Assembly: GCF_002723915.1 (NCBI RefSeq)
Contig: NZ_BEWL01000009.1
Location: 62,001 to 126,000, forward strand
Source: Gluconobacter albidus
GTDB lineage: Bacteria > Pseudomonadota > Alphaproteobacteria > Acetobacterales > Acetobacteraceae
DNA length: 64,000 nucleotides
Direction: 5' to 3'
This document shows, in pieces, positions 1 to 64,000 of the stretch. The position numbers were made by a program, and so were the translations under genes. The notes beneath the pieces are model-generated. The model had not been told where the DNA came from and ran no database searches. It worked only from the letters and a program-made list of their open reading frames with translations. Positions within the stretch are counted from its first letter, which is position 1. The number at the start of each line of letters is the position of its first letter.

Positions 1-624
1 CGCTATGCCGAGGTGGTCTGGACGGACGCCGACGTTGCCACTCTTCTGGCCCACCGTGAGCGTCGCATCGGGCTCCAGCGCATTGCCAAACAGATGGGCC
101 GCAGTGTCCGCAGCCTGCAACGCAAGCTCATCAGTCTCCAGCCTCCTGCTGAGTCTGTGGCCATTCCCGCTGATCCATCCGTTGTTCTAACCTGGGAGCA
201 GGCCTCCCGCCTGACACCAGAAGAGCGTCGGGGCCGCAGATGGCAGGTCCGGAACTCACCAACCGGGCTGGTTATCGGCTTCAGCCGGAATGCCTGCACC
301 ACACGCTGGTCCGTCGAAATGCAGCACGAGCTGGCCATGCGGCATTTTGCTCACCAGTCCCCTGATGCTGTTGCCGAGGACTTCCTGCTGACAGATCGCA
401 CCATCGTCAGCCAGTCCGGCTGGCTCCATCTGCCGCGGCGCTCCAAGAAAGACATGCGCAAGGCGTTCGATCCCAACCTGTATGAGGTCTATCTGAAGAA
501 GATGGATTACGTGCGCCGCGAATGCCTCGGCAAGGCCGGGTTCTATTTCTGGACTACCCGCCGTAACGGCCGCCGTATCAGCCGTTTGCACCAGCAGACC
601 GCCGTCATGCGCTCGGGCGATTAA
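1..624 (+). CDS. Unknown helix-turn-helix-like protein, 5' partial
   Basis: The reading frame is open from the first base of the window to a TAA at 622-624, so the true start lies upstream; a GTG at 13 is only the first visible start codon. I do not recognise the family. The N-terminal 40 visible residues resemble a helix-turn-helix or Myb/SANT-like unit (DADVATLLAHRERRIGLQRI followed by a basic helix). The C-terminal half is basic and rich in Arg, Lys and Trp, which would suit nucleic-acid binding. No membrane segment or signal peptide is visible. It precedes the secretion-system operon by 127 nt and is separated from it by an AGTCGCAGA-type element, so it is probably not co-transcribed with dotI. 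Confidence 0.6.
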   Translation, partial: RYAEVVWTDADVATLLAHRERRIGLQRIAKQMGRSVRSLQRKLISLQPPAESVAIPADPSVVLTWEQASRLTPEERRGRRWQVRNSPTGLVIGFSRNACTTRWSVEMQHELAMRHFAHQSPDAVAEDFLLTDRTIVSQSGWLHLPRRSKKDMRKAFDPNLYEVYLKKMDYVRRECLGKAGFYFWTTRRNGRRISRLHQQTAVMRSGD

Positions 625-650
625 TCCGCAAATTTCTCCATTTTTTCAGC

Positions 651-690
651 TTCAGTCGCAGATCAACGGGTCACGGTGACGATGACACAG
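651..690 (+). promoter_or_regulatory. AGTCGCAGA-type upstream element before dotI
   Basis: TTCAGTCGCAGATCAACGGG begins at 651, in the 127-nt gap before dotI. It belongs to the recurrent element set described in the findings. The downstream -10-like half is less clear here (GACGATGAC around 678-686). I infer a promoter or activator site for the dotI-dotG transcript. Confidence 0.55.
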
Positions 691-751
691 TCATCATGAG
701 GTTTGAAATGCCATCCGCAGCCCCGCTGTCGTTCCACGGAGATACCGCGCC

Positions 752-1381
752 ATGAGCCGCTCCTCGGGATCCCTGAGCCGACGCCTGACCGATCCTGATT
801 TTCAGGGAAAGATCGTTGAGCGTTCCTTGCAGACGTCCATCGCCCTCGCGGCTGTCGTGGTCGTTCTGGCCGTTCTTCTGGCCCGCGCGTGGTCGTATCA
901 TCCGCTCCCGAAGTATTTCTTCGTGGACGGGATCAACGCCCCTCGCCCGGCTATCGCGCTGAACAGTCCGATCCTCAGTCAGGAAGATTTCCTGTCGTGG
1001 GTCATCAAGTGGTCGCTCAAGCCCTACAACATCAATTACCGGGATTATCCGTCGCAGCTTAACGCAGCCGGATCGCATTTCACCATCAATGGCTGGAATA
1101 CGTTCGCGCAGTCCTTCGTCCAGGACGGCAATCTGGCGAAAATGAAAGAGGCCAAGCTGCTCTGCTACGCGCAGCCGACGCGTGCCGCCACCATTCGCCA
1201 GCAAAGCATGGTCAACGGTCATCACCATTACGTCGTGCAGTTCCCGTTCGTTCAGACCTGCGAGAACGTCAATGTGGAAAGCTCCCAGACCCTGATTGCA
1301 ACCGTGCATGTCGAGCGTGTCGATGACGCTGATCACCCTGACGGCATTGCCATCACCCAGCTTGTGGCCAGCCCGCAGTGA
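752..1381 (+). CDS. dotI: DotI/IcmL/TraM-family type IVB secretion protein
   Basis: Inner-membrane component of Dot/Icm-type (IncI Tra) conjugation machinery. The 209-residue protein has a short cytoplasmic N-terminus, one membrane segment near residues 28-48 (LQTSIALAAVVVVLAVLLAR), then a periplasmic domain with the IcmL-type layout. Family length is about 210 residues, so it appears complete. The ATG follows ACGGAGATACCGCGC, a plausible ribosome site. It begins a tight cluster whose next genes are dotH and dotG, the same order as IncI traM-traN-traO, and this order strongly supports the assignment. In the known systems DotI forms an inner-membrane ring together with its paralogue DotJ; no DotJ is visible here. 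Confidence 0.88.
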   Translation: MSRSSGSLSRRLTDPDFQGKIVERSLQTSIALAAVVVVLAVLLARAWSYHPLPKYFFVDGINAPRPAIALNSPILSQEDFLSWVIKWSLKPYNINYRDYPSQLNAAGSHFTINGWNTFAQSFVQDGNLAKMKEAKLLCYAQPTRAATIRQQSMVNGHHHYVVQFPFVQTCENVNVESSQTLIATVHVERVDDADHPDGIAITQLVASPQ

Positions 1382-1392
1382 GGATCCGTGCC

Positions 1393-2370
1393 ATGAAAAC
1401 CCGTTCCTTTTCGTTAGCCCTTCTTGGCCTCATGGGCTTCATGCCCTTCACCGCGCTGGCACAGTCGGCAGCCCCTGGTCCGGAGACCGCACCAGCGTCT
1501 CCCCCTCTCTCTGCCGAACAACAGGATCAGCAGGCCGCCGAAGATGAGGCCATACCCCTGACGCCGGAGATGATCCGTCGTCTCGGCAACCGTCTCAAAG
1601 AGAACCAGAAGGCGCGTGAGGATGTCGCTACGGAAGTCGCGGCTCCGACAAGCCGCCCGGCCATTCGCGTGTCTTTCGCACCCGGTCAGCAGACATCGCT
1701 GATTTTCACGACCAAGGGCTATCCCACGGCCGTCTCGTTCGTGGACCGCTCCGGAGCACCCTGGCCGATTGCGTGGAACACGACCAGCACATCCGCCAAT
1801 CCGGATGGTCTGAAGAACTGCTCGTCTGACGGGGGCAAAGGGGGTTCCCCTGCCGTGCAGACCACGGGTTTTTACACCTGCGTTCCTTATTCTGGCAGCA
1901 ACACCATCAACATCGAGCCCCTGTCGCTGTCTCCGCGTGGTGGCCTGCTCGTCACGCTCAAAGGCGCCATCAAGCCGATCTCGTTCCTGCTTTTGGCCGG
2001 TCGGGGTACCTATGACGACAACCTGACAGTGCGCGTGAACGAAGACGGCCCTAACGCCAAACAGGAAATGGGTCCGGAAGCCGCCCCTGGCACGGCAGAG
2101 CCCTTCATGAACGCCATGCTCTCGGGGATCGCTCCGGCCTCTGCCGTGCCCCAGAGCGTCGAAGGTCTCTCCCCTGATGACGTGCGGGCGTGGAGGATGG
2201 GGAATGAACTCTACATCCGCACGCGGCTAGCGCTCATGACGCCTGCCTGGGACAGTTCTGAGCGTGGTGAAGACGGTTACACCCTCTACGCCTTCCGCCA
2301 GACCCCCTACATTCTCCTGTCGGATTCCGGTCGGACCGTGTCCGCGTCTCTCAAGGACATGACGCCATGA
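1393..2370 (+). CDS. dotH: DotH/IcmK/TraN-family outer-membrane core protein
   Basis: Core-complex protein of type IVB secretion systems, located at the outer membrane. The predicted 325 residues start with a classic signal peptide (MKTRSFSLALLGLMGFMPF, cleavage after ALA near residue 21). A Pro/Glu-rich stretch follows, then a beta-rich C-terminal domain typical of DotH/TraN, about residues 85-320. A GTG at 1378 overlaps the dotI stop codon in frame, but I prefer the ATG at 1393 because it is preceded by GAGG and starts the signal peptide directly. The gene overlaps dotG by four bases (ATGA), implying translational coupling. DotD and DotC, its usual outer-membrane partners, are encoded in the second transfer block. 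Confidence 0.88.
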   Translation: MKTRSFSLALLGLMGFMPFTALAQSAAPGPETAPASPPLSAEQQDQQAAEDEAIPLTPEMIRRLGNRLKENQKAREDVATEVAAPTSRPAIRVSFAPGQQTSLIFTTKGYPTAVSFVDRSGAPWPIAWNTTSTSANPDGLKNCSSDGGKGGSPAVQTTGFYTCVPYSGSNTINIEPLSLSPRGGLLVTLKGAIKPISFLLLAGRGTYDDNLTVRVNEDGPNAKQEMGPEAAPGTAEPFMNAMLSGIAPASAVPQSVEGLSPDDVRAWRMGNELYIRTRLALMTPAWDSSERGEDGYTLYAFRQTPYILLSDSGRTVSASLKDMTP

Positions 2371-3653
2371 TCCCGAAACTGCCCAAGTTCAAATCCGTCC
2401 TGTCGAGCGCAACGCGCGGAGGAAACCGTCGCCTGGTCCTGCTCGGGGCCTCGGCCGTTTCGGTTGTCGCTCTGGTTCTTGTCGTCTCGCACCATGAGAC
2501 CAAGCAGATGCCCAAATCAGACCCGGGCCAGATCGCAGAGATGAATGCTTTGCCCGGGGGGACAAACACCAACCCTGAGCAGGACCGGCTGCGGCATTTG
2601 CAGAACACTGAGACCGCGCAGAAGTCCGAGGGCGAAGGCCAGTCCTACACGCCGGATCTGGCACCGGCCGTTGCGCGCGCGGACAAGGGCGAAAAAAAGG
2701 ATGCGGTCCTGTCCTATGACGGCGCACATGGTCAGCCGCAGGAAGTCGGGTACAACGCGCCGATTACCCCTCCTGCACCGCCGCCAACGCCGCCGCATAT
2801 CGAAAATGCACCGCAGGCACCGCTTGTGCAGACCGATCCGGCCTATTCCTCTTCTGGCAATGGCGAAACCTCCCAGGCCGAGCAGCAGGAGCGTGAAAAG
2901 CGCCGCGCCCGCTATGTCGCCGAGATCGAGCGGATCGAAGGAGGCCTTCAGGCCCGGCCCCCTGTCTCGGATCTTCAGGAAGCCGTGTTTAAGCCAGAGC
3001 AGGACGGCCAGCCTCAGGCCGAGAAGACAATGGCCACGCGTGGGGCAACGGGCGCATCCGCAGCGGCCACGGCCTCACACGATACGGCAGCTCCGCCAGC
3101 GCTGATTCCTGCCGGTCGCGGGATCTATGCCCATACCGTCACCGCGACGGACAGCGACCTGTCCGGTCAGATCGTGCTTGAGGCCGATAGCGGTCCCATC
3201 GCTGGCGACCGCATGATTGCGACAGTCGCAAGGGCACCCGGAAACGAACAGCTCCTGGTCGTGCAGGTCAACAAGATCATTCATCAGGGCCGCAATCTCG
3301 CAACAAACGGCGTAGTGATGGCACCCGACACCATGAAGCAGGGTGTCGCCTCCAGCGTCGATCCTCTGATTTTCCAGCGGTTCGTCATGCCAGCAGCGGC
3401 TGCATTCGTGCAGGGCCTCGGTCAGGCCATCGAAACCACGTCCAATGTCACGGGCAGCTACAGCGCCCTTGGCGGCATGAACTATATCCAGCGCCTGAAC
3501 ATGGGCCAGCAGCTCGGCGTCGCCGCAGGAAGTGCCGCCTCGGCCGTTAACAGTGCCCTGACACAGGATACGCCAACCCGCTCGCGGATCATTCTGGCCG
3601 CCAATGTGAATGTCGGCGTCATGTTCATGGATCCCGTTGTCGATAAGCCCTGA
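2367..3653 (+). CDS. dotG: DotG/IcmE/TraO-family core protein (TrbI/VirB10-like)
   Basis: Channel protein spanning inner and outer membranes in type IVB systems. The 428-residue product has a membrane segment at about residues 27-43 (LVLLGASAVSVVALVLVVS), a long Pro/Gln/Glu-rich linker, and a C-terminal TrbI/VirB10-like domain from about residue 245 (GRGIYAHTVTATDSDLSGQI) to the end. The size matches the short plasmid form (IncI TraO, about 430 residues) rather than Legionella DotG, which has a long repeat region. The start overlaps the dotH stop. No gene follows for 67 nt, where a regulatory element and a hairpin sit before dotF. Confidence 0.9.
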   Translation: MIPKLPKFKSVLSSATRGGNRRLVLLGASAVSVVALVLVVSHHETKQMPKSDPGQIAEMNALPGGTNTNPEQDRLRHLQNTETAQKSEGEGQSYTPDLAPAVARADKGEKKDAVLSYDGAHGQPQEVGYNAPITPPAPPPTPPHIENAPQAPLVQTDPAYSSSGNGETSQAEQQEREKRRARYVAEIERIEGGLQARPPVSDLQEAVFKPEQDGQPQAEKTMATRGATGASAAATASHDTAAPPALIPAGRGIYAHTVTATDSDLSGQIVLEADSGPIAGDRMIATVARAPGNEQLLVVQVNKIIHQGRNLATNGVVMAPDTMKQGVASSVDPLIFQRFVMPAAAAFVQGLGQAIETTSNVTGSYSALGGMNYIQRLNMGQQLGVAAGSAASAVNSALTQDTPTRSRIILAANVNVGVMFMDPVVDKP

Positions 3654-3662
3654 ATTTCCGCA

Positions 3663-3692
3663 CTCAGTCGCAGATCGTTCCCCGATCCTTCT
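3663..3692 (+). promoter_or_regulatory. AGTCGCAGA-type element before dotF
   Basis: CTCAGTCGCAGATC at 3663-3676, followed by GATCCTTC at 3684-3691. The spacing is two to three bases shorter than in the other copies. The downstream half forms the left arm of the hairpin at 3684-3714, so the putative -10 region and the terminator-like stem share sequence. Confidence 0.55.
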
Positions 3693-3720
3693 GGCAGTCT
3701 CAGCCAGAAGGATCTTTTTT
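3684..3720 (+). terminator. Terminator-like hairpin abutting the dotF start codon
   Basis: Perfect 12-bp inverted repeat GATCCTTCTGGC (3684-3695) and GCCAGAAGGATC (3703-3714) with a 7-nt loop, then six T residues, and immediately the ATG at 3721. This has the form of an intrinsic terminator for the dotI-dotH-dotG transcript. The right arm also contains AGAAGGA, the likely ribosome-binding site of dotF, so folding would hide it. Attenuation or translational control is inferred. Confidence 0.75.
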
Positions 3721-4914
3721 ATGAGTTCCACAGTTCATCACCTGAACACCGAAACCACTCCGCGTCGGATGGAGCCCGCGTCGGCTGCACCCCCGCCGCC
3801 TTCTCAGCACGACAGCGTGGCGGACGATCTGGATGGTCACGAAGCCGACCCAACGGCCCACGCTGACAGTCACACGGTCGAACCGGCATCATCCCGCTCC
3901 TCTTCTTTTCTCACGCCCCTGATCTCGCGCTACGAGGCGCTGACACCGCGCCAGAAGCTCTACGGCGGTTCGGGTCTCGGGATCTGCGGCGTCCTTCTCG
4001 TGGGGATTCTGGCGGCCAGTGGGCACCATCACCACCCTGTCTCTACGCCTGGTCAGGAAGTGGGCATGGATCAGACGGCAGCGCCCGTTGCTCAGGCCCC
4101 CGAACCGCCTCCGGTGGCGGCCCCTCCTGCAACCGCCGATCTTGCGGAAATGCAGACCCTCGGCCACCCGAAAGCTGCGTCGAACCCGTCCGCGCCTGCT
4201 GCGTCGCCGAAAGCGCCTCCTGCGGCCGCCGTTGCCACGCCGTCAGCCGCAGCGCAGCCTGCACCAGCCCAGACTGACGCCACCCGGACTGAGGCTCCGG
4301 CCGTTGCTCCGCCCACACCTCCTGCCGATCCGGTCAAGACAGCCCAGACCCTTCAGGCCGCGCCCATGGCGACGCAGCAGCAGATCGACGTGCTTCAGCT
4401 CGTCACCGAAGAGGCCCGCGTCATCGAACGTGAGCGGGGCGAGGTCGAGAGCCTGCGGCAATCTCTGGCAGGGCGCAGTAAAGCTGAAGAAGACCGCCTG
4501 AACGATCTGACACGGCGGATTTCCCTGATTGAAGCCAATCACGCCGTCACGGGTGCTGAAAATTCCGGTGCGGATGAGGCCGCACAGGCCCACGCAGCAG
4601 CCGAAAAGGCGCGTGCGGCCCTGAGCGCCGCCATGAACAGGCCTGCGGCTGCGGCCCCGACGTCTTCGAACGCTCCACCCGCTCCGGCCGCCGTGGCCGG
4701 CCCGGCTCCAAAGCCTGCCTGGATCCATCACTACCGGATCGTTGCGGCCTCACCACAACTCGCCATGATCGAAGACAGCGCGGCCCCAAGCGGACAGGCC
4801 CGTCAGTTCGAGGTTGGTGTTGGCACGGTCATTCCCGGCTACGGCGCAGTCCTGACCATCAGCCAGCAGGGCGCCACCTGGGTTCTGCACACGGCTCATG
4901 GCGACCTGAACTGA
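3721..4914 (+). CDS. dotF: DotF/IcmG/TraP-like inner-membrane protein
   Basis: Bitopic inner-membrane protein of the type IVB apparatus. The predicted 397 residues have a hydrophilic N-terminus, one membrane segment at about residues 80-102 (LYGGSGLGICGVLLVGILAA), a very long Pro/Ala-rich linker, a short coiled-coil-like stretch around residues 225-275 (VTEEARVIERERGEVESLRQ), and a small globular C-terminal domain from about residue 335. This layout matches IcmG/DotF and TraP, but sequence similarity in this family is weak, so identification leans on position between dotG and dotE. Its ribosome site lies inside the hairpin just upstream. Eleven bases separate its stop from dotE. Confidence 0.75.
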   Translation: MSSTVHHLNTETTPRRMEPASAAPPPPSQHDSVADDLDGHEADPTAHADSHTVEPASSRSSSFLTPLISRYEALTPRQKLYGGSGLGICGVLLVGILAASGHHHHPVSTPGQEVGMDQTAAPVAQAPEPPPVAAPPATADLAEMQTLGHPKAASNPSAPAASPKAPPAAAVATPSAAAQPAPAQTDATRTEAPAVAPPTPPADPVKTAQTLQAAPMATQQQIDVLQLVTEEARVIERERGEVESLRQSLAGRSKAEEDRLNDLTRRISLIEANHAVTGAENSGADEAAQAHAAAEKARAALSAAMNRPAAAAPTSSNAPPAPAAVAGPAPKPAWIHHYRIVAASPQLAMIEDSAAPSGQARQFEVGVGTVIPGYGAVLTISQQGATWVLHTAHGDLN

Positions 4915-4924
4915 GGAGGCCAGC

Positions 4925-5458
4925 ATGGAAGGCCTTGTCAATCTCGTCCACGAGATCGCCGTCGGCATGGGCTGGCTTCTGCCCACGGCCTGCTACGCGG
5001 CGGCCGTGAGCTGTCTGATCTTCAGTCTGGTCGGGATCTATCAGTATTACCACCCGACCATTCAGGCCCTGCAGGACAAGCCGTGGCTGCCCTATCTGTC
5101 GCTTGTTCTGTGCGGTGTCTTCGCCTCGTTCAACGTCATCCTCACCAAAAGCACGGCCTCGGCCGGAACCGACGTGCAGGTCACTCTGGGCGACGCGGCG
5201 ACCAGTTACAGCACGGCGGACAGCCTGATCACCGGCACCGGCCCCAAGGACGCGATCCTCGCGATCGTCACAGACTTTGCCCTGTTCTTTCAGATGTTCG
5301 GGGCCTGGACGTGCTTCTTCGCCGTCCTGACCTGGTTTGCCATCCAGAGAGGCCGCTCAAACCGGGAGCGCCTTGGCTGCGGCATCCAGTACGTCTTTGG
5401 CGTCATGCTTCTCAATCCCGTCAAAGACGCCACCTGGATCCTCTCTTTCTGGCCCTGA
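4925..5458 (+). CDS. dotE: DotE/IcmC/TraQ-like polytopic membrane protein
   Basis: Small inner-membrane protein (177 residues) with about four hydrophobic segments, near residues 15-40, 58-75, 105-135 and 153-170. The C-terminal signature GIQYVFGVMLLNPV resembles the conserved end of IcmC/DotE and TraQ. A strong ribosome site (GAGGAGG) lies before the ATG. Gene order (dotG, dotF, dotE, icmD) matches IncI traO-traP-traQ-traR. The exact role of DotE is not settled even in Legionella; DotE and IcmV are related in structure, so either label could apply. Confidence 0.75.
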   Translation: MEGLVNLVHEIAVGMGWLLPTACYAAAVSCLIFSLVGIYQYYHPTIQALQDKPWLPYLSLVLCGVFASFNVILTKSTASAGTDVQVTLGDAATSYSTADSLITGTGPKDAILAIVTDFALFFQMFGAWTCFFAVLTWFAIQRGRSNRERLGCGIQYVFGVMLLNPVKDATWILSFWP

Positions 5459-5492
5459 AACGGGCTGACGAAAAAAAACACCCCTCGCCCGC

Positions 5493-5530
5493 CTCAGTCG
5501 CAGATCACGCGGTCAGATTGGTTGGCAGAG
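5493..5530 (+). promoter_or_regulatory. AGTCGCAGA-type element before icmD
   Basis: CTCAGTCGCAGATC at 5493-5506 followed by CGGTCAGATTGG at 5510-5521, located in the 103-nt gap between dotE and icmD. I infer that it drives icmD-dotN-dotO. Confidence 0.6.
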
Positions 5531-5561
5531 GGGATTGTCCCTCACAACGGAGAAACAACTC

Positions 5562-5993
5562 ATGACATCCCAGACAGCCCCGTCTTCTTCCCGCGCGCTC
5601 ACCAAGATCGGCGCGACCGTCGCGACAGCAACCATGCTACCGATGGTGATGGCTGGCACCGCCCTTGCTGCCGCAGGTGGTACGGCCTCTAGCAACGGTC
5701 TTGGCAAGCAGATCCAGAACATGGCGCAGGAAGGTACGGACACAATTGGTGTCGGCTCTGCCGCAGCCCTCTACGCATTGGCCATTGTGGCGCTCGTGAC
5801 GGGTATCGTGCTGTTCTACAAGTCCCAGAAGGAAGAGACCAAGCGCCCCGGCATGGCGATTGCCGGCGTCGTCTGCTTCGTTCTGGCCGGTGTGGCGGCT
5901 ACAGGTCCGAAGTGGATCAACAACTCTGCGAACACGGCCTCCAACGGGAATGCTGAAATCAGCAATACCGCCAAGAGCTACCAGTTCCAGTAA
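5562..5993 (+). CDS. icmD: IcmD/DotP/TraR-like small membrane protein
   Basis: 143-residue protein with an N-terminal signal-like segment (TKIGATVATATMLPMVMAGT, then ALAA), a Gly/Ser-rich loop, and two further hydrophobic segments at about residues 63-86 and 97-118. This is the pilin-like layout of IcmD/TraR. The chosen ATG at 5562 has CGGAG ten bases upstream; a TTG further upstream is in frame but lacks a ribosome site. Six bases separate it from dotN. The function in the family is structural but poorly defined; the sequence is too short for certainty, so position is a large part of the evidence. Confidence 0.75.
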   Translation: MTSQTAPSSSRALTKIGATVATATMLPMVMAGTALAAAGGTASSNGLGKQIQNMAQEGTDTIGVGSAAALYALAIVALVTGIVLFYKSQKEETKRPGMAIAGVVCFVLAGVAATGPKWINNSANTASNGNAEISNTAKSYQFQ

Positions 5994-5999
5994 GCTGAC

Positions 6000-6647
6000 A
6001 TGACCTCCGATCCGTTCTTCCTCCAGCCTGGTCTCGACCAGGAGATCCGGCCCGGGAAAGACGGGTCGGATGGCTCGTTCACCTGCTCCTGCTGCGGTTT
6101 GCCGTCGCCCGGGGCAGGTCTTCCCTGGACTGGTCCCTCCTCGGGGGCCGGTCTCAGGGTCTGCCAGGTGTGCAATCTCCTGCAGGACACATCGCGTGCG
6201 GCCATCGACGCCGAGGCCATGCTGGTCTGGTGGCCGGAAATCTCCCAGTCGCGCCTGATGTTTCTTGTTCGCACGGCCCACCAGACGCTCCGCCTGATGG
6301 CCAGACAACAGGGTCAGTCTGACCGCCAGTTCTGGGACACCGTCCTGAAGGCTATCCCGGACCCTCTGCTCGGCACGCAGTTTTCCCCCTCTTTCCGGAC
6401 GCCCATGACGCTCCTGCGTCTGCTGGAATCCAGACGTGCGGAAGCCGAGCATCGACTGCAATCCGGCTCCATCCGTCAGATCACAACGGCCATGCGCCTG
6501 TGTGGCAGCGCCGATGAGGCCGTCCAACGCAATCTCGCTCTCCTCCGCGCAGGCCTGCGCATTCTGCCAACCGGCAGGCTGCTTGACGCTGGCGCTGACG
6601 TTTACCCGACCTTCCTCGACAAGGCCCTTGCCCTCACCCCATCCTGA
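6000..6647 (+). CDS. dotN: DotN/IcmJ-like cysteine-rich coupling-complex protein
   Basis: 215-residue soluble protein with an N-terminal cysteine cluster (CSCCG at about residues 28-32 and CQVCN at about 56-60), fitting the zinc-binding DotN/IcmJ family. In Legionella DotN joins DotL, DotM and IcmS in the coupling complex that recruits substrates; dotL, dotM and an icmS-like gene are all present in the second block here. The C-terminal part is helical. The gene lies directly between icmD and dotO, as icmJ lies before icmB in Legionella, which supports the call. The start codon ATG follows the icmD stop by six bases. Confidence 0.75.
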   Translation: MTSDPFFLQPGLDQEIRPGKDGSDGSFTCSCCGLPSPGAGLPWTGPSSGAGLRVCQVCNLLQDTSRAAIDAEAMLVWWPEISQSRLMFLVRTAHQTLRLMARQQGQSDRQFWDTVLKAIPDPLLGTQFSPSFRTPMTLLRLLESRRAEAEHRLQSGSIRQITTAMRLCGSADEAVQRNLALLRAGLRILPTGRLLDAGADVYPTFLDKALALTPS

Positions 6648-6660
6648 CGCGGAGTTTCCA

Positions 6661-9600
6661 ATGTCTGGCTTTTTGACCGAGTTGCTTGCCAGCGCGAGCC
6701 TCTTTCTTCGTCAGCCCCTCGAATCCTTTTGCGATGTCGAGACCAATCATACGGACGCCGTCCATCAGGACCGGCTCGTGACACTCCGGGGCGAGTATGT
6801 CTCTGTTCTGCGCGTGAATGGTCTGCGCACCATGTGCTCGCGTGCAGACGTGGAGGCCGTCGCCGAACAGCAGCGCATCGAACTTCAGGGCCTGCTCGAA
6901 GGCACCGGTCATGTGATCGAAGGCTGGTATATCTCCGACCCGGATCAGGCCCGCGTCGCCGTGGATCTGCTGGCGCTCAATGGATGCGAGCAGATTTCGC
7001 GCATGATGAACGCTGACTTCCACGACATCATCAATGAGCGCCGCCTGCGGTGGCCTCAGGTGATGCGGTGGGAGGATGCCTGCTACATCCTGTGGACCCG
7101 ACCGGCCGTTCTGACCCGCGAAGAAAAGAAGCAGGTGGCGGCCGAGAGAAAAGAGCAGGTCAAGGCGTGGCCAAAAGCGGGGAGCGGTCAGCGCTTTACC
7201 CTGCGCTCCGAACTCATGGCAGGCCGACATGATGCGTTTGTGGCGCGCGTGCAGGACAGCATGTCCAATCTCGGCATCTCCACAACGCTGCTCCGGGCCG
7301 ATGAATCCATCACGCTGGCGCGTGAAACGCTCTACCGAGAGACGGCCGGAAGCGGCTGGAAGCCCACGCTGGTGGGCGACCCTGTCATGCCGCGTCTTCC
7401 GGATGACGAAAAACAGAGCAAAAAGACCGAAAACCTGCTCTGGCCGTCCCTGCGCGATCAGATTTTCAACGCGGATGCCGAAAATCAGGGCGGCCAGCTC
7501 GTGACGGTCGGTGACTACACCTATGCGCCCGTGGACATGCTTCTCGGCCCCGAGGATCCGCGCCCGTTCTCGGAACTGCTCAACACTCTGGGCCGCAAGC
7601 GTCTGCCCTGGCGCAGTTCCATGATCCTCGAAGGCGGTGGCAAGGCTGCGTTCGCCATCAAGGAAACAGGGGCCACCATGCTCGGCATGTTTCCGGGGAA
7701 CAAAGACATCACACGGGCTTTTCAGGCCATCAAGCGGATGCGCGAGACGGAAAACCATAATTCCGTCCGGATGCGGATGACCGCCAGCACCTGGGCACCG
7801 GTCGGCGAAGACAAGCTGCTGCGTCGCCGTGCGGCCGATTTATCTCAGGGCCTCGAAAGCTGGGGCGGCTGCAAGACCACCCGTGTTCCGGGCGACCCGC
7901 TTGAGGCCGCCATGGGGTCGGTGCCGGTGCTTTCTCTGGGTTCCACGGCCACCCCGGCTCTTGCGCCTCTGGGGGATGCCATGGGCATGATGCCGTGGAT
8001 GCGAAGCGCCTCCCCCTTCCCTCAAGGGTCCATCCTCTTTCGTAAGCCCGATGGCGGGATCTGGCCGTTCGATCCGACTGGCGGCGGTGTACGTGAGCAT
8101 ATCGCGGATATCATCGTCGCCCCTCCAGGCAGCGGCAAGACCGTGCTCGGAAACACCATTCTCCTTGGCCTGCTCCTGAGTTCTGCGGCCATGGGCAATA
8201 ATGGCGTCAAGCTGCCGCTGCTGGCGAAGCTGGACATCGGCCATGCGTCTCTCGGCTTTATCGAAATGGTCCGCAACGCGCTCGGGCCGGATCGTGCCCA
8301 TGAGGCCATCTTCGTGGAAATGCAGATGGCGCCCGGCTTTGAGGTCAATATCTTCGACCTTCAGGTGGGCCTGGAATATCCGCTGCCGCTTGAAGAAGTC
8401 GCCATCGACAACTTTGTGTCCCTGCTGGCCACGCCCCTTGATGGTCAGCCTTTCGAAGGGATGGACCAGCTCGTCGGCGACGTGATTGCGGAGGCCTATC
8501 GTCAGTGCACGGGTGTTGCAGGCGGCAATCCGAAGCACTACCGCGAGGGTATCGAGCCTCTGGTGGATGAGGCTATCCACCGCCTCGGCCTCCAGCTCCC
8601 GCACCACGCTGCGGCCGAAGGCGATCTCGAAAGTGCGGATCCGACCTGGTGGCGTGACGTTGTGACGGCCCTGATCGCTGCGGGCGAGCATCGTCTGGCG
8701 GGGATTGCCCAACGTCATGCCGTTCCGGTTCTTCAGGATCTGATTGCAGCGGCCCGCGCGCCGGAAATCTTCAATCGCTATTCCAAAATCGTCCTGCCCA
8801 CGCACGAGACGCTCATTGATGCGTTCGAGCGCTACATCATGGCGGCCATCAAGAAGTATCCGACGCTCTCCGAGCCGACCCAGCTTGATCTGGGCGACGC
8901 CCGGATCATCGTGCTGGATCTGGCCCGTGTCGCGCCACAGGGGTCAGAGAGTGCAAACCGGCAGACGGCCCTGATGTATATGCTCGGCCGCTACCTGATC
9001 GGCCGGAACTTCTTCCTGCACCCGGAATATGCGGATCTGCCGATCATGCCCGAGAATGTGCGGGAGTATCATCGCAGCCGCTTCACCGAGAAGAAGGAGA
9101 CGATCAAGCGTCTCGATTTTGAGGAGTGGCATCGTCCCAAGGAGGCCCCGCAGGTCGATAAGCAGGCGATCCGGGACGTTCGTGAGGGCCGTAAGCACAA
9201 TGTGCAGCTTTCGTTCATCAGTCAGCGCAGCGGTGATTTCAGCGCCGATCTCGTGGGTCAGTCCACGGCCCGCTGGATCCTGAAATGCGGAGACGAGCGC
9301 GAGGCCAACGAGATGATCGAAAACTTCAAGCTCACACCTGCCAGCGCCTATGTGGTGCGCAACCGCCTGCCCGGTCCAGGCCGCAACGGTGCGCCCTTCT
9401 TCGTGGTGATGAACGCAGCCGAAGGCAAATATGAGCAGCTTCTGGTCAACGTGCTTGGCCCCATTGAACTCTGGGCCTTCTCCAGCACGCCGAACGACAC
9501 CGCTCTGCGGTCGCGTCTCTTTGCCCGGATGCCCTCAAGCCGCGCTTTGCGGTGCCTTGCCATTGTGTTTCCAGGCGGAAGTGCGGAAAAGGAGCTGGCA

Positions 9601-9765
9601 CGCCGCAAGGCTCTGGCGATGAAAAGCTCGTTTCTTCAGGATGAGCAGGCACAGCAGGGCGTCATGGACGCTCTGGTGGATGAGATTCTGTCGGGTCAGG
9701 GCATTGCCGGGGGCTTGTACGAGCGCCTGGAAGCTATGGACGAGCAGCAGCGGGCCGCTGCGTAA
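6661..9765 (+). CDS. dotO: DotO/IcmB/TraU-family ATPase (VirB4-like)
   Basis: Cytoplasmic ATPase that powers assembly and transfer in type IVB systems. The 1034-residue product carries a Walker A motif at about residues 487-496 (APPGSGKT) and a Walker B-like strand near residue 750 (IIVLDLARVAP). The length matches IcmB/TraU, about 1010 residues. The frame extends about 75 codons upstream of 6661, overlapping dotN, but the ATG at 6661 follows GCGGAG and the usual family N-terminus starts here. It is the last gene of the first transfer block; a bidirectional terminator follows its stop codon. Confidence 0.92.
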   Translation: MSGFLTELLASASLFLRQPLESFCDVETNHTDAVHQDRLVTLRGEYVSVLRVNGLRTMCSRADVEAVAEQQRIELQGLLEGTGHVIEGWYISDPDQARVAVDLLALNGCEQISRMMNADFHDIINERRLRWPQVMRWEDACYILWTRPAVLTREEKKQVAAERKEQVKAWPKAGSGQRFTLRSELMAGRHDAFVARVQDSMSNLGISTTLLRADESITLARETLYRETAGSGWKPTLVGDPVMPRLPDDEKQSKKTENLLWPSLRDQIFNADAENQGGQLVTVGDYTYAPVDMLLGPEDPRPFSELLNTLGRKRLPWRSSMILEGGGKAAFAIKETGATMLGMFPGNKDITRAFQAIKRMRETENHNSVRMRMTASTWAPVGEDKLLRRRAADLSQGLESWGGCKTTRVPGDPLEAAMGSVPVLSLGSTATPALAPLGDAMGMMPWMRSASPFPQGSILFRKPDGGIWPFDPTGGGVREHIADIIVAPPGSGKTVLGNTILLGLLLSSAAMGNNGVKLPLLAKLDIGHASLGFIEMVRNALGPDRAHEAIFVEMQMAPGFEVNIFDLQVGLEYPLPLEEVAIDNFVSLLATPLDGQPFEGMDQLVGDVIAEAYRQCTGVAGGNPKHYREGIEPLVDEAIHRLGLQLPHHAAAEGDLESADPTWWRDVVTALIAAGEHRLAGIAQRHAVPVLQDLIAAARAPEIFNRYSKIVLPTHETLIDAFERYIMAAIKKYPTLSEPTQLDLGDARIIVLDLARVAPQGSESANRQTALMYMLGRYLIGRNFFLHPEYADLPIMPENVREYHRSRFTEKKETIKRLDFEEWHRPKEAPQVDKQAIRDVREGRKHNVQLSFISQRSGDFSADLVGQSTARWILKCGDEREANEMIENFKLTPASAYVVRNRLPGPGRNGAPFFVVMNAAEGKYEQLLVNVLGPIELWAFSSTPNDTALRSRLFARMPSSRALRCLAIVFPGGSAEKELARRKALAMKSSFLQDEQAQQGVMDALVDEILSGQGIAGGLYERLEAMDEQQRAAA

Positions 9766-9780
9766 GACACACGGTTTACG

Positions 9781-9808
9781 AAAGAGGGGGATAAGGCCCC
9801 CTCTTTTT
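9781..9808. terminator. Bidirectional terminator between dotO and relE
   Basis: GAGGGGG (9784-9790) and CCCCCTC (9797-9803) form a 7-bp GC-rich stem, flanked by an A-run on the left and a T-run on the right. It can therefore end dotO on the plus strand and the convergent toxin gene on the minus strand. Confidence 0.85.
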
Positions 9809-10094
9809 ACAATCGGTCTTTAGCAGTTTCGTAAACGGCACTTTTGTCGCGCTTGCCAACCGCGATCAAAAGAACCGTGATCTCCTGATCGTGGACCTGA
9901 TACACCCCACGGATGCCATCATCACGCAGTTTGATTTTATAACAATTCGGTAAACCGCGAAGCTTGTTCTTTGGAACATGCGGGTTATGCAGGATCTTGC
10001 GGAGTTTTTTTACGAACCGCTCTGCAACGCTGTAATCCAGCGCGTACAGTTCATCCCTTACGACTTCCGGGATGTCCAGAGAGTAGATCGTCAA
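9807..10094 (-). CDS. relE: RelE/ParE-superfamily toxin
   Basis: 95-residue basic protein. The phrase KIKLRDDGIRGVYQVHDQEI and the following hydrophobic strand (TVLLIAVGKRDKSAVYE) are typical of RelE-type mRNA interferases that cleave mRNA on the ribosome. It starts at a TTG inside the end of the antitoxin gene, preceded by AGGAA, so the two genes overlap by 44 nt and are presumably coupled. The pair is oriented against the transfer operons and sits between the two blocks, acting as a plasmid-stabilising addiction module. Catalytic residues vary among RelE proteins; Arg, Lys and a C-terminal Tyr are present. Confidence 0.82.
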   Translation of the reverse strand: MTIYSLDIPEVVRDELYALDYSVAERFVKKLRKILHNPHVPKNKLRGLPNCYKIKLRDDGIRGVYQVHDQEITVLLIAVGKRDKSAVYETAKDRL

Positions 10095-10347
10095 GGTTCA
10101 CGTTCCTCATAATTTCCCCCGGGTTCTTCAGGCGTTTCTTGACCAGATCAAGAAGAACGGCGTCATCATCGCTCACGACTTCCTTGCGGATCGGCAGACG
10201 GTTGTTTCTGACGACATATTCAAGAACGTCCCGAAACAGGTCAGCAGGCGTCGTTCCGAGTTCCTTGACCTTCCTGAAAGACTCTTCTTTGAAATCGGCT
10301 TCAAGCCGCATTCCAAAATGGGCTGTGTTTGCAGTGATTTGGGGCAT
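10051..10347 (-). CDS. relB: RelB/DinJ-like antitoxin
   Basis: 98-residue antitoxin partner of the downstream RelE-like toxin. The N-terminal half (MPQITANTAHFGMRLEADFK, then a helix with TTPADLFRDVLEYV) resembles the ribbon-helix-helix DNA-binding unit of RelB/DinJ. The charged C-terminal part would wrap the toxin. Antitoxins of this type repress their own promoter; the 220-nt region upstream is shared with the divergently transcribed dotD. The antitoxin-first order and the overlap with the toxin are typical. Confidence 0.78.
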   Translation of the reverse strand: MPQITANTAHFGMRLEADFKEESFRKVKELGTTPADLFRDVLEYVVRNNRLPIRKEVVSDDDAVLLDLVKKRLKNPGEIMRNVNLDDLLSGHPGSRKG

Positions 10348-10522
10348 CGTGTCGGGATCTCTCTTTACTCTGCGGTACTCACCGGCACTCGCATATCGTC
10401 TCTATGGGACCGACTTACTAGAAATAATAGTCAAACATATGTTCAACAAAAGCAACACAAAAACCATCAGGGACCGCAAAAATTGTCCCTGAGTGGTGAT
10501 GAAACGCCTCCAAGTTTTTTCT

Positions 10523-10560
10523 GAAAGTCGCAGATTGAGCCGCGATGATCCTTTCAACAT
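10523..10560 (+). promoter_or_regulatory. AGTCGCAGA-type element before dotD
   Basis: GAAAGTCGCAGA at 10523-10534 and GATGATCCTTTC at 10544-10555. This is among the clearest copies: the spacing between the two halves equals that of the copies at 34091 and, on the minus strand, 27508. It lies 13 nt upstream of the dotD start codon. Confidence 0.65.
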
Positions 10561-10572
10561 CTGGAGGGACCC

Positions 10573-11025
10573 ATGCGACACCACTATCTTCTGACACCTG
10601 TTCTGCTGCTGGCCCTCTCGGCCTGCGCTACCAAACCGCCCGAGCCTGTGGCGACAACAGGCATGGCCAATCCCGAGCTTGCGCTACAACGCGCCATTGC
10701 CACGACCGACGCGGATCTGGCCCAGCTCGGCACGTTGCGGCCGACCCCGCCTCCCATGACCCCGGATCCCGGGCTGCCCGCTGACCTCAAGCGTCAGGTC
10801 TGGTTTGTCTGGCAAGGCCCGCTTGAGCCTGCGGTCCGCAAGCTCGGCAAAGACATCGGCTACAGCGTGACCGCATTCGGCCCGCACCGGAAGGTCATTG
10901 TCCAGATCAATGCCGTAGCCCCGGTGATTGACCACCTGCGCACGCTCGGCGAGCAGGCGGGAGATCAGGCCACCGTCTCTGTCGATCCCCTCTCCCACGC
11001 AATCTCGGTGACGTATCATGGCTGA
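10573..11025 (+). CDS. dotD: DotD/TraH-like outer-membrane lipoprotein
   Basis: 150-residue lipoprotein with a clear signal sequence and lipobox (LLALSAC, Cys at about residue 18). DotD-type lipoproteins anchor the DotC-DotD-DotH ring in the outer membrane. The C-terminal half (WFVWQGPLEPAVRKLGKDIG, then Tyr and beta strands) matches the secretin-N-like fold of DotD. A strong ribosome site (TGGAGGG) precedes the ATG. The stop overlaps dotC by eight bases. It starts the second transfer block, in the same order as IncI traH-traI-traJ-traK. Confidence 0.86.
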   Translation: MRHHYLLTPVLLLALSACATKPPEPVATTGMANPELALQRAIATTDADLAQLGTLRPTPPPMTPDPGLPADLKRQVWFVWQGPLEPAVRKLGKDIGYSVTAFGPHRKVIVQINAVAPVIDHLRTLGEQAGDQATVSVDPLSHAISVTYHG

Positions 11026-12016
11026 TCGCGCCCTGCTCTGCGGCCTCGCAACGGCTGCCTTCCTCGCATTCCCGTCTCTCGCAGGTGCAGCCAACACCGG
11101 CACTATCATGCCGTCCACAAGCTCTCTTCCTCCGCCAGCCCGGAGCGGAACGCTCGTTTCCATGCCAAACCCGCCTGAGCCGGGCGCGGATCAGATCAAC
11201 GCCAATGATGAGGCCCTCGGCAATCCTGCCAACACCCCGGTCACGGGCGCGCTTCAGCTCGACCGCATCACAGGCGGTGAGGCCCCACCGTCTCTCGAAG
11301 CCTTGCAGGACGCGCGACCAAACGATGAAGCCGGCGACGACCTCAAGCCAGGCCGACGCGAGCAGATCCGGCAGGCCGCGCTGACCTACGGGGCACAGGG
11401 CGGACAGGCAGCGCGGTCTTTCGCCATCAATGAAATGCTGCGCCACAACGAGCCAATCCTCGACACCACGTTCGATTTCCGCCCCTTCGTCCTGCCGGTC
11501 GGTGATGGTCAGACGCTGATGCAGCCCCCGATCGTCAGTCAGGCGCAGATGGCCTTCGCCCTGAACGATACCGGCACCATCGCTCATGAGAGCCGCTGCG
11601 TTTTCGAGATTACCCGTGAGGCGCAGCTCACCTCTGCCGCGCCGAACTGGCGGACCTATCTCGTCCGCTCCTGGAACAAGCCGCGTCATCCGGCCTCATC
11701 CGCTTTGCCTCACACGGACAAGGAAGTGCGGCACTGGAACGACTGGGTAGCTGAAGGCTGGGCATCCGGAGAAAAGGTGGCTGATGAGATCTACCTGTCC
11801 GATCTCTCCCTACTTCAGCGCGACATCACGGGCATGGCCCGCTACCGCGTGCTTCTGCGGGCCGGTCGTGTCGAAGAGCCACGCGTGGTCTTCGAGAACC
11901 GTCAGGCCGTGGGCGGCGGCGACAGTCTGCATCTTGGCGACCGTGTCATCCGCATCACCGGACAGCCCGGCCTCCAGGCCCGCACCCGCGTCGCCTATCC
12001 GGAGGACTGCCGATGA
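11018..12016 (+). CDS. dotC: DotC/TraI(IncI)-family outer-membrane protein
   Basis: 332-residue secreted protein of the type IVB core. The N-terminus is a signal peptide (about residues 1-25, ending SLAGAAN). The remainder fits the DotC fold, with Trp/Tyr-rich segments such as NWRTYLVRSWNKP. Unlike Legionella DotC and IncI TraI, no lipobox cysteine follows the hydrophobic segment, so this homologue may not be lipidated and may depend on DotD for anchoring. The start overlaps dotD and the stop overlaps dotB, so translation of the three is probably coupled. Confidence 0.85.
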   Translation: MADRALLCGLATAAFLAFPSLAGAANTGTIMPSTSSLPPPARSGTLVSMPNPPEPGADQINANDEALGNPANTPVTGALQLDRITGGEAPPSLEALQDARPNDEAGDDLKPGRREQIRQAALTYGAQGGQAARSFAINEMLRHNEPILDTTFDFRPFVLPVGDGQTLMQPPIVSQAQMAFALNDTGTIAHESRCVFEITREAQLTSAAPNWRTYLVRSWNKPRHPASSALPHTDKEVRHWNDWVAEGWASGEKVADEIYLSDLSLLQRDITGMARYRVLLRAGRVEEPRVVFENRQAVGGGDSLHLGDRVIRITGQPGLQARTRVAYPEDCR

Positions 12017-13179
12017 GCGCCGTCCTCAGACTGCGCGACACCGAAACCTGGGCACACGAGCGGGCGAAGCGCGAGTACCCTTGGGTTGCTGAAGCCCGGA
12101 AACATGCACCCGGTCTCGATGACTTTTTGAAATGGGCGCATGGCCTCGGCGCGTCGCGTATTGACCTGCTGACCGGACATCGGGCCACGCTCACGGTTCA
12201 TGGCCGCAACCGCTACGCCACCATGGACCCCACGACATCGCTGGATCTCAAGCAGATCGTGGATCACGTCTATGGCGCGGACGGCTCGGCGCGCGTGCTG
12301 ATCAGCCTTCAGCTCGATACGGCCTATAGCGTTACGCTCAACCGTCGTGAGTCCCTGCGCTTTCGTATCAACATTTTCCCCGTGCAGACCATGCGCGGCC
12401 CGGGCATGAATCTTGTCCTGCGGCCGATCCCGACCCTGCCGAAGAGCCTGGACGAGCAGCGCGTCGAGCAGGAGATCCGCGACACGAACCTGCTCAGAAG
12501 CGGCATGGTTCTCACGGGAGGATCGACCGGATCGGGCAAGACCACGTTGCAGTTCGGGCTGATCCACGAGCGGCTGATGGATCCGACCGTCTCATGCAAC
12601 ATCTCCACGGGCGAGCAGCCGATCGAGTTCCTTTTCGACAGCCTCAAGCCTCCCAACGGCAACCGGATCACCCAGACGGAGATCCGACCGCCAAACATGA
12701 CGCCGCCGCTGTTTGTCGAAGGCTCCATGCGCCGCGAAAACTCGGATCTGGTGCTGGGCGAGTGTCGTGACGGCCCGACCATGGAGGCGGCCATCAACTG
12801 CGCCATCACGGGCGGCAAGCTTTCCACCACCATCCATGCCGACAACGGCCCCCTCATGATCCAGCGCTCGATTGCGCTGTGCCCCCGGGCCGAGCGGGAC
12901 AATCTCGTCAGCGCTCTGGCGCAGTCGCTGCGCTTCGTCATCAACCAGCGTCTGTTGGATCGCGTCGGCGGCGGACGTGTCGCGGTGCGTGAATACCTGA
13001 CCTTTCATCAGGATCTCCGCCGTCAGCTCATGCGCACCGAAAGCGAGCTTTGGCCCGATCTCGTGGCTCAGGCCATCGACAGCGACGGCCAGAGCTATGC
13101 GGTCGCCATTCGCAAGGCTCTGGAAGACGGGCTGATCACCGAACAGACGGCCAATGAGGCCTGGAGGAGAGACGCCTGA
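12013..13179 (+). CDS. dotB: DotB/TraJ(IncI)-family secretion ATPase (VirB11/PilT-like)
   Basis: 388-residue hexameric ATPase of the GspE/PilT/VirB11 class that cycles on and off the inner-membrane channel. Walker A lies at about residues 173-181 (GGSTGSGKTT), an acidic Walker B-type segment follows near residue 250 (SDLVLGECRDGPTMEAAINC), and a His-box-like stretch (TTIHADNG) near residue 277. The length matches Legionella DotB (377). It overlaps dotC and icmT by one to four bases at either end. Confidence 0.93.
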   Translation: MSAVLRLRDTETWAHERAKREYPWVAEARKHAPGLDDFLKWAHGLGASRIDLLTGHRATLTVHGRNRYATMDPTTSLDLKQIVDHVYGADGSARVLISLQLDTAYSVTLNRRESLRFRINIFPVQTMRGPGMNLVLRPIPTLPKSLDEQRVEQEIRDTNLLRSGMVLTGGSTGSGKTTLQFGLIHERLMDPTVSCNISTGEQPIEFLFDSLKPPNGNRITQTEIRPPNMTPPLFVEGSMRRENSDLVLGECRDGPTMEAAINCAITGGKLSTTIHADNGPLMIQRSIALCPRAERDNLVSALAQSLRFVINQRLLDRVGGGRVAVREYLTFHQDLRRQLMRTESELWPDLVAQAIDSDGQSYAVAIRKALEDGLITEQTANEAWRRDA

Positions 13180-13427
13180 TGTGGCGCGCAACCGCAAAAC
13201 CTGTCCGTCTGGCCATCCTTGATGGCCGGGCCTGTCTGCCGCTTCTCGTGACGGTCACGTACTGGAGCTGGACGACGCTGTATATTGGCGTCCTCGGGAC
13301 CGCCCTGTTTGCAACGATCAGCTTCTTTGGGCTGACGCTGCCGGCTGCCCTCAGAACCGTCCGCCGCCTCATCACCGGCCCCGTCCGGTCTGGTCGGCCG
13401 ACCTGGAAGCGGAGGCGCTACGGATGA
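13179..13427 (+). CDS. icmT: IcmT/TraK(IncI)-like small membrane protein
   Basis: 82-residue protein that follows dotB with its ATG sharing a base with the dotB stop, exactly as icmT/traK follows dotB/traJ elsewhere. Two hydrophobic segments lie at about residues 22-37 and 39-57. The N-terminal WRATAKPVRLAILDGRACLP resembles the conserved IcmT start (Trp-Arg, Pro, then D-R-A before the first membrane segment). A basic tail ends the protein. The role in the family is export or pore formation. Confidence 0.78.
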   Translation: MWRATAKPVRLAILDGRACLPLLVTVTYWSWTTLYIGVLGTALFATISFFGLTLPAALRTVRRLITGPVRSGRPTWKRRRYG

Positions 13428-13843
13428 CCGCCTCTCCTGCCATCGGCGTGCTTTCAGACGTTCTGGTCCGTGCTATCGACCGCAAGGGCCTCAGCGTTCT
13501 GTTGAGGGATGCCACCAACTCAACCCCCTGCGCCAGCACGGTCGCGGCGTCCAGCAGCGGTTTCCTGCCAGCCTTCCTGATCACCGCCGAGGCGCTGTGG
13601 TTTGAAATGACGCGGCACGGTTTTGGCCTGAAGCTGGTCGATGATCCTGAAGCCGCCCTCGGCGTGACCGTCATCGACCATGACGCGCAGTCAGCCGTCA
13701 CGGTCCTGCTCTGCCTGCTCGATGTGCTGGACGCGCTCCCGGTTCAGAACGGCCAGATCAATCTGTGTGATCTGACCGGCCTCTGGCAGGCGAGCATGGC
13801 GCGTCTTCAGCCTGTCTCCGTCCAGAAGGAGCAGGCCACATGA
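13424..13843 (+). CDS. icmS: IcmS-like secretion chaperone
   Basis: 139-residue acidic soluble protein. The segment FLPAFLITAEALWFEMTRHG, then GLKLVDDPEAALGVTVIDHD, aligns well by eye with Legionella IcmS (LLPAIAKRADQL, then GLGATYDESEGALLGIRVVF), and the following helix contains LLCLLDVLDAL where IcmS has LLCMTDVMNEL. IcmS binds DotL and delivers effectors; on a conjugative plasmid it would serve relaxase or protein recruitment. ATGA overlaps on both sides put it in one operon with icmT and the transglycosylase. About 20 residues longer than IcmS at the N-terminus. Confidence 0.65.
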   Translation: MTASPAIGVLSDVLVRAIDRKGLSVLLRDATNSTPCASTVAASSSGFLPAFLITAEALWFEMTRHGFGLKLVDDPEAALGVTVIDHDAQSAVTVLLCLLDVLDALPVQNGQINLCDLTGLWQASMARLQPVSVQKEQAT

Positions 13844-14334
13844 AAACCCGCCTTTTCTTTCCGTTGGCCCTAGCGGCCCTCCTGGCGGCCCCGGCTGCCT
13901 CGGCCGACGACGGCGGACGCCAGATTGCGGCCTGCCTGAAGGAGTCCGCTCATAACGCGCATGTGCCAGCGGGCGTCATGCTGGTCCTGCTCTATGTCGA
14001 AGGCGGCCATCCCGGTCAGGCCGTGCAGAATACCAACGGCACGTCCGACCTTGGCCCCATGCAGGTCAATACGATCCATGTTCCCGAGATTGCGCGCCAC
14101 TGGCACACCACCCCGTCCCGCGCCTACGCGGCGTTGCGGAACAATTCCTGCGCCAATCTTGAAGCGGGCGGCTGGATCCTCGGGCAGGAAATGACCAAGG
14201 CCCGGGGCGACCTCTGGCAGGCCGTGGCGGGCTATCACTCCCATACGCCCCGCTTTGGCACGGCCTATCTTAAGCGCTTTTACGAGATTTCCCAGACCCT
14301 GATCCGCACCAGCCATCCAGGAGACCCGGCATGA
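13840..14334 (+). CDS. Secreted lytic transglycosylase (VirB1-like)
   Basis: 164-residue periplasmic enzyme that opens peptidoglycan for assembly of the transfer channel. A signal peptide occupies residues 1-23 (ends AASA). The SLT-type fold is visible in MLVLLYVEGGHPGQAVQNTN (catalytic Glu at about residue 53), DLGPMQVN and AVAGYHSHTP. Genes of this kind accompany nearly all conjugation systems. ATGA overlaps join it to icmS and dotM. A second transglycosylase-like gene lies at 30072-30875 on the mobilization side, so two cell-wall enzymes are available. Confidence 0.88.
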   Translation: MKTRLFFPLALAALLAAPAASADDGGRQIAACLKESAHNAHVPAGVMLVLLYVEGGHPGQAVQNTNGTSDLGPMQVNTIHVPEIARHWHTTPSRAYAALRNNSCANLEAGGWILGQEMTKARGDLWQAVAGYHSHTPRFGTAYLKRFYEISQTLIRTSHPGDPA

Positions 14335-15479
14335 GTGGCACAGTTTCGCGGTCCTCAGGCACACGCTCGTCCGGGGAAATCACCCTGATGCTGGCCGGTG
14401 TTGCGCTGTTGGGCATGGTTGTCCTGGCCTATATGGTCTGGTCAACATTCCACACCGAGATCAGCCGTTTCTACTGCAAGGCCCTGATCTGGCAGATCGG
14501 CATCCTGTCGCCGACGCCCGAGCTGGCGCATCTGAATATCCAGCTTCATCAGGCCCTGCACCATCCGGCATCCATTCGTCTGATTCAGCTCTATTACGGC
14601 CTGTCCATCGTCGGGATGCAACTTCGGTGGGTTGCGGTCCTGGTCGGTGGAATCTGCGCGGGCCTGTGCCTCTTCTTCGGGGAGAACAAGGCGCTGCGGG
14701 CCGTCCTCGATCTCGAAGGCCTGATTGCCGTGCAGGCAAAAATGTTTCCGACCCTGCGGGGGTTCGCCAAGCGCCGCATCACCCGGCTGGTTGCGCCGTC
14801 CACCGGGGCACCTCTTCCGGCCGATCCCGCCCTGACGGCTGACGAATGGCGCAGCAGCTTTGCCACGGCCGCTGATGGCAGTTTCAGTGAGGTTTGCGCG
14901 CAGGAGGCGTTCGAGCGTCAGCTCGGCCCGCACTACACAACAGCCGGACCCGTCGCGACACCACCTGCGGCTCAGGTGCTCTTTGCGGCCTTTGCGCTGC
15001 ACAAACTCAAGCGTCGCGATGAGGCCATGACCCTGCTCGGTCAACTGTCTGAAGGTCTGGCAGACGCAGGACTTGATGGCGATACCGGCCCGAAGGTCAG
15101 CCTGAAGGTGCCCGCAGACGTCCTGAAGACCGCGCAGGACTTCCTTGCAGACCCCGAGGTGCAGGCCACGATCGCGCAGAGCTGTGACCGTCACGGATGG
15201 ACCACGACCGCCCTCATGACGCTTCTGTGCGATGCCCGATTTGAAGCTGGCGTGCTGGCGCCTCCGGCATTCGCCATCGTCAAGCTGATCGACCGGCCGC
15301 TTTGGTACGCCCTGCACTCCCTGGGCTACCCGAGCGAAAATCCCAACGAAGACGTGCATCCCAATCCCCGGATCGAAGCCGCTGGCGCCCGCGCCCACTG
15401 GTCCGAGGAACAGCGCCTGCGTCGCCCCCTCTACATCCCGGTGCTTGATCGCGCCCTTTCCACGCTCCGCTCCGCCTGA
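14331..15479 (+). CDS. dotM: DotM/IcmP/TrbA-family coupling-complex membrane protein
   Basis: 382-residue inner-membrane protein with hydrophobic segments at about residues 20-42 and 95-120, followed by a large cytoplasmic domain. In Legionella DotM partners the DotL ATPase and binds Glu-rich export signals. The length matches the family (about 375-380). The segment around ALRAVLDLEGLIAVQAKMFP and the later WYALHSLGYPSE resemble conserved DotM/TrbA stretches. It precedes dotL with one small gene between, as in IncI trbA-trbB-trbC. Confidence 0.85.
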   Translation: MSGTVSRSSGTRSSGEITLMLAGVALLGMVVLAYMVWSTFHTEISRFYCKALIWQIGILSPTPELAHLNIQLHQALHHPASIRLIQLYYGLSIVGMQLRWVAVLVGGICAGLCLFFGENKALRAVLDLEGLIAVQAKMFPTLRGFAKRRITRLVAPSTGAPLPADPALTADEWRSSFATAADGSFSEVCAQEAFERQLGPHYTTAGPVATPPAAQVLFAAFALHKLKRRDEAMTLLGQLSEGLADAGLDGDTGPKVSLKVPADVLKTAQDFLADPEVQATIAQSCDRHGWTTTALMTLLCDARFEAGVLAPPAFAIVKLIDRPLWYALHSLGYPSENPNEDVHPNPRIEAAGARAHWSEEQRLRRPLYIPVLDRALSTLRSA

Positions 15480-15490
15480 AGGACAGTTTC

Positions 15491-15925
15491 ATGACCCGCA
15501 TCATTCTCCAGCATGGCCAGAACGCACCCCTCACGCTCGACATCGAGGAGGGCAGCACGGCTCCGATCCATCTTCATTTTTCGCAAGCCCTGCCTGTCGC
15601 GGCCCCTCTGGCAGAGATCGCCCCGGTTGGACCTCAGGCCGCTCCGGCCACCAGGATCCGCCGCTTTCTGCCGGTTGCCGCGACAGCCGCCGTCTGCGCA
15701 GGTCTGTTGTACACCTTCGGCGGCCTGCACGCCTCCGCGCCTGCGATGCCTGAATCTGCGCCTCTTCCGCCATTGCCCTCCAGCGGCCCGCTGGAGACGC
15801 AGCCGCAAGGTCCGGCACCGACCGCACCACAGCAGATCCTGAAGGCGCTGCATCAGCCCGCCCATCTGGAAATGCCGCCGTCCGCGCCAGCACAGGCTGG
15901 CTCTCCGTTCGGCCTGGAGAACTAA
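15491..15925 (+). CDS. Unknown bitopic membrane protein between dotM and dotL
   Basis: 144-residue protein with a short N-terminal domain (residues 1-50), one membrane segment at about residues 55-75 (FLPVAATAAVCAGLLYTFGG), then a Pro/Ala/Gln-rich tail. I do not recognise a family. Its place between dotM and dotL corresponds to trbB in IncI plasmids, but it lacks the thioredoxin-like cysteine motif of TrbB, so it is not that protein. Close spacing (11 and 4 nt) puts it in the operon. A structural or coupling-complex accessory role is a guess from context only. Confidence 0.7.
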   Translation: MTRIILQHGQNAPLTLDIEEGSTAPIHLHFSQALPVAAPLAEIAPVGPQAAPATRIRRFLPVAATAAVCAGLLYTFGGLHASAPAMPESAPLPPLPSSGPLETQPQGPAPTAPQQILKALHQPAHLEMPPSAPAQAGSPFGLEN

Positions 15926-15929
15926 GGGC

Positions 15930-18245
15930 ATGACGGCTCGTCAGATCGGCGCACCGCTTGGCCACCAGCAGGTCGAGCGGGGAAAGACATACCGCGACAC
16001 GCGCCCGTTCTGGACAAAGACAAAGGAGGAGCTTCGCTCCCCTCTGGCTGGTTGGCTCGGCCTCGTGGGGGTCGGTCTGGGCTGGTTCGTGCCTGCCATT
16101 GATGGAGCGCTGATCCTCGCGGCGCCTGCCGTGGCAGCCTGGGTTGTCCTCCGTCCTGATCGTCTTCCGCTCCATATGCCGCGCTACAGCGGGCTGAAGG
16201 ATGCGAACGATCTCAATCCCAAGGATCGCAAACCCCGCCAGGCCAACGGCATTCTTTATCTCGGCACCGAGGCGCGTACCCGTCGCCAGCTCTGGATGAC
16301 GTCCGACGCGGCCCGTCAGCACGCGGCCATTCCGGGCACCACCGGGTCCGGCAAGACCACGGCCATTGTGTCTCTGATGACAAATGCCCTCGCGCATGGC
16401 TCGGGCTGCATTTTTGTGGACGCAAAAGGTGATAACACGGTTTATGGCGATGTTCTGGCACTCGCACGCCGCTTCGGGCTGGACGACCAGGTGCTGGCGC
16501 TGAACTTTCTCGCCGCCTCCGGTACGCGGGATTCCAACACGTTCAATCCGTTTGCCACCGGAAACGCGGATGCCATCCGCGAAATGCTGGTTAGCCAGCT
16601 TGGCGAGCAGTCGGCGAATGACTCCAACGGCGTCTTTCGTGACCGTGCTGTCGGCCTCATCGGCACAGTGGTTCCGGCCCTCGTCTGGATGCGCGACACA
16701 CATGGCATCCCCATCAATATCGACGCCATCCGCTATGCCACCGACCTGCGCTGGATTGGCACTCTTGCGCGGCACAAGGTCTTCCTTATCCGTAATCCCG
16801 GATCCAATCAGGCCATCGAGCGCAGGGTCGAAGACATTCCGGACGATGTGCTGTGGCCGCTTCAGGCGTATCTCGGCGAACTGCCCGGCTATGATTCCTC
16901 TCTGGAATGGAACGCGCAGAAGGAAAACAAGCCGTCCGAGCAGCACGGCTATGCCAAGATGTATTTCTCGCGCGTCTTCACCCAGCTTGGCGTCAGCCTC
17001 GGGCATATCTTCAGCGCCGAGACGGCCGACATCATCATGCGCGATGTGGTGCTGAACCGCCGCATCCTGATCGTCATCCTGCCGTCTTTGGAAAACTCGT
17101 CAGACAGTCTGGCAGGCTTGGGCAAAATCGTCGTGGCCTCGCTGCGCGGTGTGATGGCCCAGCTCCTCGGTGCGAAGCTGCACGGCTCTGCCAGCGAAGT
17201 GTTCAAGCTGAAGGCCGGTGCCGGTGATGCGCCATTCCAGATCTTCTTCGATGAGTTGGCCGCCTATGTGACGGACGGCATGGACCGGATGCTCGCCATG
17301 GGCCGTGGCCTGAACTGCATGTTCTGGATCTCGTTTCAGGACTTACCCGGCCTGACAGCCCGGATTGGCGAAAAGGCCTTCTCCCTTCTCGGCAACGCAA
17401 ACCTGACCCATGCACTACGGCTTCAGGATGCCATGAAGACCCGTGAATGGCTGGAGCAGCAGGCCGACAAGGTTGAGGTGACACAGGCAACGCGCGTGGA
17501 GAATGACGGCTATGGATATTACAACGGCTCAGGCGCTGAGGTCCGCGAAGTCTCCCGCCTCCCCTGGAACGATCTGCAAAGCCTGATCGAGGGTGAGGCC
17601 GTCACGATGTTCGGCGGCCGGGTCATTCATTCCAAGACCTTCTTTGCCGACATCAATGGACGCTCAGGCGAAGTACGACGCGCCCGTCCGGTCATGCTGC
17701 CGTCTCCCAAGACCGGCCATGGTGTGGATCCGGATGCCGAGACATGGGGCATTGTCGAAACGCTGGAAAACGGCGACTTCCAGATCGAGACGGCCAGTTC
17801 GGCCTTCCCACCAGCGGTCGCTGCCCTGATTGGCAGGATCGCGAATGAAAACCATCGGGACAGCAAGGCCCTCATGGGCGATGTCAGTACCACCCTGACA
17901 GATCTTTCAGACTACCTTCGCGCCACTACGGCTCACGGTCATGGAGAAGGTAACACGCCGTTCGCGGGGATGCTGGCCTGGGGCCGCGTCCAGCGCGACG
18001 ACAACAAGGATGAAAGCCTGGTTCCAGCGCAGCCCATGGACGGGGCGTTTCTGGGGAAGGTTGAACAATTGGAGCGCCTTGTTGGCAGTCGGACAGGGCG
18101 GACGCCTCGACGCCGCGCCGTGCTCGTTCTGGCGACACGTGATCAGCTCAGCTCTCTTCCGGCCGATACGTCTGGAGCGAAAGGGGAGAGCGAAAAAGAG
18201 ATCTTGGCAGCCTTCCGCAAGTTGGGGGGCAGGCTGCAGGCGTGA
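15930..18245 (+). CDS. dotL: DotL/IcmO/TrbC-family type IV coupling ATPase
   Basis: 771-residue VirD4-type coupling protein that brings the relaxosome and protein substrates to the channel. Two hydrophobic segments lie at about residues 45-78. Walker A is at about residues 134-144 (PGTTGSGKTT) and Walker B near residue 440 (IFFDELAAYV). The length matches Legionella DotL (783). The C-terminal about 150 residues form the variable tail that binds DotN and IcmS-type adaptors. It is the last gene of the second block; the foreign minus-strand operon begins 50 nt downstream, and I see no intrinsic terminator in between. Confidence 0.93.
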   Translation: MTARQIGAPLGHQQVERGKTYRDTRPFWTKTKEELRSPLAGWLGLVGVGLGWFVPAIDGALILAAPAVAAWVVLRPDRLPLHMPRYSGLKDANDLNPKDRKPRQANGILYLGTEARTRRQLWMTSDAARQHAAIPGTTGSGKTTAIVSLMTNALAHGSGCIFVDAKGDNTVYGDVLALARRFGLDDQVLALNFLAASGTRDSNTFNPFATGNADAIREMLVSQLGEQSANDSNGVFRDRAVGLIGTVVPALVWMRDTHGIPINIDAIRYATDLRWIGTLARHKVFLIRNPGSNQAIERRVEDIPDDVLWPLQAYLGELPGYDSSLEWNAQKENKPSEQHGYAKMYFSRVFTQLGVSLGHIFSAETADIIMRDVVLNRRILIVILPSLENSSDSLAGLGKIVVASLRGVMAQLLGAKLHGSASEVFKLKAGAGDAPFQIFFDELAAYVTDGMDRMLAMGRGLNCMFWISFQDLPGLTARIGEKAFSLLGNANLTHALRLQDAMKTREWLEQQADKVEVTQATRVENDGYGYYNGSGAEVREVSRLPWNDLQSLIEGEAVTMFGGRVIHSKTFFADINGRSGEVRRARPVMLPSPKTGHGVDPDAETWGIVETLENGDFQIETASSAFPPAVAALIGRIANENHRDSKALMGDVSTTLTDLSDYLRATTAHGHGEGNTPFAGMLAWGRVQRDDNKDESLVPAQPMDGAFLGKVEQLERLVGSRTGRTPRRRAVLVLATRDQLSSLPADTSGAKGESEKEILAAFRKLGGRLQA

Positions 18246-18295
18246 GCGGTTATCTTAGATGGGTACGGGATAAAGTAAGTAAGTTAGTTGGCGTC

Positions 18296-18883
18296 CTAAC
18301 CGTCGCGATCGAAGTATAGGGGCCTCCCCTGCTCGCAGGAAGCGATAAACCGAGCCGTCATTTTTTCGGGTGCCAAAGGTACAAAAGGAGCATTTATCTT
18401 CTTGGCTTGCGTCTTCAAAACGGCAAGACGCAAGCCCGCTCCCCCTATCCAGTCTAAAATTTCATTTTCGACACTCTCTGTGTCAAATGTACAAACGTTA
18501 ACCAAACCGCACGACCGAGCGATCTGCTCAATGCCCTGAGTAGACGACAAGTTAACTTCCTGACATCCGGTAGATACGTATGCTCCGTTATCTACTATCA
18601 CGATTGATAGATTATCTGGTCCGAATTTCGCAACAGATGCCAGTCCTCCCAGATTCATGAGAAGGCCGCCGTCGCCTTCAAATACGAGAGTACGCAAACC
18701 GCTCGCAGTAGCTACACCTAACCCGACGGGAATTGTCATACCCATCGACCCAAGAAGATAAAATGATCTCGGACTATCGGCCACGGAATATGCAAGGTTC
18801 GCTAAATCACCCAAGGGAAATATAAACTGGTGATCAGGGAAAAACGATGGGAGGAGCGAAAGTATTTTAGCAAGTCTATCCAT
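18296..18883 (-). CDS. TPP-dependent decarboxylase, beta subunit (phosphono/sulfopyruvate decarboxylase-like)
   Basis: 195-residue protein with the TPP-binding signature: GDGG at about residues 119-122 followed about 25 residues later by VIVDNGAY. It corresponds to the C-terminal PP half of enzymes such as phosphonopyruvate decarboxylase, sulfopyruvate decarboxylase (ComE) and acetolactate synthase. The N-terminal half is encoded by the gene just upstream. The ATG at 18883 is chosen because GGGGAG lies nine bases upstream; an in-frame ATG at 18913 lies inside the alpha gene. Base composition is AT-richer than the transfer genes on either side. The true 2-oxo-acid substrate cannot be told from sequence. 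Confidence 0.8.
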   Translation of the reverse strand: MDRLAKILSLLPSFFPDHQFIFPLGDLANLAYSVADSPRSFYLLGSMGMTIPVGLGVATASGLRTLVFEGDGGLLMNLGGLASVAKFGPDNLSIVIVDNGAYVSTGCQEVNLSSTQGIEQIARSCGLVNVCTFDTESVENEILDWIGGAGLRLAVLKTQAKKINAPFVPLAPEKMTARFIASCEQGRPLYFDRDG

Positions 18884-18885
18884 AG

Positions 18886-19353
18886 CTAATTCTCTCCCCA
18901 GAGGGCCACACACGGTAGTCTGTTGTTAATCGCTTTGCTTTTCGAAATAGATAGGGCTTCAGTGAAATCAATTGCCGTACAGGTCATTGTCATGGCCCCA
19001 AGCGCTGCAACCGCAACCCTGGTAGCATTCCCAACGGGTCTCTGGGTAAGATTATGGTCTGAAGTGCCACCCCGCATACTTATCAAGCATACCAAAGGTA
19101 TTCGATAGGCGACTGCAAGAGATCCTAAGCAGTTAAGAGAATTAAGTAGGCCTGAAGATTGCATTAATACAATTGGAACGACCCCGCCAAGTGCTAGACC
19201 GCACCCGGTAGCGATTGCTTCCTCTTCACGAGAAGCCAAAATTAAGGTTTCGCAAGCTCTTTCGTCGAACACCTTTTTAAACCGCGAACACGGTACGTAA
19301 GTCGCCGCACGGAACCCATTGCGAGTAATTGCTATGTTGAGAGAGTGCTTCAT
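18886..19353 (-). CDS. TPP-dependent decarboxylase, alpha subunit (ComD-like)
   Basis: 155-residue protein equal to the N-terminal PYR domain of TPP decarboxylases. The segment LILASREEEAIATGCGLALG carries the conserved Glu that activates the cofactor, and LNSLNCLGSLAVAYRIPLVC and the Arg-Gly-Gly stretch fit the ComD/phosphonopyruvate decarboxylase group. With the following gene it should form an alpha2-beta2 enzyme, as sulfopyruvate decarboxylase ComDE does. It overlaps the MFS gene by four bases (ATGA). No phosphoenolpyruvate mutase is present nearby, so a phosphonate pathway is not demonstrated. Confidence 0.8.
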   Translation of the reverse strand: MKHSLNIAITRNGFRAATYVPCSRFKKVFDERACETLILASREEEAIATGCGLALGGVVPIVLMQSSGLLNSLNCLGSLAVAYRIPLVCLISMRGGTSDHNLTQRPVGNATRVAVAALGAMTMTCTAIDFTEALSISKSKAINNRLPCVALWGEN

Positions 19354-20612
19354 CTTGCGACCTCTGCATCATGAACTGATCTCAAACCGACCCACGGAGC
19401 AACCACACAAAGGAAGAAAGCAACCAATGCCAACAACAATAATAATATATTTATAGGTATCTCTCTTATAAATGAACCTACTACAGCAGTAGAACACCCA
19501 CTTCCAATATTGAATGCAGCGCCGAGAGACGCATTCAATTCAGTATGGAACTCCTCATTATAAAGCGCTGATACTAGCATGTAAGAAGAAACAAAAATTG
19601 GTGTCATGCCATAACCGAACATAATTGCTGATAATACTTCTGTGAAAATATTATCAGCAATGGAAAATAAGAACAAAGAAACGGTTAATGGGACCCCATA
19701 ATATATTATCTTCTTACGTTCGTCGGCTTTGTACGGAGACAGGCGATCTCCACATGATGCCGAAATTGCCCCTGAGAGAGATATTACACCAAGAATAACC
19801 CCTGAAATCGCCTGACTCTTCGTATAAGAAGAAGCCCACGCAGGCAGCACGATCGTAAGAGTACCGATGCTAATTCCTATCCCCAAGGATGGAAGCAGTA
19901 ACCCAACACTTTTCAAAGAGAAATATAGCCGAAAGGAGTTTATGCCACGATTTCCGCAGCTCTCGTTCTGCTCGATTTGGGATTGCTTCCGATTAATCGA
20001 AAACAATTTTTTTGCATCTGAGTTCTTACCGACCTGAACGACAATGTAACTACCTACAAAGCCCGCGATGGATCCCAGAGGAACTCCCCATTGAGGCCCG
20101 ATTGAAACCCATATTATCGAGGTTAATATTGGCGTCAGTGCGAATACAGCTTCCTCCATCACCGAATCTATTGAATGCAAAAATTTTTTTTCGCTTGGGG
20201 AGCCTGATATTTGATTCCACGCCGATCGTACCACCGCCCCAGTAGGCGGAGCAGAAATTGCTCCCAATGCAATCAATAAGAATGCGAAAATAGTACTATG
20301 AAGATAAAATGAAGAAGCAATGCAAAGGCAAAATGATATACTACTAACGATCGCCATGGATACAATTATAACACTGGGGGAGTAGTTTTGTATTATCCTT
20401 GATTTAACCGGACCTGATAGCGATACTGCAATCATAAATATTGTTGATGAAAACCCCGCCGAAGCGAAGTCGTTTTTTGACGCGAAATAGGTTATAAGCC
20501 CAAAGGGTATCATGCCAGCGGCTATACGCGACGCACACATTGCCGCAAGAATTGAGGCGACACCTCGTTTGCGTAGAACCGACATACGACCCAATCGTTG
20601 CGCAGAGGTCAT
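19350..20612 (-). CDS. Major facilitator superfamily transporter
   Basis: 420-residue membrane protein with about twelve hydrophobic segments arranged as two six-helix halves separated by a polar loop near residues 195-220. It fits an MFS exporter or permease. The conserved cytoplasmic loop between helices 2 and 3 is weakly recognisable (SGPVKSRIIQNYSP). The ATG at 20612 overlaps the stop of the upstream DNA-glycosylase-like gene (TGATG) and its own stop overlaps the alpha-subunit start, so the three are translated as a unit. Substrate unknown; export of a product linked to the decarboxylase is the simplest reading. Confidence 0.82.
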   Translation of the reverse strand: MTSAQRLGRMSVLRKRGVASILAAMCASRIAAGMIPFGLITYFASKNDFASAGFSSTIFMIAVSLSGPVKSRIIQNYSPSVIIVSMAIVSSISFCLCIASSFYLHSTIFAFLLIALGAISAPPTGAVVRSAWNQISGSPSEKKFLHSIDSVMEEAVFALTPILTSIIWVSIGPQWGVPLGSIAGFVGSYIVVQVGKNSDAKKLFSINRKQSQIEQNESCGNRGINSFRLYFSLKSVGLLLPSLGIGISIGTLTIVLPAWASSYTKSQAISGVILGVISLSGAISASCGDRLSPYKADERKKIIYYGVPLTVSLFLFSIADNIFTEVLSAIMFGYGMTPIFVSSYMLVSALYNEEFHTELNASLGAAFNIGSGCSTAVVGSFIREIPINILLLLLALVAFFLCVVAPWVGLRSVHDAEVAR

Positions 20613-21703
20613 CAATCACGCTCCATAATCACATGGCTGCACGATGCCCAGGTCGACAGTTTCTGTAGCAGCAGCTCAATTTCGTCAGGGGAGATTGAGT
20701 CATCGAATTCTTGAGCTTCAATGAAGAGCGTTTCACCCGATTTCCGAGGCGCTACTCGACCGACTATTCTGTGCCCTTTTAAGACCGGCATTCCAAAGTA
20801 GCCGAATTTTCGTTTTAATTTGGGCTTATAGCTCTCCAAAATATAATCTCGTTGAAAGAGATTTTTCTGGCGTCCTCGTGACCATACGAGTGAGTCGAGG
20901 GGAGAAATAGCTACGATACTTTCGGCAGAAAAGGACATTTCTATATCCTTTGAGATGTACCAAATTGCCGCAGACCCCTCGACCATTACCCTTTCATATT
21001 CACTTTCTATTAGAATTTTACGAGCTTCTGGCAGGCTAATCTTGAAATAGTCCGCGACATCTCGATCTGTTGCTATACCAAGTGCGCGCATCGACAAATC
21101 AACCACATGCCTCAAACCGAGATCATCGCAGTGGCGAGAACTTCTTATTGGATAAGGTATGCTCTCGGTAGGAAGACTATATATGCGTTGCCAACGGCTA
21201 TTGCGGCTCGTGCATACAAGGTCGCCTACGCTGAGCAGCCACTCACATGCCCAACGTGTCGCCGATGCTCTATTCCAGCCTTTGCCAACACTCGGCTCCA
21301 GTTCGGTCATTGTCTTCGGCCCTTCAGCCGAGATCACTTTCAGTACGCTCTTGCAGACAAGCTTATCAACTTCGGGACCAATGAAGCCTGAGGCCCTTAG
21401 CCTTCTGCGACGCCACTCCATATGAGGCCATAGCGACATTGGCATAAGTGAATGAGCGTGCCCCCATGTCTCGAAGTGTTCGGTGCTGACGTCAGTTTCT
21501 TTACACGATATTCCTCGGCTCAAGAAAACCAACTCATGAGATCTGCGAACCGCCCGAATAGCATCTATTTGAATGCATCCGAGTTTTTCTAAAACCGTTT
21601 GTGAACTTGTCTCTTTGTCAATATTTCGCGTAAGTAGTTGTGCAGAAACGGCTATTTTCTGTGCTTCTGACAATGATATATACTGTATATTTTGGTGACT
21701 CAC
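20612..21703 (-). CDS. HTH_42 family DNA glycosylase-like protein (YcaQ/AlkX/AlkZ type)
   Basis: 363-residue winged-helix protein. Near residues 44-48 it has LGCIQIDAI, matching the catalytic Gln-x-Asp motif of YcaQ/AlkX-type HTH_42 glycosylases (AlkZ has Gln-x-Gln). It is followed by a basic Arg/His segment (RAVRRSHELVFLSRG), as in YcaQ. Members characterised so far remove bulky alkylated bases or unhook interstrand crosslinks; several serve as self-resistance in gene clusters for DNA-damaging natural products such as azinomycin. The likely start is GTG at 21703, though the ribosome site is weak. A strong hairpin lies upstream at 21734-21765. Physical linkage to an exporter and a decarboxylase suggests a resistance role. 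Confidence 0.82.
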   Translation of the reverse strand: MSHQNIQYISLSEAQKIAVSAQLLTRNIDKETSSQTVLEKLGCIQIDAIRAVRRSHELVFLSRGISCKETDVSTEHFETWGHAHSLMPMSLWPHMEWRRRRLRASGFIGPEVDKLVCKSVLKVISAEGPKTMTELEPSVGKGWNRASATRWACEWLLSVGDLVCTSRNSRWQRIYSLPTESIPYPIRSSRHCDDLGLRHVVDLSMRALGIATDRDVADYFKISLPEARKILIESEYERVMVEGSAAIWYISKDIEMSFSAESIVAISPLDSLVWSRGRQKNLFQRDYILESYKPKLKRKFGYFGMPVLKGHRIVGRVAPRKSGETLFIEAQEFDDSISPDEIELLLQKLSTWASCSHVIMERD

Positions 21704-21733
21704 TCAGGAAATTCCGAATTGTTTTGCAATTCA

Positions 21734-21765
21734 CGCTGGAGAAATGTGACGCTACTTCTCCAGCG
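21734..21765 (-). terminator. Hairpin within the foreign operon
   Basis: Perfect 10-bp inverted repeat CGCTGGAGAA (21734-21743) and TTCTCCAGCG (21756-21765) with a 12-nt loop, between the beta-propeller gene and the glycosylase-like gene. No T-run follows on the minus strand, so it may be a processing or stability hairpin, or a partial terminator that sets unequal expression of the first gene. Confidence 0.55.
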
Positions 21766-21776
21766 CGCTCTCTATT

Positions 21777-22811
21777 CTATGCTAAAACGAGCTTGTCATC
21801 TTTACTGTCTTCATGAAGACGTCGTTCAACCTTTGTGGGGTCGAAGGTTGAAACGCTGCACGGACCAAAACCTACGCGAACGCTTTCAAGTGGAATCTCA
21901 GCGGTAGGATCGTCCAGATTTGCCCCACTGAGCCGGACTATCGTGACAGCATGAGATGCAAAATCTTCAATGCTATTGTATTCAAAGAATGGAGGGCGGG
22001 CAAATAATGCGACGAACGCAATATCTGTTTCGTCAACCGTTACTCCCCGCGGCCCAGGACCAACCTTGATATACTTGGTGACCTCAAGGCTATCGAGGTT
22101 TATCACAGCCATCGAGTTATCACGTTCGAGCGTGACAAGCGCATGCTTACTGTCGTTTGTGAAGGCTACTGCACGTGCTCCGCTGGCCCGCAGAGAAACA
22201 TTCTCGACAACTTCGTCCTTGTCGAGGTCAACAACGGGCACGAACCGTGGGGTATTGCACGCTACCAGGGCAATATTCCGCGTCTTATCGACATTGAGGC
22301 TATACGGGAAGGTATCTTCCCCGATAGTAATTTTTTTCAGCAACTTGACTGAATCAATGTCGCCCGCATCCAAGCCTGAAACGTCTATTTTCGCGAGTGC
22401 ACCCTCACCCCAAAGACAGACATATGCATTGCCGCCTGCAACAATCATGTGGCGGGGATCTCGTCCCACCTCAAGTTCAAGCACTTCACGTCGCTCATTT
22501 AGGTCGACCACGGAAATCGTATCTGAGCCCGAATTGGAAACAAGAAGGTATTTATTATTTCCAACAAGGTGAAGGCCGCGCGGCCCTGATCCAACCTCAA
22601 TGCGTCCGACCTCTTTATGCGTTAACGCATCAATTTCAGAGACAGTATTGGTGCTTGTATTCGAAACAAATCCCCGGCCATCAGGAGTGAATTTAACACT
22701 TCCCCGGGGGGCATTTCCAACTCGAATCTGCGCAACGCGTTCGAATTTGCCGTTTTGGTTCCGAATTACTGTAAGAAACCCTGAATCAGTGTCGGTTGAA
22801 TAGACGTCCAT
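21777..22811 (-). CDS. YVTN/6-bladed-type beta-propeller repeat protein
   Basis: 344-residue protein built of repeating units of about 40 residues with the phrases VGNAPRG, VGSGPRGL, VGRDPRHM and VGPGPRGV, each ending in strands such as YLLVSNSGSDTISVVDL. This is the YVTN-type beta-propeller signature. No signal peptide is visible, so it is probably cytoplasmic, unlike many YVTN proteins. Propellers of this type can be lactonases or scaffold proteins; no catalytic residues can be assigned. GGAGG lies ten bases before the ATG. It is the first gene of the AT-richer operon and is separated from the next by 73 nt with a hairpin. Confidence 0.82.
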   Translation of the reverse strand: MDVYSTDTDSGFLTVIRNQNGKFERVAQIRVGNAPRGSVKFTPDGRGFVSNTSTNTVSEIDALTHKEVGRIEVGSGPRGLHLVGNNKYLLVSNSGSDTISVVDLNERREVLELEVGRDPRHMIVAGGNAYVCLWGEGALAKIDVSGLDAGDIDSVKLLKKITIGEDTFPYSLNVDKTRNIALVACNTPRFVPVVDLDKDEVVENVSLRASGARAVAFTNDSKHALVTLERDNSMAVINLDSLEVTKYIKVGPGPRGVTVDETDIAFVALFARPPFFEYNSIEDFASHAVTIVRLSGANLDDPTAEIPLESVRVGFGPCSVSTFDPTKVERRLHEDSKDDKLVLA

Positions 22812-23187
22812 GACTTTTGTTCCTCCGTAGATTATTTACAGGGAGACATTTACTATTCTTTATTTTTGGTTAGGAAGAAGAATCTACCTGATTATTTTTC
22901 TCCCTACCCATGGTTACTATCAGTGACGCCAAAAAGAATTTACAACAAAAAATTTCATCATCACGAAAGAGTGAATATACAAGTTTCGCATCTGGCTGCC
23001 GGACCCATATTTGATTGCTTTTCGTAAATCATGCGTCGGAAAACCAGCAAACGAATGTACCGATGCGTTTCTGAAACAAGGTGCCGCACCTGTTTTCTGT
23101 CCAGAACAGATATTGCTCGATACCGTTGAGAGGCGGGGCCCACTGTAATGCTCTAGCCAGCATTCCTGTCTCTCTCCCATTCTTGTG
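22812..23187. other. Intergenic region at the right end of the foreign operon
   Basis: This 376-nt stretch should hold the promoter of the five-gene operon; it is strongly AT-rich near 22830-22915. TCCCTACCCAT at 22901-22911 is an imperfect inverted match to ATGGGTACGGGA at 18259-18270 just left of the operon. From 22975 to 23148 the plus strand is open without a start codon (ending in a short Leu/Asp/Arg-rich peptide and TAA) and could be the tail of a broken gene, possibly a transposase remnant, but I cannot identify it. Confidence 0.4.
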
Positions 23188-26100
23188 CTACACGAGGGCC
23201 GATAAATGCACCGAAACCCTTTTAATTCGATCAGCACGCAAATCGCGCTCTTGTTGTGACATTGTGACCCGATGATTGGTCATCATCACCTCGATTTTCT
23301 GATCCAACTCTTTGAGCCTCGGAGTTGCCGTCTTCTCCAACATGTTCGCCAGCACGCGGTTGGCCACCTCACGTCCGTAATCTCGGCCATCCTGCGCCAT
23401 TTCTTCCTGCATCTTGCCGAGACGGATCAGCTCCTGAACGTGCTTTTCCCGTTCCTCCTGCGACGTGAAGGGCAGATCCATGCCAAGCGCCTTGTAGGGC
23501 TTATTGGACATACCCTTGGCCACATGATTCCACAGATCGTCGCTGGTGATCTCCGTCGTATCACCGAGCGCGCGCCCGTTGCGCACGGCCTCAAACGTCG
23601 CGCCGTCTGAGATCATGGTCCAGGTCGTCCCCTTGGCCCGGCTTTCTGCCACGTAGGACGTAAACCCGGTTGCCGTCGCCACGCCTCGTGGGAGTGCGTT
23701 GATATGCTCGTCTGAGGTGAGGCCCTGGGCGGCATCAATGGTCATGGCATGACCGAAGCCAAGCAGGATCCGGCCGGTCTTGTGGTCCTTCAGGCGACGC
23801 CATTCAACATCCGCCTCCCGTCCGTCCTTCATCCGGACTTTCAGGCCATCCTTGCCGTGCGAGACAACCTCCACGACATCCCCATTGTTGCCAACGGTGG
23901 TCCCTGTTCCTTCGACCGCCCCCCAGGTGCGCCGGAAAAGGCGCAGCCTATCGCCGGCAGCGACCTGAAGCTCATAGGTTTCGCCACGCTGATCGACCGC
24001 ATCCAGTGTCACTTCATCCCGGGAAATCTCGCCACGGTTCTGCAGGATCCTGCGCACAGCGCGGCTGAGGTCGGCCGCGTCCTGGTTGGTCAGGGCCGAC
24101 ATGCTAATTCCGCGCTTTGATCCGGACGCGGCCAGAGCGTCGCGGCGCGTGACATAAAGGTCAGCGATTTTTTGCAACACCTCATCCTGATCGCCACCGA
24201 CGAGACGGATAGTCCCGTCCTCGCGCTTCATGTCGATGGCGCGGCGGACTTCCTCAAAGTGAAAGGCGTTGCGCGGATCGTCCGCATTTTCCTGATCCCG
24301 GTTGGCATAGGCGGCCTTCCCTTTGGGGCGACGCGCCTCCAGTGCATCCGCACTCGGCTTCTCGCCACGAAACAGTCCGGCGATCTCACGATTGCGGGCC
24401 GTTGTCTGGCGGACCGTGGACAGCAGCTCCGGCATATCCTCCTTGGCCAGAACCCTGCGTAGGATCTCGACAGTATCACCGGCCTCAATGGATTGAGCCT
24501 GCTCCCGGTCGCCCAAGGCCTTGATGGTGCAGCCGCTCGCGCGTTGCAGCTCCAGAAGCTGAAGCATCTGGCGCGGTGCGATCTGGCCGACCTCGTCAAT
24601 GACCAGAACCGTGTTCTCGTCCACGGTCTGCTCGCCTTTCTCAAGGCGGCTCAGGAAGGGCATCATAGCGTAGCGCTGATGGATCCCGGCATCGCCAAGC
24701 GCATCCGCCTGACGCCAGGCCGTCGCAAGGCCAATCATCTCACGGCCCTTCTCCGAGAAGCGGGTATCGCGCTTCCAGGCATCCACAAGCGGCTGAAGCA
24801 GCGTTGTCTTACCGGAGCCGGCAACGCCCGTGAGCATCGAAATCTTTCCGGCCTTCCCCAGGGCGTAGATCGCCGCCTTCTGGGACTGGCCGTGTTCGTT
24901 GTCGAAATCGAGGTCGCATCGCGCGATGGCCTCTGTGAGTTGGGCGTCCGAAAGGGAAGCAGTGCGATCCGCCGAGGCCCGAACGGCCTCCCTGGCGAGG
25001 GTCTCCTCGACACGGATCTGGGCCGTGTTGGTGACGCGCATCCGATCATTCTTCACGCACGACACAAGGCTCACCTGTTCGCCCCGAACCTCAAGGCCTT
25101 TGTCCTCGATCAGTTTGACAACCTGGTCGATGTCTTCAATGCCCCCGGGGATGCCCGCTCCGATGAGGCCGCGAGCGGCGTACATCCTCAGCTTGTCATG
25201 ATCGAGAACGGCCGCCGTCTCAAACTCCTTGCCGAGATGCTTGGCCGCAAACGCGTAGGCCTGCTCATGCCGGTCCGCGACAGATAACTCCTTGGCCTCA
25301 GCCATGCCCATGACGCTGTGATGCTCCCAGCCAATCGCAGCGGCGCGTTCGCGCCAGGCCTGAACGTCGTCAGCGGATTCATTCTTCTTCTGCCTGTGCG
25401 CCAGACTGGCGGCCTTGAGCATCTTGTTCTTCAGCTCGGCCGTCATGGTGTTCCAGTCGTGCCCCTCCTTCTCGGCATAGGCCCGAGCGGATCGCGTCAC
25501 CTCGGCCGTGCGGCTGGAAAAAGCGTCACAGGCCTCCTGCGGAACGGCGGAGATAACAGTCGCCTGCTCCTTGGCGTCGTAGGACTGCTCGATCCCTAGT
25601 TTGCGCAGCTCATCCGCCAGTTCCGCCTGGAAGAAGGCTCCGAACTCATGCACGCGAGAGCGCAGGCGCTTGGTGTCCAGCGAGCCCACATGACCGCTCT
25701 CTGTCACAACCACATTGTAGAGCGAGTTGTGGATGTGCATCTGCGGATCGCCCCCGGTCGGGGCCTCACGCAGATAGGTGGTATCGGTCTCGGCATCATG
25801 CAGGGTCAGGGTCGGGCGCGACGTGCGGTGACGGTAGGACGTCCAGGCGACCTCCCCGGCTTCTTCTCCGTCTTCCCCGCCATGCCCACGTCGGGCAAAG
25901 CCAAGCTCGCGGGCCACATACTGCATGGTTGCGTCATTGGCCCGTTGCACAGCGTTCCAGATGGCGGCCCCTTCGGCCTGCGTGGGCGCGAGCTCGGCAG
26001 CCAGCGTGACCGACTTGTGCGGGGCCATGGTCAGATCATAGGCGCTGATCTTTCGCTTTGCCTGAGACCATTGCTCGCCATTGTCAGCGCGCTTGCCCTC

Positions 26101-26364
26101 GAACAGGGCCGCAAGTGTTTCGGTCGTGGGCATGGCGCGCCGATCCACGCCGAGGACGTCCGCCATCTGCTGGCTCATGCCCGGATTGAACGAGGCCCGG
26201 CCATCGCGGCCGAGATAGTAATTCGTGAGGCGCTGACCATCACCGTCCGGCACCTTGCCGGTGTCCGTGCGGAAATCGTGCTCCGGATCCGGTGCCCCTT
26301 CGGTGAAGTATGCGGCCACGAACTTGCCGTTACACTCCGCCGAAATCTTGCGGAAGGTCATCAT
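23188..26364 (-). CDS. traI: MobF-family conjugative relaxase-helicase (TraI/TrwC-like)
   Basis: 1058-residue relaxase that nicks oriT and unwinds the plasmid. The N-terminal TrwC domain has candidate catalytic tyrosines Tyr19 and Tyr49/Tyr50, and the metal-binding histidine motif MHIHN (His210, His212). The helicase part has Walker A at about residues 513-521 (GVAGSGKTT) and Walker B near residue 590 (VLVIDEVGQ). The C-terminus continues the RecD/TraI-type helicase with GHAMTIDAAQGLT. The start codon overlaps the stop of the small accessory gene upstream (ATGA). A MobF relaxase paired with an I-type (Dot/Icm) mating system is noteworthy, because IncI plasmids use a MobP relaxase. Confidence 0.92.
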   Translation of the reverse strand: MMTFRKISAECNGKFVAAYFTEGAPDPEHDFRTDTGKVPDGDGQRLTNYYLGRDGRASFNPGMSQQMADVLGVDRRAMPTTETLAALFEGKRADNGEQWSQAKRKISAYDLTMAPHKSVTLAAELAPTQAEGAAIWNAVQRANDATMQYVARELGFARRGHGGEDGEEAGEVAWTSYRHRTSRPTLTLHDAETDTTYLREAPTGGDPQMHIHNSLYNVVVTESGHVGSLDTKRLRSRVHEFGAFFQAELADELRKLGIEQSYDAKEQATVISAVPQEACDAFSSRTAEVTRSARAYAEKEGHDWNTMTAELKNKMLKAASLAHRQKKNESADDVQAWRERAAAIGWEHHSVMGMAEAKELSVADRHEQAYAFAAKHLGKEFETAAVLDHDKLRMYAARGLIGAGIPGGIEDIDQVVKLIEDKGLEVRGEQVSLVSCVKNDRMRVTNTAQIRVEETLAREAVRASADRTASLSDAQLTEAIARCDLDFDNEHGQSQKAAIYALGKAGKISMLTGVAGSGKTTLLQPLVDAWKRDTRFSEKGREMIGLATAWRQADALGDAGIHQRYAMMPFLSRLEKGEQTVDENTVLVIDEVGQIAPRQMLQLLELQRASGCTIKALGDREQAQSIEAGDTVEILRRVLAKEDMPELLSTVRQTTARNREIAGLFRGEKPSADALEARRPKGKAAYANRDQENADDPRNAFHFEEVRRAIDMKREDGTIRLVGGDQDEVLQKIADLYVTRRDALAASGSKRGISMSALTNQDAADLSRAVRRILQNRGEISRDEVTLDAVDQRGETYELQVAAGDRLRLFRRTWGAVEGTGTTVGNNGDVVEVVSHGKDGLKVRMKDGREADVEWRRLKDHKTGRILLGFGHAMTIDAAQGLTSDEHINALPRGVATATGFTSYVAESRAKGTTWTMISDGATFEAVRNGRALGDTTEITSDDLWNHVAKGMSNKPYKALGMDLPFTSQEEREKHVQELIRLGKMQEEMAQDGRDYGREVANRVLANMLEKTATPRLKELDQKIEVMMTNHRVTMSQQERDLRADRIKRVSVHLSALV

Positions 26365-26687
26365 GACGTGCGGCCGTCCTCTGCCTTCGGACGAACCTTA
26401 CGGCCTTCAAGGAGGTCGTTGTTGCGGGCGGTCGTGTGGTCGATGCGCCTGATGACCGGCTCCTGATCCTTCATCAGCTCGACGAGGCGCGCAAGAATGT
26501 CGTCCAGTGTCGGGCCGTCTCCCTTCTCCGAGGGGGTCAGAAGCTCGATCAGGATACTCAGCTTTTCGCTGATGAACCGGATCTCTTCTCCTTGCTCGTC
26601 AGAGCGGGCGAGAAGGTTCTGAAGAAGCTCCCGATCCGAAACGTCGGTCTCGGGAGCGCGGTCGGGGGTCTGGGTCTGATCTGTCAT
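26361..26687 (-). CDS. Small relaxosome accessory protein candidate
   Basis: 108-residue acidic protein without a recognised domain; it is helical, with a coiled-coil-like middle (LLQNLLARSDEQGEEIRFIS) and a Lys/Arg-rich end. It overlaps the relaxase start by four bases and is thus co-translated with it. By position it corresponds to TraJ/TrwA-type relaxosome helpers, but no ribbon-helix-helix is evident. The ATG at 26687 is favoured over an upstream in-frame start because the AGTCGCA element and a TATCCT -10-like box lie between 26720 and 26693, leaving almost no leader. Confidence 0.65.
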   Translation of the reverse strand: MTDQTQTPDRAPETDVSDRELLQNLLARSDEQGEEIRFISEKLSILIELLTPSEKGDGPTLDDILARLVELMKDQEPVIRRIDHTTARNNDLLEGRKVRPKAEDGRTS

Positions 26688-26720
26688 GAGGGCAGGATAG
26701 AAAGCCCTCATGCGACTGAG
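26688..26720 (-). promoter_or_regulatory. AGTCGCA-type element before the relaxase operon
   Basis: On the minus strand CTCAGTCGCA (26720-26711) is followed by CTATCCTGCC and then ATG at 26687. If the TATCCT is a -10 box the transcript would be leaderless or nearly so. This copy lacks the final GA of the core. Confidence 0.6.
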
Positions 26721-26721
26721 A

Positions 26722-27465
26722 TCATTTCGTCGCAGCCTTCGCTAGCGCCAAGGCTTTGTTTTCCGAAGCTCGCTGGACCCATTGTGCCAGACGGGTGCTT
26801 AGGGAGATGGCCTGATCGAGCTGCTGGAGGCCTTCATCAAGTGTCAGCGGTTCATTGAGAATCGCAATCTCTGCGCGATAGCTCCGCCACAGCGACCCCA
26901 CCAGCTTTGCCGAACTCACCAAAGCCTGCATGTCTGCCTGATCGCAGTCGAGTAAGATCTCGTCCATGTCGCGCGCTTCGATCACGAGTGGCGCATTCGG
27001 CAGGCTTAAAACGACATAGCGGCCCGGTGCCTGAAAGCACGCCTTTAGGTGCTGTTGGTCTTCAAGGTTTTCAGATGAACCTCCTGGGAGCGCGTAGAAA
27101 CCTGTCTCCCGGATGCGAGGAATAACCTCTTCTGTAATCCAGCGGCGGAAGCGTTTAGCGATTGGTTTCCGGGATACGAAAGAGAGATGATACGCGCCGC
27201 TCTCGGTGACACACACGACCTGCTGCGGGCCACCTGCGGTCTGAACTCGAATGAGAGTCTTTTCGTCATCGTCCAGTCGCTTCGCCGCATCGGCAGGCCC
27301 TTTGATTTCCAGCGCTCCGCAGATGTCCGCAATCAGAAACCATTGCCGCCCCTGGTAGGAGGCAGAGCGCAGCGTCGCTCCGGCGAAGATGAACTCAGAC
27401 GACGTTTCAAGCGGTAGGCCACCTGCCTTCTGTTGCTCGTAGGTTGTCTCTGCTGCCGGTGTCAC
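26722..27465 (-). CDS. BRO-N domain protein (antirepressor-like)
   Basis: 247-residue protein whose first about 120 residues match the BRO-N (baculovirus repeated ORF, phage antirepressor) fold: FIFAGATLRSASYQGRQWFL, then LIADICGALEI, DDEKTL, and VTESGAYHLSFVSRKPIAKR followed by FRRWITEEVIPRIRETG. BRO domains bind DNA. The rest is helical and unrecognised. GTG at 27465 is chosen because GGAG lies seven bases upstream and the domain begins shortly after. It lies between the relaxase operon and the iteron region, so control of relaxase or oriT-proximal promoters is plausible. BRO proteins are more usual on phages than in mobilization modules. Confidence 0.85.
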   Translation of the reverse strand: MTPAAETTYEQQKAGGLPLETSSEFIFAGATLRSASYQGRQWFLIADICGALEIKGPADAAKRLDDDEKTLIRVQTAGGPQQVVCVTESGAYHLSFVSRKPIAKRFRRWITEEVIPRIRETGFYALPGGSSENLEDQQHLKACFQAPGRYVVLSLPNAPLVIEARDMDEILLDCDQADMQALVSSAKLVGSLWRSYRAEIAILNEPLTLDEGLQQLDQAISLSTRLAQWVQRASENKALALAKAATK

Positions 27466-27484
27466 TGGCGTCTCCTTCGGGTTG

Positions 27485-27519
27485 GGACAGTGATCATGAC
27501 AGCGTGGTCTGCGACTGAA
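27485..27519 (-). promoter_or_regulatory. AGTCGCAGA-type element before the BRO gene
   Basis: Minus strand TTCAGTCGCAGA (27519-27508) followed by GTCATGATCACTG; spacing between core and GATCACT equals that of the copies at 10523 and 34091. It lies about 20 nt before the GTG start of the BRO-type gene. Confidence 0.6.
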
Positions 27520-27599
27520 CCGATCGTCAAAAGCGCGACCAAAGGGTGAGGCTACTAACCGCACCCTTTTCCTCTTTTGCCTCTCGGCGGCGAAGCCGT

Positions 27600-27642
27600 C
27601 CGCACCAACGGTGCAATGGTCTATGAAGAAGCTCTTTTCTAT
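27600..27642. other. Left part of probable oriT region
   Basis: Small inverted repeat GCACC-AAC-GGTGC at 27602-27614 just left of the 11-bp iterons, between divergent relaxase-side and TraK-side genes. This is where oriT lies in IncP-type modules. I cannot point to a nic site, because MobF nic sequences vary. Confidence 0.4.
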
Positions 27643-27763
27643 GCCGTGCTTACGCCGTGCCTTCGCCGCGCTTACGCCGTGGGATCGCCGTAGAAACGCC
27701 GTGGAAGCGCCGTGGTAACGCCGTGAACGCGCCGGACTTGCGCCGTGAAAACGCCGTGTGTAT
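27643..27763 (+). repeat. Eleven-unit array of 11-bp iterons upstream of the TraK-like gene
   Basis: GCCGTG or a one-base variant begins at 27643, 27654, 27665, 27676, 27687, 27698, 27709, 27720, 27731, 27742 and 27753, exactly every 11 bp. Eight units read GCCGTG; units 3, 5 and 9 read GCCGCG, GCCGTA and GCCGGA. The bases before it are mostly AC or CGC. Eleven bp is about one helical turn, so a protein could bind all units on one face. A period of 11 rules out a coding repeat. Likely an oriT accessory-protein site (TraK-like) or a centromere. Confidence 0.8.
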
Positions 27764-27860
27764 AGCTCCAGACGGCTGTATTGGGCTCTGGGACCATGTC
27801 ACGCAGAGGCCGTCAGTCCCGCGCTGTGCCCAAAACGGACACACTTCGAGGAGACCGCCC
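27764..27860 (+). other. Leader of the TraK-like gene with a GTGCCC-GGACAC half palindrome
   Basis: TGTGCCCAAAACGGACACA at 27825-27843 is an imperfect version of the palindrome GTGTCC-AAAAC-GGACAC seen at 29965-29983. GAGGAG at 27848-27853 is the ribosome site for GTG 27861. No AGTCGCAGA element is evident here. Confidence 0.45.
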
Positions 27861-28442
27861 GTGACAAATCCACTCCACGACCTGAAGACTTCCAGGAATG
27901 GAAAGCGCGCATTGCGGGACCGGGCGAGCCCACTCTACAGGTGGCTGCGCACGAACATGGCCGAGGTCTCCGACCTTCGTGAAACCGGGGTCGCAACGTG
28001 GAAAGACATTCTCGGCGCTGCGCGTCTCTCGGGCCTGAACGTCGAGGTCAGTCAGCGGATGGCGAACGTCATCAGCAAACAGTGGTACCGTCTTCAGAAT
28101 GAGGCTCAGGGGCTCCCAGTGGATGCCAAATCAGACACCTCGGCAGTGAGGCCAGAAAGGATTTTGCCTCCGAGCAAGATTGATCCCGACTGGCGTCCGG
28201 ACGAAATTGAGGCTCACTGGGCCGAACGCGAGGAGCCTGTTTCAGTGAGGCCGAATGAACCGAGCGGCCCCGAAGAAACAACCGGAGAGGGGCTGGTGCC
28301 AGCTCATCCGATCCGGGCGACACCTCCCGTCGCGATCGAAGACAATGAGAAAATTCCGCAGCACAGCAGAGATTCACTGAAGCGCCTGCGCGACAAGATC
28401 CGTGCCCGCAAAGAGGAAAAGTACCGTCTGACACCAGACTGA
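27861..28442 (+). CDS. TraK-like oriT-binding protein candidate
   Basis: 193-residue basic and later acidic protein. The N-terminal 75 residues (LHDLKTSRNGKRALRDRASP, then LYRWLRTNMAEV and ILGAARLSGLNV) look like a DNA-binding helical domain; the C-terminus is a charged tail (KRLRDKIRARKEEKYRL). I do not recognise the family with certainty. It is the first plus-strand gene to the right of the iteron array and precedes a TraL-like ATPase and a TraM-like coiled-coil protein, the same order as IncP traK-traL-traM beside oriT. GTG at 27861 is chosen for its ribosome site; longer in-frame starts run through the iterons. Confidence 0.6.
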   Translation: MTNPLHDLKTSRNGKRALRDRASPLYRWLRTNMAEVSDLRETGVATWKDILGAARLSGLNVEVSQRMANVISKQWYRLQNEAQGLPVDAKSDTSAVRPERILPPSKIDPDWRPDEIEAHWAEREEPVSVRPNEPSGPEETTGEGLVPAHPIRATPPVAIEDNEKIPQHSRDSLKRLRDKIRARKEEKYRLTPD

Positions 28443-28461
28443 TTTTCTTACCCAGGAGCAT

Positions 28462-28500
28462 CTCAGTCGCAGATCAAGCGGTCATCATGGCTTTCGAAAG
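28462..28500 (+). promoter_or_regulatory. AGTCGCAGA-type element before the TraL-like gene
   Basis: CTCAGTCGCAGATC at 28462-28475 followed by CATCATGGCTTTCG at 28483-28496. It lies 80 nt before the GTG start at 28555. Confidence 0.62.
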
Positions 28501-28554
28501 AGGAAGACCAGTCCGCTTCATCGGGAAGCGGATCACCTCAACAGGAGCCTGACT

Positions 28555-29397
28555 GTGACCAAGGACGCTGACGTTAAAGCCACCCCGTCTGCACCGGCCC
28601 CCAAGGCCACCGCCAAGAAAAAGCCCGTTATCTTCACAATCATCGGTCGTCAGCGGGTTGGCAAAACGACCCTGCTTAATGCTCTCGCACAGACCGTTCA
28701 TGACCAGGGCGGAACGCCGGAGATCTGGAACACCGATCTCCTGAACCGCTCACACTCAATCTCGAATTTCCATGACGCGGATAGTCCGGCCGCAGGCGAC
28801 ACAAAGCGCCAGAGAAAATGGCTGGAAGAAAAAATCCAGTCTCTTATGGAAAGTCGCCATGACGCCATTCTCGACATCGGCGGCGGATGGACAGCCCTGC
28901 ACGAGTTGATCAACACGGAATCCCTAAGCCGCGCGCTTGACATGATGGGGATCACGCTCTCGGTGGTCTTTCTGATCGGGCATGAGCGGGCTGATCTGGA
29001 CTATCTGGAAGATCTCCAGAAAAAGAAGAAGTTCTCGCCCCGCAATTCCGCGATCATCATCAATGAAGGCCTCATCCCTCCTTCACTGGACGTGGATGAC
29101 GTTGTTGATGTCGTTTCCCACCATCCAGCCGTCGAAGAGGCGATGGAGAATGGCGCGGACATCTTCATGTATCCGGCCGCTGAGCCAATGAAAGACGTGT
29201 GCGACCGGGCGATGACATTCTCGGCCTACGCCGCAGGCGAGCAGAAAGACGGCTTCCCGACTAGCTCCATTTTTGATCGACTGGCCATGGACCGCTGGTA
29301 TCGCCGTGATTTTCCCGCATTTCTTCAGGAACTCGGCGCCAGTCGCCTGCCGAATATGCCTAAGGGCCTCCCGGTTCCGGCCGAAAGTGACGTGTAA
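28555..29397 (+). CDS. traL: TraL-like P-loop ATPase (MipZ/ParA-related)
   Basis: 280-residue protein with a deviant Walker A motif IIGRQRVGKTTLLNAL at about residues 27-42, a Walker B-like DAILDIGGG near residue 103 and no helicase motifs. This fits the TraL/division-plane ATPase class found beside oriT in IncP and related plasmids. A low-complexity Ala/Lys/Pro leader precedes the domain. The GTG start has AGGAG upstream. The stop TAA shares a base with the next ATG. The exact role of TraL in transfer is unknown even in IncP. Confidence 0.75.
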   Translation: MTKDADVKATPSAPAPKATAKKKPVIFTIIGRQRVGKTTLLNALAQTVHDQGGTPEIWNTDLLNRSHSISNFHDADSPAAGDTKRQRKWLEEKIQSLMESRHDAILDIGGGWTALHELINTESLSRALDMMGITLSVVFLIGHERADLDYLEDLQKKKKFSPRNSAIIINEGLIPPSLDVDDVVDVVSHHPAVEEAMENGADIFMYPAAEPMKDVCDRAMTFSAYAAGEQKDGFPTSSIFDRLAMDRWYRRDFPAFLQELGASRLPNMPKGLPVPAESDV

Positions 29398-29963
29398 TGT
29401 CTGATGGCCTTACCCAGAGGATTTCCGACTGTCAGGCCAGATTTGAAAGCTCACTGGATGCGCTGCGCGAGCAGACGCATCGTTGGACGCTTCGGCCACG
29501 TTCACCTGAGGCCAAGGTTCTGGATGGCCTCATGATCCTGATGGAGATGAACAATCTTCATCAGGCCCTCCTTCTCAAGGATCGTGAACACTCGGAGGCA
29601 GCGCATAGAGCGCTGTTTCAGGAGGCCGAGACACGAATGGAGCAGTGCGTTGCCAAGTGCGAGAGCCTGCTGGATCAATGCACACGCTCGGCAACAGAAG
29701 AGGTTATTGAGGTCAGGCGTGCTCTTCATGAAGGCGTGGCAGCCTCTCGCCAGCTCCAGAAGATTGACGAAAAGACCGTCAAGGCGAAGGTCGCGGAAGT
29801 CCTTGGCACCGTTAAAGGCGAAATCGCCGAAAGCATGAAAGCGCAGATCGTGATGGCGGGCACTCGTGTTCGACGGGACGAAATCAGCAAGCGGGCCGGA
29901 TGGTTCGCTACCATGATCGTGGGCGGAACCGTCTTCGGAATTATCCTCGATCACCTGATTTAG
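29397..29963 (+). CDS. TraM-like coiled-coil membrane protein
   Basis: 188-residue protein, almost entirely helical, with a long coiled-coil region (about residues 45-150; for example AEVLGTVKGEIAESMKAQIV) and a single C-terminal membrane anchor (FATMIVGGTVFGIILDHLI). It resembles TraM-type proteins of oriT-adjacent traK-traL-traM operons in layout, but there is no motif to confirm it. Coupled to the preceding ATPase by a one-base overlap. It may tether the oriT-bound complex to the membrane. A perfect palindrome follows the stop. Confidence 0.65.
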   Translation: MSDGLTQRISDCQARFESSLDALREQTHRWTLRPRSPEAKVLDGLMILMEMNNLHQALLLKDREHSEAAHRALFQEAETRMEQCVAKCESLLDQCTRSATEEVIEVRRALHEGVAASRQLQKIDEKTVKAKVAEVLGTVKGEIAESMKAQIVMAGTRVRRDEISKRAGWFATMIVGGTVFGIILDHLI

Positions 29964-29985
29964 GTGTGTCCAAAACGGACACACC
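29963..29985 (+). terminator. Perfect palindrome after the TraM-like gene
   Basis: GGTGTGTCC (29963-29971), spacer AAAAC, GGACACACC (29977-29985): a 9-bp perfect stem starting at the stop codon. No T-run follows. It shares the core GTGTCC-N5-GGACAC with the copy at 54573-54589, so it may be an operator instead of, or as well as, a terminator. Confidence 0.5.
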
Positions 29986-30017
29986 ACCTCGGGCCAACAA
30001 GCGCTGTTCAGACAATA

Positions 30018-30055
30018 CTCAAAGTCGCAGACTACAGGCGGATACTGACCACCCC
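30018..30055 (+). promoter_or_regulatory. AGTCGCAGA-type element before the second transglycosylase
   Basis: CTCAAAGTCGCAGA at 30018-30031 followed by GGCGGATACTGACC at 30037-30050, 17 nt before the ATG at 30072. Confidence 0.58.
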
Positions 30056-30071
30056 AACACAGGAGTGCTCA

Positions 30072-30875
30072 ATGCCGCCGCCCTTCAAACAATCCTTTTT
30101 GATTACAGGTCTGGCTTTCTCGGCCGGACTTGGCCTCAGCGGTTCGTGCCAGGCGCAGTCGATTGAAGTGCCGAACGGCCTGCCGGAAGTCCCGCATGTC
30201 GTCTATCCGGAAGTCGGCCTGCCGAACTTCACGGTACCAGCCGGGACTGTCCAGCAGATCGGCGGGGACGGGAAAGTGATTCAGACCACGCAGCCCGTTT
30301 CTACCGGCTCGGACTCACTGCAAACGCTCTATAGCCGCGCATGGGGCTATCAGGCCGCTGACAATGCGTCCTCCATTGGCGTGAACCCTGCTGCCTTGGC
30401 CGCAACGTGTCAGGTCGAATCAGGCTGCCAGAATGTCTATACGGCCACCGGATCAGGCCACACCATCACGGGCGCATTTCAGATGTCGAACGGCACATAT
30501 TCAGAAGAAATGAGCAAAGCGCTCGCCGCCAACCCGGGACTGGCCAGCACCATCACCTCGGGGACTGCCGGGCAGCAGGACCCGGCCACACAGGCTGTTG
30601 CGGCCGCACAATATCTTAAAGACGCAGCCCTTTCTCTCCAGAAAGCCGGCGTCAGTAATCCGACCGCCGTTGATACCCGTGGCTATTATAATTTCGGCCC
30701 AACAACTGGAAACGCCCTTGCCCAGGCAAACTCAAGCGACCTCATGTCCGACTACATCTCCAGCAGCAAGATGAGCAGCAACGGCGTTACAAGCGGAATG
30801 ACCGTAGGACAGTGGAGGCAGTCTGTTGCGGACAAAATGGGGACTGGAGCCACGAGCCCTGTCCTTTCATCGTAA
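30072..30875 (+). CDS. Secreted transglycosylase-like protein
   Basis: 267-residue secreted protein. A signal peptide covers about residues 1-28 (ends CQAQS). A lysozyme/transglycosylase-like domain spans about residues 95-245: ALAATCQVESGCQNVYTATG (candidate catalytic Glu), ITGAFQMSNGTYSEE, and GYYNFGPTTG. The family is like the transglycosylases of conjugation systems, though divergent. AGGAG lies before the ATG at 30072. Together with the enzyme at 13840 it gives the plasmid two cell-wall hydrolases, one linked to the mobilization region. Confidence 0.75.
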   Translation: MPPPFKQSFLITGLAFSAGLGLSGSCQAQSIEVPNGLPEVPHVVYPEVGLPNFTVPAGTVQQIGGDGKVIQTTQPVSTGSDSLQTLYSRAWGYQAADNASSIGVNPAALAATCQVESGCQNVYTATGSGHTITGAFQMSNGTYSEEMSKALAANPGLASTITSGTAGQQDPATQAVAAAQYLKDAALSLQKAGVSNPTAVDTRGYYNFGPTTGNALAQANSSDLMSDYISSSKMSSNGVTSGMTVGQWRQSVADKMGTGATSPVLSS

Positions 30876-30892
30876 TGTGATAGAGAGAAGAA

Positions 30893-31294
30893 ATGAACAG
30901 ACAAATCCTCTTAGCGGTTGCCGGTTTCGCCTCTGTCCTTGGGACAGCTCATGCCGCGAACGTCACTCCGGTAAAGCCGATCGAACATCATGTCTGTATG
31001 GCATTGGATGCGCCCGATGACGTCATGATGGACACGCACCATCCCATCTCTTTCATGTCAGCTCCTGATCCATCAGCTACCGTCATTTCCGACGCTTCGG
31101 TGGTCATGGCTATTGATACCGTCGAGCCAAAGAAAAATGGCTACGCTCTCGCGATGACCTACACGCTCCAGCCTGCATGGATCAGCACGAAGTGGCTGAA
31201 GCCGTACTCGGTTGTTCACCCAGGAGTGACATGCACGCCGTATGTGATGAGCAACGGAAAGCTCGGCTTCGACTTCAAGCACCACCAACACTGA
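30893..31294 (+). CDS. Small secreted protein of unknown function
   Basis: 133-residue protein with a signal peptide (residues 1-22, ends AHAAN) and a compact periplasmic domain that may be SH3-like (STKWLKPYSVVHPGVTCTPY). Two cysteines (about residues 35 and 118) could form a disulphide. It follows the transglycosylase by 17 nt and precedes a terminator, so it is the last gene of that transcript. No family recognised. Confidence 0.7.
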   Translation: MNRQILLAVAGFASVLGTAHAANVTPVKPIEHHVCMALDAPDDVMMDTHHPISFMSAPDPSATVISDASVVMAIDTVEPKKNGYALAMTYTLQPAWISTKWLKPYSVVHPGVTCTPYVMSNGKLGFDFKHHQH

Positions 31295-31315
31295 CGACGG
31301 CAAGTTTGTTATTTG

Positions 31316-31340
31316 AAGGCAGCCTCCGGGCTGCCTTTTT
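31316..31340 (+). terminator. Intrinsic terminator of the transglycosylase transcript
   Basis: GGCAGC-CTCCGG-GCTGCC stem (31318-31335) followed by five T residues. It lies 22 nt after the small secreted protein gene. Confidence 0.88.
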
Positions 31341-31396
31341 CGTATCCCCTGAGCCTGGACGTGGAGACACCGGAACCCACCACGTCGCGGGCAATG

Positions 31397-31675
31397 TCAC
31401 CCGGCTTTGCGGATCTCGGCGAGAATGGGATCGGCCTTTCTCTGCCGGGGACAGGGATGGGCCACATGGGCCGCTTCCAGATCCAGTAACCACAAAGACA
31501 GATCAGCCGGGAGAGAGGACGTGCCCTCCAGGCAGCGCCGGAACTGGTTGCGGTGCATGTCGCATTTCTCGGCGGCCTGACGCTCGGACCATCCGATCCG
31601 GAACAGGGCAAGAGACAGGCGCGGCCCGGTCAGGTGCTTCGGGCGGCTATCGAGAGGGGAAAGGCTCTTCGTCAT
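31397..31675 (-). CDS. Small helix-turn-helix protein (XRE-like)
   Basis: 92-residue protein with a compact helix-turn-helix (LSLALFRIGWSERQAAEKCD, then MHRNQFRRCLEG) typical of Cro/CI-type regulators, and a basic tail. It starts at ATG 31675, only a few bases after the AGTCGCAGA element, so its mRNA may be nearly leaderless. It is one candidate for a regulator of the plasmid genes carrying that element, or of its own promoter. Confidence 0.72.
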   Translation of the reverse strand: MTKSLSPLDSRPKHLTGPRLSLALFRIGWSERQAAEKCDMHRNQFRRCLEGTSSLPADLSLWLLDLEAAHVAHPCPRQRKADPILAEIRKAG

Positions 31676-31708
31676 AAGAGCATCCTGCCGTCGCGTTCTG
31701 CGACTGAG
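31676..31708 (-). promoter_or_regulatory. AGTCGCAGA-type element before the HTH gene
   Basis: Minus strand CTCAGTCGCAGA (31708-31697) then ACGGCAGGATGCTCTT and the ATG at 31675. The distance from core to start codon is the same as in the copy before the relaxase operon. Confidence 0.6.
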
Positions 31709-31801
31709 CGTAAAAAATCGCTCCTTCAAAATACGCATCCAGAGAGGCCGCGAAGCCCGGAAAACCTTGCCATTTCTCGCAAAAACCGCTAATTTCTCCC
31801 T

Positions 31802-32017
31802 ATGAGTTCAGCCAAAACCCTCTTCGCTCCGACGCCTTTTTCCGCCCTTTCGGATGAAGAGCGCGCGCGCCGTCAGGACGCGGTCGAGTGGACCCTCGCG
31901 GCCCAGAGACGGCAGGGCTACACGCATGATCCCCTTATCGAGGATGCCTGCCAGTCGTTCGTCGCCGGACAGATCGACCTTGCTGAACTGGGGCGGAGAC
32001 TGAATCCCGCCCTCTGA
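31802..32017 (+). CDS. vbhA: VbhA-like Fic antitoxin with altered inhibitory motif
   Basis: 71-residue protein preceding a Fic toxin by seven bases, with the VbhA family layout (SDEERARRQDAVEWTLAAQR and a conserved C-terminal helix). The inhibitory motif of VbhA is Ser-x-x-x-Glu-Gly; here the aligned residues are Ala-Gln-Arg-Arg-Gln-Gly (AAQRRQG), so both Ser and Glu are changed while Gly is kept. In VbhA that Glu blocks the ATP site by pairing with the second Arg of the Fic motif, which is also changed in the partner toxin here. No clear ribosome site precedes the ATG. Confidence 0.82.
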   Translation: MSSAKTLFAPTPFSALSDEERARRQDAVEWTLAAQRRQGYTHDPLIEDACQSFVAGQIDLAELGRRLNPAL

Positions 32018-32024
32018 CGCGTCG

Positions 32025-33500
32025 ATGCCTTCCGCCCACGGCTACACCTACCCGAACGTCTCGGATGATCCTGACCAGACGGACGTCCTCCGAAACCGCC
32101 TCGGCCTGCGCCGCCACTCCGAGCTTCACCCTGAGGAATACCGCCGCACCAGTCACAGGATTCTGGAAATCCGGATGGGTCTGGGGCCATCCGGCCATTT
32201 CGATGCCGACCACCTGAAGGCCATCCATCGGCATATCTTCCAGGACGTCTATGAGTGGGCCGGTCACATGCGCCACGAAAGGCCGGTCGTGGACGGGGCA
32301 CGGGTCGAACCGATCGGCTCCATGCGGAAAGGGTCAACAACCTTTCTGCCCGGCTCCCATATCGACATGGGGCTAAACGAGGCCTTCAAGCCCATTCGCA
32401 ACCCGGATGTGCTGAAGAACTCCACGCCGGAACAGTTCGCGGCCGTCGCCGGAAAGGTTCTGAACGAACTCAATTATGTCCACCCGTTCCGCGAAGGAAA
32501 CGGCAGAACGCAGGAGGCCTTTCTTTCAGAACTCGGCCGTCATTACGGGCATAACGTGGACCTCTCCGTCATCACAAGAGCCCGCATGGTGTCCGCGTCT
32601 ATTGCCGGCACGCAGGATCCGGATCACCCTGCTATGGCGGCCTTGCTGACAGATGCCACCGCTCCCGCCCGTGCGCGTGCCCTAAAGGAGCTGATGCAGG
32701 ACATGGGCTCTGGCCCTGCCGCAAGGCCGCTGGATGACCTCGTCATCCGCACGGCCGCACCTGGGGAAACGGTCTCGGGGATCTTCAAGGCACGGACCAG
32801 CCTCTCCGGTGCGTTCGAAACGCCTGACGGGATCGTGGCGGTGCCTGTCGCAGATCTGCGAAACGCTGTCCGACAAGATGGCGGATACACTGTCACCGTG
32901 CAGTCCGATTTTTTGACGGCCTCTGCTGCTCCAACGCTTCGGCCCGTGCCGCGTCCGGTCATCCCGGCTGTCTTCGGGCCTGCGGAAGAGAAGCGCGAAA
33001 GCGCGCTCCTGGCGCAGGCCAAGGAAGAAGGCCGCAAGGCCGCCGCCTCTCTTCATGCGTTCTGGTCGGCCCCGCCTTCCCTCGTCTGCCGCGACATCGA
33101 GGCCGCGATCCGCCAGGAGGGCGGCGATGCAGCACAGGCCTTCACCGGCATGAAGGCCGGAGGCCGTCATGCGGCGCTCGGGAAAGAGATCGAAAAGGAA
33201 CTGCGCCACAATCCCACCTTCGCGCGCGAGCTGGGCAAGGTGCAGAAGGACATGGCAGCCTATGGCGACAGTCGGGAAAAGGCCTTTGCGTTTGGGGCCG
33301 CTCACGGTCGGGAAACAGCAATCCTGACAGACCTGGCCGGGACGGATCGGGAGATCGCCCGCCATGCCAGCCGGACTCCCACCTCTGAACCGGGCCGCGC
33401 CCTGATTCAGACCCTGACCGGCCAGCCGGCCCTAAACGCCCCGGAAGACCCGACAGGCCGCCCGTCTCTTTCGTCCGCCCGAACACCCGGCCCCGGCTAA
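32025..33500 (+). CDS. fic: Fic-domain toxin (VbhT-like) with modified Fic motif
   Basis: 491-residue protein. The N-terminal Fic domain (about residues 1-210) has the motif HPFREGNGRTQE at residues 153-164. Catalytic His153 and Arg161 are intact, but the last position, normally Arg (HPFxEGNGRxxR), is Glu164. Fic proteins usually transfer AMP from ATP to target proteins such as gyrase; loss of this Arg might change nucleotide binding. The C-terminal 280 residues are helical and basic at the end; I see no clear BID signal. As a paired toxin-antitoxin next to conjugation genes it could stabilise the plasmid or be delivered during mating. Confidence 0.85.
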   Translation: MPSAHGYTYPNVSDDPDQTDVLRNRLGLRRHSELHPEEYRRTSHRILEIRMGLGPSGHFDADHLKAIHRHIFQDVYEWAGHMRHERPVVDGARVEPIGSMRKGSTTFLPGSHIDMGLNEAFKPIRNPDVLKNSTPEQFAAVAGKVLNELNYVHPFREGNGRTQEAFLSELGRHYGHNVDLSVITRARMVSASIAGTQDPDHPAMAALLTDATAPARARALKELMQDMGSGPAARPLDDLVIRTAAPGETVSGIFKARTSLSGAFETPDGIVAVPVADLRNAVRQDGGYTVTVQSDFLTASAAPTLRPVPRPVIPAVFGPAEEKRESALLAQAKEEGRKAAASLHAFWSAPPSLVCRDIEAAIRQEGGDAAQAFTGMKAGGRHAALGKEIEKELRHNPTFARELGKVQKDMAAYGDSREKAFAFGAAHGRETAILTDLAGTDREIARHASRTPTSEPGRALIQTLTGQPALNAPEDPTGRPSLSSARTPGPG

Positions 33501-33508
33501 TCGCCCCC

Positions 33509-34055
33509 TGTTTTCCTAGACCCATCCTGCCCGTGCGGCGAGCACACTGACGGCGACGAGAATGGAACGACGGTGGCGTTTTCCTGAGCCCATCCTACCA
33601 CTGGCCAAGACGGGCGACGGGACAGGCCGTCAAGCCCGGAGCGTCCTGAGCAAGGGGGGCAGGCTTGCGGCTGATGCGGGGTCGCGTGCGGCCCTGCAGC
33701 AGACGCGGGCCTGACACCTGCCGCCGAGGGTCGCGCAGTGGCTTTACGGACTGGCACGGCGACTGTCAGACTGAACGCTGGATGCGAGGCCGCCGTCGTG
33801 GAACGTGCCTCCCCGGACGGTCCGCAGGACTGGCCGGGGAGGTTGAGGAGCCGTCTCACGAACCGATCAGCCACACCAGGACCGTCCGTCATCGGAAAAG
33901 GATGCGGGTGAACCGTTACCCGGAAGGGCCGAGACGCAGGGGCCAGACGCCCGACCAAGGGCGGCTGGACCTTGTGGCTCGGTGGAGCTTGGCGACGCAG
34001 GAGCCTAGCGGAATAGGGTGAACGAACCCGTCAGGGCCGCCCCGATCCTTCTTTC
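33509..34055. repeat. 547-bp direct repeat, copy R1
   Basis: From TGTTTTCCTAGACCCATCCT to GATCCTTCTTTC, almost identical (about ten differences seen by eye) to copies at 35628-36174 and 37617-38162. Contains an internal half-duplication (GTTTTCCT then CCCATCCTGCC-like, about 33510-33535 and 33578-33600), GACTGTCAGACTGAACGC at 33761-33778, a 9-bp stem CCTCCCCGG/CCGGGGAGG (33808-33816, 33834-33842) and a distal stem GGGCGGC/GCCGCCC. Open frames on both strands are a result of high GC; an indel in R3 breaks the longest one. Interpreted as a structured non-coding element, perhaps an Frpo/ssi-type single-strand promoter. Confidence 0.9.
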
Positions 34056-34090
34056 ACTTCTGGCTCGGGAAATTAACTTCGGACAGAGTT

Positions 34091-34125
34091 TTCAGTCGCA
34101 AACTGCTCACGCATGATTCTTTCGA
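34091..34125 (+). promoter_or_regulatory. AGTCGCA-type element before a small membrane protein gene
   Basis: TTCAGTCGCA at 34091-34100, AAC, then GCATGATTCTTTCG at 34110-34123, with spacing identical to the copy at 10523. The ATG of the downstream gene is at 34186. Confidence 0.62.
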
Positions 34126-34185
34126 CGCCACAGAACCGAACTGCGCCCCGAACGGGCCAGTGTTTTGCGTCCGGAGATCGAGACG

Positions 34186-34539
34186 ATGCCTCACTTTCCT
34201 ACCGTATGGCCTTATTTTACAGCCCTTTTCGTGGTTCAGATTCTATTCAAAACTGCCGTCTCGGCGACGCAAGACGGTTCTGAAAGCGGTTATGGCGCAA
34301 CTTCCCTCGTTCACTCACTGACCAGAGCCGTCTTCGACACGGCCATGGGATGGGTGAGACGCAGCACGCGCTATGGTCTCTTTCTCGCTGTCCCTCTGAC
34401 GGCGCTGCTTGGAGCGATGGCGCTTGGAGCGGCGCTAATGGGCCATGAAAAGGAAGGCATGACCTGCCTTGAGGCTGCGTTCATTTCCGGCATGACTGGA
34501 TGGTTTTTGGATCTGCTATCGAACGCGATTGAGGATTAA
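34186..34539 (+). CDS. Small membrane protein of unknown function
   Basis: 117-residue protein with hydrophobic segments at about residues 8-22, 64-85 and 98-112. No family recognised. The ATG at 34186 is used; a TTG at 34165 is in frame but without advantage. It is one of few plus-strand genes in this region and has its own AGTCGCA element. Confidence 0.6.
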   Translation: MPHFPTVWPYFTALFVVQILFKTAVSATQDGSESGYGATSLVHSLTRAVFDTAMGWVRRSTRYGLFLAVPLTALLGAMALGAALMGHEKEGMTCLEAAFISGMTGWFLDLLSNAIED

Positions 34540-34554
34540 TGAAACGGGCACGCT

Positions 34555-34625
34555 CCTGGCGCAGCCCCCCTGTGGGGGGCGAGCATTGGGGGCAAAACAC
34601 TTCGCGCCGACGAGGCGCGTCCGCC
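34555..34625. repeat. 71-bp GC-rich hairpin repeat, copy A
   Basis: CCTGGCGCAGCCCCCCTGTG and onward, with hairpins CCCCCC-TGT-GGGGGG (34565-34579) and CGCGCC-GACGA-GGCGCG. Nearly identical to 36385-36455 (about four differences). Lies between convergent genes here. Confidence 0.85.
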
Positions 34626-34745
34626 TTCCTGGAAAAAACGACGGGGAAATGAGACGGGCGAACGGGAGAAGAGGCCGAGGGCAACGCCGAGGCCGTCAGC
34701 GCGGCCCCGGTGAGTGGCCGGACCTGCTGGCCCGGCCTGTGGGGG

Positions 34746-35414
34746 TTAGAGAACGGCCCCCCATTGTGCGGCACGGACGTTCTCGGTGAGGCTGCGGGCG
34801 TTGTCCTTGACGTAAGGCTTCCAGTCTTCCCCGATCAGTTCGCGGTAGGCGTCACATGCGCCCTGAGCCATGACGGCGAGCGCGTAAGCCTTAGGGGCCT
34901 GCTGTGCAGCGAAACGGACGGCCCGATCTACGCGGTTTTCCCCGCCGTCGATGCCTTGGCGGTCTTCGTCGCGGCTTTCGTTGCTGAAAGAGTTCTGCTC
35001 GTCGCGGGCAATCTGGCGCTTGTTCTCATAGAAGTTGGCGGCACCATAGGCAGAGCGGATCAGGCCGTCCACGATGCGGCCAAGGTGCATTTCCATGGCC
35101 TTGAAATTGCGCTCGCCCCGGAAGTCGGTGACGACAAGCACATCCTCAAGAAGCGTGTACTGGTCGCGGATCATGCTGAGACCGGCCCCCATCAGCTCGT
35201 CATAGTCGCCAGCCTCGAAACCGAAATGCTGAACGATAGCGGCGATCTTGTCATCGTTGGGGGCGAGGCGCATGACGTCTGCCAGCGTGGGAGCGGCAAT
35301 GGCCTTGGTGCGCTCGCGGGCTTCGTTGAAACGGCGGACGGCGGCGGGGCTGGCCTTGTTTGCAGCCTTGCGGTTCTGGGCCTTCGGTGCGATTGTGGTT
35401 GCTGCGTCGGACAT
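34746..35414 (-). CDS. Leading-region protein of unknown function
   Basis: 222-residue soluble protein with a basic Ala-rich N-terminus and a helical middle (KAMEMHLGRIVDGLIRSAYG). No family recognised. ATG at 35414 has AAGGTGAG upstream. The 210-nt region between it and repeat R2 resembles the region between ssb and R3 (shared phrases around ACCGCCAT and TTGRTTACT), suggesting a duplicated promoter module. Three direct copies of GACAAGYRAAAA (35502, 35535, 35587) lie upstream and could be operator sites. Confidence 0.65.
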   Translation of the reverse strand: MSDAATTIAPKAQNRKAANKASPAAVRRFNEARERTKAIAAPTLADVMRLAPNDDKIAAIVQHFGFEAGDYDELMGAGLSMIRDQYTLLEDVLVVTDFRGERNFKAMEMHLGRIVDGLIRSAYGAANFYENKRQIARDEQNSFSNESRDEDRQGIDGGENRVDRAVRFAAQQAPKAYALAVMAQGACDAYRELIGEDWKPYVKDNARSLTENVRAAQWGAVL

Positions 35415-35627
35415 GAAACTCACCTTTTCTAGTCTAGCGAAGTCCCGGCTTGGTGTTCCAGCACTAACCGGGGCGCTTTGTCTTGAGGGCCAATCCCTCT
35501 CGACAAGTAAAAGATAGCCTTTCTGGCCTTTCATGACAAGCGAAAAAGCGCAGAAAACCGCCATAAAACGCGCTTTATTTTCGCATGACAAGTAAAAAGA
35601 TTACTTGGTTACTTTATGAATACCTGT

Positions 35628-36174
35628 TGTTTTCCTAGACCCATCCTGCCCGTGCGGCGAGCACATTGACGGCGACGAGAGTGGAACGACGGTGGCGTTT
35701 TCCTGAGCCCATCCTGCCACCGGCCAAGACGGGCGACGGGACAGGCCGTCAAGCCCGGAGCGTCCTGAGCAAGGGGGGCAGGTTTGCGGCTGATGCGGGG
35801 TCGCGTGCGGCCCTGCAGCAGACGCGGGCCTGACACCTGCCGCCGAGGGTCGCGCAGTGGCTTTACGGACTGGCACGGCGACTGTCAGACTGAACGCTGG
35901 ATGCGAGGCCGCCGTCGTGGAACGTGCCTCCCCGGACGGTCCGCAGGACTGGCCGGGGAGGTTGAGGAGCCGTCTCACGAACCGATCACCCACACCAGGA
36001 CCGTCCGTCATCGGAAAAGAATGCGGGTGAACCGTTACCCGGAAGGGCCGAGACGCAGGGGCCAGACGCCCGATCAAGGGCGGCTGGACCCTGTGGCTCG
36101 GTGGAGCTTGGCGACGCAGGAGCCTAGCGGAATAGGGTGAACGAACCCGTCAGGGCCGCCCCGATCCTTCTTTT
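35628..36174. repeat. 547-bp direct repeat, copy R2
   Basis: Second copy of the element at 33509-34055; identical length, about ten substitutions from R1. Lies upstream, in the minus-strand sense, of the gene at 34746-35414. The internal stem CCTCCCCGG/CCGGGGAGG and the GACTGTCAGACTGAACGC core are conserved. Confidence 0.92.
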
Positions 36175-36181
36175 GCTTTTT

Positions 36182-36358
36182 CTACTGACGGCCCTGATTT
36201 CTGCCTGAAGAGTCCCGCGTGAGGAAGAACGCGGCAAACCCGACGGCAAGCACGAGCAGACCTCCTCTGATGGGATGCAGAAAGCCCTGCCAGATCAGAA
36301 GAAGAATGGCGAGCTGGATACTCAGCGCACCGACGCGGATGACTGTTTGTCGTGACAT
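36182..36358 (-). CDS. 58-residue membrane protein
   Basis: Short frame MSRQTVIRVGALSIQLAILL... ending at TAG 36182. Two hydrophobic stretches (about residues 10-27 and 32-47) joined by a basic turn (HPIRGG). No family recognised. It lies right after repeat R2 in plus coordinates and after the hairpin repeat at 36385-36455 in its own direction. Support comes from its hydrophobic pattern and from being one of a run of small membrane proteins next to ssb. Confidence 0.45.
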   Translation of the reverse strand: MSRQTVIRVGALSIQLAILLLIWQGFLHPIRGGLLVLAVGFAAFFLTRDSSGRNQGRQ

Positions 36359-36384
36359 GGGGCCAGTCTAGTCTTTTTCTCTGT

Positions 36385-36455
36385 CCTGGCGCAGCCCCCC
36401 TGTGGGGGGCGAGCATTGGGGGCAAGACACTTCGCGCCGAGGAGGCGCGCCCGCC
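36385..36455. repeat. 71-bp GC-rich hairpin repeat, copy B
   Basis: Second copy of 34555-34625, with the same two hairpins. Here it lies directly upstream of the 58-residue membrane protein gene in its reading direction. Confidence 0.85.
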
Positions 36456-36477
36456 TGACTGAACCGGGCGAGCGGAC

Positions 36478-36501
36478 AAAAAAAAGCGGCCCGGAGGCCG
36501 C
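36478..36501 (-). terminator. Intrinsic terminator of the ssb operon
   Basis: On the minus strand GCGGCC-TCCG-GGCCGC (36501-36486) followed by eight T residues. It ends the ssb, 92-residue and 41-residue gene run. Confidence 0.9.
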
Positions 36502-36510
36502 CTGTCGGTG

Positions 36511-36636
36511 TCACTGATGGGACGTTCGCAGCTTTGCCAGCCGGGTGGCAATGGGTCCGATCGCAAGCCCCAGACCGATGGTGAAAGCAGCGGCAGGAAG
36601 AAGAATAAACAGGATACTCTGGGTTACGTTATCCAT
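36511..36636 (-). CDS. 41-residue membrane protein
   Basis: Frame MDNVTQSILFILLPAAAFTI... to TGA at 36511. One membrane segment (about residues 8-28) and a basic C-terminus. Its ATG overlaps the stop region of the upstream 92-residue gene (ATGGATAA), as expected for coupled translation, which is the main evidence that it is real. Function unknown. Confidence 0.5.
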   Translation of the reverse strand: MDNVTQSILFILLPAAAFTIGLGLAIGPIATRLAKLRTSHQ

Positions 36637-36907
36637 TGGTTTTCGCCTCCGTCTTGTCCTCAGGATAGGGGATATACGCCAGAAAAGTCAAAGAAATTGC
36701 CTCAAGCGCGGCTCCCAGAAAAAAGCAGGTGACGGCACGCATGGGGGTCAACGGTCCTGTCCCTGAGATGAGCGGGGTCACGATGCCGAGCCCCCACGCG
36801 CTGAGGGCGAATGTCTGAAGGACGCTGGCAATCGCCTTGTAGCGGTCTTCCTTGTGTTTGGAGCGCTGCGGCGGGGGCAGCAGCGCCATGAGGCGGTCTT
36901 TGTTCAT
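36629..36907 (-). CDS. Small two-segment membrane protein
   Basis: 92-residue protein with a basic N-terminal part (RSKHKEDRYKAI) and two hydrophobic segments at about residues 29-48 and 60-80. No family recognised. It follows ssb by 28 nt and overlaps the 41-residue gene, so the three form one operon ended by the terminator at 36478-36501. Confidence 0.65.
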   Translation of the reverse strand: MNKDRLMALLPPPQRSKHKEDRYKAIASVLQTFALSAWGLGIVTPLISGTGPLTPMRAVTCFFLGAALEAISLTFLAYIPYPEDKTEAKTNG

Positions 36908-36935
36908 CTGGCGCTAGGCTCCTTTTTCCCGGCAC

Positions 36936-37430
36936 TCAAAATGGGATTTCGTCATCGAGGTCGTTCCCGCCCGGTGCGTCCCAGCCGCCATTGCGGTTTC
37001 CGTTGCCAGACGATCCCCCGGACCGGCCGCCATTGCTTCCACCAGCAAAGCCGCCCTCGCCTTCATCGCCATTGCCCCGGTTGCTGTCGATCAGCACCAG
37101 CTCACCCCGGAAACGGTCAATAACAACCTCTGTGGTGTAGTGCTCCTGACCGCCCTGATCGGTCCATTTCCGGGTGCGAAGTTCGCCTTCGAGATAGACC
37201 TTGCGGCCTTTGCGGAGAAAGCGCTCGGCCACATCACCCAGACGGTCATTGAAGATGACGACCCGGTGCCATTCGGTGCGCTCACGGCGTTCGCCGCTCT
37301 GGCGGTCATTCCATGTGTCAGACGTGGCGAGCGTAAAGCTCACGACCTTGGACCCGGACTGCGTATGACGGACTTCCGGGTCTTTACCAAGGTTGCCAAC
37401 GAGAATGACTTTGTTAACGGAACCAGCCAT
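36936..37430 (-). CDS. ssb: Single-stranded DNA-binding protein
   Basis: 164-residue SSB. The OB-fold occupies about residues 1-110 (SVNKVILVGNLGKDPEVRHT, then TEWHRVVIFNDRLGDVAERF and KVYLEGELRTRKWTDQGGQE). A Gly/Asn-rich linker and the acidic tip DDEIPF, which docks partner proteins, complete the canonical form. Plasmid SSBs coat the incoming strand and limit SOS induction. ATG at 37430 is chosen (an in-frame upstream ATG lacks a ribosome site). Its position just downstream, in the minus sense, of repeat R3 matches the arrangement of ssb behind single-strand promoters in leading regions. Confidence 0.95.
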   Translation of the reverse strand: MAGSVNKVILVGNLGKDPEVRHTQSGSKVVSFTLATSDTWNDRQSGERRERTEWHRVVIFNDRLGDVAERFLRKGRKVYLEGELRTRKWTDQGGQEHYTTEVVIDRFRGELVLIDSNRGNGDEGEGGFAGGSNGGRSGGSSGNGNRNGGWDAPGGNDLDDEIPF

Positions 37431-37616
37431 GAGAGCCTCCAAGACTTAGGGAACGTATCGACTGGACTTGTTCGGCGTTATTGCCTCTGTCCATGAATAG
37501 ATAATAGGTTTTTACTTGGTATCAGTCAACGAGAAACGGCAGGAAACCGCCATTTCCGAAGAAATAAAACTGAATGTAAAGGCGTTTTATTTGTTGATTA
37601 CTGAAAGGGTATTTGA

Positions 37617-38162
37617 TGTTTTCCTAGACCCATCCTGCCCGTGCGGCGAGCACACTGACGGCGACGAGAGTGGAATGACGGTGGCGTTTTCCTGAGCCCA
37701 TCCTGCCACTGGCCAAGACGGGCGACGGGACAAGCCGTCAAGCCCGGAGCGTCCTGAGCAAGGGGGGCGGGTCTGCGGCTGATGCGGGGTCGCGTGCGGC
37801 CCTGCAGCAGACGCGGGCCTGACACCTGCCGCCGAGGGTCGCGCAGTGGCTTTACGGACTGGCACGGCGACTGTCAGACTGAACGCTGGATGCGAGGCCG
37901 CCGTCGTGGAACGTGCCTCCCCGGCCGGTCCGCAGGACTGGCCGGGGAGGTTGAGGAGCCGTCTCACGAACAGATCCCCAGACCAGGACCGTCCGTCATC
38001 GGAAAAGAACGCGGGTGAACCGTTACCCGGAAGGGCCGAGACGCAGGGGCCAGACGCCCGGTTGAGGGCGGCTGGACACTGTGGCTCGGTCGAACTTGGC
38101 GACGCAGGAGCCTAGTGAGATAGAGTAAACGAACCCTTCAGGGCCGCCCCGATCTTCTTTTC
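37617..38162. repeat. 547-bp direct repeat, copy R3
   Basis: Third copy (546 bp), slightly more divergent. CCTCCCCGG-C-C and GG-CCGGGGAGG now pair over eleven bases. A one-base deletion near 37977 shifts any open frame, so coding is unlikely. Upstream (minus sense) of ssb by about 190 nt. Confidence 0.92.
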
Positions 38163-38171
38163 TTCTGCCCT

Positions 38172-38996
38172 TCAAATCACCCACGGGTCCGTGTCGAAGA
38201 GATGGAAAAGACTATTCTTCCCTTCCCGGCCCGCCTTCCTCGTCTTCCTTCTCAGAACCTTGCGTTCTTGACGGGCCTTGCGCCTTTTCTTCTCGTCAGC
38301 CTTCCAGCCGTCCCGGAGAACCGGGCGCAATTCTTGATACTGGCCTGTAATGCGGCCGTAGGACACGCGGCGGTAGCGCGCGAAGCCTCCGAAACGATCG
38401 ACATTTTTCAATAAAGTGGCTCTCCCCAGCCCGTGATAGAAGATGACGGCAGCGCCGTCCCGTGCATCTGAAGCTGAGGGCAGCCGGAGGAAAAGAGTGG
38501 CGAAGCCATCCGAGGTCTGAACCCATCCGGGCGCTGGCCCTGCCAGTTGCCGCAGCGGCATCAGGTCAAAGTCCGGACAGTTCTCGGCTATGGCTGCCGT
38601 GAGAGGCGGAGACCTGTGCCAGAAGCTGGCGCTACAGCCCGGCCAGTCTTTTGAGGCGTCCGTCGGAAACAGGATTCCGAAGACGGTGATGAGATCAGCC
38701 TCATAGACAAGCTGACCGCCCTGCCATTTGGCAAAGCCCGGATCATCGAAGCAGTCGAAATATTCCATCCCCCGGATACTGACATCGGGGTACTCGTCAG
38801 AAAGCCCATCTCCGTGACGGAGGAAGGACGTGCCGATGCCGTTTTCGAGGGTCATCACCAGCGTGGTGTCGTTCTCCCACGCCATCTGGTCCGGTGCGCA
38901 GGTCCGGTAGGCGCGCTCTTCGGCGATCTGGCGCAGACGGTCCTGGGGGCCGGTGAGCGTGAAGACTGTTGTGACGGCAGTAGCCACGGAAAACAT
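38172..38996 (-). CDS. Leading-region protein of unknown function
   Basis: 274-residue protein with several Trp/Phe/Cys residues in the middle and a strongly basic tail (about residues 235-262: ADEKKRRKARQERKVLRRKT). No family recognised. Either ATG 38996 or GTG 38987 could be the start; the GTG has AAAGGA eight bases upstream. It is preceded by a three-way-junction hairpin at 39047-39095 and followed by repeat R3. Confidence 0.65.
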   Translation of the reverse strand: MFSVATAVTTVFTLTGPQDRLRQIAEERAYRTCAPDQMAWENDTTLVMTLENGIGTSFLRHGDGLSDEYPDVSIRGMEYFDCFDDPGFAKWQGGQLVYEADLITVFGILFPTDASKDWPGCSASFWHRSPPLTAAIAENCPDFDLMPLRQLAGPAPGWVQTSDGFATLFLRLPSASDARDGAAVIFYHGLGRATLLKNVDRFGGFARYRRVSYGRITGQYQELRPVLRDGWKADEKKRRKARQERKVLRRKTRKAGREGKNSLFHLFDTDPWVI

Positions 38997-39046
38997 CCTT
39001 TTCTCTTTTCAGATGCTTCCCCGCGAGGCGCAGACGGCTGGACGGG

Positions 39047-39095
39047 ACAATGGCGCGCCCTCCAGGGCGCGGGCCGCGTGCGGCCGAACCATTGT
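39047..39095. repeat. Perfect three-way-junction inverted repeat
   Basis: Outer stem ACAATGG (39047-39053) / CCATTGT (39089-39095); inside it two hairpins, CGCGCCC-TCCA-GGGCGCG (39054-39071) and GGCCGC-GT-GCGGCC (39072-39085), then GAA. All stems are perfect. Located 50 nt upstream of the gene at 38172-38996 in its reading direction. The rest of 38997-39331 holds no gene that I can see. Confidence 0.75.
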
Positions 39096-39331
39096 GGCGG
39101 CCAGACGGCCTGTGGCGCGTCTTCCCTGTTTTTTCTTTTCTTATTTACAAAGTACGCGTCCGAGGAGTGCACGATTGACGGCTGGTTACGCCTACATCCG
39201 ACACATACGGGGATGACAGCTCACTTTCCACAAAGCAGACATTTGTAATTGAGGCGACTGCAGTGAGGCAGGTTTCGCAAGGCCGACACTGTATATCGTC
39301 GTTCGCTAATAATTCGTGCCCTAAGCCTTAA

Positions 39332-40402
39332 TCAGCCTATATGCACGGCTAAGTTATGCGACCAAGGTCCTACTCCAGCTATTTCAAGCTCGAGATGTAC
39401 CAGTATTCGACGTTCGACGAGATCTCCCAATATCGCGACCCGAAACACACGTTCGACGCACATGAGTGGCGTATAGGATTCATTCGAGATAGGACTAGAA
39501 TAAGGGATCGAAGCCAACCTCACGATATCAAGCTTGAGCAGCTCCTCTAACCAAGGAGAGCCCATGTAGTTTACCCAGTATTCGGACAGACGAGAGCCAA
39601 AGTCTTGAAAGAAAGGGCTCTCGCCGCGGCGCATCGACAAGCACATCATAAGCTTTTGTGGGAGGGCCGCTATGCCACTCACTACGGCGATGTCTCCACC
39701 ATCGAGCATGAGGTCGTTATTGGCTGAAAGAGCGAAGTCACTTGGAAGACTTGCGGCGGGAGTGCGGGGGGCGTTTGGTGCCACCTGGCACTCAACGAGT
39801 ACTAGGGTTCTTTCTCGTCGCACCGAAAGACTCCCTATCGAGCGGCCTTCCCCCAGACTGTTTACCAGCACATATCGATCATACTCCGGTATCGATCTCA
39901 GATTGCCGGCCAAACGGACCAGGTCGGAAAAATCGCCGGTTACGAAATGCTCGATCTCAAAGTGCCATTGGTCGTCTTGAGCGTAGTTTATTTCCCCCAC
40001 CGCCACGATTTCCGGCCCGAATGCAATTAAGTGTTTGATGTTCTGCTCTCCAGCAGCGCCGGTTAGAGCCTGCTTACACCGAGAATAGTGGTCCGCCTTG
40101 TACCGCTGCAAAACCTCTACCGTGTATGTAAAGACGTCGGTATCCACGAGGCGTCCGTGGTTAGCGCAGAGCCATATGCCGTTGTCGATGCTGGCGCGCT
40201 CACCCGGGGTCATTTTGGAATCATAGCGCGGACCGCCTGGTGCTGCGGCGCAGATGTGTGCCGCAGTTCCTATATTGGAGATCGCGGCTGGCGCCTCGTC
40301 ACTCGGCCCCACCGTTGCCTGATTGCAGATCGAACATTTGTAAGCTGCCCTCAACGCGAGAGCGTTCCGAACGGATGCTGAAAAGTTATCACGAGCGGCC
40401 AC
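39332..40402 (-). CDS. HNH nuclease fused to a gp25/baseplate-W-like domain
   Basis: 356-residue protein. Residues about 8-110 are an HNH nuclease of the type common in defence proteins: YKCSICNQ, then NIGTAAHICAAAPGGPRYDS, then SIDNGIWLCANHGRLVD. The C-terminal 140 residues read DGGDIAVVSGIAALPQKLMM, then CLSMRRGESPFFQDFGSRLS, which resembles the phage gp25/GPW baseplate family (invariant Gly-Glu and Asp-x-Gly-Ser). That similarity was seen by eye and is not proven. Composition is AT-richer than the neighbours. A defence or anti-phage role is inferred. Confidence 0.7.
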   Translation of the reverse strand: MAARDNFSASVRNALALRAAYKCSICNQATVGPSDEAPAAISNIGTAAHICAAAPGGPRYDSKMTPGERASIDNGIWLCANHGRLVDTDVFTYTVEVLQRYKADHYSRCKQALTGAAGEQNIKHLIAFGPEIVAVGEINYAQDDQWHFEIEHFVTGDFSDLVRLAGNLRSIPEYDRYVLVNSLGEGRSIGSLSVRRERTLVLVECQVAPNAPRTPAASLPSDFALSANNDLMLDGGDIAVVSGIAALPQKLMMCLSMRRGESPFFQDFGSRLSEYWVNYMGSPWLEELLKLDIVRLASIPYSSPISNESYTPLMCVERVFRVAILGDLVERRILVHLELEIAGVGPWSHNLAVHIG

Positions 40403-40766
40403 GTTTTAAGCCTCAGTTTCAAATGCGTCATCCAGGTAGTCAGCATATTGCCCTGACTCGCCTTGTAACGTTTGTGATTGGCCTCCCTCCAGAGGAGTTG
40501 TAAAGTGTATAGCAGCGGTCATTATTCTTTCCCTGTATTCTATACTTCACCATGTGAATAGCAGGAAATGCTCCTCATGTCGGACGCTACTGCGTCAATA
40601 TACGTTTTCAGAAAACAGACTTGAACTTTCGACGCACGAACGCTGGCTGCCGTCAGTTTCGGAGCGGGTCAGCTTGCGACGGCAAAAAGCATACTAGACG
40701 AGTAGGGAAAACATTACTGGACCTCACTTGGTTGAGATAATGAGATCTCTTCGGCATAATCTCATT
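40403..40766. other. AT-richer intergenic region between two HNH genes
   Basis: Divergent promoters of the two nuclease genes must lie here. The only structure I see is an inverted repeat ATAATGAGA (40737-40745) and TCTCATTAT (40760-40768) that ends at the ATG of the second nuclease, a possible operator or translational hairpin. Confidence 0.5.
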
Positions 40767-41849
40767 ATGCCAATTACAATCGACAATTCGATCTACGATA
40801 AAAGCGGTCGCCTGCTATTTTGTAGCATAGAGAAATTCGTTTCTGAGATATGTGAGGGCAATAATTGTTTTATATGCGGACGACATCCTGAAGGAGTCTC
40901 ATTCAATAAAGAGCATATAATACCAAATTGGCTGTTGAGACTGGTCAATATTCACTCAGGAGATATTCAACTTCCAAACGGTAGGCTGCATCAATATGGA
41001 AGATATACCATTCCATGTTGCACTGAATGTAACACGCTCCTTGCGGAGCATTTTGAAAAACCAATCAGCAAAGCATTAGGGCAGGGATTTTCAGGTGTGC
41101 GCGCATTGGTCGAACGCGAGGGGACCGAGCGCCTGTTTTTGTGGATGGCGCTTCTCTTTGTTAAATTACACCTTAAAGATAAAACTCTTTTAGAAAATCC
41201 TGATATCCGTCTTGGACGATCTTACATATCAGATCGCTATGATTGGTCAACATTTCATCACATGCATTGTCTTATACGCGCTCATTATACGGGCGCAAAA
41301 ATTGGAAAGTATGTCCATGGATCAATTTTATTCTTAGAAGTTGGGAATAGTTTCGAAGATAATTTTTTTGATGTTGCTACTATAACCAATGCTTACACCT
41401 TGTTCATTCGAGTCAAGAATATTGCTATATACACTGTTTTTGACGATTCTGGTATTTGCTTGGAGGCTATTGAGCCCGTTTTGTCAAAAATAACGGGCGT
41501 GATGAATTCGGCGCAAGCTCGCGAGCTGGCCGCAGAACTGGCGGCGGCAAATATTCACCTTAAAACTTCTCCCAGCTTCGGTACCAGCATGTCGAACACG
41601 GATGGTGATAATCTTGAAATTATAGCTTTCCATCCAGAAGATGAGGCCGAGTTTTTTCCTAAAAACAATAACTTAATAGGTCACATCAAGCGCCACATTT
41701 TAGAGAATTATTGTCAAACAACAATGCATCATACGCGCGAAGAAGCCCTAGAATTACTTAGCTCAAACAAATACTCTTTCTTATTCAACAGCGAGGGGAA
41801 GTTTGTCACTGGGGGCTGTAAGGAAAATTCGCAGCCTGCGCGTAGCTAG
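40767..41849 (+). CDS. HNH-type nuclease candidate
   Basis: 360-residue protein. The N-terminus has CFICGRHPEGVSFNKEHIIP (about residues 34-53) followed by NWLLR and a second cysteine pair (CCTECN at about 83-88): an HNH fold with a structural zinc. The rest is not recognised. ATG 40767 lies in an inverted repeat; ATG 40740 and TTG 40728 are in-frame alternatives. Strongly AT-rich compared with the plasmid, indicating recent transfer. Being divergent from another HNH gene, the pair may be a defence module. Confidence 0.68.
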   Translation: MPITIDNSIYDKSGRLLFCSIEKFVSEICEGNNCFICGRHPEGVSFNKEHIIPNWLLRLVNIHSGDIQLPNGRLHQYGRYTIPCCTECNTLLAEHFEKPISKALGQGFSGVRALVEREGTERLFLWMALLFVKLHLKDKTLLENPDIRLGRSYISDRYDWSTFHHMHCLIRAHYTGAKIGKYVHGSILFLEVGNSFEDNFFDVATITNAYTLFIRVKNIAIYTVFDDSGICLEAIEPVLSKITGVMNSAQARELAAELAAANIHLKTSPSFGTSMSNTDGDNLEIIAFHPEDEAEFFPKNNNLIGHIKRHILENYCQTTMHHTREEALELLSSNKYSFLFNSEGKFVTGGCKENSQPARS

Positions 41850-42155
41850 TGACCCCTCTATATGACAAATCTTGGGTAGGAACGAAGGCAGCTGAATACG
41901 GTCTGAATTGCTCCGAGATTGGTGGAGACGTCCGATTGCAACGAAATTTTACCCGATAGCTGCCCGTCTGCTTTCCCCCTCTAATTAGGCGTTGGCATCG
42001 GCAGAGTGTGACAGATGTTCTCGCGATGCGGTGCCAAATAGAGAGACCGCAAAGTCGCAAAGCACGTCGCTAGAGTCAGGATATCGTTTGCCAGACCAGA
42101 GACATGCCATGCGCTTTACCAAGCCCCATACTTTCGCCTGGAGGCGCGCCTTCGT
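41850..42155. other. Intergenic region before the NERD gene
   Basis: Contains a weak AGTCGCA-type element (AAAGTCGCAAAG at 42051-42062, with GTCAGGATATCG at 42075-42086). GGAGG at 42138-42142 serves the NERD gene. No other gene seen. Confidence 0.4.
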
Positions 42156-42749
42156 ATGGTGCGCCTGAGACTTCGGCCGCGTGGCGGCCCCTCTCGCATC
42201 GAGCGGAGCGACAGCGCGCACGCAGCCTGGAAGAGCCTTCAGGCCGAACTCAAAGGCGCGAAAGGCGAAGACAGGATCCGCACCCTCCTGAACGATCTGG
42301 GACGGCCAAGCCTCCATGACGTTCGTCTTCCCAAGGCCTCTGGTGATGGCACAACCCAGATTGACCATCTCGTCCTTTTGCCCCGTGCCCTCATGGTCAT
42401 CGAGACCAAACACTATGCGGGCCACCTGAGTGGGCATCCGAATGACGAATACTGGCGTCAGCGTATCGGAAAAGAAGAAGAGGGCCGGCTGATCTACAGC
42501 CCTCTTCGCCAGAATGCGGGGCATTGCGCAGCCGTCCGCGCTGTGACGTCACAGGCCTGTCTGGATGTGGAGATCCTGAATCGCGTGGTCCTGACAGGAC
42601 GCGCTAGCGTCAGCCCGGCCCTTCAGGCCAGTGTCAGAACCCCGGACGCCCTCGCCGACGAACTGCGACACAACTGCGGAGAGGCGTCAGGACTGATGAT
42701 GGGCTTGTGGCAGAGGATCGTGCGCGTCGCCCATCACACAAAGAATTAA
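42156..42749 (+). CDS. NERD-domain (nuclease-related) protein
   Basis: 197-residue protein with a NERD domain: LKGAKGEDRIRTLLNDLG, HDVRLP, QIDHLVLLPRALMVIETKHY, then AGHLSGHP. The Asp-x(n)-Glu-x-Lys pattern (IDHLVL ... IETKHY) is the PD-(D/E)xK-type active site predicted for this group, so it may be a nuclease. The C-terminus is helical. ATG at 42156 has GGAGG upstream. It faces the convergent minus-strand genes starting at 42762. Confidence 0.8.
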   Translation: MVRLRLRPRGGPSRIERSDSAHAAWKSLQAELKGAKGEDRIRTLLNDLGRPSLHDVRLPKASGDGTTQIDHLVLLPRALMVIETKHYAGHLSGHPNDEYWRQRIGKEEEGRLIYSPLRQNAGHCAAVRAVTSQACLDVEILNRVVLTGRASVSPALQASVRTPDALADELRHNCGEASGLMMGLWQRIVRVAHHTKN

Positions 42750-42761
42750 GCGCGCAACGCC

Positions 42762-43127
42762 TTATTCCACGGCAATACCGATGGCGGCCGCTGTATACCG
42801 GGTTGTCGGAAGGATCCTGACCACCACCTCCCCGCTAACGTCGGAGAGATAGAGAAGCCCGTCTTTCGGGCAGCCCAGAGGGCGCCCATCAGGATCGAGC
42901 ACCAGGCGAAGGCTGGTGATCGGGCTGACTTCATAAACATGATGCTCGTCCCAGGAGACGAACGCATGAATCCGCCCTTTTTCGACCACCGTATGCAGCG
43001 TTCCCGGGAGAATCCCTCGGGTTTTCTGCTTCAAACGCTCTGACATGAACTGACCAACAGCCTCTTTCTGCCGCTCGGTCAGGCTCTCATATGTGCAGGG
43101 GGCGGGATAGATCGGTTCACCAGTCAC
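42762..43127 (-). CDS. Unknown small soluble protein
   Basis: 121-residue protein with a helical start (YESLTERQKEAVGQFMSERL) and a beta-rich remainder (GRIHAFVSWDEHHVYEVSPI). No family recognised. GTG at 43127 follows AAGGA. It is the last in a minus-strand run of three small genes. Confidence 0.6.
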   Translation of the reverse strand: MTGEPIYPAPCTYESLTERQKEAVGQFMSERLKQKTRGILPGTLHTVVEKGRIHAFVSWDEHHVYEVSPITSLRLVLDPDGRPLGCPKDGLLYLSDVSGEVVVRILPTTRYTAAAIGIAVE

Positions 43128-43194
43128 GCGGCCAGTCCTTCCTTGCTGAGATGGATAAGGAAAGCGCCAGAGGGGCCTCCCTTATCGGGACAGG

Positions 43195-43590
43195 TCAGTG
43201 TTTTGCCGACGCCTGGCGTTGCTCGTCAATAAAGTCCGTGACGTCTTTCAGGACGCCATCCGGAATTTCCTCGCCGTCATCAAGATCGACTTCCAGACCT
43301 TCAGCCGGTGCCTCCGTGCTGCCAGCAGACAGGCCCAGGCAGAGATCCGGATCTTCGGGATCGTAATCGACCCGCACAGCCCATCCATCCGACAAAAAGA
43401 CGAAATCGCTGAGCAGGCCGTCATCCTCTAGATCGTCGTCATCCTCAGCCTCATCGGCATCTGACGGCAGATCGGAGGCCTTGCAGACACCCGCATACAG
43501 GCCAGGAAAGGCCGTGTTCAGCGCATCCACAATCTGCTGGGTCTGCGGACGGAACGGTCCTGCCTTTGAAACCGGCATCACATCGCTCAT
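43195..43590 (-). CDS. Acidic protein of unknown function
   Basis: 131-residue very acidic protein (ASDLPSDADEAEDDDDLEDD at about residues 36-55), with helical ends. Such charge is seen in some DNA mimics, such as anti-restriction proteins, but no specific similarity is recognised. Its ATG shares a base with the stop of the secreted protein upstream. Confidence 0.6.
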   Translation of the reverse strand: MSDVMPVSKAGPFRPQTQQIVDALNTAFPGLYAGVCKASDLPSDADEAEDDDDLEDDGLLSDFVFLSDGWAVRVDYDPEDPDLCLGLSAGSTEAPAEGLEVDLDDGEEIPDGVLKDVTDFIDEQRQASAKH

Positions 43591-43961
43591 CAGTTCAGCT
43601 TCCAGCACAAAGAGGACACATGCTGACTGAAGGTCAGACGCGTATTGCCGTTGTGATCGCCGATCAGCTCGCACCGCACCCATTTTGACGGGGAGGTCCG
43701 ATCCACAAATTTCTCAAGGGTCAGGATATTACCTTCTTCGCCAGCCGACGTGCGAAGAACGTAGCCGGCATCGAGCAGTGTCTGAAGACTTTCGGGAATG
43801 GCGGCAAAAGACGTGGACACGGAGGCCGCGTGGCCTTTGGATGTCGGTGTCGGAGGCGCAAACCCCATACTCCCAAGCGCGGGATCGAGGGCCATGGCTG
43901 GCGAAAGGGCAGCGGCCGTGAGGCCGGCTGCCAGGGCGAGAGAAGAAAAAAGGCGGGTCAC
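43590..43961 (-). CDS. Small secreted protein of unknown function
   Basis: 123-residue protein with a signal peptide (about residues 1-24, ends AMALD). The mature part has two cysteines near the end (RCELIGDHNG, SSLCWKLN). GTG start at 43961 with AAGGA upstream. It heads a transcript with its own AGTCGCAGA element; downstream is the acidic gene, overlapped by one base. Confidence 0.65.
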   Translation of the reverse strand: MTRLFSSLALAAGLTAAALSPAMALDPALGSMGFAPPTPTSKGHAASVSTSFAAIPESLQTLLDAGYVLRTSAGEEGNILTLEKFVDRTSPSKWVRCELIGDHNGNTRLTFSQHVSSLCWKLN

Positions 43962-43999
43962 GGTCTGTCCTTGCGGTTCATTGGATCTGAAAAGATCCC

Positions 44000-44037
44000 T
44001 TTACCCCGCAAAGGTAAAGACCGCTTCTGCGACTTCC
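44000..44037 (-). promoter_or_regulatory. AGTCGCAGA-type element before the secreted protein gene
   Basis: Minus strand GGAAGTCGCAGA (44037-44026), AGCGGTCTTTACCTTTGCGG following. It sits 60-80 nt upstream of the GTG at 43961. Confidence 0.55.
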
Positions 44038-44047
44038 TAAAAGAGAC

Positions 44048-44545
44048 TCAGCCCTTTGCAGGGCGTCCGCGACGCTTCTCCGGGATTTTCCGCACGGGCA
44101 CCTCAGGCTCGGTCTCTTCGGGCTCAGGTGCAGGCTGGCTCCGACCACCCTTCGCGGTCCCAAGACCGATCTGATGAGCCAGCTCGGTCCGATGCCGTGA
44201 ATATCCTGGCGCCGTCATGGGATAGTTGGACGGCAGTCCCCATTTTGAGCGGTACTCATCCGGGGTGAGATTATAGACGCTCTTGAGATGGCGCTTGAGC
44301 ATCTTCAGCTTCTTTCCGTCTTCGAGACAGATGATGTAGTCCTCGAACACGGACCGCTTCGGATGGACGGCCGGGACCAGCTCAACTGGTTCTGGCTCCG
44401 GCGGCTGGCCGGCCGACGCAAGAGCTGTATGAACACTGCGGATCAAATCAGAAATCTGCTCTGCGGGAAGTTCATGGGCACTCACATAGCTTTCCACAAT
44501 ATTGGCTGTCAGACGCCGAAAATCTGTCTCACTATTTGAGGTCAT
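44048..44545 (-). CDS. mucR: MucR/Ros-family transcriptional regulator
   Basis: 165-residue regulator. The signature YIICLEDGKKLKMLKRHLKS, then YNLTPDEYRSKWGLPSNYPM is the MucR/Ros zinc-finger region (about residues 77-115). Only Cys and the first His of the usual zinc ligands remain; the second Cys is Asp, as in MucR proteins, and the second His is missing (KSVYNLTP). Zinc-free members of the family still bind AT-rich DNA. A C-terminal RRGRPAKG resembles an AT-hook. MucR proteins silence horizontally acquired genes; it may control the plasmid. ATG 44545 is chosen over an in-frame start upstream. Confidence 0.85.
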   Translation of the reverse strand: MTSNSETDFRRLTANIVESYVSAHELPAEQISDLIRSVHTALASAGQPPEPEPVELVPAVHPKRSVFEDYIICLEDGKKLKMLKRHLKSVYNLTPDEYRSKWGLPSNYPMTAPGYSRHRTELAHQIGLGTAKGGRSQPAPEPEETEPEVPVRKIPEKRRGRPAKG

Positions 44546-44611
44546 TGCAAATTCCCTTTTCAAATTTCGACTGTGCAGGATCGCACCCTATACGAAAGAT
44601 AACCTGACAGG

Positions 44612-44824
44612 TCACTGCGGCCGCGTGGTTCGCGGCATGGGGGCCGGAGCCACGCCTCGTCCCAGATGACGGTGTTCGGAGCAGTAGTGCGTATCGCCTT
44701 TCGGCCCGGTGAACCCGAAAGCCGCGCCCTTTCCACAAATCTCGCAGTCATAAAGCCAGCCAGACTTCGTCCTGGGCCGCTGAGAGATGTAAGGCCTGTC
44801 GTCAGGACTGTGATGATCGGACAT
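44612..44824 (-). CDS. Small zinc-ribbon-like protein
   Basis: 70-residue protein with CEICGKG (about residues 27-33) and CSEH (about 47-50), a likely zinc-binding pair. Function unknown. It starts four bases after the stop of the UvrD-like helicase gene and appears to end that operon. Confidence 0.65.
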   Translation of the reverse strand: MSDHHSPDDRPYISQRPRTKSGWLYDCEICGKGAAFGFTGPKGDTHYCSEHRHLGRGVAPAPMPRTTRPQ

Positions 44825-44827
44825 CCC

Positions 44828-46876
44828 TTAAAACCCCATGGCATCAAGAGCGGCGGCCGTGTGGCGGAACCGGCCCCCTGTCTCTCTTCTCTTCGATTGC
44901 CCCTGCTGGCGCAGCCAGCCCGTCACGCGATGCTCGGCTGGGATTTCCTCAATGAATCCTGACGGCCTCGCTGAAACACCCTGACGATAGCCGACACTGC
45001 TGATCGTAGCCTGCTGCATGGCCCGGGTCAGCGACACATAGGCCAGACGGCGCTCTTCCTCATAATTGCGCTCGCCCATCCCCGGAAAGACTGTCTCCTC
45101 CCAGGCTGGCAGGAAGACGTGGGGAAACTCCAGACCTTTGGCCCGATGCATGGTCATGAGCTGCACCCGGTCGCGTCCGCGCTCATTCGGTGAGGCCGTG
45201 GCCAGGGCTGCGTGCTCCAGAAGATCCTGAAGCCGGGTAAAGCCCTCGGCCAGCCCGACCAGCTCGGACAGGTTCTGCAAGGCCGTCTCCCCCTCTTCGG
45301 ACGCGGCCTCCCTCCACATCGTGTAGTAGCCCGTCTCTTTCAGGAGCGTATCGAGGCGATCGCAAAGCCGCATGTCCGGGATCTGCCCGATCCGGGAGAC
45401 CGTCTCTCGGAAGGCAAGCAGGCTGTCACGCACCTTGGCGGGAAGCGTTGCCGTGGTGACGGCCGCACACAGGCTGAGGCCGCGATCCTGCGCTTCCTGT
45501 TCGATCTGGCCAAGCGCCTTGGCGCCAAGGCCTCGCCTGGGCACATTGGCCACGCGCCGGAACGCCTCATCGGACTGGCGCCTGTCCGGACAGGCCGCCA
45601 GCATCAGGAAAGCGAGCGCGTCCTTCACCACGGCGCGATGATAGAAGCCGACATCGCCGATGATCTCGTAGGGGATACGCGCCTTGAGCAGCGCTTCTTC
45701 CAGAGAACGGGACAGACGGTTGATCCGGTAGATCATCGCCATGTCATGCCAGGCGACACCTTCTGCCGCACGACGTCCCATCTCGGCTGCAATCGCGTCG
45801 GCCTCATCTGACGCATAATCGTAGGAGAGCACCTCAATCTTCTGACCGTCGCCCTTCTGGGTAAACAGCGTCTTCGGGATCCGGCCCGGGTCTCGCGCGA
45901 TGATGGCGTTGGCAGCCTGGAGGATATGATGCGTCGAGCGGAAGTTCTCTTCGAGCTTGAAAAGTCTGGCCCCGTCAAACTCCCGAACGAAGTTCCGGAT
46001 GAAGCCAATTTTGGCCCCACGCCAGGAATATATTGATTGCGAATCATCGCCCACGGCAAAGAGTTCTCGTGAGTATTCAGACATATAGGTGAGCCACAGC
46101 ATCTGCGCACGGTTCACGTCCTGAAACTCATCGGCCATCACGGATGTGAAGCGCTGCGACCACCTGTCACGATAGGATCGGTCATTCATCAGCGCAAGCG
46201 TTGGCCACATCAGCAGGTCCGAAAAGTCAGCGGCATTCTGCTCGCGCAGGGTCGCCTGATAGATCTGGTAGAGCCGGACCGCAAACTCCCAACCTTCGAC
46301 ATCGACCATCTGACGCGCCGCACGGCGGCGCTCGATCAGCCCGCGCACCCAGGCCGGCGCGGCCTCAGGTGTGACGAGGTTCTCCTTCATATGCCCGATC
46401 CGCTCGCCCATCTTTTTGACCTGCCGGACGTCACACTTCTTGCCTGTGTCCGGTTCGGGCACAGTGTCGGGGTCCATGGCCTTCATGAGACGACGGATCA
46501 GCGCCGTCGCATCGTCCGCATCGCGGATATCGAAGCCGGGGTGTAGCTGGGCAACCTCAGGCTCCGCCCGGAGCTGCCGCGCGCCGAGGCCGTGAAAAGT
46601 GCCAAGCCAGAACGGAGCCTGTCCCTCACCTAAGACGGTCGTGATGCGCTCGCGCATCTCCTGAGCAGCCTTGTTGGTAAAGGTCACGCACAGGATCTGT
46701 GACGGGCGCATCCCATACATCTGGATCCGGCACGCCACACCGGCCGTGAGCGTCTTCGTTTTTCCCGTTCCGGCCCCGGCCAGCACCAGCACGCGGCCAA
46801 GCGCCATGGCGGCCTCACGCTGCACTGGGGTCAGCGGATCCAGTACGGGTGCGAGGGATTGGGGATAAGCGCTCAT
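44828..46876 (-). CDS. UvrD/Rep-family superfamily 1 helicase
   Basis: 682-residue helicase with Walker A at about residues 32-41 (LAGAGTGKTKT), motif II-III (VMADEFQDVN, FAVGDDSQSIYSWRGAKIG), motif V (TMHRAKGLEFPHVFLP) and motif VI (RRLAYVSLTRAMQ). It is close in length to UvrD and PcrA/Rep. It would unwind DNA 3'-5'. The start overlaps the preceding gene (ATGA), in an operon with a Toprim protein. A plasmid copy in the leading region might help single-strand processing. Confidence 0.92.
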   Translation of the reverse strand: MSAYPQSLAPVLDPLTPVQREAAMALGRVLVLAGAGTGKTKTLTAGVACRIQMYGMRPSQILCVTFTNKAAQEMRERITTVLGEGQAPFWLGTFHGLGARQLRAEPEVAQLHPGFDIRDADDATALIRRLMKAMDPDTVPEPDTGKKCDVRQVKKMGERIGHMKENLVTPEAAPAWVRGLIERRRAARQMVDVEGWEFAVRLYQIYQATLREQNAADFSDLLMWPTLALMNDRSYRDRWSQRFTSVMADEFQDVNRAQMLWLTYMSEYSRELFAVGDDSQSIYSWRGAKIGFIRNFVREFDGARLFKLEENFRSTHHILQAANAIIARDPGRIPKTLFTQKGDGQKIEVLSYDYASDEADAIAAEMGRRAAEGVAWHDMAMIYRINRLSRSLEEALLKARIPYEIIGDVGFYHRAVVKDALAFLMLAACPDRRQSDEAFRRVANVPRRGLGAKALGQIEQEAQDRGLSLCAAVTTATLPAKVRDSLLAFRETVSRIGQIPDMRLCDRLDTLLKETGYYTMWREAASEEGETALQNLSELVGLAEGFTRLQDLLEHAALATASPNERGRDRVQLMTMHRAKGLEFPHVFLPAWEETVFPGMGERNYEEERRLAYVSLTRAMQQATISSVGYRQGVSARPSGFIEEIPAEHRVTGWLRQQGQSKRRETGGRFRHTAAALDAMGF

Positions 46877-47544
46877 GCGGGCACCTGCTCAACCGGATAA
46901 ACTTCAGACGCCACCGGATCCTCAACGGCCACGACATTGCTGCTGTCAGTAAAGAGGGTCAGCGGATGATAGAGGTTGAAGCCCTCATGAGGGCCGTCCC
47001 ACCGTCCGGCAATCACCAGGGCCAGTGCGCGGTTCAGGCCGCTGCCCAGCCACACGAGCTGATGCGGGACCGGCATCTCCGGCGCTTCAGGATCCGTGCA
47101 ACCGAGGCGGCGCGCATGATCCATCCAGATCGCAGAGGCCTTTTCATGGCCCAGCATGTTGAAGGTCAGGCCGCTCTTGAGGACCATCCGGTCGATATGC
47201 TGGCGAGCCGTGGATCGGGTGTCGTTATACATCATGACGTCCTCAAAAGCCTTGGGGCAGGCTGACAAAGTGAGCGTTGAGAGTTCAGGTCCGTTCAGAC
47301 GGACGATCGTGGATTTGCGGGTGAAGACGATCAGCTCGCCGTCGCGGTCCCAGGCGTCATTCAGGCGATCACCGCCGATCACGACCCCCTGCACCAGACC
47401 CTCGGGCGTCTGCGCCTCACAGAAGACTTCAGGGGCAGAAGATCCCACCCCGGCACGCTTCCAGACGTTCATGGCCTCTGCGTCCTGCCGCCACAGGATC
47501 AGGGTGATGGCCTGCCAGCTCAGACGGGATTTACTCTGTTTCAT
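46873..47544 (-). CDS. Unknown protein linked to helicase and Toprim genes
   Basis: 223-residue soluble protein, no recognised domain. The N-terminal phrase SWQAITLILWRQDAEAMNVW and the C-terminal NLYHPLTLFTDSSNVVAVED suggest a mixed alpha/beta fold. ATGA overlaps connect it to the Toprim gene upstream and the helicase downstream, so it probably works with them. Confidence 0.7.
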   Translation of the reverse strand: MKQSKSRLSWQAITLILWRQDAEAMNVWKRAGVGSSAPEVFCEAQTPEGLVQGVVIGGDRLNDAWDRDGELIVFTRKSTIVRLNGPELSTLTLSACPKAFEDVMMYNDTRSTARQHIDRMVLKSGLTFNMLGHEKASAIWMDHARRLGCTDPEAPEMPVPHQLVWLGSGLNRALALVIAGRWDGPHEGFNLYHPLTLFTDSSNVVAVEDPVASEVYPVEQVPA

Positions 47545-48521
47545 GCGGCCACGTCCTGACGGGCGCGGCGCTGCAGGACGGCGTTCCAGTCCTTGTCTCG
47601 GGCACTGGGTGAGTACCGCAGGGGTTTCAGCCCGGCCTCACGGATCATGGGCGCATAGATCTCTTCGTAACGGTCGCCCTGAGCATCGCAGTCCACGGCA
47701 ATCATGACGCGGCCGCCTGCCTCAAGGGTGCCAAGAAGCGCACGAAACTCCTCCAGGGCCTCGGGGCTCATGCCGCCACCTGATGAGACATACAGGCTGG
47801 GTTCAAAATTGAACGGGTCCATGGCGGCATAGGACAGCACGTCGATGGCAGACTCACCGATGACCAGACGAACGGGCGTTTCCCCTTTTTCGCCAGTCCT
47901 CATCCGAAAGAGCAGCTTGCCACCGCCGCCCGAGGAGAAGCCGCGATAGTCCGGACCGCGCATTTCCATGCCGGTCAGCTCACCGGCATTGTTGCTATGG
48001 GCGAACCAGGCCGTTCCCTTCATACCTTCACGCAGGAGACCCTGCTCGATGGCCAGACGCACGATGCTCTCCGGCAACGCCCGGTCGCGGGTCAGATAGA
48101 TCCAGGCGGCCGACCCGGGACGGGGAGCCTGACGGTTCTTCCACATATATTTCGGATCACGCGCGGGCTTGCGCTCCTTCGGTTCCGCCACGTACTCGGC
48201 CCCGCTCGGCGCAAGGCCCAGCATTCCACGGAGTTCCACGCGCGCATTGCCAAGGGACATGCCCGGATTGAGGAACCGGACCAGGTCGATGACCGAGCCT
48301 TTGACGATCGAAGAGGAATTGTGCGGATCCCACCAGCCCTTGCCACCGTGCGTCACGATGATGCTCTCGCCCTTCTGCCGACGAAAGCGCATGTGACGGG
48401 CCGAGCTTTCGGAGCGGTCGAACCTGTAACCGGCCTTCTCCAGAACCACGATGCAACTGATCTCGTCACGAAACTTCTGGAGTTCGTCGTTCATCTGCTG
48501 GGGCGAGTTCTGGTAAGCCAT
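47541..48521 (-). CDS. DUF3991/Toprim-domain protein (primase-like)
   Basis: 326-residue protein. The N-terminal region (about residues 15-100; CIVVLEKAGYRF, GGKGWWDPHN, GSVIDLVRFL) fits DUF3991, and the C-terminal half has a Toprim fold with VRLVIGESAIDVLSYAAM, then RVMIAVDCDAQGDRYEEIYA (Glu and Asp-x-Asp metal ligands). Such proteins resemble plasmid and phage primases lacking a polymerase part. ATG at 48521. It heads the operon with the UvrD-like helicase, downstream of the diverged repeat element. Confidence 0.82.
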   Translation of the reverse strand: MAYQNSPQQMNDELQKFRDEISCIVVLEKAGYRFDRSESSARHMRFRRQKGESIIVTHGGKGWWDPHNSSSIVKGSVIDLVRFLNPGMSLGNARVELRGMLGLAPSGAEYVAEPKERKPARDPKYMWKNRQAPRPGSAAWIYLTRDRALPESIVRLAIEQGLLREGMKGTAWFAHSNNAGELTGMEMRGPDYRGFSSGGGGKLLFRMRTGEKGETPVRLVIGESAIDVLSYAAMDPFNFEPSLYVSSGGGMSPEALEEFRALLGTLEAGGRVMIAVDCDAQGDRYEEIYAPMIREAGLKPLRYSPSARDKDWNAVLQRRARQDVAA

Positions 48522-48739
48522 GGCGGAATATCCTCCCGAACGTCCGTTACTTTCGATCTGTGATAAGTATAGTAAATTCCCGCCATAATATCCAATGAAT
48601 ACAACATAATATCGCGGAATATATTTACTTGCTTTGGTGAAATAGTTCTTGCGTCCAGAGCGACAAAAACCGGTTTTTCTTGTTCGTCCTGCGGGGGTTT
48701 CGGGGGCAGCGCAGCCCCCGGTGTTGCCGCTGAAAGGAG

Positions 48740-49060
48740 GTGTGTGGAGACGTTTTTCTCGTCCCGTCCTGCCAGGAACACGACAGTTGCGGGCCGAGGG
48801 TGTCAGGACCGGAAGACTGCGGATCGGCAAGAGCGGGTTGCGGGCAGCGCGGGACACCGTCCTGCGATGAACGCGGCCCTCTTTTGACGAAAGACGCGGT
48901 CTGGAGCCCGAAGGGTTGTCTTGAGACCCTCGGACCGTGACTGTCACACTGATCGCATGACGGCGAGGTCGGAACACAGCTCCGTGCCACCCCGCAAGGG
49001 GTGGTTGAAGCGGCAACGTCTGATGATACGGCATGAACGGATCCTTCAAGAAGTGTCACC
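48740..49060. repeat. Diverged fourth relative of the 547-bp repeat
   Basis: GACTGTCACACTGATCGC at 48939-48956 matches GACTGTCAGACTGAACGC of R1-R3 at 16 of 18 bases. Then, as in the repeats, comes a hairpin CCACCCC-GCAA-GGGGTGG (48987-49004) followed by TTGAAG. In R1-R3 the stem reads CCTCCCC/GGGGAGG and TTGAGG follows, so a base pair has changed on both sides. CGTCCTGCC near 48763 resembles CATCCTGCC of the repeats. It precedes the Toprim-UvrD operon in the minus direction. The rest of 48522-49098 shows no gene. Confidence 0.6.
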
Positions 49061-49087
49061 AGTCTGCCCGTGCCATCTGCGACTGAT
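49050..49087 (-). promoter_or_regulatory. AGTCGCAGA-type element
   Basis: Minus strand ATCAGTCGCAGA (49087-49076) with GACTGGTGACACTTCTTG further on. It overlaps the end of the small gene at 49099 closely and lies about 550 nt from the Toprim gene, so which gene it serves is uncertain. Confidence 0.4.
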
Positions 49088-49098
49088 GCCCCCCGGCC

Positions 49099-49269
49099 TC
49101 AGCTTTTTTTCGAAGGCCCTGTGTCGGCCATCCCGTCTTCGTCCTTCTTCGTCTGCCCTTTCTGTCGCTCCAGCTCCGCCAGTGTGCGTCTCACGGCCTG
49201 TGAGAACCGCGTTTTTCCTTCCCAGAAACGGCGTGAATACGCGCGGCGGTCCACCGTCGCCGTCCTCAT
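49099..49269 (-). CDS. Very small basic protein
   Basis: 56-residue basic protein (MRTATVDRRAYSRRFWEGKT at the start, then a Lys/Glu/Gln-rich helix). Its ATG overlaps the stop of the 73-residue gene (ATGA). No family recognised. Confidence 0.5.
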   Translation of the reverse strand: MRTATVDRRAYSRRFWEGKTRFSQAVRRTLAELERQKGQTKKDEDGMADTGPSKKS

Positions 49270-49487
49270 GCCACACCTTCCGGACGATCGAGGCTGTCCA
49301 GGAGCTTCTCCTGCGAGCGGCGGCGCAGCGTCGCGGCCTTGCGGCGGAAACCGGCCGTCAGGCGCGATGGCAGCATGAGGGACTGATCCGTGTCTTCCAG
49401 GAACACGGCCTCTGCCATGAGGCGCACACTCAGGGCGCGCGCCTGACTGCGGGGGACTGTGAGGGGAGCGGGTGTCGAGTAGAACAT
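49266..49487 (-). CDS. Small basic protein
   Basis: 73-residue protein with a basic helix at the C-terminus (LTAGFRRKAATLRRRSQEKL). AGGAGG lies before the ATG at 49487. Upstream are two tandem hairpins (49501-49552). No family recognised; likely DNA-associated given charge and context. Confidence 0.6.
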   Translation of the reverse strand: MFYSTPAPLTVPRSQARALSVRLMAEAVFLEDTDQSLMLPSRLTAGFRRKAATLRRRSQEKLLDSLDRPEGVA

Positions 49488-49500
49488 AAAGCCTCCTGAA

Positions 49501-49552
49501 ACCCGCCTCCTTCAGGAAGCGGGTATATAAAGACCGGCTCCAGGGCCGGTTT
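49501..49552 (-). other. Two hairpins in the leader of the 73-residue gene
   Basis: ACCCGC/GCGGGT (49501-49523) and ACCGGC-TCCAG-GGCCGGT-like stem (49532-49551) lie between the second ssb stop and the next start. They may stabilise mRNA or terminate part of the transcript. Confidence 0.45.
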
Positions 49553-49579
49553 ACGTGCATGTTTCGAAGAAAGAGGGCG

Positions 49580-49930
49580 TCAGCGGCCTGTGTCGGTGAG
49601 GATCCTCACGTCCCCGTCTTGGGCGCTCACGACGATCTCGGGTTCAGGCGGCCCCTGATCGGTACCCGGGCGGACTTCGTAAGCGCCGCGCACGAACACG
49701 AGTTGACCCTTGCGGGCGCGTCGCTCCAGAAGATCCGTCAGAAAGTCGTTGTGGCAGACGATCCTGTGCCACACAGTCTGGGGGACGCGGCGGCCGGTGT
49801 GTGTGTCGGTGCGGTGGCTGTCCGTCGCCAGACGGAAGAAGGCCACACGGTGTCCGTCCTGCCCCGTGCGGATCTCGGGATCCGCGCCAAGGTTGCCAAT
49901 GACGATGGCAAGGCTGAGGGTCTGAGCCAT
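49580..49930 (-). CDS. Second SSB-like protein (short)
   Basis: 116-residue protein with an SSB OB-fold: LAIVIGNLGADPEIRTGQDG, VAFFRLATDSHRTDT, TVWHRIVCHNDFLTDLLERR and KGQLVFVRGAYEVRP. It lacks the long linker and acidic DDEIPF-type tip of the full SSB at 36936, so it probably cannot recruit host repair proteins in the usual way. A second, tail-less SSB could be an anti-SOS or strand-protecting factor. ATG 49930 follows a Lys/Arg-free gap from the upstream gene. Confidence 0.85.
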   Translation of the reverse strand: MAQTLSLAIVIGNLGADPEIRTGQDGHRVAFFRLATDSHRTDTHTGRRVPQTVWHRIVCHNDFLTDLLERRARKGQLVFVRGAYEVRPGTDQGPPEPEIVVSAQDGDVRILTDTGR

Positions 49931-49956
49931 TGCTCTGTCCTTTTCTCTGGCCCGTG

Positions 49957-50478
49957 TCAGAAAAGCTCGGCCTGCACGGGCGCGGCAGGGAGAGGCTGGT
50001 GTTCGGATGGCAGGGCGATCCGGAAGCGTTGCGCCAGGCGGGCCAGATCGGCCCGGTCGCGTGCCTCCTGCTCGGCGGCAAGGGCGCGCGTGTAAGCGTC
50101 GATCAGCCCACTGCCGATGATGCGGTTGCGGATGTCGCGTTCGACGTCCGACCAGGTCCAGGCCGGATCGCCATAACAGCCGTACAGGACGATGCCGCGC
50201 AGGAAGCCCAGACGCGCCTGTGTCGTGGAGAACTGCGCCCCCCAGAAGCCGTGGATGTCGTAATGGGCGATATGCCCGAACATCTGGCTCAGGCGGTTGT
50301 AAAGCGTGCGGTTCCACGCACTCTGCGGAAATCCGCGTGCGATGAAGGACAGCAGCGCGTTCCCGATTTTCGCCTTCTCGACCGCGTCGCTGAACTGCGT
50401 CGCGGTGAGGCCCTGAGGCTGGATCGGAGGCCGTCGCAGCGACGGACACGCGATGGACGCTGGCTCGGGGCCGTTCAT
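49957..50478 (-). CDS. Unknown soluble protein
   Basis: 173-residue protein with a helical C-terminus (YTRALAAEQEARDRADLARL) and an aromatic middle (QMFGHIAHYDIHGFWGAQFS). No family recognised. The ATG overlaps the stop of the upstream 116-residue gene (ATGA). Part of the long minus-strand leading-region series. Confidence 0.65.
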   Translation of the reverse strand: MNGPEPASIACPSLRRPPIQPQGLTATQFSDAVEKAKIGNALLSFIARGFPQSAWNRTLYNRLSQMFGHIAHYDIHGFWGAQFSTTQARLGFLRGIVLYGCYGDPAWTWSDVERDIRNRIIGSGLIDAYTRALAAEQEARDRADLARLAQRFRIALPSEHQPLPAAPVQAELF

Positions 50479-50825
50479 GACCGCACCTCGCGGTCAAGCA
50501 TCGCCTCGACCTCGGCGAGATAGGCTTTGAAGGGCGTCTCCTCAGGGATCGTCCTGATCCACTGCTCGGTCCCGAGGGAGCCTTTCCAGCGGGCGTCGCA
50601 GAAGCCCTCGGGATGATCGCTCCCACGCTCGGGTGTCACAGACACCAGAAAGGAGGCTTCCGGATAGTCGCCGCGCAGGCGTGCACCGTATGCGGCTACT
50701 GCCGCCCGGATTTCCGCAAGGTCAGCCGCTTCAATCCGTGTCTGTCTGTAGCGGTCAGGGGACGAACAGGAGATGAGGCTCCCGTGAGAGGCCGCAGGGA
50801 TGGCAGCCAGAGTGTATGTCGGCAT
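50475..50825 (-). CDS. Unknown small protein
   Basis: 116-residue protein with mixed alpha/beta pattern (AVAAYGARLRGDYPEASFLV, then SVTPERG). ATG at 50825 is used, with GGAGAT upstream. No family recognised. Confidence 0.65.
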   Translation of the reverse strand: MPTYTLAAIPAASHGSLISCSSPDRYRQTRIEAADLAEIRAAVAAYGARLRGDYPEASFLVSVTPERGSDHPEGFCDARWKGSLGTEQWIRTIPEETPFKAYLAEVEAMLDREVRS

Positions 50826-50879
50826 GGTGATCTCCACACAGGACAGGGCCGCCCGTGAGGGCGGCTGATCTCGGATCGG

Positions 50880-51008
50880 TCAGAGAAAGGCGGGAAGCAC
50901 CACCACCAGAACGATGAAGGCAGCGAACAGCGCGACGCCCGCTACGAACCCTGCGAGTTCGAGCCATTCCGTGCGGTTGCGGGGACGCAGATCGGAAAAG
51001 TCGGCCAT
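50880..51008 (-). CDS. 42-residue single-pass membrane protein
   Basis: Frame MADFSDLRPRNRTEWLELAG, then one long hydrophobic segment (about residues 19-41) ending at the stop. AGGAGA lies before ATG 51008. A GC-rich hairpin element precedes it. Function unknown; it adds to the set of tiny membrane proteins in this region. Confidence 0.55.
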   Translation of the reverse strand: MADFSDLRPRNRTEWLELAGFVAGVALFAAFIVLVVVLPAFL

Positions 51009-51039
51009 GTCATTCTCCTGTTTTCTTTCATGACCTCTT

Positions 51040-51135
51040 CCGGCGACCGCAGCGGAGACTGGCTGGCAGCGGCGCTGCAACGCAGCGGGATCGGACGACC
51101 CGCAGCGCAGCGAGGACACGGCCGACCCACCCTTT
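51040..51135. repeat. GC-rich intergenic element, family member 1
   Basis: Includes GCGAGGACACG at 51110-51120 followed by GCCGACCCACC. The same block recurs at 60214 and 61792. Several GCAGCG-type short repeats precede it. Lies upstream of the 42-residue membrane protein gene in its reading direction. Confidence 0.65.
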
Positions 51136-51203
51136 GCCAGACAGGCTCCGGTGTGGTGCCTGCCCTCTCTTTTTTCCCTTCCCCCTTTTTCTTTTCCCGT
51201 CTC

Positions 51204-51611
51204 CTACTGCGCGAGATTGGCGACCTGCCGCGCCAGGCGGGCACAGAGCGCACGCGTCACGGGATCGTCCTCGTCCACAACCGCACCGGTCAGGACAGGA
51301 AGAAGGCGGCGCGCTTCAGGTGCGGAGAGATCCAGATGCCAGCACGCACCGATCTGCGTGGCCACCGCATCCGGCTGATCAACCAGGCGGACGGACACCG
51401 AGACCTCATTGCCGTCCACGTTTTCGGGTTCGAGAACGGCGTTCTGACCGTCTGGCAGGCGAACAGGGCGAAGGCCGCTCATGTTCGGCTCGTCGGCCGT
51501 CGCGTCCAGTACAATCTGACCGGCTGCCTCGGCCGTCTCGGCCTCAACCTGAAAGGTGACGCGATCAGAGAGAAGCTGGCGCTCGCTGAGCGTCACAATA
51601 AAAACAGACAT
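51204..51611 (-). CDS. Unknown soluble protein
   Basis: 135-residue protein. The N-terminal beta-alpha-beta pattern (SVFIVTLSERQLLSDRVTFQ, then VEAETAEAAGQIVLDATA) is like small polyvalent-protein modules, but no family can be named. The C-terminus is helical. It follows the LPD29-type gene. Confidence 0.62.
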   Translation of the reverse strand: MSVFIVTLSERQLLSDRVTFQVEAETAEAAGQIVLDATADEPNMSGLRPVRLPDGQNAVLEPENVDGNEVSVSVRLVDQPDAVATQIGACWHLDLSAPEARRLLPVLTGAVVDEDDPVTRALCARLARQVANLAQ

Positions 51612-51682
51612 GTCGGGCTCCAGAAATGGAAAAGGCCGCCCCGGAGCGGGCGGCCTTGAAGGGCGGACGAAAAAAGAGAGGC

Positions 51683-52363
51683 TCAGTCGCTCACAAATTC
51701 GGAGCTGCCGAACACATCCTGCCAGGGGCTGTTACTGGTCAGGTGGCAGTCAGACTGCCAGTCGTAGTAACCGGACTTGAACCGCGAGGTGATGGCCTGG
51801 AGAGTTTCGGTCGCCGTCTCGTCCAGATCCTCCTCCGTCCGCACGATCACACTGCCGTAGTGGCTCTTGCGGACGGAAAACTTCACCTTCGGGAAAGCCT
51901 TCTTCAGCATCCGGCGGATATTTTTGGCGGCCAGCGTGCCGCTGCTGTCGTCGCCCTGCTCCAGATCGGCATAGTCGGGATTGACGCGGAGTGCTGCGAC
52001 CTCGGCGGCATGTTCGGCTTTCGCGCGGGCTTCGGCTGCCACCTTCTCAGCCTCAACCTCTTCGGCATGGGTGCGGAGGAAGGCGATCTCCTCAGCGCTG
52101 GCCAGTTTCTTGTCGGCTTCGATCCGCCACTGAACACCGCGCAGGATGGCCTCGGGCAGACGACGGGAGATCGAGCCGCAGGCAAAGACGATGTCGTAGG
52201 AGGCGCTCCCGCCCGACACGATGGCCCCGCCACGCGACAGAGACCGCACGGTGGTCGGGCTTTCCTTGCCGTAAACAGCCATGACGATCCCGGCTCCCCG
52301 GCTGTAGAGATGGGTGTAAACGCGGGTGCCGACCTGAATGGGCGCGAGTGAGGGGACGAACAT
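51683..52363 (-). CDS. LPD29-domain protein
   Basis: 226-residue protein. The C-terminal half (AAKNIRRMLKKAFPKVKFSV, then RKSHYGSVIVRTEEDLDETA) matches the LPD29 domain found in large polyvalent proteins of phages and plasmids. The N-terminal half forms a small beta domain (IQVGTRVYTHLYSRGAGIVM) and a helical linker. Function unknown. A strong hairpin at 52423-52493 lies upstream. Confidence 0.75.
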   Translation of the reverse strand: MFVPSLAPIQVGTRVYTHLYSRGAGIVMAVYGKESPTTVRSLSRGGAIVSGGSASYDIVFACGSISRRLPEAILRGVQWRIEADKKLASAEEIAFLRTHAEEVEAEKVAAEARAKAEHAAEVAALRVNPDYADLEQGDDSSGTLAAKNIRRMLKKAFPKVKFSVRKSHYGSVIVRTEEDLDETATETLQAITSRFKSGYYDWQSDCHLTSNSPWQDVFGSSEFVSD

Positions 52364-52422
52364 CGTCTGATCCTTTTCCTTTGGATTTTCGTGATGTCTT
52401 CTTCCGCGTCAGCGCGGGAGGG

Positions 52423-52493
52423 CCGGGTCAAAAGCGGCGCGTGCGCCGGCACCGGAGGCGGCGCAGCCGGTGAGGAGCCACCTTTTGACCCGG
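52423..52493. repeat. GC-rich hairpin upstream of the LPD29 gene
   Basis: Perfect 11-bp outer stem CCGGGTCAAAA (52423-52433) / TTTTGACCCGG (52483-52493) enclosing GCGGCGCG and CCGGCACCGG-type inner pairs. Lies 60 nt before the LPD29 start codon. Confidence 0.75.
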
Positions 52494-52546
52494 ACGGAGC
52501 GCGATGGCAGCGCCCCTCCTTTCCTTTTCTTTTCCCTCTCCCTGCT

Positions 52547-54409
52547 TCAGGCCACGACAACGATTTCGAGATGGTCACGCATGAACTGCATGGCCTCGTT
52601 GTGCTCCGACTGCTCGGGCTCGGGCGCTTCGAGAGAGAAGGTCTCTTCTGAGTCCGGCTCCGTCACTGGCACGACAGGGCCGTTCGACAGGTCGGCCTCA
52701 TCATCGGCTGCTCCAACGAAATCATCCTCAGGCATCTCGTCCAGGTCCTCGTCGTCCACCACGCTTTCCAGCTCGCGGATCTTCTGCTGTTTTTTCTTCT
52801 GCTTTTGCGCCCAGACGTCCTGCGCCTGCGCAAAGGAGGCCACCTCGGGCAGCCAATGGCCCTCCCCGACATGGTTCATGAGGGCCGCACGCATCTCCTT
52901 GCCGGTGTTCTGCGACGCAAGCCCTTCTGCCTGCACGGCCTTGGTAATGCCGGGCTTGCTGTAGCATTTGAGGAACGACTCAAAGGCCATGCTCGGCATC
53001 TTCTGGTCGGCACCGAACAGAACGCCCACGAGCTGCGCGGGCAGACCGCTGCCGCTGTGCATCGACACATCGCAGTTCAGGATGCTTTGCAGGACGGTGA
53101 CAGCATGGCGTCGGATCAGCTTTTCGTCGCGGACAAGGCTGCCTTCGGGGAACAGGTCAGCCATCGCGAGCGTGCGCGCAGTTGGCTCTGACCAGTTGTT
53201 CCCGCTGGCATCTCCATGGACACGGACATTCTCGGCTTCCAGCGCCAGCAGAAGGGCTGCGATCAGCTCCCATGGATCGGCCGTCTCGGCCACCTCGCCG
53301 AGGGCCTCGCGCAAGGCGACGGTGCGGATCTCGCCGATCATCTTGTGGCCGGTCCCGGAAACGTCCGGTCGTTCCTTTGGGGCCTCGGGTGTGGAAGATC
53401 CGCCCGTGTGGTCCAGCTTTGCTGCGCTGTAAGGACGGCAGCGTTCTTCCACGATCTTCAGGGTGCGGGGATTGAGGCCGTACCCCATGACCTCACCCTC
53501 CTGTGTCGCCATCCATGTTCCCATGGTGATGAAACCTTCGGGCGCGCGGACGTATCCGTACTCGTCCGAGACCAGGACGATGGAGTTTTCGGGCCGCTCA
53601 TTGTCCAGCCAGTCCTGCTGTGCGGCCGCGTAAGCCGTGGCATCGAGCGTATAGCGGCTGTCCGTATCGGCTTCGGCAAACAGATCCTCCATCCAGACAA
53701 TCTTGTGCTTGCGGGCAAGATCGTCGCCAAACCGGGCGTCGCGGGCGTACCATTCCTTCTGTTCGAGGTTTCGGGCAAGCGCACCCCAGGCCACGGTATC
53801 CTCCGGATCTTTCGCCTTCACGCGATACTCGGCCGGATCCTCGTCGTCTTCCACGCTTTCGGAAAACATTTCCGCCCATGCGTCACGCTGCTCGTCCAGA
53901 GAGGCCTGAGCGATGATCTTGCGCTGCCGCTCATCAGGGCCTCGGCCGAGGGCGATGGCATCCAGAATAGGCGGGTGCAGCTTCGCCAGAAGGCTGAGAC
54001 GCTTGAGATAGCTCGGCGTGACCATTAAGGCGGCACAGACCTGCGGATCTGTATAGCCAAGCTGCTCGCGCAGGCGGGTGACGCTGTTCCACTGCTCCGG
54101 CTCCGTCATGTCGAGACGGACGAAGTTCTCGCTGACGGCGGCCAGTGCATCGAGGTCTTCGCTCTGATCCCCGACATACACGTCGATTTCAGGAACACCC
54201 GCATAGATGGCGCCTTCTGTCCGACGGTGCCCGGCCACGATCATCAGGCGTCCGTCTTCCAGTTCCCGGACGGCCGGGGGATGAAGGATACCAATCGCCT
54301 TGATGTTGAGCGCGAGTTTGCGCAGTTCTTCAAGGCTTCCGATGGAAGAGCGCGGATTGTTCGGATTGGGCACAAGGGTTTTCGGATCGACGCGGCGAAG
54401 CTCGGCCAT
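52547..54409 (-). CDS. ParB-like protein
   Basis: 620-residue protein. The ParB/Srx N-terminal domain is clear: VPNPNNPRSSIGSLEELRKL, IGILHPPAVRELEDGRLMIV, AGHRRTEGAIYAGV, then helix-turn-helix QLGYTDPQVCAALMVTPSYL. The long C-terminus is unlike partition ParB. ParB folds bind CTP. No ParA gene adjoins it; the recognisable parA is at 62091 with another partner. It may act as a regulator or nuclease-like factor in the leading region, as large ParB-like proteins (for example in ICEs) do. Confidence 0.85.
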   Translation of the reverse strand: MAELRRVDPKTLVPNPNNPRSSIGSLEELRKLALNIKAIGILHPPAVRELEDGRLMIVAGHRRTEGAIYAGVPEIDVYVGDQSEDLDALAAVSENFVRLDMTEPEQWNSVTRLREQLGYTDPQVCAALMVTPSYLKRLSLLAKLHPPILDAIALGRGPDERQRKIIAQASLDEQRDAWAEMFSESVEDDEDPAEYRVKAKDPEDTVAWGALARNLEQKEWYARDARFGDDLARKHKIVWMEDLFAEADTDSRYTLDATAYAAAQQDWLDNERPENSIVLVSDEYGYVRAPEGFITMGTWMATQEGEVMGYGLNPRTLKIVEERCRPYSAAKLDHTGGSSTPEAPKERPDVSGTGHKMIGEIRTVALREALGEVAETADPWELIAALLLALEAENVRVHGDASGNNWSEPTARTLAMADLFPEGSLVRDEKLIRRHAVTVLQSILNCDVSMHSGSGLPAQLVGVLFGADQKMPSMAFESFLKCYSKPGITKAVQAEGLASQNTGKEMRAALMNHVGEGHWLPEVASFAQAQDVWAQKQKKKQQKIRELESVVDDEDLDEMPEDDFVGAADDEADLSNGPVVPVTEPDSEETFSLEAPEPEQSEHNEAMQFMRDHLEIVVVA

Positions 54410-54456
54410 GGGACGCTCTTTCTATGATTTTTCAGATGTCCCTCCCGCGTCACGGG

Positions 54457-54517
54457 CCAGCCAGCCGCGCAAGGCCGCGCGAAGCGCGCCCGGCCTGAGC
54501 CTTGCGCGGCTGGCTGG
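54457..54517. repeat. Perfect 18-bp inverted repeat upstream of the ParB-like gene
   Basis: CCAGCCAGCCGCGCAAGG (54457-54474) and CCTTGCGCGGCTGGCTGG (54500-54517), loop GCGC-rich with its own GCGCG pairing. Lies 48 nt before the start codon of the ParB-like gene. Confidence 0.8.
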
Positions 54518-54564
54518 TTCGTGACAGCCCCGCCTTTCCTCCTACTTCCTGCTGCTTTTCCTCT

Positions 54565-54597
54565 CCCTTACTGTGTCCATTCCGGACACAGTAAGGG
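54565..54597 (-). terminator. 14-bp palindrome after the methyltransferase-helicase gene
   Basis: CCCTTACTGTGTCC (54565-54578), ATTCC, GGACACAGTAAGGG (54584-54597). Immediately follows the stop at 54603 on the minus strand. Contains the GTGTCC-N5-GGACAC core seen at 29965. No T-run. Confidence 0.6.
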
Positions 54598-54602
54598 CAG
54601 CA

Positions 54603-57600
54603 TCAGGCGGCCTCTACGGCCACGGCCTGATCTGCCAGCGCTGCCTTTGCCTCGGCTGCTTCAGCCTTCTCCGCCTCCTCACGGCGCTGCGTATCGGCTG
54701 CCAGATCCGCCTCCAGGGCCGCCATGGCCTCGCGTTTCTCCTGTAACAAAGCCGCCTCCGGGAACGCCAGACCCACACGGGCGCGGTAGCCGGGGAGCTT
54801 GCGCTCGGCTTCTTCCACCTGACGGCGCGCGTCCGCCAGCTCGGCCTCGAACCGCAGCAGCGCGTTCTCGATGCGGCTGACCAGCCCGACCGGGCTTGTC
54901 TCGCGGTCGAAGTCCATGCCGAGGATCCGCCCGTCCAGCACAAGACCGAGGGTCGCGTCCCACGTCTCTTCCCCGTCGAAGCGTGTGCGCCAGGTCTCGC
55001 ACAGGATCTCGAAGCCGCCGATCGTGCCGAGCGTCCACTTGCCTTTCTCCCCGGCCTTCGCGGCGAGACGGGCCTGCGAGAGAAGCCACTGACCGGCCTT
55101 CTCACGTTCAGTCATCTCCCGGTCCTTGCGAACCAGACAGAACGCTTCACCGCGTGTCGGCTCACGCTTTGCGATGTCGTTCTGAAGACGCGGGATCACG
55201 GTCTGCGCTGTGTCACGGTCACGCTCGGCACGGTCGATGGCACGACGGACGTTATACTGATCGTCGTGATGGGCGGCCTGCAACCGCTCCAGACGGGCCA
55301 GCTCGGCCTCCAGTCCAGCCTTCTGCATCAGGCGTTCGTCACCCGACGCCAAAGCTTTTGCCATGGCGAACTGGTTGGCTTCTGCGCCCACGTCTTCCAG
55401 ACGGCGGATGGTCCGGTCTCCAGACATGGCAAGGCAGATGAACTTCTGCTTGCGCTCCAGCATCTGCCAGTTGGTCGCGTCCACCGAGCCTTTCAGGGCG
55501 TAGGCGTAAAGCTGGATCACCGGGTTCTGGTTGCCCTGCCGCTCGATGCGGCCTTCACGCTGGATGATGTCCGAGACCAGCCAGGGCACATCGAGGTGAT
55601 GCAGGGCGATCAGCCGCTGCTGCGCATTCACCCCAGTCCCCATGGTCGCGGAAGACCCGATCAGGATCCGCTTGCGCCCGGAGTTCATGTCGCGGAAGAG
55701 CGCCTGCTTGGCCGTGCTCTTCTTGTAGTGCTGCATGAAGGCGATCTCGTCGCGCGGGATGCCCATGCGGATCAGCTCGTCGCGGATCCAGCGATAGGCC
55801 GAGAAACCGCGTGTCTCCAGCGCGGATTCCGTGCCCAGATCCGAGAAGATCATCTGCGTGGCACCCGGCAGGTCGTACTCCCGTCCCGTCTCAGGGTCGG
55901 TGTAGCGATTGGCCGACGTGTCCTGCCAGATCTGGAAGACCTTGCGGATCATGACGTTCAGCTTGTTGCTGTTGTCATTCTCTGCCCAGTTCCGCACGAA
56001 ACGCAGGTCGATGGCAGCGTGCCGGGCATCGGTAATGACGGACAGCAGGATGTCGTCGCCCTTCTGGGGCTTGCCAGTGCGCTCTTCAATCGTCTTGATC
56101 CGCTCCGCGAGCGTCTTCTGATACTCGCGGAAGGCGTCCCCACTATCGGCCACGACGATCTCACGTCTGCCGCCCGCCACCTCTGGCAGTTTGACGTAGC
56201 GTCGCAGGTCATCCTGCTGCACGACGTCGGCAAAGTCGCGATACATCGCCATCAGGTCGGCGACATTCACAAACTCGGAGAACCGCGTGACAGGCTTGTA
56301 AAGACCGCTCGGCTGAAGCTCCAGTTCCGTGCGGGTCTCGCCAAAACTTGCGGCCCAGGCGTCGAACTCGTGCAGACCACGCTCGACAAGGGCTGGCAGA
56401 TCCATGAACCGCTGGATCGAGAACATCTCGCCAAGTGTGTTGGTAATCGGCGAGCCTGACGCCATCACCAGCACGCGTTCGGGATTACGCTTGGCAAGGT
56501 AGCGCGTTTTCACGAACAGATCCCAGGCGCGCTGGCTGCCGTTCGGGTCGATCCCCTTCAGATCGGACTGGTTCGTGCCGAAAGACAATTTGCGGAACTG
56601 CTGCGCCTCGTCCACGAGGATCTGGTCCACCCCGATCTCGCCAAGATGCACGAGATCGTCCTTGCGGCTGGACAGGGCCTTCAGCTTGGCTTCCATCCCC
56701 TCCTTCAGGCGCTCGATGCGCTTGCGCGACAGACGGTCGTCCCGGTTCACATTCTCCAGAAGGCTTTCGTAGGACGCGATCTGGTCCTCGACCATTTCCT
56801 GCTCAAAGGCGCTCTCGACCGGCACGAACTTGAAGGCGTCATGCGTGATGACAATGGCGTCCCACTTCCCCGTGGCCGCCCGGGCCAGGAACCGCTGGCG
56901 CTTGTCCTTCACGAAGTTGGTCTCGTCCGCCACGAGGATCTGGGCGTTCGGGTAGAGCATCATGAACTCACGCGCCATCTGCGCAAGGCAGTGTCCGGGC
57001 ACCACGATCATGCCCTTGGAAATCAGACCGAGGCGCTTTTGCTCCATCACGGCCGCGCACATCGAGAACGTCTTCCCGGACCCCACCGCATGGGCCATGT
57101 AGGTGCTGCCCTTGGCGATGATCCGCCAGATCACCCGCTTCTGATGGTCGCGCAGACTGATGGCCGTGCTCGCTCCCGGCAGTTTCAGGTGGGAGCCGTC
57201 GAACGTGCGCGGGACAAGGTTGTTGAACGCATCGTTATACAGCCGCACCAGACGCTCGGCGCGGTCAGTGTCCTGCCACACCCACGTCTCGAACGCGGTC
57301 TTGATCGCGGCCAGCTTTTCCTTGGCGGCCTCGGTCTCCTTTGTATTCAGTTCACGGTGTTCGCCATTCACATCGCGCCAGGTGTCCCAGATTTTCGGGC
57401 TGGCCTGATTGAGCGCATCGTCCAGCAGATCCCCGGCATGGCGGCGCTGTGTTCCCCAGACCGACGTTGCCTCCGCCTTGCCGGAAAACCCGCTCTTGTC
57501 CACGCTCCAGGTCGCCACCTCCATCGTGTGGTGAATGGTCGTGCAGACCCCCATGACCTCTGCGACGAAAGCCTCGACATCCGGCACGGGGATCCACGGG

Positions 57601-59741
57601 GCTCCCAGGCGGGCCGTAATGTCAGACGGGCGCAGGTCTTCGGGCTGGACCTCTTCAAGGGCTGCGACATTGCGCAGGTAGCGTCGGTCGCGCTCGGCAG
57701 CCTCCCGGGCCTGCGCCAGCTTGGTGCGGACCGCCCCTGACAGGGCCTCGTCGGCCGTCACCCAGACCTCACGGCCACCTGTGCTGCGGATCGGATCGAG
57801 ATAGACCGAGGATCCGAGTTCGGCGAGCACCTCCTCACCCGGGCGGCCAAGAAGCTCCGCCATGCGCTCGACGTCCACGCCGCCTGTGTCGTGCAGAGAG
57901 ACCGCCAGCGCATCATGAGCGCCGTGAACCTCGGGCTCGGACGGCGCCTGAATCACGCGCTCGCTGAAGATCGGACCTGGACGGCCGGTCTGGCTCTTCT
58001 CGTCATACTCTTCGATCGAGCTGACCAGCCACACATCCGGGTCGTCATAGAACGGCTGAAGGTTTGGACGGCGCTGTGTGGACTTCTCCTCACCCGTCTT
58101 TTCATCCACCCGCGTTGTGGTGTTGGTGAGGTTGATCGCTCCGAACTGACGGGCGAAGGCCTGATACGCGCGTTTGAGATCTGCCTGATGCGCACTGTAG
58201 GGCAGGTTTTCCACCTGTGCCCGAAGCACGAGCCGGGCCGCATCCCTGACAGGAATCAGGCCCTTGATGATCGCGGCGTGCTTCTGGAAGATCCCTTCCT
58301 TCTGCTCGCCTTTCTTCACCTTCACCAGCACGGTTTCGCCGTCAATGATCTGGTGCAGCGCGCCCTTGTGCAGCAGGTAGCTCCCCTCTTTCAGCAGGGC
58401 ACCGTCTGCGGCCGTTCCGACGTCGGCGGCGTGGTTCTCCTGCACCGGAGCCATATCGAGCGTCTGCGGGACCGGGAAGCGGGCCAGAGAAGAGAGACGG
58501 CCAAGGGCCAGTGGCAGGGCCTCGTCCAGCATCTGGAGCGGATTGGCCTTGCAGGTGTATTCGGGTCCGAACTGACCGCTCGTCCAGTCATGCCGACCGA
58601 GAACCTGCTGGCCGTTTTCCGCGAAATAGCGGTTGATGTGCAGCGGGCCTTCGCCCTGATCGGTGTCAGCCAGCGCGGCCACGTCCAGCCAGGTGGCATC
58701 GCCTGCATCCTCACCCGGTGCGCGGCGGCGGAACACCAGAACGTCCACCACGACGTCCGTGCCGGCATCGTCGCGCATGGCACCCGCTGGCAGACGCACG
58801 CCGCCCACGAAATCGGCTGTCTCGAATATTGTGCGCCGTGCGCCGGCATCGGACTTGTCCATCGTCCACCGCGACGTGACGAACATCGCCAGCGCTCCGG
58901 GACGCAGACGGGAGATGGACCGGGCGATGAAATAATCATGCAGGGACAGGCCAAGGCGGCCCAGCTCGTCCGTGCCCCGGACCGTGCGGTTGCTGAAGGG
59001 CGGGTTGCCGATCACCAGATCGTAGCGCTCCGCGAGCTTGGCCGTCGTGAAGTCCTCGGACCGGACCCACTGGTTCGGAAACAGCTTGCGCGTGATCCGG
59101 GCCGTCAGCGGGTCGTTCTCGATCGCGGTCCAGGCGGTTTTCGGGGCAAGCTTCGGAGGCACGCTCGCCATGAACAGCCCTGTGCCGCAGCCCGGCTCCA
59201 GCGCACGGCCACCCCTGAAGCCCATTTGTGCGGCCAGATCCCACAGCGCATGGACGATCAGCTCGGGCGTGTAATGGGCGTACTGCGTGGCCCGTGCCAG
59301 ACCCGCCCGCTCCTGCTGGCTGGTCAGTTCCTCAAGCTGGCTGCCAATCTCTTCCCAGCCTGCCCGGAAGGTTTCGCCAGCACGCGGGAACAGGCTGTTG
59401 GCCAGCTCCCCTGCCCCGAACCCGGTGAAGCGGGCGAGGACAGCCTGCTCGTCGGGGCTGGCGTTGCGGTCCTCGGCTTCAAGCGTGGCCAGAAGGCGGA
59501 TCGCCGCAAGATTGTCCCGCGCACGCTCTTTCCAGCCCTGGGCGAGGCCACGCGTTCCGGTCAGGGCGAAGTCCACCTTCGGCAGGACAGCGGGGATCGG
59601 GGCCGGGGCTTTTGCCGCCTGTTGGGCCGCAGCGGCGGCTTCCTCAAGGGCGCGGTCTCCCGGAAGCTCGCCCCAGTACAGATTGGACTGGCTGCCGCCG
59701 AGTGCTGAGGTGTCGAAGAAGCTCAGTTGAGACGTGGACAT
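54603..59741 (-). CDS. Giant N6-adenine methyltransferase-SNF2 helicase fusion (DarB-like)
   Basis: 1712-residue protein. An N6-methyltransferase domain has ALEPGCGTGLFMASVP (about residue 183) and the catalytic DLVIGNPPFSNR (about residue 247). A SNF2/helicase part follows, with Walker A HAVGSGKTFSMC at about residue 886, DEAQ at about residue 1043 and the motif VI-like IIQREGRIERQGNQNP. The layout corresponds to phage P1 DarB-type antirestriction proteins, which protect incoming DNA, and to plasmid proteins called methyltransferase-helicase. This is inferred from layout; methylation specificity is unknown. It is the largest protein of the window and heads the leading-region series. Confidence 0.85.
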   Translation of the reverse strand: MSTSQLSFFDTSALGGSQSNLYWGELPGDRALEEAAAAAQQAAKAPAPIPAVLPKVDFALTGTRGLAQGWKERARDNLAAIRLLATLEAEDRNASPDEQAVLARFTGFGAGELANSLFPRAGETFRAGWEEIGSQLEELTSQQERAGLARATQYAHYTPELIVHALWDLAAQMGFRGGRALEPGCGTGLFMASVPPKLAPKTAWTAIENDPLTARITRKLFPNQWVRSEDFTTAKLAERYDLVIGNPPFSNRTVRGTDELGRLGLSLHDYFIARSISRLRPGALAMFVTSRWTMDKSDAGARRTIFETADFVGGVRLPAGAMRDDAGTDVVVDVLVFRRRAPGEDAGDATWLDVAALADTDQGEGPLHINRYFAENGQQVLGRHDWTSGQFGPEYTCKANPLQMLDEALPLALGRLSSLARFPVPQTLDMAPVQENHAADVGTAADGALLKEGSYLLHKGALHQIIDGETVLVKVKKGEQKEGIFQKHAAIIKGLIPVRDAARLVLRAQVENLPYSAHQADLKRAYQAFARQFGAINLTNTTTRVDEKTGEEKSTQRRPNLQPFYDDPDVWLVSSIEEYDEKSQTGRPGPIFSERVIQAPSEPEVHGAHDALAVSLHDTGGVDVERMAELLGRPGEEVLAELGSSVYLDPIRSTGGREVWVTADEALSGAVRTKLAQAREAAERDRRYLRNVAALEEVQPEDLRPSDITARLGAPWIPVPDVEAFVAEVMGVCTTIHHTMEVATWSVDKSGFSGKAEATSVWGTQRRHAGDLLDDALNQASPKIWDTWRDVNGEHRELNTKETEAAKEKLAAIKTAFETWVWQDTDRAERLVRLYNDAFNNLVPRTFDGSHLKLPGASTAISLRDHQKRVIWRIIAKGSTYMAHAVGSGKTFSMCAAVMEQKRLGLISKGMIVVPGHCLAQMAREFMMLYPNAQILVADETNFVKDKRQRFLARAATGKWDAIVITHDAFKFVPVESAFEQEMVEDQIASYESLLENVNRDDRLSRKRIERLKEGMEAKLKALSSRKDDLVHLGEIGVDQILVDEAQQFRKLSFGTNQSDLKGIDPNGSQRAWDLFVKTRYLAKRNPERVLVMASGSPITNTLGEMFSIQRFMDLPALVERGLHEFDAWAASFGETRTELELQPSGLYKPVTRFSEFVNVADLMAMYRDFADVVQQDDLRRYVKLPEVAGGRREIVVADSGDAFREYQKTLAERIKTIEERTGKPQKGDDILLSVITDARHAAIDLRFVRNWAENDNSNKLNVMIRKVFQIWQDTSANRYTDPETGREYDLPGATQMIFSDLGTESALETRGFSAYRWIRDELIRMGIPRDEIAFMQHYKKSTAKQALFRDMNSGRKRILIGSSATMGTGVNAQQRLIALHHLDVPWLVSDIIQREGRIERQGNQNPVIQLYAYALKGSVDATNWQMLERKQKFICLAMSGDRTIRRLEDVGAEANQFAMAKALASGDERLMQKAGLEAELARLERLQAAHHDDQYNVRRAIDRAERDRDTAQTVIPRLQNDIAKREPTRGEAFCLVRKDREMTEREKAGQWLLSQARLAAKAGEKGKWTLGTIGGFEILCETWRTRFDGEETWDATLGLVLDGRILGMDFDRETSPVGLVSRIENALLRFEAELADARRQVEEAERKLPGYRARVGLAFPEAALLQEKREAMAALEADLAADTQRREEAEKAEAAEAKAALADQAVAVEAA

Positions 59742-59855
59742 GGAAAAACTCCGGACAAGCGGCAGCGCCCGGTGCTGCGCGGAGGCAGACCGGGGGGCCG
59801 GAAAACAGGATCAGTGCGGGGAGAGAGGCGTCAGGCCTCCCGGATCAGTTCGGGG

Positions 59856-60116
59856 TCAGAAGGGACCAAAGCGCAGGCGGATCTGCTCACGCTCGCCCTC
59901 GGACAGGCGGGCCAGCGCGTCACAGTGGTAGGCCGACCCTTCCCGTGCCTTCGTCGCCACGCGCCACCAGGCTTGCGGATCGCTGCAATGCAGACCCACC
60001 AGATGCGTCTCGTCGTTCTCGGGTCCGCAGCCTTCGAGGAGCGTCCAGCCTTCCTTGTGAGCCTGTCTGGGTTCAAAGGCCATGGCCTGTGCGGGGCGTT
60101 CGAGGGTCTCTGACAT
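59856..60116 (-). CDS. Small protein of unknown function
   Basis: 86-residue protein (GWTLLEGCGPENDETHLVGL, then HCSDPQAWWRVATKAREGSA). No family recognised. Preceded by a GC-rich intergenic element and followed 115 nt later by the methyltransferase-helicase gene. Confidence 0.6.
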   Translation of the reverse strand: MSETLERPAQAMAFEPRQAHKEGWTLLEGCGPENDETHLVGLHCSDPQAWWRVATKAREGSAYHCDALARLSEGEREQIRLRFGPF

Positions 60117-60139
60117 CGTCTTTATTTCCTTTCCTGACC

Positions 60140-60240
60140 CTCTCCGGCGAGCGCAGGACAGCGCGACCTGCCAGAGCGACGCGCAGCGTCGGGACCGCCC
60201 GGCCCGCAGCGTAGCGAGGACACGGACGGACCCACCTCTT
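60140..60240. repeat. GC-rich intergenic element, family member 2
   Basis: GCGAGGACACG at 60214-60224 followed by GACGGACCCACCTCTTGCGG. Lies directly upstream of the gene at 59856-60116. Confidence 0.65.
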
Positions 60241-60313
60241 GCGGGGCGGGCTGGCCTGTGCTGCCCCCTCCCCTCCTTTTCCTTTTTTAACCTTCTGTTT
60301 TTTCTACTTTTTT

Positions 60314-61284
60314 CTAATTCGGCCCTGCCCCCTGCCCGAACGCTCCGGCCGGTAGCTCCCAGGCCGGTGTGAGGACGGTCGGGATCGGTCGCGACGACAG
60401 GCACGCGCGGGCCAGATCGGGCGCTGACAGTGCAGCGTCATACGGCCTGCCCTGCTCCGCGAGCTGCTCCAGGGAGACGGTCCGCTTGATCGTGCAGCCG
60501 AACTGCTGCTCGTACTGCACGAGGCGTTCAAAGCGGGCAGGATCGAGCCAGCGGATCGTTGCAAACTGCCGCGCATCGCCAAAAATACAGGTGGCACAGG
60601 ACAGCCTGGAGAAGCCGATGCGGTATGGCAGCGCCGGCATCACGTTCCAGCGCTTCAGACTCTCCCAGACCTGCGCCTCGCTCCACTGGTGGACCGGCCG
60701 CCAGTGATCGACATGCCGGCGACGGCGGGTGCCATGTCGCGTGTCCGTGCGGTGCGGTTCAAAGGCGGCATAGCGGCACGGTTGGGGCTTTCCTCGGCCC
60801 GCTCGCCCGTTACGAACAGCGTGCGCCGGTTCAGAAAGCGCTCCTGCCCGCGCAAGGAGCGATCGGCGACGTCAATCTTGGTGACGCTGGAGCACCATCG
60901 GGTCGTCAGGCTGGCGGAGACCTGAGGGAACCGCAGACGTGTGCCGTTTGGCCCCTCCCCGCCTGTACGGATCAGCCCGTCAGGGCTTTCGAAAAGGACA
61001 GGCGCCGTCGGGGCAGCGTTGCGGAGCATCTCCCGCTCGAAGCCGCCCTCTCGCCAGGAGCGATAGAGCGGCAGTCCGAAATCCTGCGCCAGCGCGCTCA
61101 CATAGGGCGAGGTGGAGGGCCAGTCCATGAAGGATGGCCCCTGCCCGTCCACCTCGTGGTGCCACAGTTCCAGGCGGTCCTGCGGAGCACCGGCTTCAAG
61201 GAGGGTGAGAAGGCAGGCGATGCCGTCTTTCCCGCCCGACACGGCCACGATGATGCTGTCATAGGAGGTCAGATCCGGCGTCAT
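60314..61284 (-). pseudogene. PAPS-reductase/DndC-like sulfurtransferase, split by a frameshift
   Basis: The first part, starting ATG 61284, has the ATP-PPi loop SIIVAVSGGKDGIACLLTLL and GERAEESPNRAA. From about 60777 the frame must shift by one base to continue as AAFEPHRTDTR, HVDHWRPVHQWSEAQVWESL, YRIGFSRLSCATCIFGDARQ and end at 60314. Joined, it is about 323 residues and fits the phosphoadenosine phosphosulfate reductase-like family, with Cys near the C-terminus. The lost base is in the run GCGG-CACG around 60773-60777. It could be a true pseudogene or a sequencing error. Related plasmid and phage proteins modify DNA or tRNA, or resist restriction. Confidence 0.78.
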
Positions 61285-61658
61285 GGCACAAACCTGCTGA
61301 CAGGAGCACCTGTCCGGACAGAGCGACACATCAGGGCGCTGGGGACAGGAGCGGCGCGGAGCACGAGTGGCTTTACATGCCGGTTATCCCAGCTCAGGCC
61401 TTCGCAGCGTGAGAGGAGTCCAAGCTGGGTCGCTGCCTCATCCCTGCACGCACACACCCGCTCATTGCCGCCCGTACTGCGACGGCAGGGCTCATGGGCT
61501 GGCGCGTTGCAGCCCGTGCAGGCGATGGTCAGAGCCGGATCGCCACCTTCCCAGTGCTCATTGCACTTGCGGCAGGACACAGGCTCCTGGGTGTCGGTCC
61601 AGCGCATGGGCGGCCGACCGCGTGGAGTTGGGACATAAGGAAGGTAATGACGGCGCAT
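61281..61658 (-). CDS. Cysteine-rich zinc-ribbon protein
   Basis: 125-residue protein with many Cys pairs: SCRKCNEHWE, ACTGCNAPAHEPCRR and RVCACRDE, which probably bind zinc. Its stop overlaps the start of the PAPS-reductase-like gene (ATGA). It is the first gene of the minus-strand run. A DNA-binding or partner-binding role is inferred. Confidence 0.68.
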   Translation of the reverse strand: MRRHYLPYVPTPRGRPPMRWTDTQEPVSCRKCNEHWEGGDPALTIACTGCNAPAHEPCRRSTGGNERVCACRDEAATQLGLLSRCEGLSWDNRHVKPLVLRAAPVPSALMCRSVRTGAPVSRFVP

Positions 61659-61739
61659 GATGCTCGATCCATTTCTGGTTTTTGAACATCGTCGCGTCCG
61701 GCTGGGGGCTGCTCAGACTGCAACAGTGCCGCGTAGCGG

Positions 61740-61815
61740 CAGGATCAACGCGGCCCGCAGTCACGCGCAGGCGGCGCAGCCGGCGAGCATGGCGAGGACA
61801 CGCGTTGACCCACCT
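61740..61815. repeat. GC-rich intergenic element, family member 3
   Basis: GCGAGGACACG at 61792-61802 followed by CGTTGACCCACCTGTTGCGG; preceded by GGCGGCGCAGCCGG. Directly upstream of the zinc-ribbon gene. Confidence 0.6.
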
Positions 61816-61950
61816 GTTGCGGGCTGGGCAGCTCCCAGCCAGCCCTTCCCTCCCCTTTCCTCCCTTTAACCTTTCTCTTTTCTCTTAAATCTTTTCGTCT
61901 CCATCATCCTCTCATCCGCGGTTAACTAACGTTTTCATGCTTCGGGTGTT

Positions 61951-62069
61951 ATTCCGGTTCGGGATATATTACCGGTATCGGAAACTAATTAGGTTATTGA
62001 TTTAATTCCGGTAATGGATATATATCAGATTAGCGAAACGATTCCGGTTATGGATTTAATACCGGTTAT
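61951..62069 (+). repeat. Partition-site iterons upstream of parA
   Basis: Direct repeats of ATTCCGGTWATGGATWTA-like sequence at 61951 (ATTCCGGTTCGGGATATAT), 62005 (ATTCCGGTAATGGATATAT) and 62041 (ATTCCGGTTATGGATTTA), with two short ACCGGT copies (61971 and 62060). AT-rich spacing. Typical of a parS/parC centromere that also serves as operator. Confidence 0.78.
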
Positions 62070-62090
62070 TGCAAAAATCTGGAGGGATTG

Positions 62091-62759
62091 ATGCCCGTAA
62101 TTGTGATGGCTAGTCCGAAGGGGGGAGTAGGAAAGTCGACCTGCGCCGTTCTGTTGGCTACTGAGTTTGCACGAATGAACGCCGAGGTGACGGTTCTTGA
62201 TTGCGATCCAAATCACTCGCTGACACGTTGGGCGTCCCGAAACATTCCACCCGGTATTCGTCTGGTATCGGACGTGGGCCGGTCCGAAATCGTTCAGACA
62301 ATCAAACGAGCCGATGGCGATGGAAAGATCGTCATAGTTGATCTCGAAGGTGTCGCTTCTCAACTTGTCAGTCGTGCCATATCTCAGGCTGACCTCGTGA
62401 TTGTACCGATGCAGGCAACAGCCTTAGACGCTGAGATCGGTTCAGAAGCCTTGGCTCTCGTGAGAGAAGAAGAGGATGCCTTGGGAAGGACGATCCGGCA
62501 CGCTGTGGTACTTACAAAGACGAGTGCTGCGATAAAAAGCCGCGTTCAGAAGGATCTTGAAAGCCAGCTCCAATCAGAAGGCATCGACCTCATACAGCCA
62601 TCATTAGTCTCCAGGGCCGCTTTTTCCGAGCTGTTTGCCTATGGCGGCGATTTGACGTCGATGCTGGAAAACAAAGAGATGACGACAGGCGGAAAAGTGG
62701 ACAAGGCTCTAGAAAACGCTAGAGGCTTTGCGGAGGCTGTATATGACCGGCTCAAATAG
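62091..62759 (+). CDS. parA: ParA-type partition ATPase
   Basis: 222-residue small ParA. Deviant Walker A KGGVGKSTCAVLLA (about residues 9-22, with signature Lys), Walker A' region and VTVLDCDPNHSLTRWA (Walker B). No N-terminal helix-turn-helix, so it is the ParA type that leaves repression to its partner. ATG at 62091 has GGAGGG upstream. The next gene overlaps its end by 17 bases. Iterons lie upstream and downstream of the pair. Confidence 0.9.
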   Translation: MPVIVMASPKGGVGKSTCAVLLATEFARMNAEVTVLDCDPNHSLTRWASRNIPPGIRLVSDVGRSEIVQTIKRADGDGKIVIVDLEGVASQLVSRAISQADLVIVPMQATALDAEIGSEALALVREEEDALGRTIRHAVVLTKTSAAIKSRVQKDLESQLQSEGIDLIQPSLVSRAAFSELFAYGGDLTSMLENKEMTTGGKVDKALENARGFAEAVYDRLK

Positions 62760-63021
62760 ATTGGCAGGACTACGTGCACGTCCGAAAGACGAAAGCGTAC
62801 ATCAAACGAAAATAGTGGATGCTGTGGGCGAGGCACATGGCTTTTTAGATCGTACTCCACGACGTAAGCCCGGTCGGAAACCTAGCCCTCGGACCTATCA
62901 GATTCATCCCAAGATCATGCCAGAGATTGGAGACGCGATAGCGGGTGAGGCCGAGCGTTTAGGCATTACACAAGGCGCACTGATCGAGATCATGTGGCGT
63001 TCCTACAGCGAACGAAAATAA
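62743..63021 (+). CDS. parB: ParB/ParG-like partner of ParA
   Basis: 92-residue basic protein with a disordered, Arg/Lys-rich N-terminus (RTPRRKPGRKPSPRTY) and a C-terminal helical DNA-binding part with ribbon-helix-helix look (PEIGDAIAGEAERLGITQGA). Starting ATG 62743 lies inside the end of parA. Such small proteins (ParG, KorA types) bind the flanking iterons, which overlap this operon on both sides. Confidence 0.8.
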   Translation: MTGSNRLAGLRARPKDESVHQTKIVDAVGEAHGFLDRTPRRKPGRKPSPRTYQIHPKIMPEIGDAIAGEAERLGITQGALIEIMWRSYSERK

Positions 63022-63035
63022 GAAGATCATTATAA

Positions 63036-63103
63036 ATACCGGGAATAATTCCGTTACCCGAATTAAATAACTGACCGGAATTAAATATTATACCGGTATT
63101 ATA
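63036..63103 (+). repeat. Partition-like repeats downstream of parB
   Basis: Short copies with the CCGG core: ACCGGGAATAAT (63038), CCGTTACC (63051), ACCGGAATTAAAT (63074) and ACCGGTATTA (63092). They are related to the upstream iterons but shorter. A second partition complex site is plausible. Confidence 0.6.
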
Positions 63104-63148
63104 TCTTAGTCCACAGACTTAGTTATGTCTGAGACGTTCCTGATATGC

Positions 63149-63190
63149 CAAGAGTCCTTGTCTAACCTAGCTTTCAAGAGACTCTTGGCA
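63149..63190. other. Inverted repeat before imuA
   Basis: CCAAGAGTC and GACTCTTGG separated by about 23 nt, upstream of imuA. No T-run. Could be an operator or part of a promoter-proximal hairpin. Confidence 0.4.
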
Positions 63191-63230
63191 AGGATACCGT
63201 TGATAATTCTCTTGCGCTTCGCCTTCGTTT

Positions 63231-63245
63231 GTTCTTTTTATGTTC
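63231..63245 (+). promoter_or_regulatory. LexA (SOS) box of imuA
   Basis: GTTC-TTTTTAT-GTTC at 63231-63245 is a perfect match to the alphaproteobacterial LexA site (GTTC-N7-GTTC). It lies 19 nt before the imuA ATG, so the gene should be induced by DNA damage. Confidence 0.88.
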
Positions 63246-63263
63246 TCGTTAAGGAGAACAAAG

Positions 63264-64000
63264 ATGACAACGGACGCCGTGGCGCGACTGCGCGAGCAGG
63301 TCCGACGCCTGGAGCGTCGAAGCCTTCCTCATTCCCATACTGACACCCTACCTACCGGGCATTCTGCCGTCGATGACCATCTCGGCGGTGGCCTCAAAAC
63401 GGGTAGCCTGCATGACTTTCTGATCTCCGATCCTCTGGAGACGGGGGCCAGTCTCGCCATGCTGCTGCCCATCCTGAAAGAGGGCAGGGGGCCGGTCTTC
63501 TGGATCAGCGACACATCTGCCGAACTGAACGCCTGCGGGCTGCATCAGTCCGGTGTTTCACTCGAATATCTGGTCTGCATTGAAACGGACCCGGCCAACC
63601 TGCTGTCGGTCGCCGAAGACATCTTGCGCGGCCCAGAACGCGCACTGGCCGTGATCGCCGGACGTCACGTCCCAACGCTCAAGGAAATCCGCCGCCTCAA
63701 TCTGGCTGTGGAGGCGAGTGGAAATACAGGCTTTTTCCTGCGCTCTGCGCCTCTCGCACAAGCGCCTGGAAAAGACCCCTGTGCGTGCGCCACGCGGTGG
63801 CGGGTCGTCTCCCATCCTTCATCGCCTAAAACGCTTCCGGGACTGGCCATGCCGCGTCCCGGTTCCCGACGCCTTTCTGCCGCGCTGTTGCGGGTGAGGG
63901 GAGGCCGCCCTGCTCACTGGATCCTCGACTGCACCGATCATGCGCCGCTTTCTCGCTCTCTGGATGCCCTTCTGGCGCACCGAGCGCCTCCAGCTCTCCC
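63264..64000 (+). CDS. imuA: ImuA-like inducible-mutagenesis protein, 3' partial
   Basis: Frame from ATG 63264 (AAGGAG upstream) stays open to the end of the window, giving 245 residues. It starts MTTDAVARLREQVRRLERRS, as ImuA/SulA-like proteins do, and continues with VDDHLGGGLKTGSLHDFL, WISDTSAELNACGL and PTLKEIRRLNLAVEAS, fitting the RecA-like ImuA fold. ImuA acts with ImuB and DnaE2 in SOS-dependent translesion synthesis. A LexA box upstream supports the assignment. imuB and dnaE2 would be expected beyond 64000. A mutagenesis cassette on a conjugative plasmid is notable. Confidence 0.8.
   Translation, partial: MTTDAVARLREQVRRLERRSLPHSHTDTLPTGHSAVDDHLGGGLKTGSLHDFLISDPLETGASLAMLLPILKEGRGPVFWISDTSAELNACGLHQSGVSLEYLVCIETDPANLLSVAEDILRGPERALAVIAGRHVPTLKEIRRLNLAVEASGNTGFFLRSAPLAQAPGKDPCACATRWRVVSHPSSPKTLPGLAMPRPGSRRLSAALLRVRGGRPAHWILDCTDHAPLSRSLDALLAHRAPPAL

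Follow-up and report, generated by a model that had tools for sequence, protein, structure and literature searches.

A strongly folded, non-coding repeat family at operon heads in acetic acid bacteria: candidate leading-region single-strand initiation elements

Single-strand leading-region elements have been described mainly from the enterobacterial F and I plasmids. Among other structured sequences, primosome-assembly and primase ssi sites and the single-strand origins of small plasmids start complementary-strand synthesis, and the large ornate bacterial RNAs (GOLLD, ROOL, OLE) resemble the repeats described here in fold size and complexity and in their mobile-element setting. A survey published in Nature in 2024 used BLAST with five known Frpo/ssi sequences plus candidates from four islands (PMC11541004); with the queries named in its available text, an unrelated family was by design not findable. 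Our literature search, limited to titles and abstract openings and with most subscription journals outside its scope, found no description of the repeat. The family analyzed here is strongly folded, non-coding and situated before genes that are probably the first to enter a new cell. If true, this would be a second, independent family of leading-region elements, well supported in its fold and carried by hosts that are not pathogens. One could then test whether early expression requires a single-strand promoter or local priming alone.

The window, a stretch of 64,000 nt from Gluconobacter albidus, contains three near-identical direct repeats on the plus strand, in agreement with the original prediction: R1 (33509..34054, 328 bits), R2 (35628..36173, 341 bits) and R3 (37617..38160, 331 bits). 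Over 546 positions, R1 and R3 are 98% and 96% identical to R2, respectively; with gaps counted, identities are 98.4% (R1/R2), 95.1% (R2/R3) and 94.1% (R1/R3). The roughly ten differences predicted between R1 and R2 amount to 9 in 546 positions (98.35% identity). A fourth, diverged plus-strand copy had been overlooked, R4 (48673..49016 for the modelled domain only; 127 bits, E = 5.6e-40), which the family model found before a Toprim gene after the link to Toprim had first been seen in other genera.

Searching other Acetobacteraceae, as had been suggested, confirmed the family in the genomes of 20 species from four genera, Gluconobacter, Acetobacter, Komagataeibacter and Neokomagataea. Of 147 related genomes, 22 had matches to the repeat, beyond chance, although in five (G013, G047, G053, G093 and G140) these were short only; nine plasmid records, all from Gluconobacter, matched as well. 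The core pattern matched 55 stretches, of which 38 were confirmed by profile and 15 from other groups plus two viral contigs failed this check. A short-model search of 150 genomes drawn evenly over genera gave a patchy picture, with three positives including the source genome; its filters were strict and 24 candidates were scored per genome, such that weak matches may be missed.

The copies share a covarying fold of ca. 345 nt, shaped as a branched rod, in which 34 of 83 pairs are changed on both sides. Pairing cells reach 95% in the fold and 38–42% with slid partners, and covariation lies far above both controls; it also exceeds that of 20 column shuffles (−253.6 versus −152.9, sd 6.3). One of the two stems originally quoted, CCTCCCCGG/CCGGGGAGG, is a covarying hairpin at columns 351–385, whereas pairing of GGGCGGC with GCCGCCC was not confirmed. 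In its own best fold the plus strand has 324 G-T versus 18 A-C cells, and the strand difference is −43 versus −14.6 (sd 6.3) in shuffles. This tolerance of G-T over A-C indicates that the plus strand is the folding strand; the minus strand was rejected for this role on the same tolerance and on the shuffle comparison. Conserved folding, whose absence would have counted against the original prediction, is strong on the presumed transferred strand. The G-T share of standard pairs is 13–14%, a value usual for RNA that speaks against folded DNA; seven Frpo sequences have 7% on the transferred strand, without clear strand preference. The apical loop of the hairpin at columns 351–385 is c(GNA)g in 14 of 22 copies and c(GNNA)g in two, falling outside these types in the other six; the loop of R4, GCAA, is stable in DNA and RNA alike. 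The available text of PMC4686876 describes the c(GNA)g and c(GNNA)g types as extraordinarily stable in DNA. The molecule that folds is presumably single-stranded DNA and not RNA.

Several plasmids carry an annotated 55-aa plus-strand frame within the repeat; of 16 Gluconobacter copies tested, 13 keep it open. This frame contains a stop in R3 and a frameshift in two other Gluconobacter copies, often lacks a usual start codon, and carries stops in all ten tested copies from R4, other genera or G084. It is not conserved between copies and the repeats are unlikely to be coding, as predicted; a protein-coding gene was rejected on these breaks. The main rival, possible but rather improbable in our judgement, is that each repeat encodes a large, structured non-coding RNA, which would be transcribed from the plus strand, in the direction opposite to the leading operons, and act in the plasmid-carrying cell. 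A plus-strand fold rich in G-U-type pairs toggling with G-C and A-U agrees with such an RNA. Likewise, all 26 promoter-bearing flanks show TTGNNN upstream of the left edge, followed after 16–17 nt by NGTTTT at the edge itself, and this TTG might belong to a promoter directed rightwards, as one of its two halves; however, no −10-like box was apparent by eye at the edge. A consensus scan of 33400–38400 found no plus-strand promoter-like site, and no plus-strand terminator-like sites were found at the ends of R1–R3. The promoter flank is absent from the five R1-type copies tested; such flankless copies are truncated in L035, L043 and L067 (those of L043 and L067 being near-identical) and interrupted by an IS in L068, in line with an RNA gene, but several others are intact despite the missing flank, which speaks against it. 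Against it also count the mostly DNA-type apical loops (16 of 22) and the available text of an RNA-seq study of strain 621H, which mentions 24 intergenic start sites and names no such RNA (PMC5756330). Finally, an Rfam search of 30000–42000 at E ≤ 1 gave no credible match, GOLLD, ROOL and OLE included, and two miRNA-family matches scored far below gathering scores; a known structured RNA family was therefore rejected.

Copies of the repeat head three types of operon, with varying gene order, across Gluconobacter, Acetobacter, Komagataeibacter and Neokomagataea, although not all three types in each genus; the originally predicted position before ssb is borne out in more than one genus, as is that before the two further operon types. 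In the window, R2 stands at the head of g222 (34746..35414, minus strand), coding for a 222-aa protein of unknown function with relatives in 539 plasmid records, whose AlphaFold model is all-helical save one short hairpin (mean pLDDT 76). R3 stands at the head of the ssb operon, with the single-stranded DNA-binding protein gene (36936..37430, minus strand; PF00436, 1.1e-35) followed by the small gene g92 (36629..36907, minus strand), which in Acetobacter and Komagataeibacter lies after g222. R4 heads an operon with a primase-like DUF3991/Toprim_2 gene (47541..48500, minus strand) and, downstream in the same direction, a UvrD-type helicase gene (44828..46876, minus strand). Two of the three headed gene sets encode proteins handling single-stranded DNA. 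From the left edge of the repeat to the start codon there are 215 nt for g222 and 188 nt for ssb, close to the 190–215 nt originally given, and 173 nt for Toprim. These distances are nearly constant across genera (g222, 211–228 nt; ssb, 186–201 nt; Toprim, 164–205 nt), with the exception of ssb in one Acetobacter and in Komagataeibacter/G084 (656–724 nt). R1 is a whole copy without promoter flank directly 3′ of a Fic-domain gene (32025..33500, plus strand); genes across 28.5–33.5 kb are on the plus strand, and no minus-strand gene lies to the left of R1, which weighs against the initiation role proposed below.

A MobF (TrwC-type) relaxase gene (23188..26364, minus strand) reads away from the elements. 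Among 12 genomes examined, the orientation of the repeat relative to the MOBF relaxase gene was identical on all ten contigs carrying both. This constancy is consistent with the leading-region placement presumed in the original prediction, with oriT positioned by inference; by analogy with the usual MOBF layout, the plus strand would be the transferred strand.

Outside the repeat, 35 of 40 gene-heading copies have a sigma-70-like pattern at a fixed distance, and in 32 of the 40 a TTG-N20-TA pattern lies 87–89 nt from the repeat. The putative promoter of g222 (35511..35539, minus strand; TTGTCA-17-TATCTT) is 89 nt from R2, and that of ssb (37501..37529, minus strand; TTGACT-17-TATTAT) is 88 nt from R3. 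A weaker candidate for the Toprim operon (48566..48595, minus strand; TTGGAT-18-TATACT) is 77 nt from R4 and fails the 17-nt spacer rule used in the flank count. In three other copies the spacing is 99 nt; both 77 and 99 differ from 88 by about one helical turn, which hints at an effect on double-stranded DNA. One such possibility is a double-stranded regulatory region: the edge motif GTTTTnCTrrrCC and a related box upstream of the −35 would both be bound by a regulator of the plasmid, with looping of the intervening DNA, and the fold would have a different function. In addition to the spacings, the box GGCGGTTTTCTGC upstream of the −35 is similar by eye to the second motif of the repeat; still, regulation of this kind has no need of a single-strand fold that covaries over 345 nt and prefers one strand, and we consider it very unlikely.

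The anatomy known from F and ColIb, with several copies in one orientation before ssb and other leading genes (available text of PMC9849209 and PMC11541004), would also suit a Frpo-like single-strand promoter, in which the folded transferred strand rebuilds −35 and −10 boxes and RNA polymerase starts a leftward mRNA inside the repeat. We regard this as unlikely, because the regular promoter pattern sits outside at a fixed distance, the consensus scan of 33400–38400 found promoter-like sites only outside R1–R3, without recognizable boxes within them, and the arms able to rebuild that pattern do not covary in the one geometry examined. A mirror-image hairpin between promoter and repeat edge was rejected, with 293 pairs versus a permuted mean of 302 (sd 7) in 21 of 26 flanks, the five with a 16-nt spacer being left out. 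A scan of hairpin arms for −35/−10 boxes gave no clear site, but it was powerless, missing all seven known Frpo sequences. The original ssi/Frpo-like reading is retained for the presumed leading-region place, the operon heads and the conserved fold, but is not supported as regards the repeat being itself the promoter; R1, moreover, heads no minus-strand gene.

The best explanation, on which we stand evenly between belief and doubt, is that the repeats are leading-region single-strand initiation elements, analogues and not relatives of the ssi/Frpo of F and ColIb, and we find it more likely that they prime duplex formation over the adjoining promoter than that they are the promoter. Fold, favoured strand, family, operon-head position, promoter spacing and mobF orientation are observed; from them we infer a priming step at the folded repeat. 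The plasmid would enter the recipient single-stranded, each plus-strand copy folding at once into the branched rod and recruiting the synthesis machinery, RNA polymerase and/or primase. A primer laid at the repeat would be extended leftwards, toward oriT, and the first duplex made would comprise the ca. 88-nt spacer, the sigma-70 promoter and the operon, so that ssb, g222 and Toprim-UvrD would be switched on first. More tentatively, and with well under even confidence, folding primer sites at a fixed distance upstream of ordinary promoters may replace single-strand promoters in conjugative plasmids of acetic acid bacteria; local priming would make promoter and operon duplex before the rest of the plasmid, scheduling early expression, and the primase-like Toprim protein, UvrD and SSB, once made, would help the entire strand to be converted faster.

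Descent from Frpo was rejected: profile E-values were at least 2 on the F, R100 and ColIb stretches, and in Smith-Waterman comparisons the score of R2 was reached by 78 of 200 shuffles and that of Komagataeibacter by 95 of 200, only the edge of R3 scoring high (3 of 200). The primosome and primase ssi sites and small-plasmid origins, as generally described, are of smaller size and have no link with the heads of operons. The repeats are nevertheless like the Frpo/ssi of F, R100 and ColIb-P9 in that each plasmid has several similar non-coding copies in its leading region (here a presumed one), all in one orientation and heading operons that include ssb and other presumably early genes, and in that the strand transferred, or here presumed to be, is predicted to fold into a long imperfect hairpin. 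They differ in having no sequence relation, another host group and a branched fold, in the regular promoter pattern outside at fixed spacing, and in heading, beyond ssb, also Toprim-UvrD and g222.

The three near-identical direct repeats of the original prediction were confirmed: R1 (33509-34054), R2 (35628-36173) and R3 (37617-38160), on the plus strand, are 546 nt long with 96-98 % identity to R2, and are the sole DNA-level copies in their own genome. A diverged fourth copy, R4 (48673-49016), was detected with a covariance model built from relatives (127 bits, E 5.6e-40) and also with the sequence profile alone (2.3e-19). The replicon holding the window is of Gluconobacter type: the nine plasmid records matched by the repeat are all from this genus. 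A DNA search gave matches in 22 of 147 related genomes (short matches only in five), of which 17, own genome counted, belong to the genus as grouped by the search; a short-model search with strict filters was positive for three of 150 family genomes, own genome included. Core-pattern scans returned 53 stretches in the species-genome collection and two in viral contigs. The profile upheld 38 of these 55, but none of the 15 remaining genome stretches or the two viral contigs, so that the search proposed for other Acetobacteraceae yielded confirmed copies in 20 species-level genomes of four genera (13 Gluconobacter, 3 Acetobacter, 2 Komagataeibacter and 2 Neokomagataea). The copies found in genome G084 (five contigs) all lie on one 118-kb contig.

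Plasmid pDMIN-A (L004, NZ_ON960594.1, 3428 bp), annotated with three genes (an IS110 transposase, a 49-aa ORF and g222), aligns end to end, at 86 %, with the stretch of the H24 plasmid from R1(IS110) to R2, and looks like a circle produced when two repeats recombined, whether in the cell or only in the assembly. IS110-family insertions occupy nearly the same site in the 3′ part of the element (positions ~500-516) in three plasmids, L004, L068 and L070, as if the repeat held an IS110 target.

In silico folding of both strands, also suggested at the outset, supported a conserved fold and favoured the plus strand. An alignment of the first 345-370 nt from 22 diverse copies gave a consensus of 83 pairs, 34 with compensatory change. 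Pairing cells amounted to 95.2 %, versus 83.9 % (sd 0.5) when shuffled and 38-42 % with slid partners, and the covariation score was 0.357 versus 0.156 (sd 0.007); the fold scored -253.6 against -152.9 (sd 6.3) in 20 column shuffles. The structure derives from the same alignment and so leans toward itself. The plus-strand optimum contained 324 G-T and 18 A-C cells, and that of the minus strand 130 and 100, these A-C cells being G-T on the plus strand; the strand energy difference was -43, compared with a shuffled mean of -14.6 (sd 6.3) and a range of -32.7 to -1.7. A milder test on pairs common to both folds, with 32 distinct Gluconobacter copies, counted 34 G-T and 19 A-C. A 23-nt motif, GTTTTnCTrrrCC(a)yATCCTGCC, lies at the left edge (facing the headed operon) and again ~70 nt inward. 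The repeats are well supported as a real structured family.

The genes headed by the element in other genera are ssb, g222 (with g92) or a DUF3991/Toprim-UvrD operon, in varying order; not every headed gene was seen in each genus, Toprim occurring with Gluconobacter, Acetobacter, Neokomagataea and G084. At the loci examined (matches of at least 30 bits; no neighbour is readable for copies at contig ends), the left edge stands at a nearly constant distance from the start codon: 211-228 nt for g222, 164-205 nt for Toprim and about 186-188 nt for ssb in Gluconobacter. For ssb it is 186-201 nt in two Acetobacter and 656 in a third, and 667-724 nt in G084 and Komagataeibacter, a gap that could fit another small gene. 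Among 12 genomes examined, the TrwC relaxase gene (PF08751) and the element share 10 contigs, and in all 10 the relaxase gene lies to the left and reads away from a plus-strand element, or the whole arrangement is mirrored. This constant orientation, combined with the usual layout of the relaxase gene relative to the transferred strand in MOBF plasmids (F, R388), suggests that the element (plus) strand is the transferred one.

Relatives of g222 (34746-35414, minus strand) occur in 539 plasmid records, most commonly from Agrobacterium (208) and Rhizobium (119), and g222 matched nothing in Pfam or PHROGs at E 0.01. Its presumed mRNA leader (35414-35510) has hairpins kept across genera, possibly for translational control. 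A 78-nt hairpin-rich repeat (94 % identity) lies past the 3′ ends of g222 (34554-34631) and of the ssb-g92 pair (36384-36461). Shortened elements with inner parts only (model ~65-279; L132:13399-13593, L096:2481-2675, L065:7688-7828, L101, L105, L075 and L123) lie close to the g222-g92 units of Komagataeibacter, G084 and Acetobacter lambici.

A candidate promoter lies outside the element. The minus-strand pattern TTG-N20-TA was found 87-89 nt away in 32 of 40 gene-heading copies (a chosen list without near-duplicates, still related and estimated at ~10 independent lines) and 99 nt away in three, and at no other location among the 206 positions scanned; the five lacking it are all Toprim-type. 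It was absent from all five R1-type copies (those without a promoter flank), and R4 has a weaker candidate 77 nt off. Since the spacer sequence has diverged, the spacing appears to be under selection. Each of the 26 flanks having this promoter also shows TTGNNN 16-17 nt ahead of the NGTTTT of the edge (nine positions allowed in the search). The left flanks of R2 and R3 carry a conserved box, CAGAAAACCGCC, directly upstream of the -35, which by eye is almost complementary to GGCGTTTTTCTG in one of the element's hairpin loops (motif 2); a loop-box contact within the single strand is possible.

Could the element act as a structured plus-strand RNA rather than as single-stranded DNA? Its G-T share (13-14 %, versus 7 % in seven Frpo sequences, whose two strands differ little, -307 against -296) and the edge TTG ahead of NGTTTT speak for RNA, which we consider less likely than DNA. 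No plus-strand promoter-like site was found in 33400-38400, the ends of R1-R3 showed no plus-strand terminator-like site, and R1 copies exist without the flank. The R4 apical loop is GCAA, which is stable in RNA as well as DNA. Apical loops in the 22 copies are mostly of GNA or GNNA type (c(GCA)g in 12, c(GAA)g and c(GACA)g in 2 each; c(TTCA)g, c(CCC)g and c(AAA)g, 2 each, make up the remainder), loops described as exceptionally stable in DNA (PMC4686876). The accessible portion of the 621H RNA-seq paper (PMC5756330) decides neither for DNA nor for RNA. R1, R2 and R3 each contain one minus-strand terminator-like hairpin with a T-rich tail (33905-33922, 36024-36041 and 38012-38029), from a scan with 10 such sites in total versus 5.6 in shuffles; these could block transcription running in from the preceding gene.

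Beyond this anatomy, the steps of a single-stranded DNA mechanism are our inference. Extension of a primer formed at the element would proceed leftwards, in the direction of the transferred strand's 5′ end, crossing the spacer, then the promoter and then the operon; R1, directly after the Fic gene, would serve the plus-strand genes closest to mobF. Such priming would explain the element's place, the lack of a visible internal promoter, the fixed spacing, the multiple copies per plasmid and R1. Products of the headed operons include SSB, a primase-like protein of Toprim type and UvrD; in E. coli, recipient UvrD is reported to take part in single- to double-strand conversion (PMC10085688).

The layout is similar to that of Frpo1/Frpo2 of F and their homologues in R100 and ColIb, as depicted in PMC9849209 and PMC11541004, but the element has no sequence relation to them. 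With a similar layout and no shared sequence, we term it Frpo/ssi-like in working rather than a member; such a function is probable.

What the first reader, a model, noticed from the sequence alone, without database searches (positions are those of the whole stretch)
33509..38162. Three near-identical 547-bp direct repeats in the leading region, likely single-strand promoters
Copies at 33509-34055, 35628-36174 and 37617-38162 differ at only about ten positions by eye between R1 and R2. They contain conserved stems (CCTCCCCGG/CCGGGGAGG and GGGCGGC/GCCGCCC). R3 and R2 each lie 190-215 nt upstream of a minus-strand transcript (ssb operon; 35414 gene), and the intervening sequence is also partly shared. 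Frames in these repeats are not coding, since R3 has a one-base shift. In F and IncI plasmids, repeated ssi/Frpo elements act as promoters on the incoming single strand in front of ssb and anti-defence genes. The minus-strand genes here point toward oriT, so the plus strand would be the transferred template, as the model requires. I recognise no previous example with this sequence.
Basis: partly seen in the sequence, partly recalled or inferred. Interest (0 to 1): 0.85.

Follow-up and report, generated by a model that had tools for sequence, protein, structure and literature searches.

The report
Folding start signals on incoming plasmid strand
Three near-identical 547-base repeats on a Gluconobacter plasmid lie on the strand that should enter the recipient cell first and carry a folding module also found in repeats of the classic plasmids F, ColIb-P9, R388 and R46, so they are probably an overlooked branch of a known kind of switch that starts gene expression during plasmid transfer.

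Summary
The three 547-nt repeats are real (95-98% identical, same strand, the only copies in this genome). An R388-like oriT at 27602-27630 makes the plus strand the T-strand and puts the repeats 5.9, 8.0 and 10.0 kb into the leading region. The last ~140 nt of each repeat is a module whose hairpins are backed by many compensatory changes. It recurs in Acetobacteraceae plasmids, typically upstream of ssb and of a 222-aa gene. A covariance model trained without the window, F, R46 or ColIb-P9 finds it on the T-strand in both F repeats that should hold Frpo1 and Frpo2, upstream of ColIb-P9 ssb, and in IncN CUP-type repeats. R388 repeats carry it too; 40 kb of ColIb-P9 transfer genes gave no hit. 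Not shown: transcription from single strands, a -35/-10 inside the fold, or a job for R1, which faces no gene. Ordinary double-strand promoters lie between R2/R3 and their genes, so priming of strand conversion is a close rival. The module itself folds equally well on both strands. New variant of a known kind; I found no paper linking Frpo, ssi, CUP and these repeats.

The parts
33509..34055 (+). Repeat R1, behind fic; 5' domain about 33510-33885, 3' module 33903-34042
   Evidence: module (E 4.4e-14)
35628..36174 (+). Repeat R2, 213 nt upstream of the 222-aa gene; module 36022-36161
   Evidence: module (E 4.4e-14)
37617..38162 (+). Repeat R3, 186 nt upstream of ssb; module 38010-38149
   Evidence: module (E 3.5e-15)
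27602..27630 (+). oriT-like hairpin plus nic (GCACC-AAC-GGTGC-AATGGTCT|ATG); sets T-strand = plus
   Evidence: R388 counterpart at L239:16151
23188..26364 (-). MOBF (TrwC-type) relaxase with helicase part
   Evidence: Pfam PF08751, E 1.9e-45
34746..35414 (-). 222-aa gene downstream of R2; no known domain; the named hits among 28 relatives are all acetic acid bacteria
   Evidence: mostly helical model, mean pLDDT 78.6
36936..37430 (-). single-strand DNA-binding protein downstream of R3
   Evidence: Pfam PF00436, E 1.1e-35
35511..35539 (-). ordinary promoter-like site of the 222-aa gene, TTGTCA-N17-TATCTT, overlapping the conserved CTATCTTTTACTTGT leader motif
37501..37529 (-). ordinary promoter-like site of ssb, TTGACT-N17-TATTAT
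   Evidence: 10 of 12 matches; 3 such sites found in 33400-38300, 0.7 expected
32025..33500 (+). Fic-domain protein, ends 8 nt before R1
   Evidence: Pfam PF02661, E 8e-14

Best explanation
The repeats are T-strand-acting folded elements of the Frpo/ssi/CUP kind. As the plus strand enters the recipient 5' end first, each repeat folds into a large imperfect stem (5' domain) plus a compact three-hairpin module on its 3' side. The fold lets host enzymes, most likely RNA polymerase as at F Frpo, start RNA on the still single-stranded plus strand, moving left into ssb (R3) and the 222-aa gene (R2). The RNA serves as early message and/or as primer that makes the adjacent ordinary promoter double-stranded. 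Shown here: the repeats, their place and strand, the covarying fold, and a module shared with repeats of F, ColIb-P9, R388 and R46. Inferred: RNA start on single-stranded DNA, early expression, and that the module takes part in it.
For: oriT hairpin and nic on the plus strand, R388-like. In the 23 loci that hold both the site and a motif-bearing copy, every copy is on the nic strand, 3.9-10.1 kb on its leading side, none opposite (some loci overlap). R3 as single-stranded DNA z -4.2 on plus, -3.0 on minus; R1 as RNA z -2.6 vs -1.4; alignment fold of 24 5' domains -276 on plus vs -220 on minus. Module: 15 of 24 pairs with changes on both sides, 0 of 500 shuffles; with R388, Oligella and rhizobial copies 24 of 28; with F, R46, ColIb and window added 24 of 28; the last two alignments were fitted to the structure. 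Model R2 on 23 kb of F leading DNA + 50 kb of R46: 5 matches at E<=5, all in leading regions on the strand taken as T-strand, both F repeats among them. On ColIb-P9: 2 matches, both in the 22-kb leading stretch, 0 in the 40-kb transfer stretch. F repeats are 559 bp, 89% alike. In fetched annotated plasmids the module lies 233-258 or 579-631 nt upstream of the start in 10 of 10 ssb and 13 of 14 222-aa genes that I tabulated.
Against: R1 follows fic and faces no T-strand-templated gene. No sigma-70-like site lies inside the repeats; the three found lie outside. Strand evidence is mixed: the module and the short Acetobacter form (z -5.4 and -5.3) fold equally well on both strands. The wobble counts of the 5' domain (370 plus, 99 minus) favour plus, but the same measure does not pick the true strand of RNase P, cobalamin or SRP RNA. 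Likeness of the 5' domain to the F Frpo core was not tested directly. The F, ColIb and R46 matches are weak one by one (E 5e-6 to 5e-3, rough calibration). T-strands of F, ColIb and R46 were taken from gene orientation and general knowledge; the nic pattern found nothing in R46. The F module lies some 60 nt or more beyond the stretch I first took as Frpo, so it may not be part of the promoter.
Confidence: 0.6

Rival explanations
1. Pure single-strand initiation (priming) site: the fold only starts complementary DNA synthesis, which runs left and makes the adjacent promoter and gene double-stranded first; transcription then starts at the ordinary promoter before a repressor builds up (CUP/ArdK-type zygotic induction).
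For: Ordinary promoter-like sites lie between repeat and gene for both R2 and R3. The leader motif CTATCTTTTACTTGT is exact in 10 of 14 222-aa leaders and 3 of 10 ssb leaders tabulated. Each repeat sits on the side from which primed synthesis would reach the promoter. R1 needs no gene; R46 has a comparable lone module right behind its plus-strand stbABC operon. CUP operons are described as having a promoter and an ArdK site (PMC5371602, passages).
Against: F repeats of this kind are demonstrated single-strand promoters (PMC9849209, passages). Narrow spacing to gene starts is not needed for priming alone. The window's own ssb leader lacks the shared motif (best match 6 mismatches).
Confidence: 0.22
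2. Plus-strand structured non-coding RNA made from double-stranded plasmid; the folding seen is RNA folding.
For: The 5' domain has as much G-U (15.8%) as RNase P RNA (11.5%) and folds better on the plus strand.
Against: No plus-strand promoter-like site in 33400-38300; no Rfam match of note. F Frpo, a known single-strand DNA promoter, has a similar wobble share on its T-strand (10.3%). Placement tracks the oriT strand and ssb.
Confidence: 0.09
3. Double-strand regulatory or insulating repeat: terminator of the upstream operon plus operator, kept alike by recombination.
For: A minus-strand terminator-like stem with a T-rich tail lies in the module of each repeat (10 such sites found in the region, 4.9 expected). 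The module folds on both strands. The 3.4-kb pDMIN-A looks like an R1-R2 recombination circle.
Against: Does not by itself explain the restriction to the oriT strand and leading region, or the module in the Frpo and ssi plasmids.
Confidence: 0.07

Closest known systems
F plasmid Frpo1/Frpo2 repeats (single-strand promoters)
   Same: two 559-bp direct repeats (89%) upstream of leading-region operons, one directly before ssb; 3' module recognised on the T-strand by a model that saw neither F nor the window
   Different: -35/-10 in the hairpin reported for F, not identified here; core likeness not tested; three copies here; alphaproteobacterial hosts
ColIb-P9 ssi elements
   Same: module on the T-strand upstream of ssb and between ardA and the next gene
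   Different: MOBP relaxase; weak matches; published ssi coordinates not checked
IncN CUP (conserved upstream) repeats of R46/pKM101
   Same: several repeats between leading operons, module-like 3' end in two long repeats and one lone copy
   Different: module match weak; ArdK-type repressor not sought in the window
R388 (IncW) 659-bp leading-region repeats
   Same: two repeats (95%) just upstream of minus-strand genes, one of them the ardC-type metallopeptidase gene; same oriT type and layout; module E about 1e-7 with model R1
   Different: sequence differs; host range

Membership tests
Frpo/ssi single-strand promoters | lies in the leading region of a conjugative plasmid | tested here: met
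   oriT and strand; MOBF relaxase
Frpo/ssi single-strand promoters | upstream of genes whose template is the T-strand | tested here: met
   R2 and R3 yes; R1 no (2 of 3 copies)
Frpo/ssi single-strand promoters | T-strand form folds stably, fold conserved | tested here: met
   but module and short form fold equally on both strands
Frpo/ssi single-strand promoters | structural relation to the F and ColIb repeats | tested here: met
   3' module only
Frpo/ssi single-strand promoters | likeness of the promoter core (5' domain) to Frpo | not tested
   no direct comparison run; the Frpo BLAST was capped at the 5000 best records, nearly all enterobacterial
Frpo/ssi single-strand promoters | -35/-10 rebuilt in the folded strand | tested here: inconclusive
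   no consensus site inside the repeats; a weak TTTACG-N17-TCAGAC read by eye in the 3' arm; TATAGA in short Acetobacter forms, read by eye
Frpo/ssi single-strand promoters | RNA synthesis from single-stranded DNA, early expression | not testable with these tools
   needs mating transcripts or in vitro assay
IncN CUP repeats | repeats at the 5' ends of leading-region operons | tested here: met
   R2 and R3
IncN CUP repeats | ordinary promoter plus repressor site near the gene | tested here: inconclusive
   promoter-like sites found; motif in the 222-aa leader but not the window's ssb leader; repressor not identified
IncN CUP repeats | similarity to R46 CUP sequence | tested here: inconclusive
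   module only, E 6e-4 to 5e-3
known structured RNA (Rfam 15) | match to a family | tested here: not met
   (only weak, unrelated matches)

The most novel reading that the evidence does not exclude
F Frpo repeats, ColIb-P9 ssi, IncN CUP repeats, IncW repeats and the repeats of acetic acid and rhizobial plasmids are one ancient family: a shared T-strand module marks 'start RNA here' on incoming single strands across alpha-, beta- and gammaproteobacterial plasmids, coupled to host-specific promoter folds and double-strand promoters.
Probability: 0.5. Interest if true: 0.85.

Novelty: new variant of a known kind. Interest (0 to 1): 0.73.

Why it matters
Single-strand promoters have been studied in F and ColIb-P9, and the two surveys whose passages I read find new ones by sequence likeness to a few Frpo sequences and, in one, by E. 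coli -35/-10 boxes (PMC11541004, PMC12826799). A structural module that recognises repeats of F, ColIb-P9, R46 and R388 alike, and finds them in alphaproteobacteria, gives a way to locate early-expressed, often anti-defence genes in plasmids where sequence likeness fails. It also makes testable whether CUP repeats, described as double-strand promoters under ArdK, act on single-stranded DNA.

Tried and rejected
Known structured RNA or ribozyme: no Rfam match of note. Coding repeat: start codon not kept. RNA versus DNA by wobble share: rejected, because the F Frpo control has RNA-like wobble, and the same measure does not even pick the true strand of RNase P, cobalamin or SRP RNA. RNA versus DNA by loop type: in the automatic scan 14 of 17 module hairpins have triloops against 15 of 158 in RNase P, but only 3 of 34 in F Frpo, and the loops are homologous, so not used. 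Concerted evolution: within-plasmid identity 93.4% against 92.6% at the same position between plasmids, no clear signal. Phage origin: no phage record and no viral contig. The first class-wide search with model R1 hit only the own genome (1 of 385); model R2, trained more widely, hit 11 of 385 including own (contexts of the ten others not looked at), so the first result was a sensitivity limit. Eight of 51 stretches (L063, L070, L071, L074, L087, L101, L107, L111) look like chance and were dropped. Six antisense matches and one weak one entered the alignment; I re-ran without L114, L115, L119, L092, L085 and L053. In one search two L022 positions and the 621H distance across the record origin were typed by hand; L022's R2 copy in fact lacks most of the module and is counted as the miss. 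Genes were chosen from fetched plasmids: L118's ssb, which has another gene between it and the element, and second SSB-type genes are not in the count. The hairpin signature was designed after seeing the hits, misses the window's long hairpin, and its background is mononucleotide shuffles only.
Full report
Observation. The window carries three 547-nt direct repeats, R1-R3, as described; they are the only copies in the own genome. Relatives: 18 places in 9 Gluconobacter plasmid records (two records are the same 621H plasmid), 17 of 26 genomes of the genus, 12 of 299 family genomes by BLAST, several of them weak. A motif scan of one genome per species (84,980 species) gave 51 stretches: 43 in Acetobacteraceae (Gluconobacter, Neokomagataea, Acetobacter, Komagataeibacter, Gluconacetobacter) and eight that look like chance. 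The IMG/VR viral contigs and the phage records gave none.

Where and which strand. Left of the repeats lies a MOBF relaxase. At 27602-27630 a hairpin followed by AATGGTCT|ATG matches the R388 oriT, which I read in NC_028464 as GCACCGAAAGGTGCGTATTGTCT|ATAG at the same place relative to the relaxase side and the first plus-strand operon. That the strand carrying this nic is the T-strand is established knowledge for R388 (recalled). So the plus strand enters first, going right, and reaches R1, R2 and R3 after 5.9, 8.0 and 10.0 kb. Among 90 loci scanned, most of them short, 27 show the hairpin-nic. I took 26 on (all but L027, whose copy lies across the record origin): in the 23 with a motif-bearing copy every copy is on the nic strand and on its leading side, none opposite; the other three (L116, L117, L120) carry short forms, whose modules are on the same strand.

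Fold. R3 as single-stranded DNA: z -4.2 on plus, -3.0 on minus. F yardstick, 414 nt upstream of ssb: T-strand z -7.5, complement -5.9. A short Acetobacter form folds equally on both strands, -5.4 and -5.3. An alignment of 24 divergent 5' domains folds better on plus (-276 against -220) and shows more G-U on plus (370 against 99 cells). The G-U measure is not trustworthy for strand, since RNase P, cobalamin and SRP RNA do not show their true strand by it. Nor does it tell RNA from DNA, since F Frpo has 10.3%.

The module. The last ~140 nt of each repeat also occurs without the long 5' domain in Acetobacter, Kozakia and Komagataeibacter plasmids. In most short forms printed it follows an AT-rich stretch with a TATAGA box, read by eye, that can form a hairpin whose 3' arm would be the non-template strand for leftward transcription. 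Its hairpins: a (3 bp, mostly GNAA-type loop), b (stem, conserved A-G mismatch, stem), c (T-T mismatch in most), a closing helix with tandem G-A, and d outside. In 21 sequences (18 distinct; none from the window; one, L055, Neokomagataea, is put in the window's genus by the tool) 15 of 24 pairs have changes on both sides and 0 of 500 shuffles reach the observed covariation. RNAalifold finds the same three hairpins and the closing pairs unaided. A covariance model from these (R1) finds the three repeats in the window with E 3.5e-15 to 4.4e-14; a fourth match, E 0.49, lies in the 78-nt repeat. In 299 family genomes it hits 16.

Genes behind it. Among genes tabulated from fetched plasmids, 10 of 10 ssb and 13 of 14 222-aa genes have a module 233-258 nt (short form) or 579-631 nt (long form) upstream, on the side that makes the T-strand the template; the miss, L022, has a truncated copy. 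The list is not complete (see Tried and rejected). Other copies precede a Toprim/UvrD operon in Neokomagataea and Acetobacter lambici. R1 follows fic and faces no such gene.

Link to known systems. Model R1 hit R388 twice, E about 1e-7: R388 has two 659-bp repeats, 95% alike, just upstream of the ardC-type metallopeptidase gene and of another minus-strand gene. Oligella, Pseudochrobactrum and Shinella plasmids have the module upstream of metallopeptidase or ParB-type genes. A second model, R2, from 16 sequences of alpha-, beta- and gammaproteobacterial plasmids (24 of 28 pairs covary) holds no window, F, R46 or ColIb sequence. On 23 kb of F and 50 kb of R46 it gives five matches at E<=5: F 13172-13094 (5e-6) and 18560-18480 (4e-4), and R46 22081, 23792 and 26297 (6e-4 to 5e-3). 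The F matches sit at the far ends of two 559-bp repeats, 89% alike. By place (directly before ssb; about 5 kb away) and likeness these must be the Frpo2 and Frpo1 repeats of PMC9849209; coordinates were not given in the passages I saw. Two R46 matches lie in its long leading-region repeats, the third is a lone copy right behind stbABC, a place much like that of R1. On ColIb-P9 it gives two matches, upstream of ssb and between ardA and the next gene, and none in 40 kb of transfer genes. The strand of the F, ColIb and R46 matches is the T-strand if leading genes are templated by it, as reported for such genes (PMC11541004, passages); I did not locate their nics, and the pattern failed in R46. 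In R46 the b hairpin reads CGAG-A-CGC-GTA-GCG-G-CTCG, in F GGAG-A-CAGC-TTC-GCTG-G-CTCC. In 385 genomes of the class R2 hits 11 including the own, against 1 with R1.

Mechanism. F Frpo1/2 are required for early expression of downstream genes from single-stranded plasmid (PMC9849209, passages), and Frpo-like sequences are common in leading regions (PMC11541004, passages; PMC12826799, passages). CUP repeats are described as the 5' ends of leading operons with promoter and ArdK site (PMC5371602 and PMC6289460, passages; the 1997 original was not seen). The window fits both: a T-strand fold as in Frpo, and ordinary promoter-like sites next to the genes as in CUP, with a leader motif conserved before the 222-aa gene but absent before the window's ssb. 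I rate RNA start on the folded single strand as most likely, with pure priming of the complementary strand as close rival; R1 and the double-strand promoters speak for the rival.

Print status. Searches of the held library for Frpo with leading region, single-stranded promoters, Gluconobacter with leading region, Gluconobacter plasmid non-coding RNA, acetic acid bacteria with conjugative plasmid repeats, CUP/ardK/pKM101, R388 with ssi or repeats and Frpo with CUP or ArdK listed no paper whose title or abstract start describes these repeats or the shared module. Some lists were cut, and most subscription journals are not held.

Noticed in passing
L020:8985-10464, L024:12449-13928, L025:299-1778: An IS110-family element sits in the tail of the repeat at about position 500-516 in three plasmids: a recurrent target inside the module.
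   Followed up: partly
L025 (pDMIN-A, 3428 bp): Small 'plasmid' equals one R1-to-R2 unit of an H24-like plasmid (one repeat, IS110, the 222-aa gene; about 90% identity): likely a recombination circle or assembly product.
   Followed up: partly
window 34554-34631 and 36384-36461: A second, shorter direct repeat (78 nt, 94%) with GC-rich hairpins at the 3' ends of the 222-aa and ssb operons; contains GGGCGAGCATTGG, like the module start (weak model match E 0.49), and recurs near the Neokomagataea element L055.
   Followed up: no
L022:8080-8250, L036, L046: Repeat copies with internal deletions that keep both ends.
   Followed up: no
window 39332-40402: N-terminal third matches defence-effector models (PDC-M68A, SAVED_HNH, endonuclease effectors, DUF4263; PADLOC E down to 9e-23), next to a protein with a weak HNH match at 40728-41849: possible defence cargo.
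   Followed up: no
window 54603-59741: 1712-aa protein with methylase and helicase parts (Eco57I, ResIII; weaker DrmD/BrxH-like PADLOC hits) in the leading region.
   Followed up: no
L176-L178, L180; L023:12038-12205, L024:12039-12206, L026:32-199: Automatic annotation calls small genes inside Frpo and inside these repeats; probably spurious.
   Followed up: partly
L022:11015-11128: PLSDB lists a vanY resistance gene in a 114-bp frame of the ssb operon, probably a false call.
   Followed up: no
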